In this document: positions 1 through 64,000 of the stretch, one piece after another | Numbering within the stretch: position 1 is the stretch's first letter | Layout of the letters: each line of letters starts with the position of its first letter | Assembly: GCA_037893245.1 (NCBI GenBank) | Contig: JBAIAA010000258.1 | Coordinates: 620,001-684,000, forward strand | DNA from: Crossaster papposus | Taxonomy: Eukaryota > Echinodermata > Asteroidea > Velatida > Solasteridae | Reading direction: 5' to 3' | DNA: 64,000 bases | Notes under the pieces: generated by a model | Seen by the model: the letters and a program-made list of their open reading frames with translations, nothing else | What the model was told of the DNA's origin: nothing | The model's database searches: none | Translations under genes and position numbers: made by a program

Positions 1-891
1 TGTATGGCATTCAAATATATGGTATTCAAATAAAGCTTCAGTTCAGTGCCACTGAAAAAAAGAAATTGTTAAAATGTTGGGCCTAACTGGTGTTCTAAGG
101 AGCATAAATACACGGCGGGTCTTTTCAAGTGCAGGAAAGGAAATCTAGTTTTATGATTGGCCATTTTTTATTAAGTATTTCCCCGCAAATCACTAACTAT
201 CTGTTGTCTTTCCTCCATGGTATAGCTAATTACGTTAGTCTTACGCGAGAGCTCGGAAGCCATATTGACAAATTTCCGAAAAACGCCCTCTTCGGTTGAT
301 TTTCGTCATTTCATGACAGAGGTTAATGAACAACAGATTTAGCATGGTTGCCGGCCATTAACAAACAATGCCGTCCAAAGTGTATTTTCACACTTTGGCT
401 GGCCTACTAATTAACCGTAAGCAAAACGGTTCTGAATATTGTAGCAGAAAACCATGCCCACCTGTCGCTTGCGCGCTTGGAGCTTTATAATTGTGACGTC
501 GCTGATTTAACCAACGTTTTACTTTGTGGTTAAACATGATTTTTCTGTGCTTACTGTTAACATTAACAGTCTTTGTGAAAACGACGAAGGTTGTGTTAAG
601 CACAACATATGTTGTTAGGCAGCTCTAAGAAATTAGGCTTTGGTGTCACATTAAATCTGAACCCCTGGGAAATGTAACGGTCTCCTATCAGCCTCACAGT
701 CACATGCAGTGAGTTTTCATTGTTTACGTTGCTGAGCAAAGCGCAACAAGGTCGAGTCAACATTTCACATCACACCTTCCTCATAGGCCATAACAGCCAC
801 ATTTGAGGACAATGCATTTGCAAGTTCTTTGCATTCGTTGTACAAAATATGCCCTTCAAGATGGCTGATATGCATAAAGTCTATTAATTAC
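1..891. other. Presumed intron and flank of the OATP gene; no gene seen
   Basis: I see no supportable coding region, RNA gene or mobile element here. Because the OATP exon just to the right ends at a canonical splice donor on the minus strand, this stretch is most simply the start of that gene's first coding intron. Short open frames show no family motif. Confidence 0.5.
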
Positions 892-1422
892 CTGGCCACT
901 TGAGGGCACGGCATCGTACTTGCCGAACACGAACTGCGGCAGGGCGTTTAGAAACGTTCCCAGCGCCAGGACCGCGGTACCAGCGCCGATCCAGCGCGGG
1001 CGGCAGGTGCCGCGGCGCCCGCCGAAGTACGAGATGAATGGCAGGGCGACCATGCTGCCGGCGCTGTAGGCTGTGACCAGCACGCCCAGGTTAGACGCCG
1101 ACAGGCGGTAGCGGGTTTCGATGGTGGTAGTGATGCCCGTGGAGGCTCCCAAGGAGACGGCGTCTCCGAAGATGACAAGGCAGATGCAGACGAGGAAGAA
1201 CACCGGAGACAAAAGCCTCCTAGCCCACCGGGGCCTCCAGAAGCAGCAGACGGTGTAATTCGTCGCCTTGTCCCCGTCGTCGTGGTACCCAACATCAGAC
1301 GATTTATCCAAGGAAGCCGATGACGACTTTGTCAACCGGGCCATCCCCAGGGCATCTCCATCCATCTTGTCGTCGTTGGGGTTGTTGTTTTCTTCATCTC
1401 GTTTAACTCTGGAAGTTTCCAT
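892..1422 (-). CDS. Solute carrier organic anion transporter (SLCO/OATP) family, first coding exon
   Basis: OATPs are 12-helix plasma-membrane carriers for bile salts, steroid conjugates, hormones and drugs. The exon starts at an ATG (1420-1422) and encodes about 177 residues: a charged, Ser-rich cytoplasmic N-terminus, then the family signature around the first two helices (RWARRLL, a hydrophobic stretch FFLVCICLVIF, then ISYFGGRRG and PRWIGAG). The ISYFGGR/PRW pattern between helices 2 and 3 is typical of OATPs. The exon ends after SSGQ at a minus-strand CAG|GTAATT donor, so reading past 892 is intron. Downstream exons lie outside the window. No lesion is visible and it looks like a functional host gene. 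Which OATP subfamily it belongs to cannot be told from this exon. Confidence 0.85.
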
Positions 1423-1593
1423 TTTTCTCCAATTCTTAGATTATAAAATCCTAAAGGATACAAGTAAAATGCAATTTTTTCCATGAACTATTGTTGTTGA
1501 AGGCAAACTATATTCTCTCAGTTTCAGTGATTTTGACCATTCGATTTGCACAGGATTGTTGTAACAACACACTTTGGTTTAACTTGGGATTAA

Positions 1594-2440
1594 CTCGACC
1601 ACGGCTCGACCACGGCTCGACCACGGCTCGACCACGGCTCGACCACGGCTCGACCACGGCTCGACCACGGCTCGACCACGGCTCGACCACGGCTCGACCA
1701 CGGCTCGACCACGGCTCGACCACGGCTCGACCACGGCTCGACCACGGCTCGACCACGGCTCGACCACGGCTCGACCACGGCTCGACCACGGCTCGACCAC
1801 GGCTCGACCACGGCTCGACCACGGCTCGACCACGGCTCGACCACGGCTCGACCACGGCTCGACCACGGCTCGACCACGGCTCGACCACGGCTCGACCACG
1901 GCTCGACCACGGCTCGACCACGGCTCGACCACGGCTCGACCACGGCTCGACCACGGCTCGACCACGGCTCGACCACGGCTCGACCACGGCTCGACCACGG
2001 CTCGACCACGGCTCGACCACGGCTCGACCACGGCTCGACCACGGCTCGACCACGGCTCGACCACGGCTCGACCACGGCTCGACCACGGCTCGACCACGGC
2101 TCGACCACGGCTCGACCACGGCTCGACCACGGCTCGACCACGGCTCGACCACGGCTCGACCACGGCTCGACCACGGCTCGACCACGGCTCGACCACGGCT
2201 CGACCACGGCTCGACCACGGCTCGACCACGGCTCGACCACGGCTCGACCACGGCTCGACCACGGCTCGACCACGGCTCGACCACGGCTCGACCACGGCTC
2301 GACCACGGCTCGACCACGGCTCGACCACGGCTCGACCACGGCTCGACCACGGCTCGACCACGGCTCGACCACGGCTCGACCACGGCTCGACCACGGCTCG
2401 ACCACGGCTCGACCACGGCTCGACCACGGCTCGACCACGG
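1594..2440. repeat. 77 perfect tandem copies of an 11-bp unit (CTCGACCACGG)
   Basis: The 847-base block is exactly 77 x 11 bases, and I see no variant unit. The unit is 73 percent G+C with two CpGs, in AT-rich surroundings. Eleven is not a multiple of three and the unit contains no stop triplet on either strand, so all six frames are open through the block and give an 11-residue repeat. Long open frames here are by-products of the repeat. It lies about 170 bases upstream of the OATP start codon, in the likely promoter or 5' UTR region. Confidence 0.97.
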
Positions 2441-3440
2441 GGGGCAAGAGGGGTGTACCTGCATGACATGCCACGATATAAAAAGGCCATGTGTATTAAC
2501 AGTGTTCAGTGGGGTGTAAAAAACTCCCCCAGGGTGTACAAGTATATCAATCTGCTGCACGGGGTCAAGAAGCAGGGGGAGGGGTCAAGAAGAAGGTGGT
2601 CAAGAAGGGGGGTGTCATGTGATATGTAGGGAGTTGGAAATAGTGTGACGTCTTCAGCCGGGAACACCTGATGAATGTGCAGGCAGAATTCGTGCTTGAA
2701 TCATTTCCACGCGCGGTCGGCGCGGCACACGAAGCTTAAAGAAAATGCCCCTTTATATTGATATCATGGATGGTTTAGAGTAGACAAGTTATTTTGCCAA
2801 GTGTTTGTGTGATTTCTATAGTTTATTTCCCATTGCGGGGGGATGATTTTATCATAACGGTAAAGTATTGAGAGCTTTAAACTTTAGTGCAAATCTTGAA
2901 GGATACCTCTCTCGTGTGTATAGACGGCAAAAGGTTTAACATATTGGCCGAATTTCGTGTCAATCTGAATATGCTTTTTGTTTTTATGGGCCCCATAAGA
3001 TTAAAGAAGTCGGCTGCATCTGACGCCTGTCAACTGTTAGTCTTGATTCAAAACGAACTCGCCTTAATGCGCCCAAATGCGTTCTCCCTCCACCAGCGCC
3101 GTCGTGTCCGACCTGCTCGGCGGTTTTTTATGTGGTTTTGTTTTTCCTTATTTTAATTCTTTTTGTAACTTAAACATCAGACACTTAAAAAATAGTGAGG
3201 CTGAAGACAAGCTGTGTAGGACAATAGCTTCGATTGTTCACTGTTCTTTTATTCAGAAAAGAGGGCAACCGAGTTTTAATTAATTCGTCTTTGACTAGGT
3301 GGGTTGTTAGTGATAAAAAATGTCACTAAATTACTATTAATATTGCCAAAATTAATTTACATAGTCTACAGATATAAACTAATATTTACTTCTTTTTCGC
3401 TTTTACTATGGATTACCAAATTCACAATTAGTTAAACTTT
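2441..3440. other. No gene seen
   Basis: A short G-rich patch with four degenerate GGTCAAGAAG repeats lies near 2562-2612. Otherwise nothing recognisable is present. Confidence 0.5.
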
Positions 3441-3441
3441 A

Positions 3442-3840
3442 GCGAGTTCAGAATGCTGCAGCAAGGCTCGTTTGTGGCAAACCATCATGGAACCATGTTA
3501 GACCGTACTCTATCACTAGTATCAGTTGCATTGGTTGCCTATACAATTTCGTATTCATTTTAAAATCCTTCTGTTAACCTTCAAAGCTATTCATGATCTT
3601 GCTCCCAGATATAAATATTGTAGATTAGGGTGAAAATAAGAGCCCGATCAAACTATTCCCTACGGTCCAATATGTGGTTGCTTTTAGATTATCCACTTGG
3701 GAATATGCTTAAAAAACTATAGGTGACCGTGCATTTGCACAAGCTGCTCCAAGCTTATGCTACCACATGAGGTTCAGTCGGTTTAGTCCCTTTTGGTTTT
3801 TGAGAAAAAGAATAAGACTTGTTTTTTTACAGAGGCATTC
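3442..3840 (+). pseudogene. Relic of a LINE reverse transcriptase C-terminus (CR1/L2-like)
   Basis: Translated across several frames, this stretch shows the C-terminal landmarks of CR1/L2-group ORF2 proteins: QNAAARLV near 3450, a degraded W-L-P step, a KAIHDLAP-like step near 3590, and GDRAFAQAAPSL near 3722-3760. The intact LINEs at 15.3-20.3 kb in this window have the same landmarks in the same order. Stops and frameshifts make it a dead 5'-truncated copy. Confidence 0.75.
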
Positions 3841-4063
3841 GTGTAAAATTTTATTATTGTTTATTTTACCTTTTGGTTTCAATTTCGTAATCATTGATTA
3901 ATATAACTTTTTAAAATTATTAATATGTTTATATTATTAGACTAATGTTTTCTTTTAATTAGTATTTTATAAGATTTTTACAATTTGTAGGGCTTGTAAT
4001 GCGCATTAGAACATGTTATAGTATCTGCGCAAAATCAATACAATTATTTCACTAAATAAACAA

Positions 4064-4273
4064 TTAGGGAGACAAATTGTTTAAGGTAATAAGGAGACAG
4101 TGACACTAAGGGAGACATTTCAGTGTCTCCCTAAGTGTCTATCTACTTTGAAAATATTTGGGTTTAAATAGCATAAATCTCAAAGATTTTAGAGAAAAGA
4201 GTTAGGGTAAATAAGTTAGGACTGTTTTAAGTTTGTGTACATCTCTATGGGATTGTCTTCCTAAGTGTCGGTG
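4064..4273 (+). mobile_element. MITE copy (same family as 33,492-33,750)
   Basis: The ends form an inverted pair (TTAGGGAGACAA at left, TTGTCTTCCTAAG at right). Inside is an AGGGAGACATTTCAGTGTCTCCCT palindrome-like motif, followed by AAATAGCATAAAT and TCTCTATGGGATTGTCT. The copy near 33.5 kb has the same blocks in the same order. No coding capacity is seen, so it is a non-autonomous element of unknown superfamily. Confidence 0.75.
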
Positions 4274-7088
4274 TTTTGTATTATTATTATTATTACTAGC
4301 TATTGTTATTTTTATTTACTATTTTAGACAAATAGTTTGGCAAAGAAAATATACTTTGACCCAGCGGTAGGAAATCAACATGTCCGTTTGCGGTGTGCGT
4401 ATTGCGCTGCCCGCTTGTCGGTTGCGTATCCGTATGCCTACGTAATCTGAAAATACAAGAGTATCACTTTATCTGCACACTTCAATGACGTAAATTCTGA
4501 AATAGAGAGCATGATGTTACAAAAACCATTTTTTTATCAGTTTTTACTAACTTCGACCAAGAGAACATTTTACGAAATAAGCTTTTAATACTAGTTTAAA
4601 TACTATTCATTACTCGTTGAACATTTATATTAATACACGTTGTTTTTTGATAACCAATGTTTCCACATATCACGCGGTCTGCGTTTTACATACGACGAGC
4701 ACATCGATTTATGCGATATATAATAAAGGACTTTAAAAAAATACAAAACAATTAAAATACAATACAAATATTTACATTAGACCTATTTAAGTTTTAAAAG
4801 GATGCCAACTTTAGTAAAACAAAATATTACAATTACAAAATATTAAACGTGAAGATCAATAATTAAATTTACTTTAAGCCCGAGTATAAAACCAAGTTAT
4901 GAACAATAAAAAAACATGTATAAACTATTACCCAATAATTGAAAAACCTGCTTTACAAGAATACAAGAATAAATACTATATGACAATAAAGTAGGAATAA
5001 TAATAATGACGTGATTAACGATTATACGAGAATAAAAACAGTTTACAAATAAAATGAAAAGAAAATACCAGGCCTGTAATTAACAACATAAAACACACTG
5101 ACCTACATAAAGAAGAGATTCAACAAATTACACGAAATAAGGGTATTAACAAGTAATTTTAAAATTAAAAGTTAAACAATAGCATTTAAACAACAATAAA
5201 CAGTACACTAAAAACTACAGCGCGGAAGTTAAATTTGATGAAATTGTATAGGGAAACCAGTTGCGATTCAAGCGCAGAAATCAGGAGTTTGCTTTGTCAC
5301 ACAAGGGCGTTTTTCTACGGAGGGCGTTTTTTTCTGCGGAGGGCGGAGCTATAACTATCTGACGTTTGTGGTTTTCAAACGTTTCAAATCAAGACTAAAC
5401 AACACACAGGATCTAACCTTGACAACAGGAAAGAGGATTTGTGCGGCGCTAGCGTAACATCACGTTTTTTTGTGTACTTCTCCCAGTCTTATATTATTCA
5501 ATTACACCAGCGAATTCGGCTAGGAAACGGTCGCGTTTAAACAAGCGTATCTCCCGAACCGCTCAATAAATTTGGGAAATCCAAGTAGTTTTAGAATAAT
5601 GTGATATATAAAATATACTCTGTATGTGTTATTTTATCAGTAATAAAATTCTGATCGTTTTCCCAAGTACGACAGGGTCAAATTTGGTAAATATTGCTAA
5701 AATACTATCTTGTTGGTTATCAAAAGACGATATAATCTTGGTATCATTTTTTTCTTCTAGAAAGATTCTCCATCAATAATTAGTATAATTGTTTTGGCCT
5801 CGGGGTAGTGGAAGTATGAATACCCGTTTTGGGGGTTGTTCTGCTTAGTGCTGTGTGCTACAATACACAAATATATATAGGACTGGCATTTCAAAGCGTG
5901 AACGCGGTGTCGCGGATAAAATGGGCCGTGTAAACATTCCACCAACCCATACCCACCCACCAAAATAAGAAGATCCTATGGCCTACCCGACTTTTAGACA
6001 TCTGTCACTTCCTCGGCCTGCACTGTACAGTACATGAAAAGGCCAGTCTCAACCTGGTCTCGGTAAAACATCGCCCAACAATTTACTGCTCCGTGCAACA
6101 TCTCAAATACTATCGAGAACGCCTAGCTACAACAAAGCGTTTACTTACCAGTTAACAGAGGACACAATTGCACGACCACCTCAGTAAACTTCCCCTGTGA
6201 CTATGCACCCCAGTGCATGGCTGGAGCGTACAGCAATAAAACCTGCTTGACACGAATAATCACACTAACTTCCCGGGGTCGAGGTGAACCAATTTCTTTC
6301 ATACTCGTATTACACTTCCCCTCGTCTAGAAATCTATGATCTCCATTGACCTTTGTGAAGGACAACGTCAATGGTTCTTTCATGGAGAATGTTTGTATTT
6401 CTCTACGGTTCTCAGTCAGTCCGCAGCGCACGCGTTAATGAGGTCATATCCCGAACTTTATTTGCAGGGCCGGCGTCGCAAATCGGCCACGAGATTTACG
6501 CGAGTAATTGCGAGAGTTCGACCGCTTTGTTTTCACGAGCTACACGTTGCAAACGTGTGATTCTCCAAGATGGCGTAGTAAGTGGAAAGCGAACGATTTT
6601 CTGAATCGAATGATATAAAATATGACGAGATTCAGTATGTTTTTGGCAGAATTTTGTTCACTCGAAGTTAGGGTATGTTTAGTGTGTTTAGTTTCTGCGC
6701 CCTGACTGGACTAACAAATATTGATCACTACACATCGATAAAGGAAGCAATGATCTGTCGTTTGATATACAATTTAGCCTGTGGCGACATTTTTTTCAGG
6801 TATTTTACGACGATTTTCTTGTGCGCGATTTCAACTTTTTCGGCCATGTCTTTCGGCTTGTACATACCGTCGATCGTACCACGATCTGACCTATCTCGTT
6901 TTTTGTTATTTCGAGAAAAACGCGTTTAAAGTTGGGCTGATTTTGCATCCTTATTTCCCCTATAACAGTAATGTGAATTGACTCAATTTGTATACATATT
7001 AAATTTGGATAGTTAAATTATGACATTAAATTGTTGCCAAGGCAATATCTCATCAGTAATGGGTTGGAAATAAGCGCTAAAGTCATAA
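4274..7088. other. AT-rich non-coding DNA, no gene seen
   Basis: An (ATT)n tract near 4281-4300 and a short GGAGGGCGTTTTT duplication near 5320-5345 are visible. The short open frames here have no recognisable family and no splice or promoter context. Confidence 0.5.
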
Positions 7089-7268
7089 GTCGCTTCGTGA
7101 AATTTTTAATTTCATATTTCAGGCGCGCGAACAGCGACCTATCTATTTAGGTCACTTCGTGAAATTTTTGTTTTCATATTTCAGGCGCGCGAACAGCGAC
7201 CTATCTAGATAGGTCACTTCGTGAAACGAAAATTTTAATTTATTGCCAGACTGACAGCGACCTATCTC
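7089..7268 (+). repeat. Three tandem copies of a 62-bp repeat
   Basis: GTC(G/A)CTTCGTGAAA recurs at 7089, 7151 and 7213. The first two copies continue into a shared GGCGCGCGAACAGCGACCTATCTA block; the third copy diverges in the middle but keeps the GACAGCGACCTATCT end. The repeat has no coding signal. Confidence 0.85.
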
Positions 7269-7906
7269 TTGTGCGCATGCGCGATGCTAGTTCTTTCGAA
7301 ATAAGACCGTCAAGTTCGTATTTTATATGCTTCATTATTTCATTGATATTTTTTCTCGGAATGGACCAGTCTGCTTAAAAAGGTCAAGATACTATACAAT
7401 GATAGCCTCCTAAAATTACATGCGATGATTGTTTTCGCCACTATATTCAATAATTATATCACCTATTAAAATCACCCTTAAGGTGGCATGGCTACCATCA
7501 AAAAAGATCATATTGTTATTATTATTATTATTTTTATTTGGTAGGGTTTGAACAATAATTCGTGGTCCGTGGAAAGGAAGTAAAAAATGATGTCACAAAC
7601 AGAAAAATCGACACTTCGTTTCAATTCCCTCAAAATTGTAATTTTAATAACTTATTATCATGAACATTGAAATCCAATTCATTAGTTTACAACATCAACG
7701 TAAACCCCTTATGCAATTTATGTGAATTTATGTGAATATGCAATTTTCAATTGCATATTCACCCATTTTACAAATTGCAGATAAAAGTGGTGCCAATGTA
7801 CAATTTAAAATTTACATCAACATTATACACCTGTGGACTATAATGTTTAGTATCCAAAGTACTTCACCATTAGCTCTCTTTAATAAAAAGGGAAGATGTT
7901 ATAGAT

Positions 7907-8002
7907 AATGCCCGAGTTACGCGCCATTCGTGGGTAATAATGTCCCGAGGGCGAAGCCCGAGGGACATTATTACCCACGAATGGCGCGTTAACGAGGGCA
8001 TT
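7907..8002. repeat. 96-bp near-perfect palindrome
   Basis: Two arms of about 46 bases, starting AATGCCCGAGTTACGCGCC and ending GGCGCGTTAACGAGGGCATT, match with only a few differences around a central GAA. It sits eight bases from the TTAA-flanked transposon. It is either a foldback element or a recombination product. Confidence 0.9.
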
Positions 8003-8013
8003 GTCTGACTTAA

Positions 8014-8568
8014 CCTCCACCTGGGACGTCACCACCTATTGTCCTACCGCTCCATTATTTTGCACGAATGGAGCGTCTTTGTTCAGAAGACACTTTATAC
8101 TAACCGGTGTAGCGGTTCGTGATATTTTTTTCCAGGAGCTGGGTGGTTCGTGATTAAAATATTCATGAGAAAGAGCAATGGCAACTCGTATACATTAAAT
8201 AACTATAAAGAATTATAAAGAACAGCTTCTTTCACCAACTCGTCAATAGCATAGTTGGTAGAGAGGAGAGCTATGGATCGAAAGGTCTGTGGTTCGAATC
8301 CGACTATCGATAATGTTTGTCTTTTTCTTCGACACATTTTCGTATGGGTTAGTTTAACCATAGAACAAGATTGAAGGGAAAATCGGATTGGAGTACATAG
8401 GTTTCTAAAAAAAATACAACGAAAACCGCTACACTGGTTAGTTTCAGTGACTTCCTCTTTGTTCACTTGCGTTACCTTCCCAAAATAATGGAGAGATATC
8501 GCCTCCAACGCTCCATTCGTTCAAAATAATGGAGCGGTAGGACAATAGGGTGACGTCACGGGTGGAGG
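8014..8568. mobile_element. Non-autonomous TIR transposon flanked by TTAA (piggyBac- or Kolobok-type)
   Basis: The inverted ends start CCTCCACC, run about 65 bases with a few mismatches (they share CTATTGTCCTACCGCTCC), and are flanked on both sides by TTAA (8010-8013 and 8569-8572). TTAA target duplications are known for piggyBac and Kolobok superfamilies. At 555 bases it has no transposase. It contains a tRNA-like segment at 8243-8310. Confidence 0.85.
8243..8310 (+). pseudogene. tRNA-like relic (SINE head or pseudo-tRNA)
   Basis: An A-box-like TAGCATAGTTGGTAGAG and a B-box GGTTCGAATCC are correctly ordered, and seven-base ends (TCAATAG / CTATCGA) pair with one mismatch. At 68 bases it is short, and the T-stem does not pair fully, so it is unlikely to make a functional tRNA. 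Intact pol III boxes could still be transcribed. Confidence 0.6.
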
Positions 8569-8949
8569 TTAAAGTCATGTAACTGCATGTGCCGGTACTT
8601 TATTACGTATACCTTGATCTATTTCTAAATGATGGAATTCTTGCAATTCATTTTTTCTTCATCTGCTCACTTAAAGTAGTTATCACAAAATAAATTCGTT
8701 ATTTTGCAACATCAAGATGAAACTGAAAATATCGTAAATAAATTCATCGTTTATACAACTAAAATTGGTTAAGATACTGATTTGAAGTTGTTAGGAATTA
8801 ATAATACACTTAAATATAGGAGGTCATGTATACGGGGAATACATCAATTGTACTTTAAGTGACAATTTTCACACCATTAGTTAGGCCTTGTGGAATAATC
8901 TCTTGACAGTTGAACATTTAACTGCAAGCACAAAGCAATCACGAATTCT
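8569..8949. other. No gene seen
   Basis: AT-rich DNA without recognisable features. Confidence 0.4.
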
Positions 8950-9365
8950 TCAATGGGGGAGATTTTGGTAGAAGACAATGTGATCTTGATGGTTTATAAC
9001 CGGAGTTGGGCCCTCACACAGACTCATCAGGTCGTTGTATTTACCCTCAGCAAGTTTTGGCGGGCATTTAGCATAGGCTGATGGGGGATATTCCATGTGA
9101 CTAGGAAAAACGTGCCTTGAATTTCTCTCTTCCAAATCAATTGTGTCAAAGTTGTCTTCTAAGTGTGAAAATTTCACCATGATCTTTTTGGGTCGATTTT
9201 TTCGCACTTCAACTTGCATCACCTTTTCCCAATCTACACTCTTACCCTCTGTAGTTGTACGCACTCTCAAAATGTGCATTGTTTGACTGAGTGCATTCCA
9301 ATCACGAATGTCTTGCGTTTGTACTTCTGTGACCTTTCTAGTGAGCCTTTCTAGCACCCGTAATC
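8950..9365 (-). pseudogene. C-terminal fragment of a transposase-like protein (same gene as 12,323-13,275)
   Basis: The fragment contains VTEVQTQDIRDWNALSQ, followed by a basic and acidic stretch (WEKVMQVEVRKNRP, VKFSHL). From memory these match the C-terminal part of a widespread uncharacterised animal protein family whose middle carries an SDxCxxQNxN step and a VDSVHSxIE step. Those middle motifs are present on the same strand at 12.3-12.9 kb, and the two pieces are separated by the TIR-bounded element at 9457-12,319. The fragment starts out of frame near 9360, so the gene is dead. I do not know its biochemical role; an RNase-H-like transposase fold is an inference. Confidence 0.55.
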
Positions 9366-10065
9366 AATGTTGCCAGTTGACAGGGAAGGAACAGATCTCC
9401 AGCGCCCTTTATAGACCATGGGATGAACATGAAATAGGCATTCACATTTTAAGAATTGTGACCCCCCTCTAGAAGCTACCTGATATTTTCCAGAAATACA
9501 AATATGATCCTATTGAATTAGAATATCAGGTTCGCTAGAGAAAAAAAATGCACATTAATTAGGCTTAACCAATTAAAATATCAAGCTTGAAAATAGCGCC
9601 CTCTGTTGGTCACTTCGGGAGAGGTGTGTACAAAACCTATGAGGAATTGAATTGTACACAAACAAATGGCAGGGGGCGATTTGAGCTCGTCTGGACAGAA
9701 ATGACTGCTGTTTTTTTTTCCCGATTTCCTGTATATTCCTTATTTAAAGAAATATTCCTAAACCAAGATTGTTATAGTTTTTTTCATGTTGTCAACAGTT
9801 CTGTTTTTGTTTTCATAGTTTCTTTTCATTTTATCAACTGAATGTTTGTATCTTGCCTGTGTTTCTTTTTGATTTTGGGACTCCCCCCCAAAAAAACCAA
9901 CAACACAAGAACAGAAGAAAAGAAGAAGAAACAGTTATAAGAACAATGACAAATATTTATTATACATTATTGCAAATGTTCACAATATTTATGTGTCGCG
10001 ATAAGTAATTATTTTTGAGGGCAAGACTTTCACTTTTACGACACTGAAAATTAGTGCCATTTTAC

Positions 10066-10592
10066 TTATGTAAATCTTCTCAAGTTTTTTAATTTACATA
10101 CTCCCATAAAACATGCTATGGAATAAGATAAGGCAGGTAAATTAAACCAATTTTCATTGGATGAGCTTCTCCATTCCTGAAATGACAGTTGATAATCTTG
10201 CTGCGCAGTGTCAGCATTTGCTTTTGACTTGTACTCCTTGGCTACTTTGGTGTACTTTGGTAACATGTACGGTGGTATTTTACCTCTATTGCTACTACAT
10301 GTAGATCCCTACCCTGAATATCAAGTAACAGTAGCTCATCCTGCCTAATATTTGCTGCTTTGAGCAATTTAACATCCTGCATTGTTTCGCAATTAACTAG
10401 CCGTTGCACCTTACGCCTGTGCGTGCGTTTTTCTTTGTTAGTATATATCTTTACAAATGATGCACTGAACAGGCAAGACATGTTTTCTGCCAGGAAGTGG
10501 TTGCACGTGTTGGTCAACAGAAGTTAAGGAACGCAGACCAGCTTGAACAAAGGCTCCCAATCTTGTTTGTCTGCCGTTTTCTTCTTCAGCAG
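10066..10592 (-). pseudogene. Exon of a KYHxxCY zinc-finger-like family, frameshifted
   Basis: The exon starts after a minus-strand TTTTTCAG acceptor at 10,593. Its reading begins with an acidic EEENGRQTRLG stretch, then CIICK, then (after a shift of frame near 10,445) VNCETMQDVKLLKAA and VEVKYHRTCY. A further shift near 10,255 leads to KYTKVAKEYKSK. The C..C...KYH..CY order is a putative zinc-binding module seen in many uncharacterised multicopy animal genes. A related relic is at 42.5-43.3 kb. At least two frameshifts make it non-functional. Function unknown. Confidence 0.5.
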
Positions 10593-11171
10593 CTGAAAAA
10601 TAACAACATATTATAAAAGAAATAAACTACAACAAGCTTTAATTTTAACTTGTTATCCATTTATCCACTCCCCCCCAAAAAAAATTACATGTACATGTAC
10701 TTCATCTAAAACCTCTAATGAAAGTGGTTAAGAATACATTTTTGTTGCCTTTAACTACAAAGTAGTATGCATGTTTTTCTATTATTTTATACTATTTTAA
10801 TATTTCCCCCCAATTTTGTTTATGAATCCTCAGTTAATTTAAAGTTAGGATACATCATTGGCAATTGTTTGAATTACAATGTATCAGAAATTGGTAACAA
10901 AAATGGGGGGCAGTTGTTGTCTTTTCTTTCACGATCACCCAAAGACAGGTATTGCATTTTTGGGATATCTAGCGCAATCATCATTATTTACTTTCCAATA
11001 AGTAAGATATTTTCCTAATAATTCAGTAGTAACTATTTTTGATATCTGCAAATGGTGTATCCTTCCTCAAGTCCTGTATTTATATTTGAATCTATTTATA
11101 TTTACATACAAATTACATTATAAAGCAGATGCTATTTTGTGCTGTTTTATTTATATAAGGGATTTTACTAC

Positions 11172-11271
11172 CTTGTTCTATTTCTCTCTGGTCTAACATT
11201 TTTTGTCTGTCTTCAGCCCGTTTGACTTGCAGAAGTGGTGGAGATGATCCCTCGGATTGTCGCTGTGTCTC
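11172..11271 (-). pseudogene. Internal exon of the same minus-strand gene
   Basis: The 100-base exon lies between a minus-strand CTGTAG acceptor and an ACAAG|GTAGTA donor. It encodes ETQRQSEGSSPPLLQVKRAE and a charged tail. It is assigned to the KYHxxCY gene by position and orientation only. Confidence 0.4.
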
Positions 11272-11761
11272 CTACAGAATAATAATTTAAAACTGTTAGT
11301 ACTTAGCCCAATGCTCAACGTAACAGTAAAACACCAAGAACTGGAATTAGTTTCATACTCGGCCACCACCACATTTTATGAACAATAAATAATACATTCC
11401 TAAAAAGGCTTGAAAAAGGAGGTGACATTTATTTCTTTAGCCTTTTAAAAATCTTTTGGGGAGTTTTAATTTATGAAATAAAATGCGGTGGCCAAATACG
11501 GAGTTCTTTCCCAATAGAAAAAAGACACTATTTAGTAAGGCCAAGGGACACTTTGTTGTACACAGGGGTTAAGAACCCAGCATATGTCCCCGCTTTGCAT
11601 AGAATAAATACAAATTAAAAAAATGGCCACTGACTTAAAATTGAACCTTATTACAACAATGATAAGGCCTGTAACATAACATTAACAATAAATTAACCGA
11701 ATATTTGCCATGTTGTCCCATTCCTCCATGGCTGTCCTAGCCACAATATACAAAAACTTAC

Positions 11762-12060
11762 CTTCTTTGGGTACGTCCACGGTCCTGGAAAGCACTTGAA
11801 AGAGCAATGGGGTGGCTGGCGTCTTCACTTCCAAGAGGCACGGCTTGGCCTCTAAATCTAATATAGCTTACCCGGCTTGCCGATGCCGAATACCCTACGT
11901 ACGAATATCGCGTACAACACTCTCTGAATTTAGCCTAGCTCTTCACGCTGAATTGTATTACTTTAGATTTGGAATAAGTTGTGTGCATAGGGCCTACAGC
12001 AATACAAAGGACTTTCGTCGCCTCCCCCTTCAGCTAAATTCGCGTCCGATGAAGACGCCA
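11762..12060 (-). pseudogene. 5' exon region of the same minus-strand gene
   Basis: A minus-strand ATG at 12,058-12,060 in a good context (AAGATGGCG) opens MASSSDANLAEGGGDE. A second frame ends at a GAAG|GTAAGT donor at 11,762. The two are not in a single frame, so either an intron or a lesion separates them. It is a plausible first exon for the element's gene, not certain. Confidence 0.35.
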
Positions 12061-12322
12061 TCTTGCACAACGTGATCGCACCGACTCCGCTGAAACAAGT
12101 CGTGACATTGGTCAACGTTGCATGAAAAACTCGTTGTGATTGGTTAGCAGTAAAAGTCATCGATTTATCTTTACATGGTTCGGGAGTATTTTTCCAACTC
12201 AAATTAACTATTACTTGATAATGCGAATGTTTTAGGCTTGGCGAGTTTTAGGGTGATGAAAGACGGAATTTACACGAATTTTAAGCCAAAAATGTAATAG
12301 CTTCTTGAGGGGGGTCACAAAA

Positions 12323-13275
12323 TCAACGAATTTGGTAGACCATCCTGCGGCCTATTAGGGCCCGCTCAATTGTGCTATGCACCGAGTCACCCTCGCTTTG
12401 ACCATGGCTGGTCTCGAAGTAATACAGTGTAATTTGGGTTACTGACAAAGACTTCTGCAGAAAGTACATTATCATGGCTGGTAAGATATAATTTTTATTT
12501 TGTCCTATGCACCCATCGCTGAAAAGAGCAACTTCTTCTTTTCCTTGTTTGTCTAGGATTGACAGATATTTGTACAAATTCGATGCAATTTCGTTTGCAC
12601 CGCGTCTGGCAATTCCTTCATGATGAAGGAAGCAGTATCCTGATCTAGTGCCTAGTTCGTATACCGTAAAGTCATAGCAGGAAAGCCTTCGTTTATAAAA
12701 TAGCGATCCTCTTCCGGATTTAGGGAGGTATATAACCTGTTGGAGGTCGTACACGGATGCTTGGAATTTCTGTGGATTTGAGGCCGCCTGTGTTTTTTTT
12801 GTTTTCTTTATTTCTCTTACAGCACATTTTTCTTGGGTGTGTCTAGTATAACCCTCATTGAGCTTGATTTTTTCAGTCTCATTGCCTTTGTGATAAGTTT
12901 CACATATCCCGCACAGATCTTTTTTTGGCTTGTGAAACTTGAGTTTCATGTTATGCAGCGTGTTATGTTATGCAGCTCTTTTCTTGGGCATCTCTGCCAG
13001 GTACAAAAATTTATTCATACACTTTGTGTATGTTCAGATCACTTGACAGATACTGAAATGTTGTAGCTTGACGACAATAATGAGACTCTGTGTTTGGTAA
13101 TCTCTTAATATGAGCTTCAACTTCGTTTTTGAGAAGTTGATCTTTGGCCTTGGATTGCCTCCCTCCTCTTCTATCTGCTTCAAGAATGCTACACGGCCCA
13201 ATTTTATTTATAACCGTTCTTACCTGGCGGTCTGAAATTCCTATAGTGTTCAAAAACATAACTTTACAGACCTGG
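12323..13275 (-). pseudogene. Transposase-like protein, central and N-terminal part, truncated by a Penelope insertion
   Basis: On the minus strand the reading runs CKVMFLNTIGISDRQVRT, then a basic linker, AHIKRLPNTESHYCRQ and KVYE (13,010-13,270). After frame breaks it continues with LKFHKPKKDLCGICETYH, YLPKSGRGSLFYKRRLS, ALFSDGCIGQNKN and EGDSVHSTIERAL (12,323-12,949). This order is that of a multicopy uncharacterised family in animals. The SDGCxxQNKN and DSVHSxIE steps resemble the first two acidic positions of an RNase-H-like transposase, which is an inference. Stops and frame changes between 12,950 and 13,020, loss of the N-terminus at about 13,275 and the insertion at 12,319 make it dead. 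Confidence 0.6.
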
Positions 13276-13287
13276 CTAACTTCCACA

Positions 13288-13587
13288 ACATTCAAGGCGA
13301 GGCTGGCGAACCACAAGCAGTCGTTCAGATGCGAGAGCAAGAGAGCACAGACCGAACTGAGCAAACACATATGGGCCCTAAAGGACGAAGGAAAGAACTT
13401 TGAAATCAAATGGGACATTATCCAAAGAGCACTACCATACTCTAATGTAAACAAAAGATGCAACTTGTGTATAGCAGAAAAATACATAGTCATATGCAAG
13501 CCCAACCTAGGTACACTAAATAAGAGGAGCGAAATCGTCTCTAAGTGTAGGCACCGAGACAAGTGCGTTCTAGGGTCAGTGACGTAA
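13288..13587 (+). pseudogene. Penelope-like element: 3' part of the GIY-YIG endonuclease domain
   Basis: The reading FKARLANHKQSFRCE, then TELSKHIWALKD, then FEIKWDIIQRALPY, KRCNLCIAEKY, LNKRSEIVSKCRH is the C-terminal half of the GIY-YIG nuclease that ends the single protein of endonuclease-bearing Penelope-like retroelements (conserved ELSKxxWxLK, KxCxLCxxEK, LNxRxExxxxCRH). The reverse transcriptase and the GIY and YIG motifs are absent, so this is a 5'-truncated copy, as is common after target-primed insertion. A hammerhead ribozyme lies 120 bases downstream. Confidence 0.85.
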
Positions 13588-13707
13588 CGCGCGCAATAAG
13601 TTCAATAACGTATAAACGCGGAGCGCGATCAGGGTTCGATACATAACGCGCGCAACGCAAGCCTGATTCCATGTGTATACGAAGATGCTACACGATATTC
13701 TATGTCA

Positions 13708-13751
13708 TTCTGCTGATGAGTGCCACACGGTACGAAACAGTCTGTCCAGAA
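13708..13751 (+). ncRNA. Type I hammerhead ribozyme of a Penelope-like element
   Basis: All core elements are present in order: stem I 5' TTCTG (13,708-13,712), CTGATGA (13,713-13,719), stem II GTGCC/GGTAC with loop ACAC (13,720-13,733), GAA (13,734-13,736), a 3-bp stem III ACA/TGU-equivalent with loop GTC (13,737-13,745), cleavage base C13746, and stem I 3' CAGAA (13,747-13,751), which pairs fully with the 5' strand. Very short stem III is typical of Penelope-associated hammerheads, which usually work as dimers. Location just 3' of the GIY-YIG fragment fits the known arrangement. Confidence 0.85.
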
Positions 13752-13790
13752 ATAAATATGCCAAAGTTATTTTAACTCGTATCCTGAATT

Positions 13791-13796
<6 letters not shown>

Positions 13797-13821
<25 letters not shown>
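13797..13821. repeat. (AT)n microsatellite
   Basis: An uninterrupted alternating AT tract at the 3' end of the Penelope remnant. Confidence 0.8.
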
Positions 13822-13907
13822 ATGTTATATTATATATACAACCTATATTACAACCTTTTAAATCTATTATACATTAGATGGACGGGGTAACGTCCTTCCT
13901 CATATAT

Positions 13908-14512
13908 ATCATGATTGGCACCGATCACTTGAGTCAAACTGCAAACAGGAAAGGGGGGGGGGAGGAAGTGGACACAGGATGAAGGGAGTGCTAAAGAGGA
14001 TGGGAAACTGATGTTGATCTTATGTGCGCATGTAGATAGAAGACACAAGGACAGTATAACGAGGAAGTGTTTGTGTATTATAAAACATGTAGACCTATGT
14101 AGATGAACAAATGTATTATTTTGTTTATACATTTACACCGGTCACTCTAGTCAAAGTCCAAGCAGGAAAAGGGCCGGAAAGGAAACGGAAACTGATGTTG
14201 ATCTTATGTGCGCATGTAGATATAAGACACAAGGACAGTGTAACGAGGAAGTGTTTGTGTATTATAAAACATGTAGACCTATGTAGATGGACGGATGTAT
14301 TATTTTGTTTATACATTTACACCGGTCACTCTAGTCAAAGTCCAAACAGGAAATGGCCGGAAAGGAAACGGAAACTGATGTTGATCTAATGTGCGCATGT
14401 AGATAGAAGACACAAGGACAGTATAATGAGGAAGTGTTTGTGTATTATAAAACATGTAGGCCTATGTAGATGGACGGATGTATTATTTTGTTTATACATT
14501 TATACCGGTCAT
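13908..14512 (+). repeat. Three-and-a-bit tandem copies of a ~184-bp repeat
   Basis: ACCGGTCA recurs at 14,137, 14,321 and 14,504 (periods 184 and 183), and a more diverged copy starts near 13,918. Each unit has GGAAACTGATGTTGATCT, then GATATAAGACACAAGGACAG and GTGTATTATAAAACATGTAG. The block lies directly upstream of the element 1 promoter and may form its left terminal region, but I could not find a matching inverted copy at the right side. Confidence 0.85.
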
Positions 14513-14575
14513 TCCAGTTAAAGTCCCGCCCCCTTTTCTTTTTTTTCTTTTTTCTTTTTCTTTGTTCACTCTAGG

Positions 14576-14600
14576 TGTATAAAAGGCGAGTCGGACAGAG
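14576..14600 (+). promoter_or_regulatory. TATA promoter of the element 1 PolB gene
   Basis: GTGTATAAAAGGCGAGTCGGA, about 70 bases before a start codon in good context (ACCATGT). A similar sequence (GTGAATAAAAGCCGAGTCGCG on the minus strand near 35,345-35,366) precedes the minus-strand gene at the other end of element 1, so both outer genes share a core promoter style. Confidence 0.65.
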
Positions 14601-14648
14601 CTCGTCATTTTATCCATCATCATTTTGTTGAGTTACCAACTACTAACC

Positions 14649-14876
14649 ATGTCTCAAGACAATCAGTACTTCCAATGTGCGTCTCCGGACCCGACTCTCT
14701 CTCAGCTTCAAGCCATTACCCAAACTGAGGAAGAAGCTCTCAGGTCAGATGCCGAGTCTGTTGATTATTTTAGTAATGCATCTCCCGACCCGACATCGTC
14801 TCAGCTCGTTGTCATTTCTCGAATGGAGGACGAACTACTGGCCGGTCCGTCGGCCCAGCAAGGAGGCCAAGTTGAG
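14649..14876 (+). CDS. Element 1 PolB leader exon (N-terminal)
   Basis: The exon codes for 76 residues from MSQDNQYFQ to the splice donor GAG|GTAAGA, in phase 0. It contains an internal duplication: ASPDPTLSQLQAI.. and ASPDPTSSQLVVI.., about 37 residues apart, each followed by an acidic stretch. It is assigned to PolB because a TATA box precedes it, it is spliced in phase, and the next long gene on the same strand (20,616 onward) begins in phase 0 after a splice acceptor. The function of this acidic N-terminus is unknown. An acceptor (TTTTTAATTGCAG) at 15,262 probably ends the first intron. Confidence 0.55.
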
Positions 14877-15262
14877 GTAAGAGAAACGTTTTGTTTTTTT
14901 CATTATCGATATAATACAAATGTTGTTTAAAATTATAACGCTCAGAACGACTATATTTTGTTTGTTATAGTTTACTGTATAGACTACTGTACCTAATTGT
15001 GTAAGAATCAACAAATGGTTTTTGAAAGTATGATCAATGTTGTATATCTGTGTATAAACTCAAAACTGTGTTTATTCAACCCATTTTAGTTCAGTCTCGT
15101 TTTATCGTCACATCATATCCAAACTTTCAGAGTACGTTGTGCTATCTTCCCATTTGTATTTTAATAAGTTTTCAAACCTTTACATTGTTCTTGTTATTTT
15201 AATGGTCAATATTGAAGCCCAAATGCTTATTTTGTTTTGTTTTCTTTAGTTTTTAATTGCAG

Positions 15263-18200
15263 AACGCTAATTTCTTTACGCTTTTTAACGTCCATCGTCT
15301 AGGTCCTCGATCACAAGTTTTGCAACAGAAACAGAATAGTTTTCAATTGAAGGAAAGTCCATCGGTTCTGCAAACTTTATCAAGTACAAGTAGCCATGTG
15401 ACTAACATCTTAAGTAAACATGTATGTTGCTGTTACTCTCGCCTGGAACTACTTGCATTGCGTCCACACACATGTAGCTTGTTGGCTAAGAAAACCTGGA
15501 TTCGGATAAATGAACTAGGGATTGGCAAACGGCAGAGAGGAAGTAGGGGAGGGCTTAATAAATGTTCGTCTCAACAAACACACTTGCAATATCAACAATC
15601 TACGTTTGCTGGAAAAGGATTTAAAATACCTGCTCTTGTATCTAGTAATAGAGAGCGATTGCAATCTGTCAAGCTTTCTCCTCATGCAACAGTTCGTCGT
15701 GTTAATGCAAGTAATCTAATCCAGATTTCTACTTGTACCTCAGCAATACGGAGCGAATCGTTGAAACAACTTAAATTTTGTTTATGGAATGCCCAATCCA
15801 TCCGTAATAAAACTGCTAGTTTCATCGATTACATTTGCCATCATGAAATTGATGTGGTAGCTGTCACAGAAACGTGGCTAACGGAACATGATTCTTCTGT
15901 CAAACGAGAGTGTATACCTGACGGATATAAGATTCTCGATCATCCAAGAACTCATCGGAGAGGAGGAGGAACAGCCTTGGTCTGTCGTAATACTCTCACT
16001 GTACGGAAGATCCGGACACAAGATTGGACCTCTTTTGAGGTCTCGGAATGGATCCTTGAGAATAGCTGCTCATCACGTTTCCGTCTTTGTATCATATACA
16101 GACCGCCTTATTCTGCAAATCATCCTGTGACAATTGGTGTTTTTATGGATGAATATGCTCGGTATCTTGAGTCGACTATTCTCTGCCCTGAACCTTTGAT
16201 AATTTGTGGGGATTTTAATGTACACGTGGACAATGTAACTGATACTAATACAAAGACATTGAATGATCTGTTAAATTCAATGAGTCTTAAGCAGCATGTG
16301 AGCTTGCCTACTCATGTTCATGGACATGTTTTGGATTTAAGAATTACCCGGCTGAGTGACACCATTGTTCTGGATGCACCAAGGATTGATAGTTTTCTCT
16401 CTGACCATGCAACGATACTTTGTAATCTTAACATGATGAAGAGTGAACTTACTGTCAAGAAGGTGACATTTAGGAAATTTAAATCAATCAATATTGATCA
16501 GTTTAAAAATGATTTATGTGCTTCCTCCCTTATTCGCGATGCACCATCGGATCTAGACCGGCTAGCTTACATGTACAATAACACTTTGGCCTCGGTATTG
16601 GACACACATGCTCCCCTACGCTCGCGGACTGTCGTCACATGTGCTCAGGTGCCTTGGTTTACTGAACAGATTCGAGAGGCAAAGAGACTACGTCGACGTG
16701 CAGAGCGGAAATGGAGGCTATCTGCACTTGGGGTAGATCTGAAAGCCTTTAAGTTTCAGAGGAATAAAACTACGTACATTATGAATAAAACACGTTGTGA
16801 ATTTTATACTGATTTTATTGATAAAAATTGTGTTAAAAATCAACGGAAACTGTTCTCAGCTGTGAAGCAACTGCTAAATCAGGATTCGAACACGTTATTT
16901 CCACAGAATTGTAATAAGCTCAATCTTGCCAATCAAATTGGGTCTTATTTTGTTAAAAAGATCACTGATATACGTGTTGGGTTAGATACATTTGGAATTT
17001 CAGTTACTGTATTACCTGATTCAATGCCTGTTAAGATTTCAACGAATAATGCATTCCTTCATGAATTCGAGGAACTGGGCGAAGATTCAGTGAGAAAACT
17101 TGTGTTAAAGGCGCCCAGTAAGTCTTGCATCTTTGACCCAGTGCCAACGTTTATTGTGAAGGACTGCATTAATGAACTCTTACCATCGTTAACATCACTT
17201 ATTAACATGTCTCTGCAGAGTGGAACGGTTCCTTGTTCCTGAAAGGAAGCCCTTGTAGTTCCAAAATTGAAACAGCCTGGTTTAGACACGGGATTTGCGA
17301 ATTTCCGTCCTATTTCTAATCTGCAGTTTGTGTCCAAGCTAGTCGAACGAGCCGTTACTGATCAACTGTATTCATATCTGGTAAAAAATGAGTATTTGCC
17401 TAGCAATCAATCAGCTTATCGTCCGGGGCACCGTACTGAAACTGCATTGTTGCGAATTAAGAATGATATTCTTATGAATATGGACAAACAATGTGTAACT
17501 CTACTTGTGCTATTATATCTAAGCGCAGCTTTTGATACTGTGGATTATGGTATATTACTGGGTCGGTTACGTAATAACTTTGGAATAACTGGAACAGTGT
17601 ACAATTGGTTTCAATCATATTTATTGGGTAGATCTCAACGTGTATCAGTTGATGGGGTATTATCAGATAGTTTCCATCTTGAATCTGGTGTCCCACAAGG
17701 TAGTTGTCTTGGTCCTTTATTGTTCTCGTTGTATTCTAGCGAGTTATTTAAGGTCACAGAGAAACATCCTCTACATGTTCATTCATATGCCGACGATACA
17801 CAACTCTATTTATCTTTTAAACCCAAAGCTGGTACAAATGAGTCTACTGCTAAGTGTGCCATTGAAAATTGTATCACTGAAATTCAACAATGGATGACGG
17901 TAAATAAACTCAAGCTCAATACTGGAAAAACTGAATTTCTTATTTTAGGTACAAAGAAACAGCTGGAAAAGGTAACTATGTCTCATTTAAAAGTTGGCAA
18001 TACTGTTGTTCGTGCGTCATCTAGTGCTATTCGTAACCTTGGGGTTTGGTTTGATTCTGAACTTAAATTGGGGTATCATGTAGGTAAAATAAGTAGTTCT
18101 GCGTTTTACCACCTGTATAATTTGCGTAGGATCAGGAAGTTTTTAACTCGACAGTCTATAGAGTCTTTGGTGCATGCCTTTATAACAAGCAAACTAGATT

Positions 18201-18780
18201 ATTGTAATAGTTTACTGTATGGTCTTTCAAGTACACACATCTGTAAATTACAAAGAATTCAAAATACTGCAGCTCGCCGTGTAACCGGTTCACCACGTAC
18301 ATGTCACATCACGCCAGTTCTTCATCTCATTCATTGGTTACCAGTTGTATATCGTATTCAGTTTAAAATTTTGATTTTTACATTTAAATGTTTATATGGA
18401 ACAGCTCCGGAGTATCTCTGTGACCTGGTGTCTGTTATTCGTCAAAACAGATATAGTCTTCGTTCAATGAATAGTGTGTTACTGACTCCGGGGAGTGCTA
18501 AATGTAAAGTTTCACTAGGTGATTGTGCTTTTCAGACAGCTGCCCCTAAACTATGGAACAAACTTCCAGTTCACATTAGGAATCTTAGGAGTCTAGATAA
18601 GTTTAAAACTGAAGTTAAAACATATCTTTTTAAACTAGATTTTGATTTTTAATCATGATTTTCATTTTTAACTAAGTAATAGTATGGTGTAGTTAATTTT
18701 GTTTTATGTATAATGTACAGCGCACATGAACATATTTTTATGGAATGCGCGCTATATAAATGTAATTATTATTATTATTA
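15263..18780 (+). mobile_element. LINE (CR1/L2 group) inserted in the element 1 leader region
   Basis: One frame is open from 15,257 to 18,652 except for a single in-frame TGA at 17,240-17,242. An endonuclease domain starts near 15,770 (CLWNAQSIRNK, VAVTETWL, ICGDFNVH, DSFLSDHATI). The reverse transcriptase follows at about 17,100-18,300 (FRPISNL, SAYRPGHRTETALL, LYLSAAFDTVDYGIL, SGVPQGSCLGP, SYADDTQLYL). The C-terminus has the QNTAARRVTG and HWLPV steps. The element ends in a 3' (ATT)n tail at 18,766-18,780, typical of CR1/L2-like LINEs. The exact 5' junction with the host exon at 15,263 is unclear. The TGA probably replaced a Trp codon and kills this copy. Confidence 0.85.
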
Positions 18781-18783
18781 ATT

Positions 18784-20440
18784 ACCCCCTAAATCATCTG
18801 TTTTGGATCCTATGCCAACGAAGTTGATTAAGCAATGCTCGTACCAAATTACACCTGTTATTGCGCATATAATTAATACTTCATTGCAATCAGGTATTTT
18901 TCCACAGCAATGTAAATCTTCAATTGTTCGACCACTTCTTAAGAAACAGGGTCTCGATCGTAATGTTTTGAACAACTATAGACCTGTCTCCAATTTACCA
19001 TATATTTCTAAGCTCATTGAGAAAGTAGCTTTGGTTGAAATAAATTCATATTTATGTCAGAATAATCTGCTTCCTAAATGTCAGTCTGCTTATAGGAGAG
19101 GTCACAGCACAGAAACTGCACTCCTTCGAGTGCAAAATGATCTGCTACGTTCGCTTGATTTGCAAAATGATGTCATTCTTGTTTTACTTGATTTGTCAGC
19201 TGCCTTTGACACCATTGACCACAACATATTATTGCATAGGCTGCGCTGTAGGTTTCAAGTTAGTGGTACTGTGTTTGAATGGATTAAGTCCTACCTACAA
19301 GGACGAACGCAGCAGGTGCGTGTTGGGTCAGTGGTGTCTAAGGCACTGCCTCTTAATTGTGGTGTCCCCCCAGGGCTCTGTCTTATGACCTATATTGTTT
19401 AGTCTTTATACTGCACCCCTTGAAGATATAATATTAAGTCATGGTTTAAACTACATGATGTACGCTGATGATACCCAACTGTACATGACTTGCACACGTG
19501 ACCATGTACCAATTACCAAAATTGAGCAATGTATTGAAGACATACGTCAGTGGATGTGTGTTAACATGTTAGCACTTAATGATAGTAAATCTGAGGTTAT
19601 CAGATTTTCCTCCAAATTTGGTAGGAAGGGTCCTTCCCGGGCCTGTTCTGTGCAGGTGGGTGAAGTCAGTGTACATTCTCTTCCAGTAGTTCGTGACCTT
19701 GGGGTTATGTTAGATGCATCGGGGAGTATGTCTGTTCATGTCGCTAAGTTATGCAAATCAGCGTCTTATGCATTATGGAGGATTGGTAAAATACGTAACC
19801 TGCTTGACCGGAATTCAACTGAGAAATTAATCCATGCCCTTGTTACTTCAAGACTTGATTATTGCAACAGTTTGCTTTTTGGCTTGCCTGAGTTTGAATT
19901 CAGGAAATTACAGGCGATTCAAAATTCAGCTGCACGCCTTGTCACTAGGATGAAAAAATCTGAGCATATTACTCCAGTGCTGAAAAGTTTACATTGGCTT
20001 CCAGTAAATAAGCGTGTGGTATTTAAAATTGCGTGTCTTGTTTACAAGATTATGAAGGGAATAGCTCCAGGTTATTTATGTGAATTACTAAGTGTTAAAC
20101 CGAGTACACGCACTCTGCGCTCGACAACCTCTGGTGTGGTATGTTTAAAGCAGCCTCTTGGCAAAACTAAATACTATGGAGATCGATCATTCACAATATG
20201 CCCCTCGTCTGTGGAATAGGCTTCCAGCAGCAATCCGATCTGCTGATAATTTTGAAATACATGTTTAAAGCTAATTTGAAAACTTATCTTTTTAAGCAGT
20301 ACTTTTTATCACCTAATTGATAGTTTTAGATTACTTGGTGTTTTTATGATTGTTATATATTTGTACAGCGCTTTGGGATGTCTTTGTGACATGGAAAGCG
20401 TTTTTTAATTGATTATTATTATTATTATTATTATTATTAT
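18784..20440 (+). mobile_element. Second, 5'-truncated LINE of a related family
   Basis: The element begins directly after the (ATT)n tail of the first LINE, inside the reverse transcriptase (LDPMPTKLIKQ), and continues through NNYRPVSNLPYISKL, SAYRRGHSTETALL, LLDLSAAFDTIDHNIL and, after a frameshift near 19,380 within the GVPPG step, MYADDTQLYM (about 19,458) and QNSAARLVT. The end of the protein is again shifted near 20,200. A (ATT)n tail occupies 20,411-20,440. Sequence differs clearly from the first LINE, so it is a separate insertion. Confidence 0.85.
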
Positions 20441-20470
20441 CAATCTGAAGAATCGGACGAAGAACCCATG
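20441..20470 (+). CDS. Short candidate exon of element 1 PolB between the LINEs and the main exon
   Basis: Ten acidic codons (QSEESDEEPM) end at an ATG|GTGAGT donor in phase 0, matching the phase of the main exon at 20,616. The LINE tail abuts it at left, so its natural acceptor is either at 15,262 (with the LINEs sitting inside this exon) or lost. Assignment rests on composition and phase. Confidence 0.4.
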
Positions 20471-20615
20471 GTGAGTTACAATACCCGTGATCGTAATAAT
20501 CAGTATTTAGTAGTAAATGTTTTCCTCACACCCACAACTTTAATTTAATATAGTTACATTAAAATGTGTATTATTATTATTATTTATTTGTTTATATTAT
20601 TTGTTTTGCTCAAAG

Positions 20616-23600
20616 GACACGGCTGATGATGATGAAGTGGTTATGGATGACCCGCCACCACAGCTACCTCCGCACCAACAACGAGTATTGTTTGCCTGCA
20701 GTTATTGTGAAAAAACTTTTAGCCGCAGGGATAGTTTGAATCGACACAGGCGCCGTCGTCATCTTAACGGTGAGCAGGATAACCCCATTCCCCGCCCCAC
20801 CGAGGTCTCTTGCGATCGGTGTGGAAAGTGCTTTAGTCGTCGAGACAGCTTGAAGCGGCATCGCAAGACGCACGACCGTGTCAAACTACCTGCCCCACCA
20901 TCGGGACCACCTACCGCACCACCAATCTCACCAGCAGCAGCACCCCTACCAAGAAAATCTTCAACGCTCCAATGCGAGTTTTGCGGCAAAAAGTTTACCC
21001 GTCGTGACAACCTCCGCCGCCATGTAAGGTTATTTCACCCCCAACCCAACATCCCGCCTCAAGCTGCTCCACCTGCCGATCTTCCCCCATCTGCTGAGCC
21101 TGCCCTACTCGCCGTGCCTGCCCCACCTGCCGTGCCTGCCCTACATGTCGTGCCTGCCCCACCTGTCGTGCCTGTCCCACCTGCGGTGCCTGCCCCACCT
21201 GCCGTACCTGCCCCACCTGCCGATCCTGCCCCACCTGCCGATCCTGCCCTACCTGCTGAGCCCGCCCCACCTGCCGAACCCGCCCCACCTGTCGAGCCTG
21301 CCGCACCTTTAATGGAAGATCCAGACCTTTTTCCACCCGCGGCAGCAAATTATCTTGACAACAACAACGAGGATCTTCATCCTCCAGAGAGGCAAGATGG
21401 AGAGCATGATGCGGAACGCGTGGAGGAAGAGCGTTTGGAGGCGGAAGAGCATCTGGAGGAGGAAATGGACCAACAGGAGGACGAGGAGCTACAGGAGTTG
21501 GAACGACGGGAGGGGGAGGAGGAAGAAGACTATGAACTCTTGCTTACACTCCGAGATAACTGGCTAGCAATTCGGACCCATCACAATGCAGGTAGACCGG
21601 TGCAAGACTTGTACAATATTCGTCTAGTGGGTTCAAGAACTCTCGGACCGGGAGTTGGTATTGAAAATGCTCTACGGAATGTTTTTAATCAACTGCGAGT
21701 ACGGGCTAAGCTAAATGTGTCATTTGGATTTGTATTGCGACACTCTGTGACTGGAGACTTGCGATATTTCCACGCCAGCATGAACAACGCTCGTTTTTTT
21801 GCCGAACCCTTCAACATGGCCAACGAAGGAGACCTGGAGAGACTTTTACAAGAGTTGCAGAGAGAAGATATTACCGAGCACGGGAGAAGACAGCGACCTG
21901 ACACAAAGTGGACCGTCGAGTCGATCACAAACATGACGGTGTTTGTGAACAAGACGGATTTTCTCATCGGAGCGCCTCCGAAAAATCTACCTCCTTTCGT
22001 CGCACACAACAAGGGCCTGAACACTCTCGTTTGTGACAAAAAAAATGGTAAGCCGTACAAAAACAATCTTTGCTTTTTTCGCTGCCTGGCCCTCTTTAAC
22101 AATGAGAATTCTGTCCTTTTGGATCGTGAAACAAAACACATGCTAGGTGTTTATCGCAAAGCCGTTGGTGGTGATCCACAAAAAGGAGGGGTGAAAATGT
22201 GTGATCTTGAATTATGCGAACGGTTGTTTAAAATCAACATCCAAGTCTACTCTCTCGTTAAAGTTAAAGGTAGCAGGACAGACGAGGACGAGGCGGAGGA
22301 TCAAGACCAAGGACAGGAGTCGACCAACAACGAAGAAGAGGAGGAGGAGGAGGAAAATGTGCAACAACATGGAAATGGGGCAGTAAGAGCGGAGCTGATA
22401 CGACGGTCTACATGCAGGCACGCACGGACACTCAACGTGAACTTGTTTAGTCGGCACTTCTCATACATTCGGGATTTGAGAATGTATAGTAAGTCGTACG
22501 CATGTACAAAATGCAACCGAGCGTTTACTCGATTTACTGATCTCAGACATCACGAAGTAACATGCGACGCTAATGTGAAACACAGTTTCCAAGGCGGTTC
22601 TTATCAACTACCTAAAACGGTTTTTGATAAGATTGCTGACTTGGGGATAGACGTCCCCACTGATGACAAGTTCTACCCCTATAGAGCCACCTTTGACTTT
22701 GAATCATTTTTTGAGGCGGTCTCACCTAACCTGCGGGGGAAAACCAAGAAGTTAAAGTGGTGCAGTCGTCACGAACTACTCAGCTGTAGCGTCGCCAGTA
22801 ATGTTCCTGAACTCGGGGAGCCGAAGTGTTTCGTATCAACCGGCAATGCCAACGAACTGGTAAACGACGTGGTTGGGTATTTGCACACAATATCTGATGC
22901 TGCCTACGAGTTGCTTCAGCAGAAGTACCGGGGAGTATTCACGCAACTTGAAGAGGTGCAACACTCCGGTCGAGACCCCAGCGGCGAACAGCACTCCATC
23001 CATGCAGTCGAGAAAATCAAGCTGGAACTGGACGACTTCATTCGGGAGGTGCCGGTGCTGGGCTTTAATTCCGGTAGGTACGATTTTAACATAATGAAAA
23101 AGTATTTGTATAGTGAATTACAAAGAAGTGACCCACTTAGATTCATTGTCAAAAGATCAGGTACATATATGGCGCTTAAAACACGGAAACTCAAATTGTT
23201 GGATATAAGCAACTATCTAGCACCGGGGTATAGTTACGCAAAGTTTCTTAAAGCATACGAAGTTGAGCAGGAAAAGGGGTACTTTCCGTATACGAGTGGC
23301 TAGATGACATAAGTAAACTCAAATTGAAACAACTTCCGTCTCATGAATCGTTTCACAGTGCACTGAAAAACGAAAACATAACACCAGAGCAATATGAATT
23401 GTGCCAACAAATATGGAGAGAGAAAAACATGCACCCCATAAAAGATTTTCTAGAATGGTACAATAACCTCGACGTTGGACCATTTCTGATAGCTGTAGAA
23501 AAAATGGTCACATTCTATAAGGAACGTGGGATGGACATGTTTAAATGCGCCATATCTGTACCCGGTCTTTCACTGCGATACCTGTTTCTGACTCTGGACA

Positions 23601-24562
23601 AAGGAACATATTTTCTCTGCTCGATAAAACAAATAAAGATATGTATTACACCTTCAAAAAGAACATTGTCGGGGGCCCGTCCATTGTGTTCAATAGATAT
23701 CACGAGAAAGACAAAACCTTCATTAGGAATGGACCAAAAATCTGTAAAAATGTAGTGGGGTTCGACGCAAATGCGCTGTATCTTTGGGCATTAATGCAGG
23801 ACATGCCGACGGGTCTGTTCATTAGACGTAAGGCGGAAAATGATTTCAAACCTTTCCAGTCAGAAATACGGTGCCATGGCCGCAGAGTGGATAGATTGGG
23901 AGGCTCGGAACAAGGGTGTTAGCATTGTACACAAGTATAACGGTGTTGAAAAACGCGTAGGGTTAAGAAATCTACCCGTAGACACAAATACCATATATCA
24001 GTTTCATGGCTGCTTTTGGCACGGTCACCAATGTCGTCTAAACACAAATGATTTTAATAAAATAAAAAACATGAGTTGCGCGGACCTGCGAAAAGCAACA
24101 AAAGAAAACTCGGACTATATCACAAGTCAGGGGTACAATCTAATCGAAAAATGGGAATGTGTGTGGCAGAACATGAAAATGAATAAGGCAGAGTTGCGGC
24201 AGTTTGTGGACTCGTCCAGATTGCCGCATTGCAAAAAGCGATTCATGACGCAGCGCCAGATTGTTGAATATATTCGTGACGGCTCCATGTTTGGTCTAGT
24301 GGAATGTGACATTCGCGTACCACCTCACCTGAAAAACAAATTTGCGGAAATGACCCCCATATTCAAGAATGTCAATATCAGTAAGGACGACATTGGTGAT
24401 CATATGAAAAAATACGTTTACACAACCACGAAGAAGTCTCATAGGCAGCATGTTTGGATCTAAGATTTTACTGGCGACACCCTTGCTCCGATGGTATTTG
24501 TCGCATGGCCTCAAAGTCGAGCATGTGTATGAGGTGATTCAATATAGTCAAAACAGTTGTTT
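20616..24562 (+). pseudogene. Element 1 protein-primed family B DNA polymerase, with zinc fingers; truncated and frameshifted
   Basis: Polinton PolB copies the element DNA. The exon starts at a CTCAAAG acceptor. Order: three C2H2 fingers (20,694-21,045), a Pro-rich tract of PAPPA-type repeats (21,050-21,310), an acidic region, a NLCFFRCLALF step, a fourth finger (YACTKCNRAF, about 22,497), exonuclease motif I (TFDFESFF, about 22,690), exo II (LGFNSGRYDFN, about 23,060), polymerase motif A (GFDANALYLWAL, about 23,760) and the FHGCFWHGH step (about 24,000). The reading frame changes near 23,293, 23,612, 23,866 and 24,455. Coding similarity stops at about 24,562, where an inverted-repeat element begins. 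Palm motifs B (KxxxNSxYG) and C (YxDTDS) are not found before the next gene, so the catalytic core is lost. Up to 23,303 the gene is open. Confidence 0.9.
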
Positions 24563-26112
24563 CCAACCAAGACGACCTCACTACGACCTCGCTACGACCT
24601 TACTACGCACTCACTACGTCCCCACTACGTTTTGTGCGTTTGTACCGCGTTCGCGCGGCGACTATAAATACAGCGAGCTCGATGTTGCTGGATATTTGCT
24701 ATCTGTTGTACAATTATTATGTTCTGCCTCTCTACAGCCGTGGTAATAACCCTGTCACACCGGAGCTACGCTGCCGTTGCGCTCCCACTGCAACTAAAAA
24801 AAGTTGAAAAACGCAGTAGAAGCGCAGTAGGATCGCCAAGAGCGTAGTGGGAACGCAGTGGAGTCTACCTAGGTCGTGGGAGGGTCTCCATGGTCGCCAA
24901 ACCTCGGCGATTGTTTTGAGCCTGCTCAAAACAATCGCAGAGGGTCGGCGACCTGGTCCAAAACGCAGTGGGAGCGCAGTGAGAGCGTAGTGGGATCTCA
25001 AAGAACGTACTTGGGACGTCGTGACGTCTACCTGAGCGTGTCATGATCGTAGCAAGAGCGAGTTGGTATCGCCGTCTGCCCAATCTGAGACTGAAGTACG
25101 TCTGAAGTACGACCACTGTACGCTTGTCACGCTCTCACTACGCTCTTACCGCGCTCATACTGCGCTTCTACTACGTCATATAGGGCTTCTTCACGCTCAT
25201 ACTGCGTCCACACGGGGCTGCCAGTACGACTATGGCGCCCCTAATGCGTCCATGGCGATGTTACGGAGCTTCCTGTACGTTCACAGTGCGATTATACTGC
25301 GATTATACTGCGTGTATAGTACGTTCTGACTTTGAAATGCGTAATGGCCACAAATGGTATAAATGCAGCCTATATCCTCCACACAACATACCAATGTACA
25401 TCTCCTCTTTACCATGGATGTAGAGAGGCAGAACACAATAATTGTACAACAGATAGCAAACAAACGCACAGAACGTAGTGGGGACGTAGTGAGAGCGTAG
25501 TAAGGTCGTAGCGAGGTCGTAGCGAGGTCGCCTTGGTCGCAGCGAGATCGCGTAGAGCGTAGTGGGAGCGCAGTGAGAGCGCGGCGATGATCAAACTGGG
25601 AACGCATAGGTCGCAGTGAAAGTGTAGTGAGAGCGCAGTGAGCGAGTCAAGAGCGTATTGTGAGCTACCTACCTCATATATTTCAGGATTTTTTGGCAAC
25701 CCCACTGCGTTTTTGATGAAAACTGCATCGCAGTAAGGTCGCTGTGGGATTGCACACCGGTCTGACAGGGGTATCAGTCGCAATTTGGGCAGACGGCGAT
25801 ACCAACTCGCTATTGCTACGATCATGACGCGCTCAGGTAGACTTCACTACGTCCGTAGTACGTTCTTTGAGATCCCACTACGCTCTCACTGCGTTTTGGA
25901 CCAGGTCGCCGACCCTCTGCGATTGTTTTGAGCAGGCTCAAAACAATCGCCGAGGTTAGGCGACCATGGCGACCCTTCCACGACCTAGGTAGACTCCACT
26001 ACGTTCCCACTACGCTCTTAGCGATCATACTGCGCTTCTACTGCATTTTTCAATTTTTTTAGTCGCCGTGGGAGCGCAACGGCAGCGTAGCTCCGGTGTG
26101 ACAGGGGTATAA
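24563..26112. mobile_element. Nested long-TIR element interrupting element 1 PolB
   Basis: The core is a transposon of about 1.36 kb (24,749-26,110) with inverted ends of about 335 bases, starting (A/C)CCCTGTCACACCGGAGC and possibly flanked by TA. Its arms carry many short GCGTAGTG/CACTACGC-type motifs and a shared GCGATTGTTTTGAGC segment that is itself palindromic. The preceding 180 bases (24,563-24,745) reappear inverted inside the core at about 25,420-25,600, with an extra block containing a TATAAATA at 24,664. No transposase is present. The TACG-rich subterminal repeats are probably transposase binding sites (inference). Confidence 0.8.
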
Positions 26113-26501
26113 AGTACAGGTGAAAGCATAAAGAAAAGAAACAAAAATCAAAAGAAACTAAATTGTGTGTGTGCGTTTGTTTTTGATTGAAATAGGGGAC
26201 GTATGACAAAGGGAACAATGGGGTCCCCTATTCCGCAAAGGTCCCCGATTCAGACTCGTGTGCAAATCCTATGGCGATCATCCGAAAACGTTAGAGTACA
26301 AACAAAAGAGGGAAGACGGTCGGACAATGCCCCGTCCCCTATTGACGGCATTTACCCACTTATGTGTGTGTGTGTGTGTTTTGTTTATTTATTTGTATTT
26401 ATATAAAATACTGGAGTGGAGAAAGTGAAATTAAAAGTAGCGGTCCAGTTTTGTAAGCCTTTAAAAACCCACAGCATTACATAAATACTTCATTTGGCCA
26501 A
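26113..26501. other. Spacer before the ATPase gene; no PolB C-terminus found
   Basis: A (GT)n run occurs near 26,360-26,378. I see no polymerase motif here. The ATPase gene follows a TTTAAAAACC AT-rich patch at about 26,460, possibly its promoter. Confidence 0.4.
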
Positions 26502-27146
26502 ATGGATGCGCGACTGAAACATCCTTTTACCAGCGTAATCGCGGGTCTGACCGGGAGCGGGAAAACTCAGTTTGTAAAACACTTGCTTATTTCACCAGGA
26601 AACAGTGTAATTGAACCAGCCCTTAATAATATAATTTGGTGCTACGGGGAATATCAAGATGCTTACGACCATCTGGCTAGTCTGGTGCCTCAGATACGAT
26701 TTGTGGAGGGCTACCCCGATGACTTACTACATTCCTTGGACCGAAGTCAAAGAAACCTGGTTGTGATAGACGATCTCATGTCAGAGAGCGGCAATAATGC
26801 AAAAGTCACTGAATTGTTTACCAAGGGGAGTCACCATAGAAACATATCAGTCATTCTCATACTACAAAACTTATTTTACAAGGGGAAAGAAATGCGCACC
26901 ATTAGTTTAAACGCGTACTACATGGTCCTCTTTAAAAATCCGAGAGACGCTTCGCAAATTACCCACTTAGCGAGGCAGATGTACCCTACAAAGGCCAAGT
27001 ATATGATGGAGGCATACCGCGATGCGACATCCGCCCCCTACGGCTACCTCTTCGTCGATTTAAAACCAGACACGGCAGAAACTATGCGACTTAGGACGAA
27101 TATTTTTCCGGGTGAATATCCCATAGTTTATACTCCAAAAGTATAA
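26502..27146 (+). CDS. Element 1 packaging ATPase (FtsK/A32-like)
   Basis: The 214-residue protein has Walker A AGLTGSGKT (residues 14-22) and Walker B NLVVIDD (85-91). A FTKGSHHRNISVILILQN stretch follows, the pattern of the sensor/Arg region in A32-like genome-packaging ATPases of Polintons and related viruses. It would pump element DNA into capsids. The gene is intact, of usual length, and lies between PolB and two small conserved Polinton genes on the same strand. It is one of the few undamaged genes in this element. Confidence 0.9.
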   Translation: MDARLKHPFTSVIAGLTGSGKTQFVKHLLISPGNSVIEPALNNIIWCYGEYQDAYDHLASLVPQIRFVEGYPDDLLHSLDRSQRNLVVIDDLMSESGNNAKVTELFTKGSHHRNISVILILQNLFYKGKEMRTISLNAYYMVLFKNPRDASQITHLARQMYPTKAKYMMEAYRDATSAPYGYLFVDLKPDTAETMRLRTNIFPGEYPIVYTPKV

Positions 27147-27509
27147 ATGACCATGTCGAAGCTGATCTTCAATCATTTGAAGATGTCGAGGCGTGTGCAC
27201 CACAACGCACATTACCTGCGCGTGTTGGCTAAGGGGAGCGACAAACAACGCCATGGTGTGATCGAAGGGGCGAACAAAGAGCTGATACATTGTTTGTGCG
27301 AGTGCGCCCTCAACGTCCTCAATGGTAATATACAGCTAAAACCCTCTGAAAAGAAAAGATTGATGCGATATAAAGTTCACATGCGCGTTCTGAGTAATAA
27401 GAAAGCCGGCGTTCACAAGAAAAAGAAAGTGTTGCGGCAGAAGGAAGGATTTCTGGGTGCTTTACTTACTCCAATATTGAGCGCACTCGGTGGATTGTTG
27501 TTTAAATAG
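27147..27509 (+). CDS. Element 1 small basic protein with hydrophobic C-terminus (conserved in Polintons)
   Basis: 120 residues. The centre reads IHCLCECALNVLNGNIQLKP and then a Lys/Arg-rich run (SEKKRLMRYKVHMRVL, KKKKVLRQKEG). The C-terminus is short and hydrophobic (FLGALLTPILSALGGLLF). I recognise this pattern as a small protein common in animal Polintons. Its role is not established; a DNA- or membrane-active virion component is an inference. It starts right after the ATPase stop codon. The third (27,156) or later Met could also be the start. No lesion seen. Confidence 0.75.
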   Translation: MTMSKLIFNHLKMSRRVHHNAHYLRVLAKGSDKQRHGVIEGANKELIHCLCECALNVLNGNIQLKPSEKKRLMRYKVHMRVLSNKKAGVHKKKKVLRQKEGFLGALLTPILSALGGLLFK

Positions 27510-27511
27510 AC

Positions 27512-27997
27512 ATGGAACACACCAAGAAAATGATCCTGATACCTCAAGAAACTCTAAACAAGCTACAATCGTCCAGACGATTGGAACAAACACCGACCAC
27601 GCAAGTTGTACACGGTTTGGATGCCGAGATGAGAGAGCTCCTGGAACGACAAAATCTTTCAGACGACGATAAAGTCAAGCTGTACCACCAGACGCTGCAA
27701 CGATACGTTAACCTGAATAGACAGATAATGGAACCACTGACCATGACTCTGGAGACCAAGAAAGATGTCACCCAACCACCCAAATTAGGATCGGTAACAC
27801 CCGGTCCTCCCAAATTGGAGAAAGAATTTGACTTGTACGATGTTTCTAAAGGCAAAGTCCATTTGAAGGAAGAACCAAAGGCGGAAGAATATTACCCACC
27901 ACCGCTATTATTTGCTAAAGCGTCTCATCTGAAAACCACACCCAAAACAAAGAAAAAGAAAACGGTCGCATATACGCCCAAATGGTCACCATATTAA
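27512..27997 (+). CDS. Element 1 conserved Polinton protein of unknown function
   Basis: 161 residues starting MEHTKKMILIPQETLNKL, with an LDAEMRELLERQNLSDDDKV segment followed by KLYHQTLQRYVNLNRQ, a Pro-rich linker and a Lys-rich tail. The MILxPxExxxKL...LDxEMxxxL...DDxKVxLYxQxLQRY pattern is one I associate with animal Polintons. It is two bases downstream of the previous stop, so the three genes 26,502-27,997 are closely packed. Function unknown; probably a virion or assembly protein. Intact. Confidence 0.7.
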   Translation: MEHTKKMILIPQETLNKLQSSRRLEQTPTTQVVHGLDAEMRELLERQNLSDDDKVKLYHQTLQRYVNLNRQIMEPLTMTLETKKDVTQPPKLGSVTPGPPKLEKEFDLYDVSKGKVHLKEEPKAEEYYPPPLLFAKASHLKTTPKTKKKKTVAYTPKWSPY

Positions 27998-28155
27998 TAC
28001 ATGCACGACCCTAGAGTTTGTCATTTGAGACTTACCCATCATGGAGTGTTGTCGACCGAAACCGAGTTGTCGCTTTAAACAACTTGCCAGGAAAATTCGG
28101 TGTTGGTGCGTCTGCTGTCGTGGTAGCGTCATAATCCAAAACACCGATTTCAGCG

Positions 28156-29709
28156 ATGGCACAGCACGAGACGTACCTGAAACGACTTTATTACAACCCT
28201 CAAAATCCAGCTGGTTTTGGTGGTGTGGAGGCTGTCTACCGCGCTGCCCGAGAAGACGGGATCAACGTCAACCGGAATCAAATTAAAACCTGGTTGCGTC
28301 AACAACCCACTTACACACTACACAAACCGGTACGCAGACATTTTCAACGGAACAGAGTCGTAGTGGGTGGTATCGATCAGCAGTGGCAAGCGGATCTGGT
28401 GGACATAAGCTCACTCAGTCGATATAATGGAAACTAAAAGTATTTGCTGACGTGTATTGACGTATTGTCAAAATATGCAATCTGCAATTCCACTCAAAAA
28501 TAAGACGGGTACCTCACTCATTGATGGTTTCAAACAAATCTTGGAGAGTGGACGGAAACCCAAAATGCTACAGACCGATAAAGGCACCGAGTTTATCAAT
28601 CGTCAATTCCAGTCATTGCTCATGAAAAACAGGTTTCTTCACTACTCAAAATGAAACAAAGGCCAGCGTGGTGGAAAGATTAAACAGGACACTCAAGACG
28701 AAGATGTACAAATACTTCACGACCACCAACAGACACGTATACATCAAGACCTTACCAAAATTGATGAAGGCGTATAATCACACTTATCACAGAAGCATTT
28801 TTTTATTTATTTATTATTTACCCTGGGGTAACCTCTCAGTGAAACACTGTTTTTCAGAGGGGCCCAGCAGTTATACAATTTGAATTGCGAAGGACGCGGC
28901 TACAACGTAGTCGAGCCGCTGGCACGTAATAAGGCGCCTCTGGCAGCCGGCCACATCGACTCATATATGACTACGGAGCACAGCCTGAGATAGAAAGTGA
29001 TTTTATATATATTTTTATTTATTTTTCCCAATTGAGCCAGGAACACCGGGGCGAACCCCTTCTCTTAGCGATAAGTGTTACTGGGTTCTTTTACGTGCAT
29101 TATAATGATTATTATTATACAATACACGGGACCTACAGCTTTACGTCTCATCCGAAAGACGAAGCAATAGTGGTTTCAGTGCCTTGCTTAAGGACACAGG
29201 TGTCGAGACCGAGATTCGAACCCACGCTCTGCGGAACAGAAAACCGGGTTCTTAACCGCTCGGCCACGACACTCCACTCCATTAAAACAACCCTGTCTGT
29301 TAACAGCGACAATGCCGAACAGATCTGGAGAAACCTGTACGGTGGTAACGATAACGCGGTCAAACTCGTTTCTTTCAAATTTAACGTGGGAGACACGGTA
29401 CGCATTAGCATGGCGACCAGAGCGTTTAGAAAAGGTTATCTTCCAAGCTGGACCACCGAACTGTTCACGGTCAGCGCTCAAATCCCGCGCCATCCTCCAG
29501 TGTACAGGTTGACGGATTACGACGGTGAAGAGTTACACGGTATATTTTACGAACGTGAACTTCAACGAGTGGTTAAATTGGACGATCTGTACCAGGTAGA
29601 GAATGTACTGCAAACGCGGAAAAATCGAGAGAAAACGGAGTATTTCGTCAAGTGGATGGGTTATCCGGACAAATTTAATAGTTGGGTAGCACATCTGCGC
29701 AAGTTATAA
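28156..29709 (+). pseudogene. Element 1 retrovirus-type integrase with chromodomain, interrupted by a SINE
   Basis: The integrase inserts element DNA into the host genome. The N-terminal region from MAQHETYLKRLYYNP includes IKTWLRQQPTYTLHKP; the first catalytic Asp is in WQADLVDIS (about 28,390). A stop at 28,435 and frame changes follow. The second Asp is in LQTDKGTEF (about 28,573), and the Glu in VVERLNRTLK (about 28,668, out of frame with the preceding part). The SINE at 28,797-29,284 splits the gene. The C-terminal part is open from about 29,290: an SH3-like FNVGDTVRI region and a chromodomain (YQVENVLQTRKN, EYFVKWMGYPDKFNSW). The chromodomain probably directs insertion to methylated histone marks (inference from the family). 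Confidence 0.9.
28797..29284 (-). mobile_element. tRNA-derived SINE (minus strand) inside the integrase
   Basis: Read on the minus strand, it starts with a tRNA-Ser/Leu-like head (GTCGTGGCCGAGCGGTTAAG, B box GGTTCGAATCTC, about 29,206-29,275). The body contains CCTTAAGCAAGGCACTG, and it ends in an (AAAT)n tail at 28,797-28,815. CATT occurs on both sides (28,793-28,796 and 29,279-29,282 region) and is the likely short target duplication. An internal A/T-rich tail-like stretch near 29,000-29,030 suggests two SINEs in tandem. Confidence 0.75.
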
Positions 29710-29752
29710 AAACCCATTGACACACGTATTTGTCCACACAGTCCACCTAACC

Positions 29753-30499
29753 ATGGCGGACTCATTTTACGTGACACTAGCAACAGTTCTATGGACACTC
29801 ACCCCAACAATACATTGACCCATTTCTTTGTAAATTTACCCACATCCCTGTCATTCGAAGGAGACTGGGAAGTGGCCCTGGCTGAAGTTACTTACCCTCA
29901 CCGCTGGTTGAACGTGACTGAAGGAAACAACGTATTGGGATGCAGGACCGAACCTGATTCCGGTTTTCATATCCACCACATACCGGCGGGGTACGGCCCA
30001 ACACCCGAAGAATTATTGAGCAATTTATTTTGTACCTCCCATCGGGCACGGCAACCTCGTCCGATTCAATTACAACAAATACATTCAAAAAATCATGATA
30101 AAGACGGGTGCCGGGGTGAGGCTGAAATTGTTGGGTCGTCTGGCCAACCTGCTCGGCTTTGACAAAGACACCATCGTGACGGGAATAGAAAAAAGCACCA
30201 GAGTAGTGGACCTGCGGCCATTTTATGCGCTATTTATCTACTCCAATATTGTCGAGTACCATACCGTGGGAGACACGCGTGCGCCCTTATTACGCATCGT
30301 GAATGTAGACGGCGAGTATGGAGAAACCGTCACAAAAATCTACGACAGTCTGCATTACATGCCACTGCAGCATAAGTTATTGGATATGATCGAGATAGAT
30401 ATATTAGAGACGGCACGGGTCAGCTCATTCCATTTGTGAGCGGGAGAGTCATTGTGAAGCTTCACTTCAGAAAAAAACGCTCGTCCTACTTTAACTAAT
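29753..30499 (+). pseudogene. Element 1 minor capsid (penton-like) protein, frameshifted
   Basis: The Polinton penton homologue is a single jelly-roll protein at capsid vertices. The reading begins MADSFYVTLA at 29,753 and changes frame near 29,780. It continues NTLTHFFVNLPTSLSFEGDWEVALAEVTYPHRW, a pattern usual for this protein (polymer-like N-terminus, then EVALxEIxYPxxW). It breaks again near 30,040, continues RLANLLGFDKDTIV and YALFIYSNIVEY, with the phrase YVYSNIV-like being typical, and shifts once more near 30,405, ending in a Lys/Arg-rich tail before 30,499. Three lesions make it non-functional. Confidence 0.8.
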
Positions 30500-30506
30500 C
30501 ATCACC

Positions 30507-30920
30507 ATGAGGAACCATTATCTACCCAGTAGTAAACACTACGAAGATTATTACGTTGGACAAGTGGGGCGTGGTCACCCGGTGTTCACTGGACCGAGAA
30601 GTCAGAAGGGATACGGACTTGGAGGCATTTTAGGCGGACTTTTCCGCTCGGCCATGCCCCTTCTCAAACAAGGGGCCAAAACAGTGGGTCGCGAGGTTCT
30701 ACGTACGGGTATGGGCATCGCGCAAGATGCGCTAGAAGGAAAAAGCATCAAATCATCGGCCAAGGACAGACTTCGGAACGTTGGACACACGGTTCTTCGC
30801 GGTGTAAATGCCCGACTTTCACAAGGCCAACGACGCGGTATAAAAAGAAAAGCAGCCGGCAGACGCGCCACTTCTTCATCAGGCAGGAGAGCGAAACGAT
30901 CGAGAGACATAATTGATTAA
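30507..30920 (+). CDS. Element 1 basic pX-like virion protein
   Basis: 137 residues: an aromatic N-terminus (HYLPSSKHYEDYYVGQ), a Gly-rich hydrophobic segment (GYGLGGILGGLFRSAMPLL), and a C-terminal third very rich in Arg/Lys (GQRRGIKRKAAGRRA). The combination resembles the small DNA-condensing or membrane-active core proteins of adenoviruses (pX/pVI-like) that sit between penton and major capsid genes in Polintons. Assignment rests on composition and gene order. Intact. Confidence 0.7.
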   Translation: MRNHYLPSSKHYEDYYVGQVGRGHPVFTGPRSQKGYGLGGILGGLFRSAMPLLKQGAKTVGREVLRTGMGIAQDALEGKSIKSSAKDRLRNVGHTVLRGVNARLSQGQRRGIKRKAAGRRATSSSGRRAKRSRDIID

Positions 30921-30951
30921 GCTCTTTACTCGCTAACCCACAACAGTCATC

Positions 30952-32275
30952 ATGTCGCTGTTGCACAGCAACTCGTGCGAATGCACTAAATCCGAACTTG
31001 ACATTTTCTCCGTCCCACCTACCCAAACCAGCATCGAAAGGGGGCAATGGGAGGAATGTCACCCCATCTCTACTCTTTCTGACGGAGGGCCCATAGAGTT
31101 TTTCGTGCCCGGGTCCGGAGACGAATACATGGACCTAAACCAAACGCAGCTGTATATCAGAGCAAAAATCACCAAGGCAGACGGTACCAACCTGGGGGAT
31201 GGAGATCACGTGGGACCCGTCAATTTATTTCTACAATCCCTATTCAGTCAGATTGACGTGAGTTTGAATGAGCGGTTAATTTCCCCCTCCACACCTACCT
31301 ACCCCTATCGGGCCATATTCGAGACGCTACTCAGCTATGGCTAGAAAATCCCAGCTGACCACCGCCTTGTTTTACAAAGACACTGCCGGTAAGATGGACA
31401 GTTCGGACCCACACGCGGCAGACGATGAAGTAAACCGCGGGCTGAAGAAGAGACAAGCGTTTACAAAGAGCAGCAGGGTGGTCGACATGGTCGGACCGAT
31501 ACACAGCGACATTTTCTTCCAAGACAAACACATGTTAAACGGCGTGGATTTGAAACTGAAACTGATACGCAGCAGCAACGCGTTCTGCCTCATGGCATCT
31601 GGGGACAACCCCGCTTACAAAGTGGTCATCCAAGACGCGTCTGTGTTTGTCCGGAAAGTCAAAGTCAGTTCGGCCGTCATGTTGGGCCACATTAAGGCTT
31701 TAGAGAAAGGCACCGCCAAATATCCCATCAAGCGTAATCTCTGCAAGATGGTGTCTGTCCCGCGCGGTAACCTTACTCTTACCCAAGACCACGTGTTTCT
31801 TGGACAGTTACCGAACCGCATCGTGGTGGGGTGCGTGACCAACGAAGCGTTTAACGGTCGGTATACAAAGAACCCCTTCAATTTCCAACACACGGATATC
31901 AACTTTTTGACGGTGCACGTTGACGGGGAGCAAATACCGTATACCCCACTGAAACCTAAGTTTGCCGAACCGATCCAAAATTACATCAGAGCTTACCAGA
32001 CCCTGTACTCCGGTACAGATAAAATGTACCAAGACGAGGGCAACGGCATTAGTCGTGATGACTACGCCGCAGGGTACACACTGTTTGCGTTCGATCTGAG
32101 TCCAGACTTGTTCATTGGAGGACACTTCAATCTCGTAAAGCGTGGCAACTTGCGACTGGACGTGCACTTTGCTCAGCCACTGGATAAAACCATCAACGTC
32201 ATCATCTACGCCGAGTTTAACAACATCATCGAGATTGACCAGGCTCGCAACGTCATATTTGACTACGCCAGTTAA
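30952..32275 (+). pseudogene. Element 1 double-jelly-roll major capsid protein (F54H12.2-like), one frameshift
   Basis: The capsid lattice protein. The N-terminal part (TSIERGQWEECHPIS, GPIEFFVPGSGDEYMDLNQT, LYIRAKI) is the pattern of the large animal family annotated as uncharacterized protein F54H12.2-like, which is the Polinton major capsid protein. The frame ends at a TAG at 31,342-31,344; the rest is open in another frame from about 31,340 (SQLTTALFYKDTAGKMD to ARNVIFDYAS at 32,275). So a single indel near 31,340 separates an otherwise full-length gene of about 440 codons. Confidence 0.9.
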
Positions 32276-32291
32276 ATTAAGTGTCGGCAGC

Positions 32292-33476
32292 ATGGATAGT
32301 TATGAAATCAGTCACATTTTGAAGCACGACCGATTCACCAAACATTACTTCAGAGGAGTATTTGCCTGTGACCAGCTACCGAAGGGCTACGTCCCCCGGC
32401 CGAGCGCCCTAGTTTTCAACACAGACCCATCCACCAAACCCGGTGTGGCGGTCTCACTTCTCCGGCGTGCTAGCTTCTCCGGGCAGATTGAGCGGATAAG
32501 TCAGCACGTTACAATCACATACTCATTTATCCGCTGTGCTAACTTCTCCTGATGCCGGGCTACTAACAGAGGGCGCTATAACCATATTTTTCATCGGATT
32601 TGACAAAGTGTGGCTGATTTCAGGGCCAATTTTCGTTAACTGATCACTCAGATAACTATATAGGGAAAAGACAACCAAATTGGGCAACAATTAAAATAAT
32701 TTAATTTGAAGATTGTAGCCAGTTGTTTTCATCAGGGGATGATTGACTGAACTGAGGAGAAGCTTTAATTACCGATATATCTCCGAGTCTGAGCACTCAC
32801 ACGAGGCGGACTATGTATAAATCTTGTTAATGGATACCGCATTACAAATATTCGTTATTAATATTATTATAAATAAATGCAACAGTCATCAGATAGATAG
32901 AAGATAATACGATCGCTCTTTTTCTTGTCAGAAGCGAGTCTGGTCGTCATGTCTGCCGACGCCGCCGTGTCGAAGCACTGAAGACCGACTAGTACTAGTC
33001 TAGTACAGCATAGCAGTTGTACAATAATGCCGCACGCGCCCTGGATTCTACTGGTACCCTGTAACCTAGACACATCCTACAATCTTACGTTCACCAGTAC
33101 ATCACCAAAGAACTCAGCACACAGAATAAAGTCGGCAAAAATGTAAACCACTGCGCAATTTTGCGCATGCGTGTTGAAGCGTTATTTCCCTTTCGAAGAA
33201 GCTAGCACGCCGGAGAAGTGAGACCGCCACACCGGACAACACTGGGTGGGCATTTACATCACGAGAGATGGTGAGGGGGAGTATTTCGACTCATACGGAC
33301 AACCGACCAAGCTACCCCAGGTCAAGAAATTCCTCAAGAAAAACGTGACGCGTACACGTTGCAACCGCCGGCCCCTACAGGGACCTTGGTCAGCCGTGTG
33401 TGGACAATACTCCACAATTTCTTATAAGGCAGATTGCCAGAGCTTTGTCCGACTAGTAATATCTAAATGTATTTAA
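32292..33476 (+). pseudogene. Element 1 adenain-type maturation protease, split by a transposon
   Basis: Adenovirus-type cysteine protease that cleaves capsid precursors. The first part (32,292-32,443: MDSYEISHILKHD, FRGVFACDQLP, ALVFNTDPS) stops where a 788-base transposon enters. Directly after it come the catalytic His (HWVGIY, about 33,242), the acidic residue (GEYFDSYG, about 33,276) and the catalytic Cys (GPWSAVCGQY, about 33,385). The last part is out of frame after about 33,410. Both lesions inactivate it. It follows the capsid gene by 16 bases. Confidence 0.88.
32444..33231. mobile_element. 788-bp TIR transposon with CCGG target duplication
   Basis: Perfect 35-base inverted ends, starting TGTGGCGGTCTCACTTCTCC, flanked by CCGG at 32,440-32,443 and 33,232-33,235. 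The flanking protease codons show exactly where it entered. No transposase is seen. A four-base target duplication with TGT...ACA ends is compatible with Ginger-like or other DDE elements; superfamily uncertain. Confidence 0.9.
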
Positions 33477-33491
33477 AATTATTTTACTTAA

Positions 33492-33750
33492 TGGGCACTT
33501 TGGGAGACAAATTAGCGATAGTTTTGATTCACTTGGGAGACAGTGGCACTTAGGGAGACATTTCAGTGTCTCCCTAAGTGTCTAGCTACCCCACAAAACG
33601 ATATTTGGGAGTTATTTTTGCTCGGAGAAGACAGATTTGGGTCTAAATAGCATAAATATGTAATTTCGTGGCGAAAGCTCTAGGTAAAAACGGGTTAGGG
33701 TACAAAAAAGATTGTGTACGTCTCTATGGGATTGTCTCCCAAAGTACCCA
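33492..33750. mobile_element. 259-bp MITE
   Basis: Inverted ends TGGGCACTTTGGGAGACAA and TTGTCTCCCAAAGTACCCA (one mismatch), with the same internal blocks as the copy at 4064-4273. It lies just outside the protease remnant. No clear target duplication. Confidence 0.85.
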
Positions 33751-34128
33751 TTTTGGGCGTTTTATTATTATTATTATTATTATTACTATTATTACTTTGT
33801 TACTTGGTTGCTTTTTAAATTGTAGTTAGCCTTGTTTCATGACATGTGTTGATGTGTTTCAATAAAATACCGTCAAAAATATGTATCGCCCGTTGACCAC
33901 TTAAGGAATGTTCTGGTGAGTTCCGGTTGGTTTTAGGCACTCTGTGTTTGTCCTTTATTTATGACTTTGTTTCTTTTACCCCAAACCGTTACATAAATAA
34001 TGTATACATTGCAACAACAACAAAATGCACAAGATTCGTTTGCTTTTTCTTGACTTCTGCAGAAATGGTACTGTTTTATTATACACTTCATTCAAATTCA
34101 CAAATTATTAAAACAAACACTGTTACTT
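33751..34128. other. No gene seen; (ATT)n tract
   Basis: An (ATT)n run at about 33,762-33,787 is followed by AT-rich DNA. Confidence 0.4.
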
Positions 34129-34598
34129 TTAAATATCAACTATCGTTTGAATCAGTTCAGTAGTATTGTCAAATAATGACGAATAAAAGGAGTCACCTAT
34201 GTCTTCTAGATCACCCCTCCACTCGTTCAAAATATCCGCGACCATAATGTTCATATCGATAATCAAGTCCACTCCGTTGCCGATAAATGACTCGACACCC
34301 AGTAGGCTAGCAACCACTAAAAATAGCGGCCGCACTTGATCCGTGTCCAGCAACTGCAGCGCCTCCTCGAAGTACTCGGGTACAAAGTCATCGATGCGAT
34401 TCTCAGGATTCACTCCGAAGAACAAACAAGCGTGGTCCCACTGACTCGCCCAGTCTTTCTCGCATCCCTCACAGCCAAGTTCCTCTTGTGCCTTGTACGC
34501 GAGCTTAAATATCTCGGTCGTTAGAAGCTTGATCAAGATTCGCTTGACGAGAATTCTTGTCCGAGCCCGTCTTGATATGACTTGCTGATTGGTGGAGT
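34129..34598 (-). CDS. Element 1 Cys/His-motif protein of unknown function
   Basis: On the minus strand an acceptor-like CCACCACAG|ACTCC at 34,598 leads into about 155 residues ending at 34,129. A putative zinc-binding pattern, ELGCEGCEKDWASQWDHAC (about 34,415-34,475), matches a C-x-G-C...SQ..H.C motif I associate with hypothetical proteins encoded in Polinton-type elements. The rest is helical and acidic (ILNEWRGDLEDIG). It lies at the right end of element 1, convergent with the capsid and protease genes. The upstream exon or start is not certain. Confidence 0.55.
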
Positions 34599-34646
34599 CT
34601 GTGGTGGTAGGTATAAAGATGGAGGAAACACAAGGTAAGCGCAAGA

Positions 34647-35236
34647 TTATACGATGTCCATGGCTTCGACAATAGCCTGCCTTTGCCCGATCAAGTTCAT
34701 CCATTCCTCGGCGGTCAAATTCATCCCCTTCTGTCCCGCCAGTAGTTTGGTTTTGTTCTCGTTCATGTAATATTCTCTGATATTAACGTAGACACGGCTC
34801 TTGAAACGTTTGACATATGCATAACGCTCACCTCCAATGTGGAACCTGACGGCGTTCCCCTCGTTCTCCTCCTGTGCGGGGTCAGGGTTGAACTTTCTTT
34901 TCTTGGCGCTTTTTCCCTTGACAAACGGGGGCTGGGAAAATTCCACGGGTGGGTTGCCAGAGATCTCAGCCGCCAGCAGGTCCGCTGCAGGCCCGGGGTC
35001 CGCCTGGCTCTCCTCCTTTTGTTCGTGCGTTGGTTTGATGTTCGGTATGGACCACACGCTCTCTCGGGTGAAGATATTGTAATAATACGGTCTCTTCTCG
35101 GTGGTGCTAAAGCTCTCGCGCCATCCTCTTTTCACTTGCTCGTGGGTCAACTTCTTCACGCAATCAAACGGGCCTGCCTTTTCCAAACCACTAGTTGGGG
35201 AAGAAGGTGGGCGCTCGTTCCTGATGTTGAAGCCAT
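34647..35236 (-). pseudogene. Element 1 WW domain-PC4 domain fusion protein
   Basis: The N-terminal half contains a WW-type domain (GWRESFSTTEKRPYYYN, then FTRESVWSIP; about 35,010-35,130), with two Trp and the YYYN step in place. A Pro/Glu linker follows, then a basic patch (SAKKRKFNPD). The C-terminal half is a PC4/Sub1-like single-strand DNA-binding domain (VRFHIGGERYAYVKRF, VYVNIREYYMNENKTK, KGMNLTAEEWMNLI). PC4 proteins bind melted DNA and assist transcription and replication. The best start codon (ACCATGG at 35,234-35,236) is in another frame from the domains, with an indel likely near 35,200. The minus-strand TATA-like box near 35,357 resembles the promoter at 14,578, supporting membership of element 1. 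Confidence 0.7.
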
Positions 35237-35344
35237 GGTTATCGTACGCGTGATGGTGCTGAACAGTTTGTAATAAAACTGTTTGCTATATGGTGCAGAA
35301 GATCTGATATGTCTAGTCGTTGGCAGAAAAATGTGCCGGACCTC

Positions 35345-35366
35345 AACGCGACTCGGCTTTTATTCA
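35345..35366 (-). promoter_or_regulatory. Core promoter of the minus-strand WW-PC4 gene
   Basis: GTGAATAAAAGCCGAGTCGCG on the minus strand differs at only a few positions from GTGTATAAAAGGCGAGTCGGA at 14,576. Upstream on this strand (35,400-35,710) are CCAATCA boxes, GACGTC and TGACGTCA sites, and a GCGCATGCGC site. Confidence 0.55.
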
Positions 35367-35730
35367 CCCAACTTCTAGTTCTGTATTACGTCAACAACCT
35401 AAAATAACCAACCAATCAGAGCACGCCGCGCGTTGCGAGTCTTAACTTGTCCGGAACTCGCCCCAACTTGTCTGTGACGTCTAATTAATGACGTCACTCC
35501 TAAACATCCTCAATAGTTCCACAATGTTCAAATCTCAATCAACCAATCAAATCATTCAAAAATATTACCAATTTAAATCAACCCATCAAATTATTCAAAT
35601 ATTAATAGCCATTTAAATTAAATCTTGTTGTGCGCATGCGCAGTTGGAATACGAAACTGGCTTATTTGTGGATTATTAGCCATTTAAATTAACCAATCAA
35701 ATTACACGAGAAATACGCTCAGTCATCACT
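35367..35730. other. CCAAT/CRE-rich non-coding region at the right side of element 1
   Basis: Several CCAATCA or CCAATCAA boxes (about 35,410, 35,542, 35,693), GACGTC and TGACGTCA (about 35,475 and 35,489), and repeated ATTTAAATTAA patches. It could be the upstream part of the element 1 right promoter. The right TIR of the element may lie here, but no match to the left side was found. Confidence 0.4.
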
Positions 35731-35736
35731 ATCGGT

Positions 35737-35875
35737 ACCACCACCACTCCCACTCCCACCAGCACTCCCACCACCTACCACTCCCACCACTCCCACCACT
35801 CCCACCACTCCCACCTCTCCCACCACTCCCACCACTCCCACCACCACCACCACCACCACCACTCCCTCCACCAAG
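35737..35875. repeat. (CTCCCACCA)n-type simple repeat
   Basis: Degenerate 3- and 9-base CTCCCACCA / CCACCA repeats. Long open frames here are Gly/Ser low-complexity by-products. Confidence 0.85.
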
Positions 35876-36197
35876 CCGGGTGCCATATATGCCTCTCATA
35901 CTACTAACGTGTGACCCTCTTTTTGCGAGTACTGCTTTGTGGGGTCGTTGTTTCAGTGTGTCGTGCAATCCATTCTCTTTGAGCCTGTAAGTTATTGATA
36001 GCAAAATATGCACCCCTAATGGAGAGTCGCTCTTCTTCAGAAAACTGATCACACTCACGTTTTCTTACGCTGCAGAACAATGAATCACACCTCGGCCCAT
36101 TTTTTGTTTTTCTTGCTTCCTTGAATCTATGTGTCTTCTCTGTGAAGTAACCATCTCAGTTTTATTTTTGGCTTGACTAGTTAGCTTTTCAGTCTTT

Positions 36198-36637
36198 TCA
36201 GCTTTTTAGCATTTCTGTTGGCTCATTGACTTCCATTTTTGGTCCCCTTTCGACTTCAAAACTTTCAGGGTCTTGAAAAGCAAATCCTGTTACTGAATCA
36301 TTTGTTTCAACGCCTGAACAACCTACATCTGTGTTCAACTCATCACCATGCATGTCGTCAGAGGACATGTTTACTTCATGTAGGGCTTGTTCTTTGGTGC
36401 AATTTATGTTCGTCCCCTTGCTAGCATTAGAAAGTAGGGCACCATATGCATTGTGTGTTTCACAGGAGGATGAATCTACTACATGTTCAAAACATAAGAG
36501 ACATGAACAAGTACTACATGCAGCAAATATATCTTCGTGGCAGCTAAAATCTGAGCAGATTTCACCTCTCTCATGCTGCAGAGTTGTCCCATTTGACAGG
36601 GCTTTCGATCTTGAGATGTCTGATCTGGAGGCTGCAG
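36198..36637 (-). CDS. Terminal exon of an uncharacterised repeat-protein gene
   Basis: After a minus-strand CTCCTGCAG acceptor at about 36,637 the exon encodes a Ser-rich start (RSDISRSKALSNGTT), then a Cys-rich patch (CSDFSCHEDIFAACSTC, then CLLCFEHV and SSCETH), an acidic stretch and a stop at 36,198. The C/H spacing suggests zinc binding. The same exon, up to the SSDD step, is repeated at about 37,621-37,905 by a tandem duplication. The gene runs on the minus strand from about 39.8 kb. Family and function not recognised. Confidence 0.55.
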
Positions 36638-36756
36638 GAGTATAAATAAAAGAGTATAAATCAACATTATTTTCCAAAATATGTAGCAGTGGCAACAAAG
36701 TCTAATATTGTAATCTCAAATAAGAATTCTGAAAATGACAGGCTATAAACCTTACC

Positions 36757-37612
36757 GGTGAATGGGGTAGCCACTGGACTACTGGTACTGGTGAATGGGG
36801 TAGCCACTGGACTACTGGCACTGGTGAATGGGTTAGGCACTGGACTACTGACACAAGTGAATGGGTTAGCCACTGGACTACTGGTACTTGTGAATGGGTT
36901 AGGCACGGGACTACTAGCACCGGTGAATGGGGCAGCCACTGGACTACTGGCACCGGTGAATGGGTTAGGCACGGGACTACTGGCACCGGTGAATGGGTTA
37001 GCCACTGGACTACTGGTACTTGTGAATGGGTTAGCCACTGGACTACTGGCACCGGTGAATGGGTTAGGCACGGGTCTACTGGCACCGGTGAATGGGGTAG
37101 CCACTGAACTACGGGTACTTGTGAATGGGTTAGCCACTGGACTACAGACACCAGTGAATGGGTTAGGCACTGGCCTACTGGTACTTGTAAATGGGTTAGC
37201 CACTGGACTACAGACACCGGTGAATGGGGTAGCCACTGGACTACTGGCACTTGTGAATGGGGTAGCCACCGGACTACTTACACTTGTGAATGGGTTAGCC
37301 ACTGGACTACTGGCCCCGGTGAATGGGTTAGGCACGGGACTACTGGTACTTGTGAATGGGGTAGCCAATGGACTACTGACACCGGTGAATGGGGTAGGCA
37401 CTGGTCTACTGGTAGTACTGGTGAATGGGGTAGCCACTGGACTACATACACCGGTGAATGGGTTAGGCACGGGACTACTGGTACTTGTGAATGGGGTAGC
37501 CACCGGACTACTGACACTTGTGAATGGGGTAGCCACTGGACTACTGACACCGGTAGATGGGGTAGGCACTGGCCTACTGGTAGTACTGGTGAATGGGGTA
37601 ACCACAGAAGTA
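36757..37612 (-). repeat. VNTR exon copy A (33-bp units)
   Basis: About 26 units of 33 bases encode, on the minus strand, the 11-residue repeat (V/L)(A/P)(T/N)PFT(G/S)(A/T/V)SSP. A CCG|GTAAGG donor ends it at about 36,756. The plus-strand and other frames are also open because 33 is a multiple of three. Confidence 0.85.
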
Positions 37613-38024
37613 CGTGCACCTGTCGTCAGAGGACATGTTTACTTCATGTAGGGCTTGTTCTTTAGTGCAATTTATGTTCGTCCCCTTGCTAGCATTAGAA
37701 AGTAGGGCACCATATGCATTGTGTGTTTCACAGGAGGATGAATCTACTACATGTTCAAAACATAAGAGACATGAACAAGTACTACATGCAGCAAATATAT
37801 CTTCGTGGCAGCTAAAATCTGAGCAGATTTCACCTCTCTCATGCTGCAGAGTTGTCCCATTTGACAGGGCTTTCGATCTTGAGATGTCTGATCTGGAGGC
37901 TGCAGGAGTATAAATAAAAGAGTATAAATCAACATTATTTTCCAAAATATGCAGCAGTGGCAACAAAGTCTAATATTGTAATCTCAAATAAGAATTCTGA
38001 AAATGACAGGCTATAAACCTTACC

Positions 38025-38888
38025 GGTGAATGGGGTAGCCACTGGACTACTGGCACTGGTGAATGGGGTAGCCACTGGACTACTGGCACTGGTGAATGGG
38101 TTAGGCACTGGACTACTGACACAAGTGAATGGGTTAGCCACTGGACTACTGGTACTTGTGAATGGGTTAGGCACGGGACTACTAGCACCGGTGAATGGGG
38201 CAGCCACTGGACTACTGGCACCGGTGAATGGGTTAGGCACGGGACTACTGGCACCGGTGAATGGGTTAGCCACTGGACTACTGGTACTTGTGAATGGGTT
38301 AGCCACTGGACTACTGGCACCGGTGAATGGGTTAGGCACGGGTCTACTGGCACCGGTGAATGGGGTAGCCACTGGACTACGGGTACTTGTGAATGGGTTA
38401 GCCACTGGACTACAGACACCAGTGAATGGGTTAGGCACTGGCCTACTGGTACTTGTAAATGGGTTAGCCACTGGACTACAGACACCGGTGAATGGGGTAG
38501 CCACTGGACTACTGGCACTTGTGAATGGGGTAGCCACTGGACTACTTACACTTGTGAATGGGTTAGCCACTGGACTACTGGCACCGGTGAATGGGTTAGG
38601 CACGGGACTACTGGTACTTGTGAATGGGGTAGCCAATGGACTGCTGACACCGGTGAATGGGGTAGGCACTGGCCTACTGGTAGTACTGGTGAATGGGGTA
38701 GCCACTGGACTACATACACCGGTGAATGGGTTAGGCACGGGACTACTGGTACTTGTGAATGGGGTAGCCACCGGACTACTGACACTTGTGAATGGGGTAG
38801 CCACTGGACTACTGACACCGGTAGATGGGGTAGGCACTGGCCTACTGGTAGTACTGGTGAATGGAGTAACCACAGAAGTACGTGCACC
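38025..38888 (-). CDS. VNTR exon copy B of the uncharacterised Thr/Pro-rich repeat protein
   Basis: The exon begins after TTATTTACAG at 38,889 and encodes ARTSVVTPFTSTTSRPVP followed by about 26 repeats of an 11-residue Pro/Thr/Ser unit (VATPFTSVSSP type). It ends at a CCG|GTAAGG donor at about 38,025. The low-complexity, Thr/Ser-rich repeat could be a mucin-like or disordered spacer. Within the repeat, units alternate between VATP, VANP and VPNP versions in runs, the mark of array expansion by unequal exchange. Confidence 0.6.
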
Positions 38889-38943
38889 TGTAAATAATTT
38901 AGACAAAATAAATGAATAGCAAAATGGTAGGCCTGACTTAACT

Positions 38944-39072
38944 GTTGAAATATGTGCATGCAGATTGATCTTTCGTATCAAAATTCTTGCATACTTTTCT
39001 GTCCCTCGTAGAGTAGCATTGGTGATATTATTTTCTTTGAAATAAAACTCAGCAAAAGACTTTGCCTGCACA
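38944..39072 (-). CDS. Upstream exon of the same gene
   Basis: After a minus-strand TGCATGTGCAG acceptor at about 39,073 the reading is AKSFAEFYFKENNITNATLR, then a basic stretch (GTEKYARILIRKINLHAH). The 3' splice site of the exon is not certain (candidates near 38,938). No family recognised. Confidence 0.4.
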
Positions 39073-39250
39073 TGCAAAAAAAACTACAACAAAAAAACAA
39101 AAAACATGTTTCTGTTAAACATGTTTGAAGGCGAAAAATTTGGTTTTATAGGCCAAGCTACTTCTGTGAGTTATGGCATTCTTTAAAAGATTCCTGAAGA
39201 TTAAAACATTTACTGTTTTGTAGCCTAATGTTTATGAATGAAGACACTTA

Positions 39251-39356
39251 CATTTTGTTACTGTGACCAGCCTACTAAGTGGCAGTTCATCTGTGCTGTC
39301 GCTGTCTTCATCGTATTCATCTGTGCTGTCGCTGTCTTCATCTACACTGCTCTCTT
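39251..39356 (-). CDS. Acidic exon of the same gene
   Basis: The exon encodes SSVDEDSDSTDEYDEDSDSTDE.., a direct duplication of a DEDSDSTDE unit, followed by LPLSRLVTVTK and an AAAAT|GTAAGT donor. It resembles the acidic low-complexity regions of chromatin proteins. Confidence 0.5.
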
Positions 39357-39615
39357 GAGGAAAAAAGAAAAACAAAACAAGGGGCGTGAACAAATAATTA
39401 TAAACAAAACATTAAATACACAGGAAATAAAAGACCACATTTAGTATGCAAAACAATGCAATTTTCATACATCAAGAACTATTACTTTCCAATGCACCTT
39501 CCTCCCAAGGATGAGAAATTTGCTTTCTTGGTCTATTGCATGAAAATGTTTTTAAAATGCACCCAGCAATATATGTTCAACAACGTTGTCTGTCTGTTAT
39601 CAAGGTTGTACTTAC

Positions 39616-39777
39616 TTGCTCTTTCCTCGAAGTCAACAACATTCCCTCTCCACAACACCTTCCCCCACTTCATCTTCACATTCAGGTTTACCTGAAGTGG
39701 TGGTTTGTATTTGAGATGAGCTGAATTGACAACATTCCTGCTACCATCAGACCACAGGACAAGAACATCCATACTCT
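39616..39777 (-). CDS. 5' exon of the same gene, Tudor-like segment
   Basis: The minus-strand reading is SMDVLVLWSDGSRNVVNSAHL, then LNVKMKWGKVLWRGNVVDFEE, ending at a GCAA|GTAAGT donor. The VLWSDGS...VKMKW...WRGxVVxF pattern resembles Tudor/SGF29-like small barrels that often precede BEN or other DNA-binding domains. The assignment is tentative. Confidence 0.45.
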
Positions 39778-39799
39778 GTAATATTAAATAATACAAAAA

Positions 39800-41065
39800 A
39801 AACCATCAACTGATGTTTGATCGGTGGGTTACAGATGGGTCAGCAAATTGAACAATTAACTTTACTGATGTCAAAATGATTTATAAGCATATTTTGTGTG
39901 CAAAAGCCTACATTGTGTTGTTTATAATAGAAAGACATTCAGACTGGGCCCTGTTGGTAAAATATTTACATTTTCTTCCTAAATCTTTTACAAGAAAAAA
40001 AGGCTAGACTCTCAACAACATTAGTGACTGTAGCCATAGCTAAAAAAAGTAAGTAAAGTAAAGTAAAGTAAAAAAACAAAAAAACACTTAGTTTTGAGGC
40101 TTAACACCTAATATTTTTAAGAACATACCGGTAGGCCTAGTGTGATCGTTACAACAGCCATAATGAGATGTTCAGTATCCTTACGGTACTGTAAAATGCA
40201 TTACTAATCTATATGACATATGCCTGACTAAGCAGAACGCTTCAGTAGCTTATTTACTAGTTAAACGTTCAATTAGTGTGCCAGATCCGGGTTAAATTGT
40301 TGGTCCCTTTTTTGTCTATAGTTTCATGTTTTTAATCAAACCATTCTTTTTATTTAGGCCCGAGTAGATTTCATTTTGTTCTACTTAATCCATGGCTTTA
40401 GAGGGTTTGTGGAAAGGAAATATGTCAGAGAACCATCCAGTTGAATACAAGTTTAGTTCCAAAAGCTCTTGATGTTGAATGCATTACGGCTGCCGTAACA
40501 ATAGCCACTGCATTTTAGACATTTGGCGATGAAACTGAGTGATAGGCCTAAATGTACAACTTCATTCTTCAAGCAGGAAAGTCACCTTGTGTGCGTGGAA
40601 TGATCTAAATAGTTCAATAAAGATACAAAGTTGAATAAATTATCAGCTAGCTTTAACGTTTATGGAAATATGGCAGGGTTTTGAACGGGGCTTGTAAAAT
40701 ATTGACTCTATTTTTAATAACGTTATGCTAGACCGAGGCCTAGTGTACTGCGTATTGGCCTAGGCCTTACCATGCTTACGCAATCATGGCAGTGTTGGCA
40801 GAAATAGGCCTAGGTCAAGCGTGACTTATGTGTTCCGAGCTCAATTATTTACTTGTGTCCATATCTACTGTTCACGAATATCAAAATAAAGAGTTTAACC
40901 AAACTATGGAGTAATTACTGTCCTTATATTAGTTAAAATACTTACAGAATGATGCGGTCTATGTTGCTGCGTTCTCTGCCTAGCTAGCGCCCTGTACCTG
41001 CCTACTACATGACATGACATACTGACACTGTACACGTACATGTAATGTACAGTATGTATACATTA
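39800..41065. other. No gene seen
   Basis: AT-rich DNA with a short (AAAGT)n tract near 40,047-40,070. It may hold the promoter of the minus-strand gene. Confidence 0.4.
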
Positions 41066-41150
41066 GACTAGGCGAGATTTTTTAAAAGGGCTTGTTTTAA
41101 GGCAAGAAGAGGCATTTTTGAGTAGAAGTTGGTAACATATCCATCTTACC
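41066..41150. repeat. Left outer inverted repeat
   Basis: TAGACTAGGCGAGATTT and, further in, GAAGAGGCATTTTTGAGTAGAA recur inverted at 60,985-61,045. The pair encloses element 2 and its 4-kb left flank, so element 2 probably sits inside an older TIR element. The arms have diverged and no target duplication is clear. Confidence 0.6.
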
Positions 41151-41935
41151 TAATTTGGGGGCGCTGAATCCAAAAATCATTGTTACCAAGCTGTATTTTG
41201 AGATTAAAGGGGTCTTATAGGCAAAAAATACAGAAAAATGTTTAAAAATGCTTGTTTTGGTGCAAAAGTGAATTTTATTAAAATAGAAATGAGAACCATA
41301 TTGACCTTACCTAATTTGGGGGCGCTGAATCCAAAAATCATTGTTACCAAACTGTATTTTGAGATTAAAGGGGTCTTATAGGCAAAAATACAGAAAAATG
41401 TTTAAAAATGCTTGTTTTGGTGCAAAAGTGAATTTTATTAAAATAGAAATGAGGACCATATTGACCTTACCTAATTTGGGGGCGCTGAATCCAAAAATCA
41501 TTGTTACCAAGCTGTATTTTGAGATTAAAAGGGTCTTTCAGACAAAATAAATCACAAAATTGTTTTAAAATGCGTAATTTAGTGAAAAATTGTATCTTTT
41601 TAATTGAACTAGTAACATGTCCATCTTACCTAATTCCAGGGTGCTGAATCTAACAATTATTGTAATCAAACTGTATTTTTCGATTAAACTTGTATTACTG
41701 GGCCCAAATCCCCAAAATAGTCTTTGAAATAACAATATTAGCTAAAACAATGTGTTTTGAAATAAAAGTTGGTAGCAGGGCAATCTTAAGAAATAGTGGT
41801 GGGTTTAATCCAAAAGCTGTATTTTGACGTTAAACTTGTCTTATTTGCCAGAATTCCCCAAAGTGTTAAAATGGTTCATTCCAATAAAAGTTGGTTAACA
41901 TATCAATGTATCCTGACTTGGGGGTGCTTGTTCAT
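41100..41935 (+). repeat. ~160-bp tandem repeat, five to six diverging copies
   Basis: CTTACCTAATTTGGGGGCGCTGAATCC-type starts recur at about 41,152, 41,313 and 41,473 (periods 161 and 160), and degraded copies continue to about 41,930. The first three copies are almost identical, later ones increasingly mutated. No coding signal. Confidence 0.85.
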
Positions 41936-42166
41936 AACCTATATAGTTCCATTTCACCACGATCTGTAATAACATGTTACATGTAACCAAATGCACAAGT
42001 GGCTCCCCGGGAGTGTTGTCATTTTGTTTTCCAATATTTTCGAGAAATCACCACTTAACAGTTCAGGTTTATTGGAGCAATGTCCCATTCACATTAGGTT
42101 ATGTCCGTATTACCTGTCAGTTTAAGTTAAAGTTCTCTTTCTTATCTCAAACATATGTATTTACAA

Positions 42167-42191
42167 CCCCCCCCCCCCCCCCCCCCCCCCC
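42167..42191. repeat. Poly-C tract (25 C)
   Basis: Uninterrupted C run, preceded by ATTTACAA. Its length may be inaccurate in the assembly. Confidence 0.8.
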
Positions 42192-42464
42192 TTCCGTGAA
42201 AGCCAAACTGACATTCAAAGAGTCAACACTAGATTAGGTCTATCCTATTAAATCATAACATAAATGCAAAGTTGCAGTTTTTGAATTATCAAGCTATGGA
42301 ATAATGTGCTTATTATTGTATGAACAATTGTCATCATCAGTTAATAATCTCTATGCACTGGATGGATGAATAGCACTATTGTTACTTTAAATATTTTTGT
42401 TCTGTATTTAGCTGAATGTCACTGTGTAGCGGACGGAATGCTACAGTGCTTGGTCAGATAAGAA

Positions 42465-43290
42465 TTAGATATTAGAGTTCATACAGGCATCCAGATCAGT
42501 CTGTTGTCGGCATCCACACACAGTAGTACAAGGTAGCTTTGCTTTCCGACATCTGCATCGTAGGGTCTGGCATCCTTTACGACAGCTGCACGATATCAGC
42601 TCAAGACAGGCATCTGTGATTGGATCAAGGGCCATCAGAATAGGGTGAAGGCCTGTCTCATCAAGTTTCCATCCCATCTCACTTGCATCTGGTAGTGCCG
42701 GTACAGGACAATGACTGGTAATGGGCACGCTTTATGTGCAACTCAAGGGATTCACTGGTCCGGGGGGGGGGGGGAGCAATTCCTGTTTGCAGGCCTTACA
42801 AAATTTGTTGACGCGCACGTCATTTATGAAGTCAACATTGTCGACTCCATACATCTTGCATACGAAGGATTCAGCATGCTTCAGATGGGAGTCGTTCAAA
42901 GTTCCTACCCCAGGCTCCGTTAGAAGCCTCCAGGATATCCTGACTAGTGCGGAGTGTCATTACCGAGGATACTTGCACCTTAGGTTTGACAGCTTGACAG
43001 AACATGCACAGATTAAAGTCCATTGGTTGGAAACTACTTCTGCATGTTCGCGTTGTACGCTGTGGTTGGCATGATTTTGTTTGACGTCCTACGTCTGCAG
43101 CGCTACTACTACTTACAATGGCTTGATTCAGCAGCATCTTGTAATCGCTGGATTTTGTTTTTGTCAGTGAAGAGGGCATAGCAGTTTCCATGCCAGACGA
43201 GACCGGACACAGGACAACTGTCAGTGCCAAAAACATCACCCAATCGATCAATGACATCTCTGTTTTTTACATATTTTACTTTTTTTCTGA
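42465..43290 (-). pseudogene. Decayed zinc-finger-rich gene of the KYHxxCY/CXC family
   Basis: On the minus strand, 5' to 3': WHGNCYALFTDKNKIQRL (about 43,190), corresponding to the KYHxxCYxxFT step; then NLCMFCQAVKPKVQ (about 43,010); then an open frame ending in a CXC-type Cys array (ISCSCRKGCQTLRCRCRKAK, then CTTVCGC; 42,470-42,600). The order is that of a multicopy family in aquatic animals. The parts lie in different frames with stops between, so this copy is dead. A related gene is in the element at 9457-12,319. A poly-G tract occurs at 42,759-42,772. Confidence 0.55.
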
Positions 43291-43388
43291 CCTCTAGTAC
43301 TTTGGATACATTTTGTACCCCTTGACTTGTTGCTTTGTGAAGTTGGCCTCCTTTTGTTTGACAAAATAAACAGGCAGAAAGGTCAGTA

Positions 43389-44086
43389 CAGGCCTCGAAT
43401 TACACGGCGGCCACGACGGCCAGTGCCGTCGATGCCCTTGCAACTGGCCGTGGTGCCCCTCGAAAAAATACCCTTTTCACGGCCATAATGTCGTGCCCTT
43501 TTCCCCTGTTGGCCGTCGTGCTCTTTTTATGAAAGTTAAATATTTACTTGTGTTAGTTTGCAGCCTACGATGCATCTTGTGCTTGTGACGTGTTTTAATG
43601 TATATCCAGCGCAATCCGCTCGAACGAGTCAAAGGAAGTTGCACTAGCGTAAATTGTTTACGTTCAACGCATTCGCGACTCTCTCGGCACCCGTTGTACA
43701 CGAACACCCGACGTCTTTAAACAAGGGACCAGTCTAAAATAAAAAACATTGACCAACAGAGGGCGCTCTCTGTTGTTTGAACGCCCTCTTCTGGTGGAAT
43801 TGTTGCACCGCATGACTAGAAAAACGTTTTTAGTGAATGAATCCCGTCACCGTCCAAAACCTTTCGGATTAAACTACAAGAATTTAATAGAGTAACAATG
43901 CCGCGAAAAGAGAGTTTGAAGCGGACTGTTAAAGGTGAACTAGAACACTCTGCTGCCAAATGCAAGAAATTGGACTTTCAAATTTTGGCCTTGGTGCCCT
44001 TTCTACTGGCCTTGGTGCCCTCCCAAATTTTGAATACTCCAAGGCCAAAGTGGCCTTGCCCTAAACAAATTGTAATTCCAGGCCTG
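43389..44086. mobile_element. 698-bp TIR element with CAGGCCT ends
   Basis: Inverted ends CAGGCCTCGAATTACA / TGTAATTCCAGGCCTG (one mismatch), with CAGTA on both sides (43,384-43,388 and 44,087-44,091) as a possible target duplication. Inside, GGCC(G/T)TGGTGCCCT repeats occur near both ends, and a short reading from 43,898 (MPRKESLKRTVKGELE) may be the start of a lost transposase. The CAGG ends are hAT-like, but hAT duplications are 8 bases, so the superfamily is uncertain. Confidence 0.7.
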
Positions 44087-44091
44087 CAGTA

Positions 44092-45158
44092 GACAAAGGC
44101 CTTTTTAGGCTAACAACATGATCCATTGCAGTTGCCTTCAACTTAATGTGTTTGTATTTTCTGTGTGAGTGGGTAAACTGTTTACCGAGTTAAATGTACC
44201 AACAACAAGAGCAATTTAATTGCAAGCACTGAACCACGAACAAGAAATCTAAACTTCATCTGGACATGCATGAAATTTCTGTTGTTCTCATCAACAAATG
44301 CTACTTGTTAATTTTTTAACACACAGAAAAGTAAAAGTGTTTTTGTTTTTATTAAGTGTAAAAGCTCAACCATGCAAAATATCTAAAGTTGTTCGGCAGT
44401 GTGTTTTTGTAAACTACAGGCTACATGCATATATGTGGACATACATCATGATCATGCAGACACCGAGTTCCTCACACTCGCATGTGTAAAATCTACATGT
44501 ATGTGTTGTAATTGGGCAAACCACTGACAGAGATATTTGACGACTAGTTCAAACAAAACTCGAAGGCTTACAGAATCAAATGCTGAAAGGAAAACGTTTG
44601 CCATAATGACAAGAAATGGTTTGATTACTCATCATTGCTTTGCCACAACACTTGGCTTATGCAGTCTAGAAAACACAGAAACACCCCCTAAAACTATAGC
44701 AAATACTTTCACAAGCAAAACAAAATGAACAAACTGGTTATTTAATAAACACCCTATGCCATTGCCAAATGCTATCTCCAAACCGCCGTGTGTTCCTCTG
44801 TACTGTGTTTAATAATGTAGTGTTAAAACGGTAAATACAGTCACAACAACACTCACAGACTACTGAAAAAATCCCCCCAAAAACGTTATTTTACAGTCAC
44901 AAATTCCAATAAAAAACGGTCAGAAATACCTCTAAAACCTTCTCATAGATTTCCAATGGAGGCTAGTAAAAAATCTTGACAGATTTGCATGGAAAAGGAT
45001 ATGATTTCTGCAGGTTTTTTGTCGTGCTGTTTTTCTAATGCATGCACATGCACCGTGCGGCATGGTATATCAAAAAGTCTGGTGCCTAGTAACTTAACAT
45101 TGAGTGTGTGTACGCACCAGGCTAGTCTGAAATCCCGTGTTATTGTGCAGTAAGTGGA
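44092..45158. other. No gene seen
   Basis: AT-rich flank between the CAGGCCT element and element 2. Short open frames show no family motif. Confidence 0.4.
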
Positions 45159-45163
45159 CATAC
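45159..45163. repeat. Target-site duplication, left (CATAC)
   Basis: Same five bases at 60,809-60,813, directly outside the right end. Confidence 0.85.
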
Positions 45164-45300
45164 AGTAGTAGGGATATGCCGATTGTAGACCAAATCTTAA
45201 AAACTCAATTTAGTCTGATAACAAATAAAACTCACAAAAAACTAGTTTTATTTATCTTGCGAGAATCTTGCGAGCGCCCTCTATGGGTTAAATTAAAAAA
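45164..45300 (+). repeat. Element 2 left TIR
   Basis: Matches the reverse complement of 60,668-60,808 with a few substitutions and small indels. Ends with GCGCCCTCTATGGGTTAAATT, a motif repeated several times near the right end. Confidence 0.92.
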
Positions 45301-45343
45301 CAATAAATGACCAATTTTGTGTATCTTGGTTTACTCTCAATAA

Positions 45344-48300
45344 AATTTAAATAAAAAAATTATTATAATACTTACAACACCAATAGGATACGGACGTTGG
45401 TCTAAATCAACCTTGCAAAAATATGTAGAGCGAAATAATATCACGATCTCAGGGCGGAGCCTACGCCGGAACTATATCGACGCCATTAGAATAGAGGAGA
45501 ATAAATATAAAAACTTGAATCGCAAGAAACTCGATGAGCTCAAACAAATCATAGACGACCAAGAGTTACAATTTACACCAACTGGTAAACGAGGCCGATT
45601 TTTACGAAAGGATTTAATTTCAGCGATTAAATCGTATAAAAACCCCGATAGCTTCAGAGAGGCAGATTTTCAAGTACATAGAGCTTTTGGTAACAGTTAT
45701 AGAAACTGGGAGCTGACGCCTAGGTTGTTTAACAACGACGTAGAGCAATTCTTTAATACACACGTGAAGCAGATTGAAAAAATTGTTACGTCGGAGCTGA
45801 GAGATCTATCGACCATAAAAGTTCAATTAGGATTTAAAGCGAAATACGATAAAACAAATCAAGACGGCTTAGTAGAAACCAGCGCTTTTACCTTTTTTAG
45901 TAAAAAGCTAGTTGTTTTAAACGAGAGTCAGATAAAACAAACAGTAAAAGATCAAATCTTTAAAATAAAAGAAAAACACGCCAAAAATACGAGACAAGGA
46001 TCGGGTTGGAGCCTCGTTAAAATACTCGCGTTTTATATCAACATCGACCGATATAACCCTATGAGTGGAAACTCTTATATAGAATTACCGCCTTTTTTTG
46101 TAAACAAAAAGGCTTTTATTAACGTCAGAAACAAAGACAACGAATGTTTACGGTGGTGTTTGAGAGCCGCTCTCGGCAAGTATACCGACAAAATAAAACA
46201 ACGTGTAAAAGACAAACCCGATTTTAAAATCCACGAAGACAGACCATCAATTTATGATAAAAACGATGGATTAAATTTTAAAGACGTAGACTTTCCCGTT
46301 CGAATCAATCAAATAGAAAAGATAGAGAGACAAAACAATCTTAGTATAAATGTGTTTGCGTACGAAGAGGCTGAAGAAGTACGACCGTTATATTTATCTA
46401 AAAACGCCAACGACCCCACAGTCATAAATCTGCTGTTGTTTTCCTCAGGCAAAACGAATCACTATTGTTGGATAAAACATATATCTAGAATATTTGTTAA
46501 CCAAACGAAACACCAGCATAAAACATACGTCTGTTTCAGATGTTTGGCGCACTACAACACACGAGACAAGTTGGACAGGCATACGCAAGATTGCGAGGGA
46601 ATAGATGTGCCACCATCTAAGGCCGTCTTTCCAAAAGGTTTTAACGACGACCCTCCGATATTAAAATTTAAAAATCACAAGTTTGCGCAAGACGCACCTT
46701 TTGTCATTTACGCCGACTTTGAATCGATATTAAAAAAATTAAAACCTCAAGAGGCAAACACGCAGGAGACTCAAGTTCACAAAGCTTGCGGTTATTCGTT
46801 GATCGCTTTAAGGTGCGACGGTAAAGTTAAATTTCAAGAGACCTATAGAGGAACAGATGCCGTGACCAAGTTCTTAGACTCGGCGTTGCGTTTAAGATAC
46901 AAAGTAAACAAAGTTTTTAAAAACCCCAAACCCATAGACTTTACCACAAGTAACAACATCGGCCACCAAAACACGGACACGTGTTGGATTTGCGAGAAGT
47001 CAATATACCCCAACTACTATTTAAACTGTCAGTGCCCTATACCGAAAGAACCTCGCACTAACGAAGAAAAGGAAGAATATTGGTACGTAAACAAAAAAGG
47101 ATTTAAAGAGTCAAAGTGTCTAAAGTGTAAAAAGCGTATCAACAAATTTAGAAAGGTGAGAGATCACTGCCATATCACAGGCAAATACAGAGGAGCCGCG
47201 CACGCTTATTGCAATCTAAAACTGCAGGTGGTGCCCAAGAAAACCCCAATACCCGTCATCTTTCACAATTTACAAAATTACGACGCTCATTTAATCATGC
47301 AAGGTTTGTCTAATACTAAAAAAAATATCAATTTTATTCCCAGCAACTCGGAAAAATACATTTCGTTTTCGATCGGTAATCTGAGATTTATAGACTCGTT
47401 TAAATTTATGGCAACGTCGTTGGATAGACTAGTCAACGCGTGTCCCAAAGAGGCGTTTACTCTACTCAGAGAACGCTATAAAGATCAAAATGTCGACCTG
47501 CTCTTACAAAAAGGTGTTTACCCGTATGAGTATATGGACTCGTTCGATAAGTTTGAAGAGACGAGCTTACCAAGCATCGACGAGTTTTATAGCAGCCTCA
47601 AAAACTCGAATATCTCGCAAGACGATTATTCTAAGGCTCAACAAGTGTGGAACGAATTTAACGTCAAAAACTTGGGCGAATATCACGACTTATATGTGAC
47701 AACCGACGTGTTACTTTTGGCAGGTGTGTTTGAAAATTTTAGAAAAATTTGTAAAAAGAACTATAAGTTAGATCCCGCTAACTATTATACCTCTCCTGGG
47801 TTATCGTGGGACGCGCTATTAAAACACTCGGGAGTCGAGCTCGAGTTATTGGAAGACTTCGACAAACATCTGTTTTTTGAAAAAGCAAAAAGAGGAGGAC
47901 TATCGAGCGTGGGTAGTTCTAGGTACTACAAAGCAAACAATAAATATCTACCCGATTTTAAAACGGACGAGCCATCAACTTACATCATGTATCTTGACGC
48001 CAACAATTTGTATGGTTGGGCCATGAGTCAATATTTACCCTACGCCGATTTTGAATGGGTAAAACCCAAAGAATTTACGACGGAAAGCATTATGTCAATC
48101 TCAGAAACGTCCGATATAGGGTGTCTGTTGGAGGTAGACTTAGATTACCCCAACGCTTTGCACGATTGGCACAATGATTTTCCGCTAGCCCCCGAAAATA
48201 TCAAAGTACCCAAAGAGTGGTTATCTGAGTATCAACTGGGGTTGTTAACCGGTCTGAACGAATCTAAATTAATAGCCACTCTATACAACAGACGTAAATA

Positions 48301-49150
48301 TGTCTTGCACTACAAATCGTTACAACAGTATCTCAATCTTGGATTACGACTCAAAAAAGTACATCGCGTATTAAAATTTAAGCAAGCGCCTTGGATGAAA
48401 GAGTACATAGACAAAAACACTCGACTAAGAGCTAAAGCAACGTCCGACTTTGAAAAGGACTTTTTTAAGCTCATGAACAACAGCGTTTTTGGAAAGACGA
48501 TGGAAAACGTGAGAAATAGAACGGACGCGTTTTTGCTCAGAGACGACCAAGTTTCCAAATATAAAGCGTTGGTGCGTAAACCGAGCTATAAAAATACGAC
48601 GATTTTTACCGATTGCAATCTATCGTTTATCGAAATGTATAAGACCAAGACGCTATTAAACAAACCTATTTATGCGGGAGTGAGTATTTTAGACCTCTCA
48701 AAAACTCTCATGTACGACTTTTATTATAACCACCTCAAAGAGACCTATAGAGACCGAGTAGGGTTACTTTATACCGATACGGACAGTCTACTCTTGAGCG
48801 TTGAGACAGACGATGTTTATGAAGATATACAAAAAGACTCTGACTTGTATGACCTGTCAAACTACGATTCCTCTCACAACATCTATGACTCTAAAAACAA
48901 AAAGGTCATCGGTAAATTTAAAGACGAGTTTGGTGGAAAACCAGTCAGCGAATGCGTTTGCTTAAGACCAAAGATGTACTCGATTTTAACCTCTGACTCT
49001 AACCTTAAAAAAGCCAAAGGGGTCACAAAGTCGGTCACCGACAACAAATTAAGTCACGAGCGTTATCTCGACTGTCTCAAAAAAAAAAGAATCTCAGCTA
49101 GACACGATGACGTACATCAGATCAAAAAATCACGCGTTATACACCATTGA
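45344..49150 (+). CDS. Element 2 protein-primed family B DNA polymerase
   Basis: Over 1,245 codons. No ATG precedes the conserved N-terminal start (IGYGRWSKSTLQKYVE); the frame is open from 45,344, and an ACACCAATAG|GATACGG acceptor at 45,386 suggests a spliced upstream exon. Landmarks (residues counted from 45,413): Cys/His finger CFRCLAHYNTRDKLDRH (about 372), exo I YADFES (432), DHCHITGKYRG (583), exo II LQNYDAHL (619), exo III YVTTDVLLL (761), motif A YLDANNLYGWAMS (859), motif B KLMNNSVFGKT (1019), motif C YTDTDS (1120). All catalytic residues are present. The frame ends 60 bases past an A10 run (49,079-49,088); the conserved C-terminus, ending in a YILSNGTSTLAFGHYK-like reading, is in the next frame to a stop near 49,273. 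So the last 60 or so codons are split off by an indel or a sequencing error. Confidence 0.93.
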   Translation, partial: NLNKKIIIILTTPIGYGRWSKSTLQKYVERNNITISGRSLRRNYIDAIRIEENKYKNLNRKKLDELKQIIDDQELQFTPTGKRGRFLRKDLISAIKSYKNPDSFREADFQVHRAFGNSYRNWELTPRLFNNDVEQFFNTHVKQIEKIVTSELRDLSTIKVQLGFKAKYDKTNQDGLVETSAFTFFSKKLVVLNESQIKQTVKDQIFKIKEKHAKNTRQGSGWSLVKILAFYINIDRYNPMSGNSYIELPPFFVNKKAFINVRNKDNECLRWCLRAALGKYTDKIKQRVKDKPDFKIHEDRPSIYDKNDGLNFKDVDFPVRINQIEKIERQNNLSINVFAYEEAEEVRPLYLSKNANDPTVINLLLFSSGKTNHYCWIKHISRIFVNQTKHQHKTYVCFRCLAHYNTRDKLDRHTQDCEGIDVPPSKAVFPKGFNDDPPILKFKNHKFAQDAPFVIYADFESILKKLKPQEANTQETQVHKACGYSLIALRCDGKVKFQETYRGTDAVTKFLDSALRLRYKVNKVFKNPKPIDFTTSNNIGHQNTDTCWICEKSIYPNYYLNCQCPIPKEPRTNEEKEEYWYVNKKGFKESKCLKCKKRINKFRKVRDHCHITGKYRGAAHAYCNLKLQVVPKKTPIPVIFHNLQNYDAHLIMQGLSNTKKNINFIPSNSEKYISFSIGNLRFIDSFKFMATSLDRLVNACPKEAFTLLRERYKDQNVDLLLQKGVYPYEYMDSFDKFEETSLPSIDEFYSSLKNSNISQDDYSKAQQVWNEFNVKNLGEYHDLYVTTDVLLLAGVFENFRKICKKNYKLDPANYYTSPGLSWDALLKHSGVELELLEDFDKHLFFEKAKRGGLSSVGSSRYYKANNKYLPDFKTDEPSTYIMYLDANNLYGWAMSQYLPYADFEWVKPKEFTTESIMSISETSDIGCLLEVDLDYPNALHDWHNDFPLAPENIKVPKEWLSEYQLGLLTGLNESKLIATLYNRRKYVLHYKSLQQYLNLGLRLKKVHRVLKFKQAPWMKEYIDKNTRLRAKATSDFEKDFFKLMNNSVFGKTMENVRNRTDAFLLRDDQVSKYKALVRKPSYKNTTIFTDCNLSFIEMYKTKTLLNKPIYAGVSILDLSKTLMYDFYYNHLKETYRDRVGLLYTDTDSLLLSVETDDVYEDIQKDSDLYDLSNYDSSHNIYDSKNKKVIGKFKDEFGGKPVSECVCLRPKMYSILTSDSNLKKAKGVTKSVTDNKLSHERYLDCLKKKRISARHDDVHQIKKSRVIHH

Positions 49151-49231
49151 GCAAAACAAACTGTCGTTGAGCCCGTTAGACACAAAGCGGTATATACTCT
49201 CGAACGGAACGTCTACTCTAGCTTTTGGTCA

Positions 49232-50227
49232 CTATAAACTAGGAGGTAACTCGGTGTCTGGTGGAACGACTTGAAGCTCTTGACTAACGAAACTTCGATT
49301 GGGACCTTTTTTGAGATAATAAAGAGTGGGCTGGTTGTCTACTTTGATCGCGCGATCCAACCCAAAAACCTCGAGACTCCAAATAGGATCGGTCGCTCGC
49401 CTGCGTTCTCCTCCCTCTAACTCACCAGGCGCGTAAAGATATCTAAAAATATCGCCTTTTCTCACCAACTCTTTTTCTACACCTGGAGAAGAACTGATTT
49501 GACGAACTTGCGTTTCTTGCATGGCGAGCTTAGGAGTTAGTGGCTCGTAATCTTCCGTAGTTATCAATCTGGTGGTTTCACCGTTTAACGCCTCAATCAC
49601 GTCGGGCAATCGTTTAACCCAGAGTCGCGATCTCTCCGTCGGATTAACAATCTCTGCAGCGTATTGATGGCCGAACAATCTCTCTGCCAAAGTCCTGTTA
49701 AATCTTTCGACCACTGCCTGCGCTCTGTGGTTGCCCGGTTCCCCCACTTGTATCGCGACTTTTTTCTCCTCCAGTTGCTTTTTAAAAGCACCGTGAAATT
49801 CTTTACCCGCGTCTACTTTTAACAGCTTGGGCCAAGTCAAAGGTGACCTAGCGTAAACTCGAGATAAAGCGTCGGCCACTTGGGTACTCGTCTTGTTGGT
49901 CAAAGGTTCGGCCTCTTTAAAACGCGTGGCTACGTCTACGACCGTCATCGCGTAATTGTATTCTTTTTTACCGACTTTATCGTAAGGTAAAAATAACAAG
50001 TCTATCTGGTGCATTTCGTTTGGCACAGCCATGGACTTGTTTAAACTCGTAGGCCGGGGTATATATGAGGGAGGCGGTAAATAAATTTGCCACAACGCTT
50101 GTTTTCTTAACCAATTTCTGGTTTCTTTTTTGGACGCGCCCGTTTTTTTAGCTAATTTTACAACCGCGCCTTCACCCTTCCAATAACCGGCGGGGCTGTA
50201 ATACACTTTTTTAAACTTTGTTTCCAT
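49232..50227 (-). CDS. Element 2 retrovirus-type integrase
   Basis: 331 residues. An N-terminal helical part (AGYWKGEGAVVKLAKKTGAS) and IYLPPP step precede the catalytic core: Asp76 (HQIDLLFLPYD), Asp139 (LLKVDAGKEF) and Glu174 (AVVERFNRTLAER), the DDE triad with 34 residues between the last two. The C-terminal part has an SH3-like region (VRKGDIFRYLYAPGE) but no chromodomain, unlike element 1. It would integrate the element with the observed 5-base duplication. The gene is intact and its end overlaps, tail to tail, the shifted C-terminus of PolB. Confidence 0.93.
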   Translation of the reverse strand: METKFKKVYYSPAGYWKGEGAVVKLAKKTGASKKETRNWLRKQALWQIYLPPPSYIPRPTSLNKSMAVPNEMHQIDLLFLPYDKVGKKEYNYAMTVVDVATRFKEAEPLTNKTSTQVADALSRVYARSPLTWPKLLKVDAGKEFHGAFKKQLEEKKVAIQVGEPGNHRAQAVVERFNRTLAERLFGHQYAAEIVNPTERSRLWVKRLPDVIEALNGETTRLITTEDYEPLTPKLAMQETQVRQISSSPGVEKELVRKGDIFRYLYAPGELEGGERRRATDPIWSLEVFGLDRAIKVDNQPTLYYLKKGPNRSFVSQELQVVPPDTELPPSL

Positions 50228-50245
50228 TTAACTTAACTAAACAAA

Positions 50246-50674
50246 CTAAACAAACTTATAAACTAAAAAACCTACCAACGCAGTTCCTCCCAAAACAAAC
50301 GCCAACTCGCCGGTCTTTTGATCTTCGCTAGGTGCGTAAAAATCAGCTAGAGTGGGCTCATGCTGCAGGCTCACGGGTACTCGTGCGTTTGAGCGAGTAA
50401 CCGAGTTGTATTCTCTGAGAGCCTCGTCTATACTTTCAAAAGTCCTTTGAGCCTTTGCTTGTTTTTTGAGTCGATCGTTTAACCAATCGAGATACTTTGT
50501 CCTCGCTCTTTCCCAATTGTTTTTTGCCGTTGCCAGTTTTTCTAAAGCCAAGTCGTGTCTCTTGCGCTCTTCGTCTTGTTTTTGTTGTTTCATGCTCGAA
50601 AATAAAATTTTTAATCCCGTGAAAGCTAAAGCGTTAACTATTGCGCCTCCGATCATCATAGCGATGCTAGCCAT
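50246..50674 (-). CDS. Element 2 membrane-anchored coiled-coil protein, lineage-specific
   Basis: 142 residues: an N-terminal hydrophobic helix (MMIGGAIVNALAFTG), a charged helical segment (EERKRHDLALEKLATAKNNWERARTK region), a variable linker, and a C-terminal transmembrane helix (LAFVLGGTALVGFLVYKF). The MIGGAxxNAxAFTG start and RHDxAxExL step recur in related virus-like elements of aquatic animals, in my recollection. Function unknown; probably a virion membrane or scaffold protein. It lies 19 bases upstream of the integrase on the same strand. Confidence 0.7.
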   Translation of the reverse strand: MASIAMMIGGAIVNALAFTGLKILFSSMKQQKQDEERKRHDLALEKLATAKNNWERARTKYLDWLNDRLKKQAKAQRTFESIDEALREYNSVTRSNARVPVSLQHEPTLADFYAPSEDQKTGELAFVLGGTALVGFLVYKFV

Positions 50675-50712
50675 TTTTATAAAAAACGAAAAAAAAAAAA
50701 ATATCTATAAAA

Positions 50713-52008
50713 ATGGACTTAGATTTCAAGAGTCTAGAAGTAGTAGTTAACTCGGTCGACCGCGGTTCTTTTATGGCTACTTTTCCAGATCTATTTAGCG
50801 ACTATAAGTTACCCGATGTTAAAACGGACGAGGTAATAAACAGATGGAAAACACAACCGATGACGTTTTATCAAAATCAACTTAATTTTGCCATTTGGTG
50901 TAGTACCACCGGAGCCGGTTTAGGGTGGGATCTTATTGATTCGATCGATCCTCTGACGAGCGCCGTATACAGATTTCACGTTTATTTTACCGTTAGAAAA
51001 ATATTAGAGTTTCTCAAATGTCCTATTTTGAACGACGGCGTGTTTAATGCCGTAGACAACAACGTAGATCGCGGGTCTTATATCGACGCGTGTAGATTTT
51101 ATTCTACGGATCCTAAAAATACTTGGATACAGACTGTAGATCTCTACTCGGGCGGATTGGGGCAGGCTTATGCTTGGGGTAAACCTTTGGGAGATTACGA
51201 TACCACGGACTTGGGTATTAGTTACGGTAAATACGCGGGAGGAACTAAAATGGGGTTTGGCCCCTCACAACCTCCAGGAGGATCTGGACGTTACAGCTCT
51301 CAAACGGTGACAAATTTGACGCAAGACGACGCCGTTGGCTCGGCGTGGAAACGTTTTATAAACCAAGAGTCTCACTTTTCCGACGTCGGCATACAAAAAA
51401 TAAACGAATCTATCAGGGCGTATGTTTACGCTCTGCTGGGGGCCCAGGCACAAACAAAAACTAGTATTTTAACTCCGGGTACGGGGCTCGACGCCCAAAC
51501 CCAGTTTGTTAATATCGTAGAAGGTTTGATATCGTCTCCGACCGATCTGGAAGAATCTATAACCCAATTTCAAGATTCGCTGCAATACGCCAGGAGTTCG
51601 TTAAACTTTGTGTTGGCGAAAGGATTATATCTCGTGCCTTCGAACATGCAATTGAGGGTCGGAACCCACGAAGGATATAACAACAATATACAGATTGCGA
51701 CTGCTGAGTTGGTGTTGGGATTAAACTCGAAGATAAACTCAAACATACCACCAACGCCAACTCTCGCAGTCGTTGACCCACCACCCTTCCCTACTCCCGC
51801 GCCAACTCTCGCAGTCGTTGACCCACCACCCTTCCCTACTCCCGCGCCAACTCTCGCAGTCGTTGACCCAGCACCACCCACGATCGAGTCTGAAGAAAAC
51901 GCAGTCAGAGATCCTCACGAATACGAAAAAACTTCGCTGATTGTCGGTACTTTAGCCATAGCGGGTATAGGATACCTGCTTTTAGACCTGTACGAGTCTG
52001 CGCGTTAA
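50713..52008 (+). CDS. Element 2 lineage-specific structural-type protein with C-terminal anchor
   Basis: 431 residues. The conserved body contains NFAIWCSTTGAGLGWDLI, VYRFHVYFTVRKIL, NNVDRGSYIDACRFY and SGGLGQAYAWG. A three-fold 15-residue repeat of PTLAVVDPPPFPTPA type follows (51,757-51,870), then a transmembrane helix (LIVGTLAIAGIGYLLLDL). The repeat units are nearly identical at DNA level, indicating recent expansion. Related proteins occur beside capsid genes in similar elements (family recollection). Likely a minor virion or host-contact protein; not proven. It is transcribed divergently from 50,674. Confidence 0.7.
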   Translation: MDLDFKSLEVVVNSVDRGSFMATFPDLFSDYKLPDVKTDEVINRWKTQPMTFYQNQLNFAIWCSTTGAGLGWDLIDSIDPLTSAVYRFHVYFTVRKILEFLKCPILNDGVFNAVDNNVDRGSYIDACRFYSTDPKNTWIQTVDLYSGGLGQAYAWGKPLGDYDTTDLGISYGKYAGGTKMGFGPSQPPGGSGRYSSQTVTNLTQDDAVGSAWKRFINQESHFSDVGIQKINESIRAYVYALLGAQAQTKTSILTPGTGLDAQTQFVNIVEGLISSPTDLEESITQFQDSLQYARSSLNFVLAKGLYLVPSNMQLRVGTHEGYNNNIQIATAELVLGLNSKINSNIPPTPTLAVVDPPPFPTPAPTLAVVDPPPFPTPAPTLAVVDPAPPTIESEENAVRDPHEYEKTSLIVGTLAIAGIGYLLLDLYESAR

Positions 52009-52081
52009 AAGTAAAAAAAAAAGCCTTCTGTTAGCTACCAGTTTAGGGGTGGCTAACAGAAGGCTTTTTTTTATTACTTTT
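52007..52081. terminator. Hairpin between convergent genes
   Basis: AGCCTTCTGTTAGCTACC (52,022-52,039) pairs with 52,048-52,065 with one G-U equivalent, and A/T-rich flanks (AAAAGTAAAAA...TTTATTACTTTT) extend the stem to nearly fill the 71-base gap between the stop codons at 52,008 and 52,080. It is probably a transcript end signal working in both directions. Confidence 0.75.
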
Positions 52082-53312
52082 AACCAAGACGCTTTTGTAA
52101 ATAAACAAAAATTAAAGTTCCGACTCCCACTATAAGGGTCCACACGTGTTCTCCCAACCATCCGGCGGTTTTACTCAAGACGTTAAATATCCAACTCGCT
52201 ATACCACCTAAAATTCCGGGCAAGGCGTTGAATAAGCGAGAGCCTAGTTTAGCGAGCACGTTTGACAAGTGTTTTAGTTGCGACTGTATCCATTCTTTTA
52301 CGTTGGTGGCGTTAGACGGTGGTGATGGTGAGGGAGGGAAGGGTGTGGGTGTGGGTGGCGCACCGACAGACAAAACGCTCTTTACTATCAAACCGATAGC
52401 CAAACTAAACGCCGTCAAAATAGCCGTTACGGTCACACCTTGTTCTCTAAACAACGTTCTAATTTTTTCTCCCAAGGTCTCGTTGCTATCTAACATCCTC
52501 GTAATCGTTTCTTTGATTCTGTTCATCTGACTTCTGAGGTTTTTTTCGTCGGTAGACGCGGCTTCTAATCTAGCCGATTTTTCCAACCTTAAGTCTTCTA
52601 ATCTCTCTCTCATTTCTGCCGTGGAACCGTCGGCGAGTGCCGCTTCGGTTGAGACTATCTCATCTTCGACGTGTCTGAGGCGCGCTAAATTTAGTTCTAA
52701 GTTGCCTCTCATCGTTTGAAGAGTTTTGTCTAAACCCAAGATCTCTCTCATGGGTAAGCCCGTTTCTCGTTCTTCGATAAAACTGGTTTCTTGTTCAAAA
52801 GTTTCGAGAATTTCGCTTATAGCGTCGGCCGCTTCTGGAAGATCTTGTATCGGGATAGACTCTGTATTCTCTTCAAGTCGTTTTTTTTGTTTTTTACTAA
52901 ATGGATTTACTTTATAATCTTTAAAACCTAATTCGTTTCTAATAAAATCTACACCAGAATTTATTTCGATGGAACTTAATGCTAAAAATTTATCGGGTTT
53001 GTTTTTGTACGATAATTGTACTTCTACTTCGTCGTTTTCAAAAAATAACGTGTTATTTTTTACTACGAATCTTTCCCATTGCGGAATTATTTCATATTGT
53101 TTTTGTCCTTGACTTTTGTAGAAACTTTCGACTCTTGGACTATACCTAAACATACGGTTCCCTCGTTCTATGGTATCCTCACGGGCTTGAACAACGGCTG
53201 GATCTAACGCCGTTTCGTTGTAGATGGAGTAATCGTTTATATCCAATTCTACCTCGTTGTCTTCTTCCTCGTGGTCTTCTACAGGTTCAAACAAATCTCC
53301 ACCTTCAGCCAT
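52080..53312 (-). CDS. Element 2 coiled-coil membrane protein, lineage-specific
   Basis: 410 residues: an acidic start, a FYKSQGQKQYEIIPQWERFV region, an SIPIQDLPEAADAISEIL helix, ETGLPMREILGLDKTLQTMRG, a long coiled coil (about 190-280), EKIRTLFREQGVTVTAILTAFSLA (amphipathic or membrane helix), a Pro-rich linker, then LPGILGGIASWIFNVLSKTAG and a final transmembrane helix (WTLIVGVGTLIFVYL). The FREQGVTxxxILTAFS step is strongly conserved in this family in aquatic animal virus-like elements (recollection). Function unknown; virion membrane or fusion-like role is conceivable, not shown. Confidence 0.7.
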   Translation of the reverse strand: MAEGGDLFEPVEDHEEEDNEVELDINDYSIYNETALDPAVVQAREDTIERGNRMFRYSPRVESFYKSQGQKQYEIIPQWERFVVKNNTLFFENDEVEVQLSYKNKPDKFLALSSIEINSGVDFIRNELGFKDYKVNPFSKKQKKRLEENTESIPIQDLPEAADAISEILETFEQETSFIEERETGLPMREILGLDKTLQTMRGNLELNLARLRHVEDEIVSTEAALADGSTAEMRERLEDLRLEKSARLEAASTDEKNLRSQMNRIKETITRMLDSNETLGEKIRTLFREQGVTVTAILTAFSLAIGLIVKSVLSVGAPPTPTPFPPSPSPPSNATNVKEWIQSQLKHLSNVLAKLGSRLFNALPGILGGIASWIFNVLSKTAGWLGEHVWTLIVGVGTLIFVYLQKRLG

Positions 53313-53325
53313 TTATATAAACGAA

Positions 53326-53556
53326 TTAAAGTTTTAAAATATTTGGTGGAAGTATATTTTGCGATACCAGCCAGGTTTTTACGTACATCGATCCGCTTAT
53401 CGTAGCCGTTAATTTCGCTACATCTTCCACGCTCAACTTGTCGAGATCGGCCGGTTTGATCTTCAACAGTTTTTTACTAAACATGGTAAATCCTACGCTT
53501 AACATAGAGATGATAGCGGCGTGATAGAGATTGTTGACGATGCTATTAGTATCCAT
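53326..53556 (-). CDS. Element 2 small membrane protein
   Basis: 76 residues, with an N-terminal hydrophobic helix (HAAIISMLSVGFTMFSKK), then LLKIKPADLDKLSVEDVAKL and a second weakly hydrophobic helix. It ends 13 bases before the start of the coiled-coil protein gene. The KKLLKIxPAxLD pattern recurs in related elements (recollection). Function unknown. Confidence 0.65.
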   Translation of the reverse strand: MDTNSIVNNLYHAAIISMLSVGFTMFSKKLLKIKPADLDKLSVEDVAKLTATISGSMYVKTWLVSQNILPPNILKL

Positions 53557-53650
53557 TTATAATTGCTATATATATTTTTTTTAATTTTTTATTCCATTTC
53601 TACAAAATTTGAAGGTGGTTTCTCCTTTGGGCTCTCTTGGGCTGGCTGTG

Positions 53651-53944
53651 TTAGAGGTTGCGGTTTTGGTGGTGAGACTCTCTGGCTCCATTATAGAGTC
53701 CTCCTAAAACTACAACAACCACCAGCGACAACGGCCCAACTGTCGCGTACGAAGAAGGAGGAGTAGTTTTTACGTCTATATTTTGCATCTTGACAATTTG
53801 TTCTTTTCTCTTTTTGTTGTGTTCCGCTAATGCCTTGCCTTGTTTTACTCTACCGGGATTTTTAGTTTTAGTCGTCACCGTCTGTATTTTTGAGACTTTT
53901 AGAGTCTCTGGTTGAAGAGGGTTCGAGCTCTCTGGTTGACTCAT
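53651..53944 (-). CDS. Element 2 basic protein with transmembrane segment
   Basis: 97 residues: a Lys/Arg-rich region (TKTKNPGRVKQGKALAEHNKKRKEQIVK) followed by a hydrophobic helix (VGPLSLVVVVVLGGLY). The NPxRVxQGKxLAExNxxxKE pattern is characteristic of small proteins in related elements (recollection). Its start codon lies inside the 3' end of the next gene (76-base overlap), so the two are probably expressed from one transcript region. Function unknown; possible DNA or membrane tether. Confidence 0.65.
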   Translation of the reverse strand: MSQPESSNPLQPETLKVSKIQTVTTKTKNPGRVKQGKALAEHNKKRKEQIVKMQNIDVKTTPPSSYATVGPLSLVVVVVLGGLYNGARESHHQNRNL

Positions 53945-54533
53945 CTTTTATTATAGGTAGAGAATTATTTTTGTTAATAACTAAATATTTAGATGTTATC
54001 AAGACACCTACTAACGGCGACAACCAAACGCCGTAGTTGTAATAAACTTCACAAAGTAAACTAGCTATCGAGCTAGATATAACTGGATCTTCCTCTAGAT
54101 CTTTGGTGAGTGCGTCTTCCGAGTCTACTCTTAGACTGACACCCTTCCCTAGTTTGATCATAGGTAGACTCGCGCCTAAAACTCTAGAGTAAATCCCCAG
54201 CACGCAGTTACCCAAACTAGTAATCATTTCTTTATCCAGTCGAGCCTCGTAATGGTTGTACATTTTTTCTTGTTTGTTCGCGTCTAGGTTTTCTATATCT
54301 CCCTGGCTAAATTCTTTACCTAAATACTTTTTAGAATCACCGGCTGATACTACACCCAACAGTCTAGTTTTATGTTTTTCCGTTTGCGGCGCTGGTGTGC
54401 TAAAGTCTAAAGTAGACAGCTCCATTTTTATAAGACGATATAATTTATTTTTTAGAGCAAAATATTCGTAAGATAAAATACACAAGGCCGACGCTATAAT
54501 AAATTTGAGCGAAAGATCGATCAACAAAAACAT
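53868..54533 (-). CDS. Element 2 uncharacterised conserved protein
   Basis: 221 residues. A hydrophobic N-terminal helix (LKFIIASALCILSYEYFAL) precedes an ELSTLDFSTPAP segment, then RLLGVVSAGDSKKYLGKEFSQ and a helical region with two hydrophobic stretches (MITSLGNCVLGIYSRVLG; WLSPLVGVLITSKYL). The internal Met at 54,425 (MELSTLDF) is an alternative start without the first helix. Function unknown. Transcribed with its neighbours on the minus strand. Confidence 0.6.
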   Translation of the reverse strand: MFLLIDLSLKFIIASALCILSYEYFALKNKLYRLIKMELSTLDFSTPAPQTEKHKTRLLGVVSAGDSKKYLGKEFSQGDIENLDANKQEKMYNHYEARLDKEMITSLGNCVLGIYSRVLGASLPMIKLGKGVSLRVDSEDALTKDLEEDPVISSSIASLLCEVYYNYGVWLSPLVGVLITSKYLVINKNNSLPIIKDESTRELEPSSTRDSKSLKNTDGDD

Positions 54534-54846
54534 TTAAATAAACGCGAGATAAACTAACTTACAACTAACTTACAACTAGTTATGCAAGTACTTTATAACT
54601 AGCTGTTCAACTAGCTGTTCAACTAGCTGTTCAACTAGCTGTTCAACAAATCACAACTAGCTGTGCAAGTACTTTACAACTAGCTACCCAACAAATTACA
54701 ACTAGCTGTGCAAGTACTTTATAACTAGCTGTTCAACTAGCTGTTCAACAAAACTCAACTAGCTGTTCAACAAAACCTCAACAAAACCCAACTAGCTGTT
54801 CAACAAAACCCCAACAAAACCCCAACAAACCGCAACTAGGTTACAA
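54534..54846. repeat. CTAGCTGTTCAA-type repeat region between ATPase and neighbour
   Basis: About twenty degenerate copies of AACTAGCTGT(T/G)C(A)A are interspersed with AGTACTTTA(C/T)AACTAGCT and AACAAAACC blocks. Each unit holds the palindrome CTAG. It is the largest non-coding gap in the minus-strand cluster and precedes the 54,533 gene. A replication, packaging or enhancer role is possible; not shown. Confidence 0.8.
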
Positions 54847-55476
54847 CTAGCTATACAAGTACCATTTAGCCGGAGGATCCGTATGTAAAATCAATTTACT
54901 ATAGGGAGTGTCTTTGAGATATTGTTTTATGTCTCGCCTTTTATTATCCGGCACCACATCATTTTCGTCGAGACAATTATCAAAACTTTTTTTGTCTTTG
55001 CAATAAAAAATAGCGACCCATTGTGTCTGTTCGCGATAATCTTTTAAAACGCTGTTATATTTTTGAGTCAATAACCAACAGCTGTGGTTATCGTGTCTAC
55101 CGCTAAAGGCTAATTTAGATAACATGCACACACTACTACCGCCTCTAGAACCCTTTCGATATTTTATCGCTTGATAAGCGCTACAGTCGTTGATTAAAAA
55201 CAAAGTGTGCAATCCTTTAAATTTCGTTCTGTAAAAGTCTATGGCTTCGTTCATGTTCATATTTTCAGCGTCGGGGTCGCACGCATAAACGTTGGGGTCG
55301 TTAAAAAACCAAGGTCTCTCGTGATACGTTTTGTTGTTTGACAGAGTCGGACATACGATCACCAAGTATTCAAATTTGTTGGCATATTCGTTTTCTAGCA
55401 AGTCCAACGCAAACTTTGTTTTACCAGAGTTTGTCCTTCCACATATTAAAGCGCAGTGCGGCGTCATCTTACTCAT
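54847..55476 (-). CDS. Element 2 packaging ATPase (A32/FtsK-like)
   Basis: 209 residues, with Walker A GRTNSGKT (13-20), YLVIVCPTLSNNKTY, Walker B LFLIND (92-97) and a LAFSGRHDNHSCWLLTQKYN segment carrying the probable Arg finger and the conserved Gln after the sensor strand. It would package DNA into capsids. The sequence differs strongly from the element 1 ATPase (different Walker A surroundings and no GKEMRTISLNA-like segment), supporting a separate lineage. Intact. It lies 34 bases downstream of the capsid gene on the same strand. Confidence 0.92.
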   Translation of the reverse strand: MSKMTPHCALICGRTNSGKTKFALDLLENEYANKFEYLVIVCPTLSNNKTYHERPWFFNDPNVYACDPDAENMNMNEAIDFYRTKFKGLHTLFLINDCSAYQAIKYRKGSRGGSSVCMLSKLAFSGRHDNHSCWLLTQKYNSVLKDYREQTQWVAIFYCKDKKSFDNCLDENDVVPDNKRRDIKQYLKDTPYSKLILHTDPPAKWYLYS

Positions 55477-55510
55477 GTTGGCGTGTCTTTTATATAGAGT
55501 TATTTTATTT

Positions 55511-56779
55511 TTAAAAGTTGACGCTGCTCAAGCGACCTCCTTGGATGTTAAGTTGCGCGTCCATAACCAAAAATACGTAACACTTTAGAGCGCCCGCGGT
55601 TTGAGCTTCGCGTTCCATCAATATAGAGATTCCTCCGCTTATATCGCCGATTTGTTTACCCGATCCGTGATTTTTGTTGTCGTCGGTCGATCTCATATCC
55701 AACCAAAGACCGTATCTTCTCAAAAAATAATCACCGATATCCATCTCCGTCAACCCTAAATCTTTACATATACCAGGCCCTAGCTCGGTGGATGAGTCTC
55801 CAAAGAACTTGTTGATTTCTCCCCAGTGTTGATAGCTTTTGAGACCCAAACTGTAGAGTTGATTAGGTTTTCCTTCTATCGTCACGCTAACTTTGTCTAT
55901 CTTTGGGTTATAAAAAAGTTCGGGGGTTTTCGTAGTCAGGTCTTTAAACAAAAACAGTATACCCTTGAGACTTTTAACCGCTACATTTAAATTAAAGTTC
56001 CAAACGGTGTCCGATTTATTGATAGATCTTACTTCGTGTCTCTGAATCCTATCGAACAAAAACTGCGTCTTGTCGAGACATTTTTGAGCTAAGATTTGAG
56101 ATAAATATTTGTTAGAAACGATCTCGTATTCTAGCGCCAAGTTAGAGATGCGATAACTCGCTTCGGCGTCGGTAGAATTTACGACTTTGGAGTAGTCGTT
56201 AAAAGTAAGTTCGTAAGACAGTTGGTCGTTCAGAGCGGATGGATAAAACGGTTGATGATCTGTGAGCATTTCAAAGTCTAGAGGAATACAAAATCTGTTT
56301 CCAAAGGCATCCGCTGTTGCTTTGTCTTTTCCAGAGTTGGCACCGGCAACCGCGTTGCCGGTGCCCACACGTAGGCTCGATATGTTGGCAATCTCGTTTC
56401 CGGCGTAGTGATCTCTGATACCTTTGGGTAACCAAAGATCTTTAAAAATGTTATAAACGTCGGTGTCGGTCAAGTTTACGATCTCCCGGCCACCGATACA
56501 TATTCTTATTTGTTTTACGAGATTTCGTCCTAGATTTTTAAACAGACTTCGATCGGCATCGTCGTCCGAGGTTAGATCGATATTAAAAGCTAGTTTCGCC
56601 GAACCGGGGACGATCACGTCGTCGGCGCTCAACGACGGAAACTTGACTATTAATTTGTCGTTCGCGTCGATCGTGCTTGGATTGTGAGTTACTACTACAG
56701 TCTGGCGGTTGCCTTTTATACCCCGAGGATTTTTAAGGCGTCTGTGTGGATTTAGTTTGTTTCCGTAAGTCGCGTTCAT
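55511..56779 (-). CDS. Element 2 major capsid protein (double-jelly-roll type)
   Basis: 422 residues, with VTHNPSTIDANDKLIVKFPSL, a KLAFNIDLTSDDDADR strand, RNLVKQIRICIGGREIVNLT and LVMDAQLNIQGG near the end. Length, the VxxNPxxI...L.V.FP...PGSxxLxF start, the KxLxxxIxVxxxGxxV step and position next to the packaging ATPase fit the capsid protein of polinton-like and adinto-like viruses. There is no clear similarity to the element 1 capsid. Intact. Identification is by family pattern, not a search. Confidence 0.8.
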   Translation of the reverse strand: MNATYGNKLNPHRRLKNPRGIKGNRQTVVVTHNPSTIDANDKLIVKFPSLSADDVIVPGSAKLAFNIDLTSDDDADRSLFKNLGRNLVKQIRICIGGREIVNLTDTDVYNIFKDLWLPKGIRDHYAGNEIANISSLRVGTGNAVAGANSGKDKATADAFGNRFCIPLDFEMLTDHQPFYPSALNDQLSYELTFNDYSKVVNSTDAEASYRISNLALEYEIVSNKYLSQILAQKCLDKTQFLFDRIQRHEVRSINKSDTVWNFNLNVAVKSLKGILFLFKDLTTKTPELFYNPKIDKVSVTIEGKPNQLYSLGLKSYQHWGEINKFFGDSSTELGPGICKDLGLTEMDIGDYFLRRYGLWLDMRSTDDNKNHGSGKQIGDISGGISILMEREAQTAGALKCYVFLVMDAQLNIQGGRLSSVNF

Positions 56780-56817
56780 TTTTTATAGTAACGTTTTATT
56801 ATTTTATTTTTAAAAAA

Positions 56818-57480
56818 ATGCAGTCGCACACTCTCGTCATGACCAAAAAAGAGCAGACTTTTGAGCTACCTCGGCCCATCGCATTAAGTTAAGCAGCGTC
56901 ATTTTAGACTTGGGTTTTTATAACGTCGAAAAAGTAGAGAGGGTATCGTATTCTATACATACTCGGATTAGTGTTAAAGAAGGTGTGGTCGATATCACAC
57001 CCGCTCGATGGAATCTTTATTCTTTAAAAGATCGTTTTAAAGATGATATTAAACCTATGACCATTACTCCGATAAACGATAAACTATTTTATTTGTCATT
57101 GGCGGCCTCTGAGTCTTTAGCGGATATAAAACCATCGGGTATTACCCGATGGTTGGATCTATGGCAGCGGTGATTTAACTGAATTTGGAAGATTTAGCCT
57201 AAATCTTTACAGCGCGGTTTTTTTACATTGCGAAGAACTGTCTACGCATTCAACATTTTTAAACGGAAAGCAAACCAATCTTTTGGAGGGTATACCTTTA
57301 TCGGGCGATGCTGCTCGTTCAAACAATCCCCAAGATCCAATTTACGTCAAATACGACAATTCTCCGAAAGAGTTAGTAGCCGATAAAATAAACAGCCTCA
57401 CGTTTTCGTTAAAAAACGGTCTTGGCGAGGTCTTAGATAATAGAGGTAAAGATATAATTTTAAACGTAAAAATATTTTAG
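56818..57480 (+). pseudogene. Element 2 minor capsid (penton-like) gene, broken copy 1
   Basis: The start MQSHTLVMTKKEQTFELPRPI parallels copy 2 but a deletion after about 56,880 removes about 10 codons and shifts the frame, giving an early stop at 56,890. A second shift occurs near 57,140. The C-terminal part (NLYSAVFLHCEELSTHS, IPLSGDAARSN, GLGEVLDNRGKDI) is open to 57,480. The pattern (Phe-rich start, GFYN, LHCxxLST, NG, IP) is that of the single-jelly-roll minor capsid protein of related elements. It is a decayed duplicate. Confidence 0.8.
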
Positions 57481-57493
57481 TTACTTTTGTAAA

Positions 57494-58205
57494 ATGCAGT
57501 CTCATACGTTTGTCATGACGGATAACGAGCAGACCTTTGAACTATCGCGACCTATAGATAACGTCGGGGGTGACCGTCGCATGAAGTTAAACAACTTTGT
57601 GTTAGACTTGGGTTTTTATAACCTCAACAAAAAAGCGTCGATGAATTGGGAGAGTTTTACGGGTGATACAAATGATCCGACGTCAGATCAAATTGTCGAT
57701 CGGGAGGAATATCACGTTTTTCACGATCGATGGAATCTTTATTCTTTTAAATATTTTATAACAAATTTTCACGATATATCCATAGAGACCTTATCCGATG
57801 AACTATTTTATATATCCATTCCCGATCACAATCGCATAAAACTATCGAGTAATTTGTCTAAACTTTTAGGTTTACCCAGGGGTTGGCTTTATGGTGGTAG
57901 TCATTATGGAAAATTTAGCCTAAATCTTTACAGCGCGGTCTTTTTACATTGCGAAGAACTGTCTACGCATTCAAATTTTGTTAACGGAAAACAAACAAAC
58001 CAACCTGTTGGAGAGTATACCTTTATCGGGTGATGCCGCCCGTTCAAACAATCCTCAAGATCCAATTTATATCAACTATAACAAGTGTTCAAAAGAGTTG
58101 GTAGCTGGCAAAATAAACAGTCTCACGTTTTTGTTAAAAAACGGTCTTGGTGAGGTGTTAGATAACAGAGGTAAAGAGATAATTTTTAACGTAGAAATAT
58201 TTTAG
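57494..58205 (+). pseudogene. Element 2 minor capsid (penton-like) gene, copy 2, late frameshift
   Basis: Open from MQSHTFVMTDNEQTFELS through NNFVLDLGFYNLNKKAS, WNLYSFKYF, KLLGLPRGWLYGG and AVFLHCEELSTHS to about 58,010, where the frame is lost; the remaining part (IPLSGDAARSNNP, GLGEVLDNRGKEI) is open in the next frame to 58,205. It is preceded by the same TTACTTTTGTAAA block as the following gene at 58,219, so the duplication unit included the upstream signal. Element 2 therefore has no fully open minor capsid gene. Confidence 0.82.
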
Positions 58206-58218
58206 TTACTTTTGTAAA

Positions 58219-58830
58219 ATGACGACTAGTATTTATCCTGATCTAAAAATCGACGAAACGAGGGTGTTTCGATTGCAAAAGATCGAAGAAGTTCAAAAAG
58301 ATATATTGGCGCAACGAGAACAGCGAAGCGCGTTGTGTAAAAAATAGGGCAAGTTAATTACGACATTGTCTACTACAGAAACCCTAGCCGAGATGAGTGG
58401 TGTGATTTGTGGGGGTTTGGGAATCGCAGCTATAAGCGGTGCCATCACGTCACCCGTTGGTTTTGCGTTAGAGGGAGTAGCCTTGAGTTTTGGTTGCGCC
58501 GCGCTCTTGCTAAAATATTTTAGCAAACGATTTAGACGTAAAGCTAAAAAACACGACGAGATTAGAGTCTTGGCTGAGGCTAAACTTAACAGCGTAAGAG
58601 ATCTTATTTCTCAAGCTATAGAGGACGGCGATATATCCCACGAAGAGTACGCTTTGGTGTTGAAGGAATTGAGGCAATTTAACGATATGAAAGAGGCTAT
58701 TAGGTCCGACAGCAAGCTGTCGGAAAAGAAAGGTGAGAGCGGTATGGAATCCGAGATTAAAAAACGCGTGGAAGAGTTGGTGTTAAAAGAAAAAAAAGGA
58801 ATTATCGAAAAACTTACAGCTTCACGATAA
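58219..58830 (+). pseudogene. Element 2 conserved membrane-type protein, single in-frame stop
   Basis: The frame from MTTSIYPDLKIDETRVFRLQ is interrupted by one TAG at 58,345 (codon 43) and then stays open to 58,830, about 204 codons in all. After the stop come a Gly-rich hydrophobic stretch (ICGGLGIAAISGAITSPVG, then ALEGVALSFGCAALLLKY), and KAKKHDEIRVLAEAKLN followed by an EDGDISHEEYALVLKEL region, a pattern I know from similar elements of aquatic animals. Probably functional until recently. Reading from a later start would lose the conserved N-terminus. Confidence 0.7.
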
Positions 58831-59142
58831 ATAAAAATTATTTAGATCAACCCCCTCCTTACCCGTCGGCGCCTCTTTTATAAAAAAGAGAAATACTTGA
58901 CTCTTTGAACCCATACTATACTATGGTGGGTACCAGCACAAATTATGAGCTAACACATAACACGCTGACAAAACAACCTTTGAGCCGAGATTGTTTTGTC
59001 AGCGTGGTTAGCAGCCACCCTTCACAGACAAAGAAATATATCTGCCGTGGGCGGCTGTATGGAAAATTACTAGCCACCCTTCACAGACAAAGAAATATAT
59101 CTGGCGTGGGCGGCTGTATGGAAAATTACTGGTTCTAGTAGC
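58831..59142. repeat. Hairpin and 63-bp direct duplication
   Basis: CACGCTGACAAAACAA (58,961-58,976) pairs perfectly with 58,991-59,006. Then AGCCACCCTTCACAGACAAAG through GCGGCTGTATGGAAAATTACT occurs twice in tandem (about 59,010-59,072 and 59,073-59,130). No gene is seen. Confidence 0.8.
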
Positions 59143-59150
59143 GGTATAAA
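59143..59150 (+). promoter_or_regulatory. TATA box (TATAAATA) within a short palindrome
   Basis: GCGGTATAAATACCGC is self-complementary at its ends. It precedes a spliced leader and the gene at 59,494. A leader repeat of about 97 bases follows (59,178-59,272 and 59,275-59,375; GCACTTGTACAGCGTGAGCG start). Confidence 0.6.
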
Positions 59151-59177
59151 TACCGCGGCATGAGCTGTTTCATCATT

Positions 59178-59379
59178 TATGCACTTGTACAGCGTGAGCG
59201 TGTATCACACAGTTTTACATCGAGCCAGCTCCCGTGTGTTTTAAAATCACGAGTCTACTTTTAACCCAGAAATTTCTGCACTTGTACAGCGTGAGCGTGT
59301 ATCACACAGTTTTACTACGCACATCGAGCCAGCTCCCGTGTGTTTTAAAATCACGAGTCTACTTTTAACCCAGAACTCA
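59178..59379 (+). repeat. Tandem ~97-bp repeat in the leader
   Basis: Two nearly identical copies from GCACTTGTACAGCGTGAGCG to ACTTTTAACCCAGAA. The second has an eight-base insert (ACTACGCA). Confidence 0.85.
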
Positions 59380-59392
59380 GCTACTAAAAAAG

Positions 59393-59489
59393 GTAAGAAA
59401 ATATAATTGTTTTGTTTACGTGAGTAGCTCAAAAGAATAATTGCTATGATATTAAAACTCTATCTATTCTTGTATTTTATTTGCTTTAG
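59393..59489 (+). other. Putative 97-bp leader intron
   Basis: Donor AAAAAAG|GTAAGA at 59,393 and acceptor TTTGCTTTAG at 59,489, four bases before an ATG. Splice site quality and length are typical of animal introns. It decides the start of the next gene at 59,494. Confidence 0.65.
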
Positions 59490-59493
59490 TATC

Positions 59494-60218
59494 ATGGCGT
59501 TTCCAAGGCAAGTCCTCAAACTGACTTACATGAGGGAAGACGTCGATAAAGCCAATCGTCTCATCGACTCAGGCTGCGAGTGGGCGGCGCAACAATTTCA
59601 ACAATATCACCAACTCGTCGATGAGGCAAAAAGACTGATCATCGACGGTCGACATGAAGAAGCCTTGGAAGCCCTAAACAACGAACCGAATGTAAATAAT
59701 CCGCCACCACTCCCAACTTTAGAAGCTCAAGAAAATGATGAAGAAGTAGAAGAAATAGTTATAATATTGAGCAACAATGAAGTAATTTGGGGGATATTCC
59801 CGAAGTGGATAACGAAAATTATAGTTTAAAACGTTTAGAAGAATGCATAAAAGAATGCAACCAAATTCATACAAAGGGGGAAAATAGGAGTTTGTTTAAC
59901 GCCGCAAAATTTGGGAATTGGCTAGAAGTTTCGTTTCAAAAATTTCAACGAGAAAAACGGGGGGGTAAGGTGTTTTTATCAAATTTTGATACGTGGTTAA
60001 AACAAAATTGCGGCTTACAAAAAGATTGGGCAAAACTATTGAGGGAATTTTACAAACTGGTAAAGGAATATCCCAAATTACTCCGTTGTCGCTTACCATT
60101 AAATTTCTTCAGAAAAAATAAGAAGTTTATAAAGACATATTTTAGTATCGTCCCAACAGTAGGAAATAGATGGAAGCACCCCACCCAGTGTAATTGCAAT
60201 CAATGTGGCCCTCTGTAA
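59494..60218 (+). pseudogene. Element 2 uncharacterised gene, probably one protein split by a frameshift
   Basis: The first part starts MAFPRQVLKLTYMREDV after the intron and runs through ANRLIDSGCEWAAQQFQQYH and GRHEEALEALNNEP to an acidic stretch. Its frame ends at 59,829. The second part is open in another frame from about 59,790 to 60,218 (NYSLKRLEECIKECNQIH, AAKFGNWLEVSFQKFQ, FDTWLKQNCGLQKDW, LLRCRLP, CNCNQCGPL). The two look like N- and C-terminal halves of one helical protein with a shift near 59,785. The C-terminal CxCxxC suggests metal binding. Function unknown. Confidence 0.6.
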
Positions 60219-60244
60219 TTTAGAAATGACGTCATTTTTAAAAA

Positions 60245-60385
60245 GCTATAAATAGCCCAAAAGCAGATACGTGTCTGCTTTTGGGCTATTTATAGCACCC
60301 TCTGTAATTTAGAAATGACGTCATTTTTAAAAAGCTATAAATAGCCCAAAAGCAGATACGTGTCTGCTTTTGGGCTATTTATAGC
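60245..60385. terminator. Two tandem identical hairpins after the last gene
   Basis: GCTATAAATAGCCCAAAAGCAGA (arm of 23) pairs perfectly with 60,274-60,296 around loop TACGTG; the whole 89-base unit, with an ATGACGTCAT palindrome upstream, is repeated at 60,334-60,385. They follow the stop at 60,218 and are probably end signals or termini-proximal regulatory sites. Confidence 0.75.
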
Positions 60386-60667
60386 ACCCTCTGTGAGGGA
60401 CTCTAGAAGTTAATTTTAGTTTAAAAAAACTGTGATCAATGAGAATAAAATAAAATAGCGCCCTCTGTTGAGGGTGCTATTTTAAAATTAATTTTAGAGT
60501 TTGTCATTTATTTATTTTTTTTAATTTTATAGAGGGCGCTGTTTTTTTTAAATTAATTTTAGAGTTTGTCATTTATTGTTTTTTTAATTTAACCCATAGA
60601 GGGCGCTGTTTAAAAAAAATTAATTTAGCCCATAGAGGGCGCTGTTTTTTTAAAAATTAATTTTAGA
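60386..60667. repeat. AGAGGGCGCTGTTTT repeats inside the right end
   Basis: At least four copies of (A)GAGGGCGCTGTTTTTTTAAATTAATTTTAGA with GTTTGTCATTTATT spacers. The outermost copy is part of the TIR. They may be integrase or terminal-protein binding sites (inference). Confidence 0.8.
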
Positions 60668-60808
60668 TTTTTTAATTTAACCCATAGAGGGCGCTGTTTT
60701 TTTAGATTCTCGCAAGATAAATAAAACTAGTTTTTTTGTGAGTTTTTTTGATATCAGACCAAATTGAGTTTTTAAGATTTGGTCTACAATCGGCATATCC
60801 CTACTACT
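60668..60808 (-). repeat. Element 2 right TIR
   Basis: Reverse complement of 45,164-45,300 with small differences; ends ...CATATCCCTACTACT, followed by CATAC. Confidence 0.92.
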
Positions 60809-60984
60809 CATACACATATGTTGGTGCCATACTATTAAGAGAATAATGTGAACAGTTTGTGATGTCGTCTGCTATTTTTCTGGTCAGATTTGTGGGCTAA
60901 TTTTCAAGGGGAAGGACTTAAAATTAAGCTTGGTAACATATATTTTTGAATTCAGGGCACATTAATTGGGTATAAAAAGTATGT

Positions 60985-61048
60985 TACACCTTTCTACTCA
61001 AAAATGCCTCTTCGTGTAACTTTTTTTGAAATCTCGCCTAGTCTACAC
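60985..61048. repeat. Right outer inverted repeat
   Basis: Contains the inverse of GAAGAGGCATTTTTGAGTAGAA and TAGACTAGGCGAGATTT from 41,066-41,150. Confidence 0.6.
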
Positions 61049-61216
61049 TTACATTTGTCTAATAATCAATATGTTTCATATTTATTATTTTCTTGTTCAT
61101 TGTTTGAATTTGTCTCTGTTTTTGTCTTTGTGTGTGTTTATAGAGGTAAGACCAAACATCACTGAATATAGTTTTGTACTCACAGTATTTATTGTACTTT
61201 ATAACCAATTGTAATC

Positions 61217-63957
61217 ATGAACCGAAACAATCATGATTTTATTGTAAATGATAGTATAGATCCTGACTTAAATTATAATGTCCCCAATATTAACTGTTGC
61301 TACTACGACCAAGATCAATTTAGAAATGATTATAATACGAACAAAAATACTAAACTGTTGCATATAAATGCTCATAGTCTGACAAGAAATATTTCAAACA
61401 TAACCAATTACATTAATATTTTGGAAAGTGATTTTTCAATAATTGGAATATCCGAGTCGTGGTTAACAGATATACATGATCCTTTGATTCAAATACAAAA
61501 TTACGCAATTGAAGGTATTTGTAGGCAAAACAAAAGAGGTGGTGGTGTTGCGCTGTATATAAAGCAAAACCTTACCTATAGGAATCGTAATGATCTGTGT
61601 CTCAATAATTCCGAAATAGAGTCATATTTTATTGAACTTGAAAATTCCCATAAGGCAAATATTGTTATTGGAATAGTTTATAAACCACCATGTGCGTCGT
61701 GTAATAATTTCACTGATCATTTTAATGACATTCTGGGGAGAATTAACAATGAGAACAAGAAGTGTTATATTATGGGTGATTTTAATATTAATTTATTGCA
61801 TTGTGTAACGGATAATTCTGTGCAGAGGTTTATAGATGTTCTCTCTTCCCAATCATTTTATTATACTATTAATAAACCCACAAGAATCACTGAAGACAGT
61901 GCAACTTTAATAGATAATATTTTTACAAATGATTTTCTAAACCATGCTGCTGGTGTTTTAATCACTGACATAAGTGATCACTTACCTGTATTTTTGCTTA
62001 TAGATAACTATAAAGCACAAGTTAAAACTGAACAAAAGCAATTCAAGCGCGACTTTAACAACAACAATGTGCACAATTTTATCCATGATTTAAATGAGAC
62101 TGATTGGAATTGTATAACGTCATTAAATGACATGAATTGTTTGTATAATACCTTCCTAGATCATGTACTTAAACTGTATAATGAACACTTTCCATTGAGA
62201 GAGGTAAAATGTCGTTATGATAAACAACAGTCACCATGGTTATCTGATGGTATTTATAATTCAATTAGAAAGAAAAATTACCTGTATAAAAAGTTTCTTA
62301 GAAATCCTACTCCTCAGAACAAATCAACTTATACTGTGTATAAAAACAAATTAAATTCTTTAATAAGAATATCAAAAAAAAAAAAATTAAGTAACAAATT
62401 TAACTAAGAAAAGGGCAATATCAAAGGAACATGAAAGCTCATTAATTCCTTATTGAACAAAGACAAACCAAAGCCAAACCCATCTTATTTTATTCAAGAC
62501 GGTGTAAGAATTGATGACAACAAAGACATTGCTGATGCATTTAATGCATATTTTACTAACATTGGTCCTAGCCTCGCAAATAAGCTTCCATTATGTAACA
62601 CCTCGGTTGATTCTTTTCTTAATGCCAGGTGCTCGAATTCTTTATTCCTCAAACCAATTACACAAGAAGAAGTTGTAGGTATTGTGAATAGTATACCTTG
62701 CGGTAAGGCCCCAGGTTTTGATGGCTTAAGTTCGTATATTGTTAAGCAAGCTAGGAACTCACTGGCAAAACCACTAGCTAAAATTTTTAATAAGTCACTA
62801 ACTTCAGGAATCTTCCCTGATGGATTGAAAATAGGCAAGGTTATTCCCATTTATAAAGCGGGATCTAAGCACGATACTGGAAACTTTAGACCTATTTCTG
62901 TCTTATCTATTTTCTCAAAGGTTTTTGAGAAATTAATCTACAATCGACTAATAGGCTTTGTAAATAAACATAACATTTTGTCCGAATCGCAATTTGGCTT
63001 TAGGAAAAACCGATCAACCGAGCTTGCAACCTCATATGTAGTAGATAACATTTTAAATGCCATAGACAACAATGACTTTTCTGTTGGCATATTTTTGGAC
63101 CTGTCCAAGGCTTTTGACACAGTTAACCATGATATACTTATCCATAAACTAGAACACTATGGTGTCCGTGGTATAGCCTTGGACTGGTTCAAAAGTTACT
63201 TAACTGACAGAAAACAATTTGTTTCATACAACTCTGTAAGTTCTACTAATAATTTTATATCTTGTGGAGTCCCACAGGGCTCTGTGCTGGGCCCACTACT
63301 ATTTATTATTTATATTAATGACATGTGCAATACATCTGATATTGTCTCATTTTGTCTATTTGCAGATGATACTAGTTTGTTATATAGTCACAATAATGTA
63401 GACATAGCAGTTCGGACTCTTAATATTGAACTTGGGAAAATAAGTACTTGGCTTTTAGCCAATAAGCTTTGTGTAAATCTTCTTAAATCAAATTATATGA
63501 TTTGTTTTATTCTAGACAACATAAGTATAATCAATCTGTTCCCTTAATTTTAAATGACATCACTTTAAATCAGGTAAAAAGTACTAAATTTCTTGGTATT
63601 AACATTGATGAGCATTTAACATGGAAAAATCACATCAATGATGTAGCTAGTAAAATTTCAAAAAATGTCGGTATCATGAATCGTTTAAAACATTTCTTAC
63701 CGAGTAATATTTTATTAATACTTTATAATTCTTTCGTTCTTCCATATTTAAACTACTCAATTCTTACATGGGGTGGTTCTACATCACCGCAGTATAATAG
63801 ACTTGTAATTGTACAAAAGCGGGCTGTTCGTATTATTTTTAATGCTGGCTACCGCGATCATACTTCTCCACTATTTGGAAATCCTAAACTACTACAGTTC
63901 AATGAACTTTATTATTTACATTTGGGTAAGTTTATGTATAAATACATGAACAATTGA
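61217..63957 (+). pseudogene. LINE with endonuclease and reverse transcriptase, frameshifted
   Basis: The endonuclease runs from about 61,360 (LLHINAHSLTRNI, IGISESWLTD, GGGVALYI, CYIMGDFNINLL, ISDHLPVFLL). The frame ends at 62,406 after an A-rich run, resumes at about 62,450 in another frame with NAYFTNIGPSLA, CGKAPGFDGLSSYIVK, NFRPISVLSIFSKVFEKLIYNRL, FLDLSKAFDTVNHDIL, SCGVPQGSVLGPLLF and LFADDTSLLY (about 63,350), and shifts again near 63,520. The C-terminal part ends at 63,957 (HLTWKNHINDVASKIS, RAVRIIF). It differs from the CR1/L2-like LINEs at 15-20 kb; a Jockey-group affiliation is likely. The element probably continues to or beyond the window edge. Confidence 0.85.
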
Positions 63958-64000
63958 TTGCCTTCCTGTTTTAATTCCTCCTTTACCCTCACTTCAAATA

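What the first reader, a model, noticed from the sequence alone, without database searches (positions are those of the whole stretch)
45164..60808. Nearly intact 15.6-kb virus-like element with TIRs and target duplication
Seen: mirrored ends starting AGTAGTAGGG, CATAC on both flanks, and inside it PolB with all catalytic motifs, DDE integrase, packaging ATPase and a capsid-type gene, plus about eight accessory genes. Known: Polintons and adinto-like viruses combine exactly PolB, retrovirus-type integrase, ATPase and jelly-roll capsid genes. Inferred: a recent integration of a virus lineage lacking the adenain protease and the chromodomain. The accessory set, with many membrane and coiled-coil proteins, is poorly described.
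Basis: partly seen in the sequence, partly recalled or inferred. Interest (0 to 1): 0.9.

Follow-up and report, generated by a model that had tools for sequence, protein, structure and literature searches.

The report
High-copy animal Polinton with unusual integration
A 15.6-kb virus-like DNA element of the Polinton kind, with its own polymerase, integrase and a giant-virus-like capsid protein, sits in an animal genome that holds about a hundred or more close copies of its genes, and it differs from textbook Polintons in how it joins host DNA and in what it lacks.

Summary
The element is real. It has inverted ends (AGTAGT...ACTACT), a 5-bp target duplication that alone fits all four independent sites compared, and a clean insertion: 11 of 11 examined paralogous sites are empty. 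It carries a PolB frame with the expected motifs in order, a DD35E integrase, a packaging ATPase and a major capsid protein whose predicted structure is a confident double jelly roll, closest to nucleocytoviricot capsids. In the host assembly (1.02 Gb) 121 integrase, 99 capsid and 102 p410 candidates were scored as copies, many at conserved spacing, with dN/dS mostly well below 1. By its defining genes it is a Polinton. It fails the adintovirus definition (no chromodomain) and departs from usual Polintons in a 5-bp duplication and no recognisable adenain protease. The window's own copy is not intact: PolB and the duplicated genes at 56.9-58.2 kb show frame breaks. A hairpin between two convergent genes persists, in one copy with different upper-stem letters. 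Verdict: a new variant of a known kind, abundant and poorly described.

The parts
45159..45163 (.). left copy of 5-bp target duplication CATAC
45164..45268 (+). left terminal inverted repeat, starts AGTAGTAGGG
45344..49150 (+). PolB open frame: N-terminal extension, OTU-like motifs, Exo I-III, EndoVII-like insert, palm motifs A-C; first ATG at 46061; C-terminal frame differs from six copies
   Evidence: motif names recalled
49232..50227 (-). rve integrase, DD35E (D76, D139, E174), no chromodomain
50246..50674 (-). p142, two hydrophobic segments
50713..52008 (+). p431, proline-rich repeats and C-terminal hydrophobic segment
52015..52072 (.). hairpin with A-run and T-run between convergent p431 and p410
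52080..53312 (-). p410: variable N-terminal part, coiled-coil-like middle (by eye), conserved hydrophobic segment, conserved C-terminus
53326..53556 (-). p76 small frame, dN/dS 0-0.15 in six of seven copies, 0.79 in one
53651..53944 (-). p97, one hydrophobic segment; selection not tested
53868..54533 (-). p221, N-terminal hydrophobic segment
54847..55476 (-). A32/FtsK-type packaging ATPase
55511..56779 (-). double-jelly-roll major capsid protein
56865..57480 (+). first copy of a tandemly duplicated gene, broken across frames
57494..58205 (+). second copy of the duplicated gene, broken across frames
58393..58830 (+). p145, two hydrophobic segments; selection not tested
59446..59829 (+). p127, N-terminal hydrophobic segment; selection not tested
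59781..60218 (+). basic 145-aa frame; selection not tested
60209..60386 (.). two exact 89-bp tandem units, each with a 52-nt near-perfect palindrome
60704..60808 (-). right terminal inverted repeat, ends ACTACT
60809..60813 (.). right copy of target duplication CATAC

Best explanation
This is one degenerating copy of a high-copy Polinton-type DNA virus/transposon family of an unnamed animal, probably active in the not too distant past. Shown: defined ends, short target duplication, clean insertion, many linked copies, constrained genes, double-jelly-roll capsid fold (predicted). Inferred: the linear genome is copied from its ends by its own protein-primed PolB; the DD35E integrase joins the AGTAGT ends to host DNA with a 5-bp stagger; the capsid protein and ATPase build and fill an icosahedral particle without an adenain-type protease; the hydrophobic proteins (p142, p431, p410, p221) are virion or membrane proteins, p410 being my candidate for a membrane-acting protein; the hairpin between p431 and p410 ends both convergent transcripts.
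Against: No Pfam polymerase model matched the PolB frame and no solved polymerase matched it by sequence, so PolB rests on motifs whose names I recall. No penton was identified. The window copy is broken, and some other copies carry stops or frame-changing indels (p142 in 2 of 7 and p431 in 3 of 7; p431 stops or such indels in 6 of 7). Copies for dN/dS were picked by protein similarity, which favours intact ones; p410 is 0.40-0.68 in six of seven copies and 3.02 in the seventh, where dS is near zero. Synonymous distances of 0.12-0.16 (integrase) and 0.04-0.07 (capsid) to the best-ranked copies mean that the family is not brand-new. No particle evidence. No relative in IMG/VR by five scans, which reach close relatives or a few motifs only.
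Confidence: 0.87

Rival explanations
1. A purely intracellular transposon: the capsid genes are relics and the family spreads only by copying and integration inside the genome.
For: High copy number in one genome and no match in viral contigs.
Against: Capsid protein and ATPase are held under constraint across the copies compared (dN/dS 0.13-0.27 and 0.15-0.24), and 2419 capsid relatives reach E <= 0.001 in the protein collection.
Confidence: 0.25
2. A member of Adintoviridae proper.
For: PolB with OTU-like motifs, rve integrase, ATPase and double-jelly-roll capsid protein.
Against: No chromodomain, which the published definition includes; no identified penton or adenain; 5-bp duplication.
Confidence: 0.08
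3. A chimera in the sense of Buck and colleagues' meldviruses: Polinton-type replication and integration genes paired with capsid genes exchanged with nucleocytoviricots.
For: The best structural matches are nucleocytoviricot capsid proteins (best 25.9, most rows 20-24), above the best virophage (18.2) and adenovirus (15.2) rows, although a few nucleocytoviricot rows are as low as 15-17; such pairings are described.
Against: Ordinary Polinton capsid proteins also find Vp54 first by HHpred (passages of PMC4028283), so structural rank alone does not show exchange; no capsid tree could be built.
Confidence: 0.3

Closest known systems
Polintons/Mavericks
   Same: pPolB-type frame, rve integrase, A32/FtsK ATPase, double-jelly-roll capsid protein, ends (AGT)2...(ACT)2, size within the published 15-20 kb
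   Different: 5-bp not 6-bp duplication, 105-bp TIR arms, no recognised adenain protease or chromodomain
Adintoviruses
   Same: OTU-bearing PolB with rve integrase and hexon-type capsid protein
   Different: no chromodomain; hexon sequence not comparable here; no penton or adenain identified
Meldvirus Meld23486 (Buck et al., PMC11071296; passages and section 16 read)
   Same: adintovirus-like PolB and integrase with capsid protein near poxvirus D13
   Different: relation by sequence untested; best structural match here is a PBCV-1 capsid chain, with D13 about 4 Z lower
Cnidarian Polinton capsid genes outside the main animal cluster (Bellas et al., PMC10120064; passages read)
   Same: animal Polinton-type capsid genes described as falling outside the main Maverick-Polinton cluster
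   Different: host of this window unnamed; sequences not compared

Membership tests
Polinton/Maverick | protein-primed family B polymerase | tested here: met
   motifs Exo I-III, A, B, C in order in one open frame (names recalled); protein priming itself not testable; no Pfam PolB match
Polinton/Maverick | rve-type integrase | tested here: met
   Pfam rve 3.9e-9, DD35E, N-terminus homologous to Maverick remnant
Polinton/Maverick | terminal inverted repeats and repeated integration | tested here: met
Polinton/Maverick | double-jelly-roll major capsid protein (common, not universal) | tested here: met
   predicted structure
Polinton/Maverick | 6-bp target duplication (usual trait, not defining) | tested here: not met
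   5 bp is the only length that fits all 4 independent sites with fixed ends; single sites other than GAGGG allow a 6-bp reading if one end base is counted as host
Polinton/Maverick | adenain-type protease (present in 74% of a published set; not defining) | tested here: not met
   no Pfam hit in 21 frames; a very divergent protease is not excluded
Polinton/Maverick | single-jelly-roll penton | tested here: inconclusive
   duplicated gene at 56.9-58.2 kb is my candidate; no homologue found, not folded
Adintovirus | C-terminal chromodomain on integrase | tested here: not met
   positive control in same window
Adintovirus | hexon recognisable by BLASTp to reference adintoviruses | not tested
   no reference sequences at hand
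Adintovirus | N-terminal OTU-like domain on PolB | tested here: inconclusive
   Cys and His motifs in place, recalled, but no profile hit

The most novel reading that the evidence does not exclude
A distinct, still-moving family of animal Polinton viruses that builds a nucleocytoviricot-style double-jelly-roll capsid without an adenain protease, integrates with a 5-bp stagger through a chromodomain-free integrase, carries its own membrane-acting protein (p410), and ends convergent transcripts with a structure-conserved hairpin.
Probability: 0.35. Interest if true: 0.68.

Novelty: new variant of a known kind. Interest (0 to 1): 0.52.

Why it matters
Whether Polintons make virions is a long-open question. 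A genome with many closely similar copies whose capsid protein and ATPase are under constraint is a practical place to look for particles. The 5-bp stagger and the missing chromodomain and protease show that these usual Polinton traits can be absent from a successful lineage.

Tried and rejected
Sequence search for a solved capsid relative found none for the single protein, and three chance-like hits at E 0.58-3 for the profile; the structural comparison answered instead. Capsid profile against the Maverick remnant's 331-aa frame: no similarity. Adenain, chromodomain and penton models: none matched this element's frames in the Pfam (21 frames), PHROGs and NCBIfam (10 proteins each) scans. NCBIfam's IS481 hit (1.2e-16, 61 bits against a cut-off of 224) was not taken as the origin, because the integrase N-terminus matches the window's Maverick remnant. 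Rfam: 16 matches, all below gathering scores, on the palindromes or nearby. IMG/VR: five scans, no relative (the pattern matches the window, while the pattern had no such control; reach close relatives only). Capsid protein: no match in phage records. Homologues of the duplicated gene: none. PolB and integrase trees not made: no reference set at hand. Structure of p410, and the BFVD and plain Foldseek-PDB searches, were never accepted. The PolB genome search did not complete. Host species not identified; Mytilus names appear only among the listed p410 relatives, at 30-34% identity. Three rival readings are in the Rival explanations section.

Full report
Observation. The mirrored ends and CATAC flanks are as described. 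A 105-base TIR query gave 40 scored matches out of 908 first-look candidates. Of 30 fetched TIR loci, 27 show the AGTAGTAGGG start (13) or a CCCTACTACT-type end (14); flanks mostly differ, with a few that look like duplicates of one site. Six pairs of ends could be compared: five have 5-bp duplications (CATAC; ACGAG at two contigs that look like one site; GCATG; GAGGG) and one pair showed no right end. At single sites other than GAGGG a 6-bp reading is possible if one end base is counted as host, but no fixed pair of ends gives 6 bp at all four sites, while AGTAGT/ACTACT gives 5 bp at all four. The left flank is a repeat with 19 matches in the genome, itself included. I examined 11 of the other 18, all that had been fetched, and in all 11 the left flank runs straight into the right flank with one CATAC, at 95.8-98.5% identity. 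Papers give 6 bp for Polintons (passages of PMC10045372; of PMC8097293), although 5-6 bp is mentioned for polinton-like viruses (passage of PMC12220804). The (AGT)2 end motif itself is called the most common one in vertebrate Mavericks.

Genes. The frame 45344-49150 has OTU-like Cys and His motifs, Exo I-III, an EndoVII-like insert and palm motifs A, B, C in order (names recalled); only the EndoVII insert passes a Pfam cut-off, 2e-5. No ATG lies before 46061 in this frame, so the N-terminal part needs another start, a splice or is broken. The integrase has D76, D139, E174, rve 3.9e-9 and no chromodomain. An older Maverick remnant at 20.5-35 kb in the same window serves as a positive control: Pfam finds its chromodomain (6.9e-9) and ATPase (1.5e-6), and its integrase N-terminus matches ours at 2e-6. 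The ATPase matches Pox_A32 at 3e-5. No protease model matched in 21 frames (10, 3, 8; two of them overlap).

Copies. In the 1.02-Gb host assembly, 121 integrase copies (93-98% apart from self), 99 capsid copies (95-98% apart from self) and 109 p410 matches from 102 scored candidates (full-length ones 70-96%) were listed, each a lower bound by the tool's own note. Of 99 capsid copies 46 have a same-strand integrase within 15 kb, 43 of the 46 at 5.5-7.4 kb; the rest may simply fall outside the capped lists. By eye across, 19 further loci besides the window's carry integrase, p410 and capsid gene in the same order and strand. Some contigs look like duplicates of one locus (C269 and C1347 share the ACGAG site), so copy numbers may include haplotigs.

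Constraint. Against seven copies each, dN/dS was 0.07-0.11 (integrase), 0.13-0.27 (capsid), 0.15-0.24 (ATPase), 0.19-0.53 (p142) and 0.20-0.27 (first part of p431), and 0.28-0.34 for the PolB end in six of seven copies, the seventh having no match. A wrong-frame PolB read, made by my mistake, gave 0.80-1.20 with 1-2 stops and serves as a control. p410 gave 0.40-0.68 in six of seven copies and 3.02 in one with dS near zero; its N-terminal part reaches 1.04 in one copy, and in seven copies listed in two pieces it is 62-68% identical where the C-terminal part is 82-85%. p76 gave 0-0.15 in six of seven and 0.79 in one; whole p431 0.17-0.38, with stops or frame-changing indels in six of seven copies. 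The frames of the duplicated genes gave mixed values: 0.44-1.29 for 57494-58033, 0.45-1.36 for the first copy's 5' frame, 0.22-0.36 (six of seven) for 57924-58205, and 0.18-0.65 (six of seven, one 1.91) for 57130-57480. The copies were those ranked best by protein similarity, a bias towards constraint for the query gene, less so for its neighbours. Synonymous distances to these copies are 0.12-0.16 (integrase) and 0.04-0.07 (capsid), so the family has some age.

State of this copy. PolB differs from all six comparable copies by 2-5 frame-changing indels in its last 1.15 kb, and another frame at 49053-49274 reads on in letters that resemble PolB C-termini as I recall them. The two tandem genes at 56.9-58.2 kb are split across frames. 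So this copy is degenerating although the family looks to have been active not long ago.

Hairpin. Between convergent p431 and p410 lies an inverted repeat with an A-run and a T-run. Of eight loci, the window's included, six match a pattern that demands the base stem; shuffle z is -4.3 to -8.3. Independent evidence is only what lies above the base stem: the window and L060 have a long upper stem (L060's in inverted order), L062 has a long upper stem of different letters that pairs again, and L061, L063 and L064 are short with one or two further pairs. Two loci did not match the pattern; by alignment one carries the same hairpin with a small insertion and one aligned in part. A role as a bidirectional transcript end is inferred.

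Comparison and novelty. By polymerase plus rve integrase this is a Polinton in the sense of Yutin et al. (passages of PMC4642659). It is not an adintovirus by Buck's definition (section 16 of PMC11071296). Chimeric meldviruses with D13-like capsid proteins, cnidarian Polinton capsid genes outside the main cluster and coral polinton-like viruses are published, so the general kind is known. I did not see this family's combination of 5-bp duplication, no chromodomain and no adenain in searches; these cover only the open-licence library, and I saw listings, passages, one outline with abstract and two named sections, not whole papers. Starrett et al. 2021 was not held.

Noticed in passing
window 20544-35285: A second, broken Polinton/Maverick remnant of the usual type: zinc-finger PolB frame, A32 ATPase, split integrase with chromodomain, likely capsid frame.
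   Followed up: partly
window 60209-60386: Two exact 89-bp units, each with a TGACGTCA motif, a TATAAATA-like box and a 52-nt palindrome, overlapping or following the end of the last + strand frame; perhaps a promoter or transcript-end signal.
   Followed up: no
window 54552-54858: Imperfect AACTAGCTGTTCAAC-type tandem repeats between p221 and the ATPase gene.
   Followed up: no
window 52083-53312 and copies: p410's N-terminal part is much less alike than its C-terminal part in seven copies, as if exchanged or diversifying.
   Followed up: partly
window 1455-2629: Long minisatellite open in several frames.
   Followed up: no
window 36667-39083: Two near-identical stretches of a proline/threonine-coding tandem repeat.
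   Followed up: no
window 44664-45163: The left flank belongs to a dispersed repeat with 19 matches in the genome, three of them in tandem on C774.
   Followed up: partly
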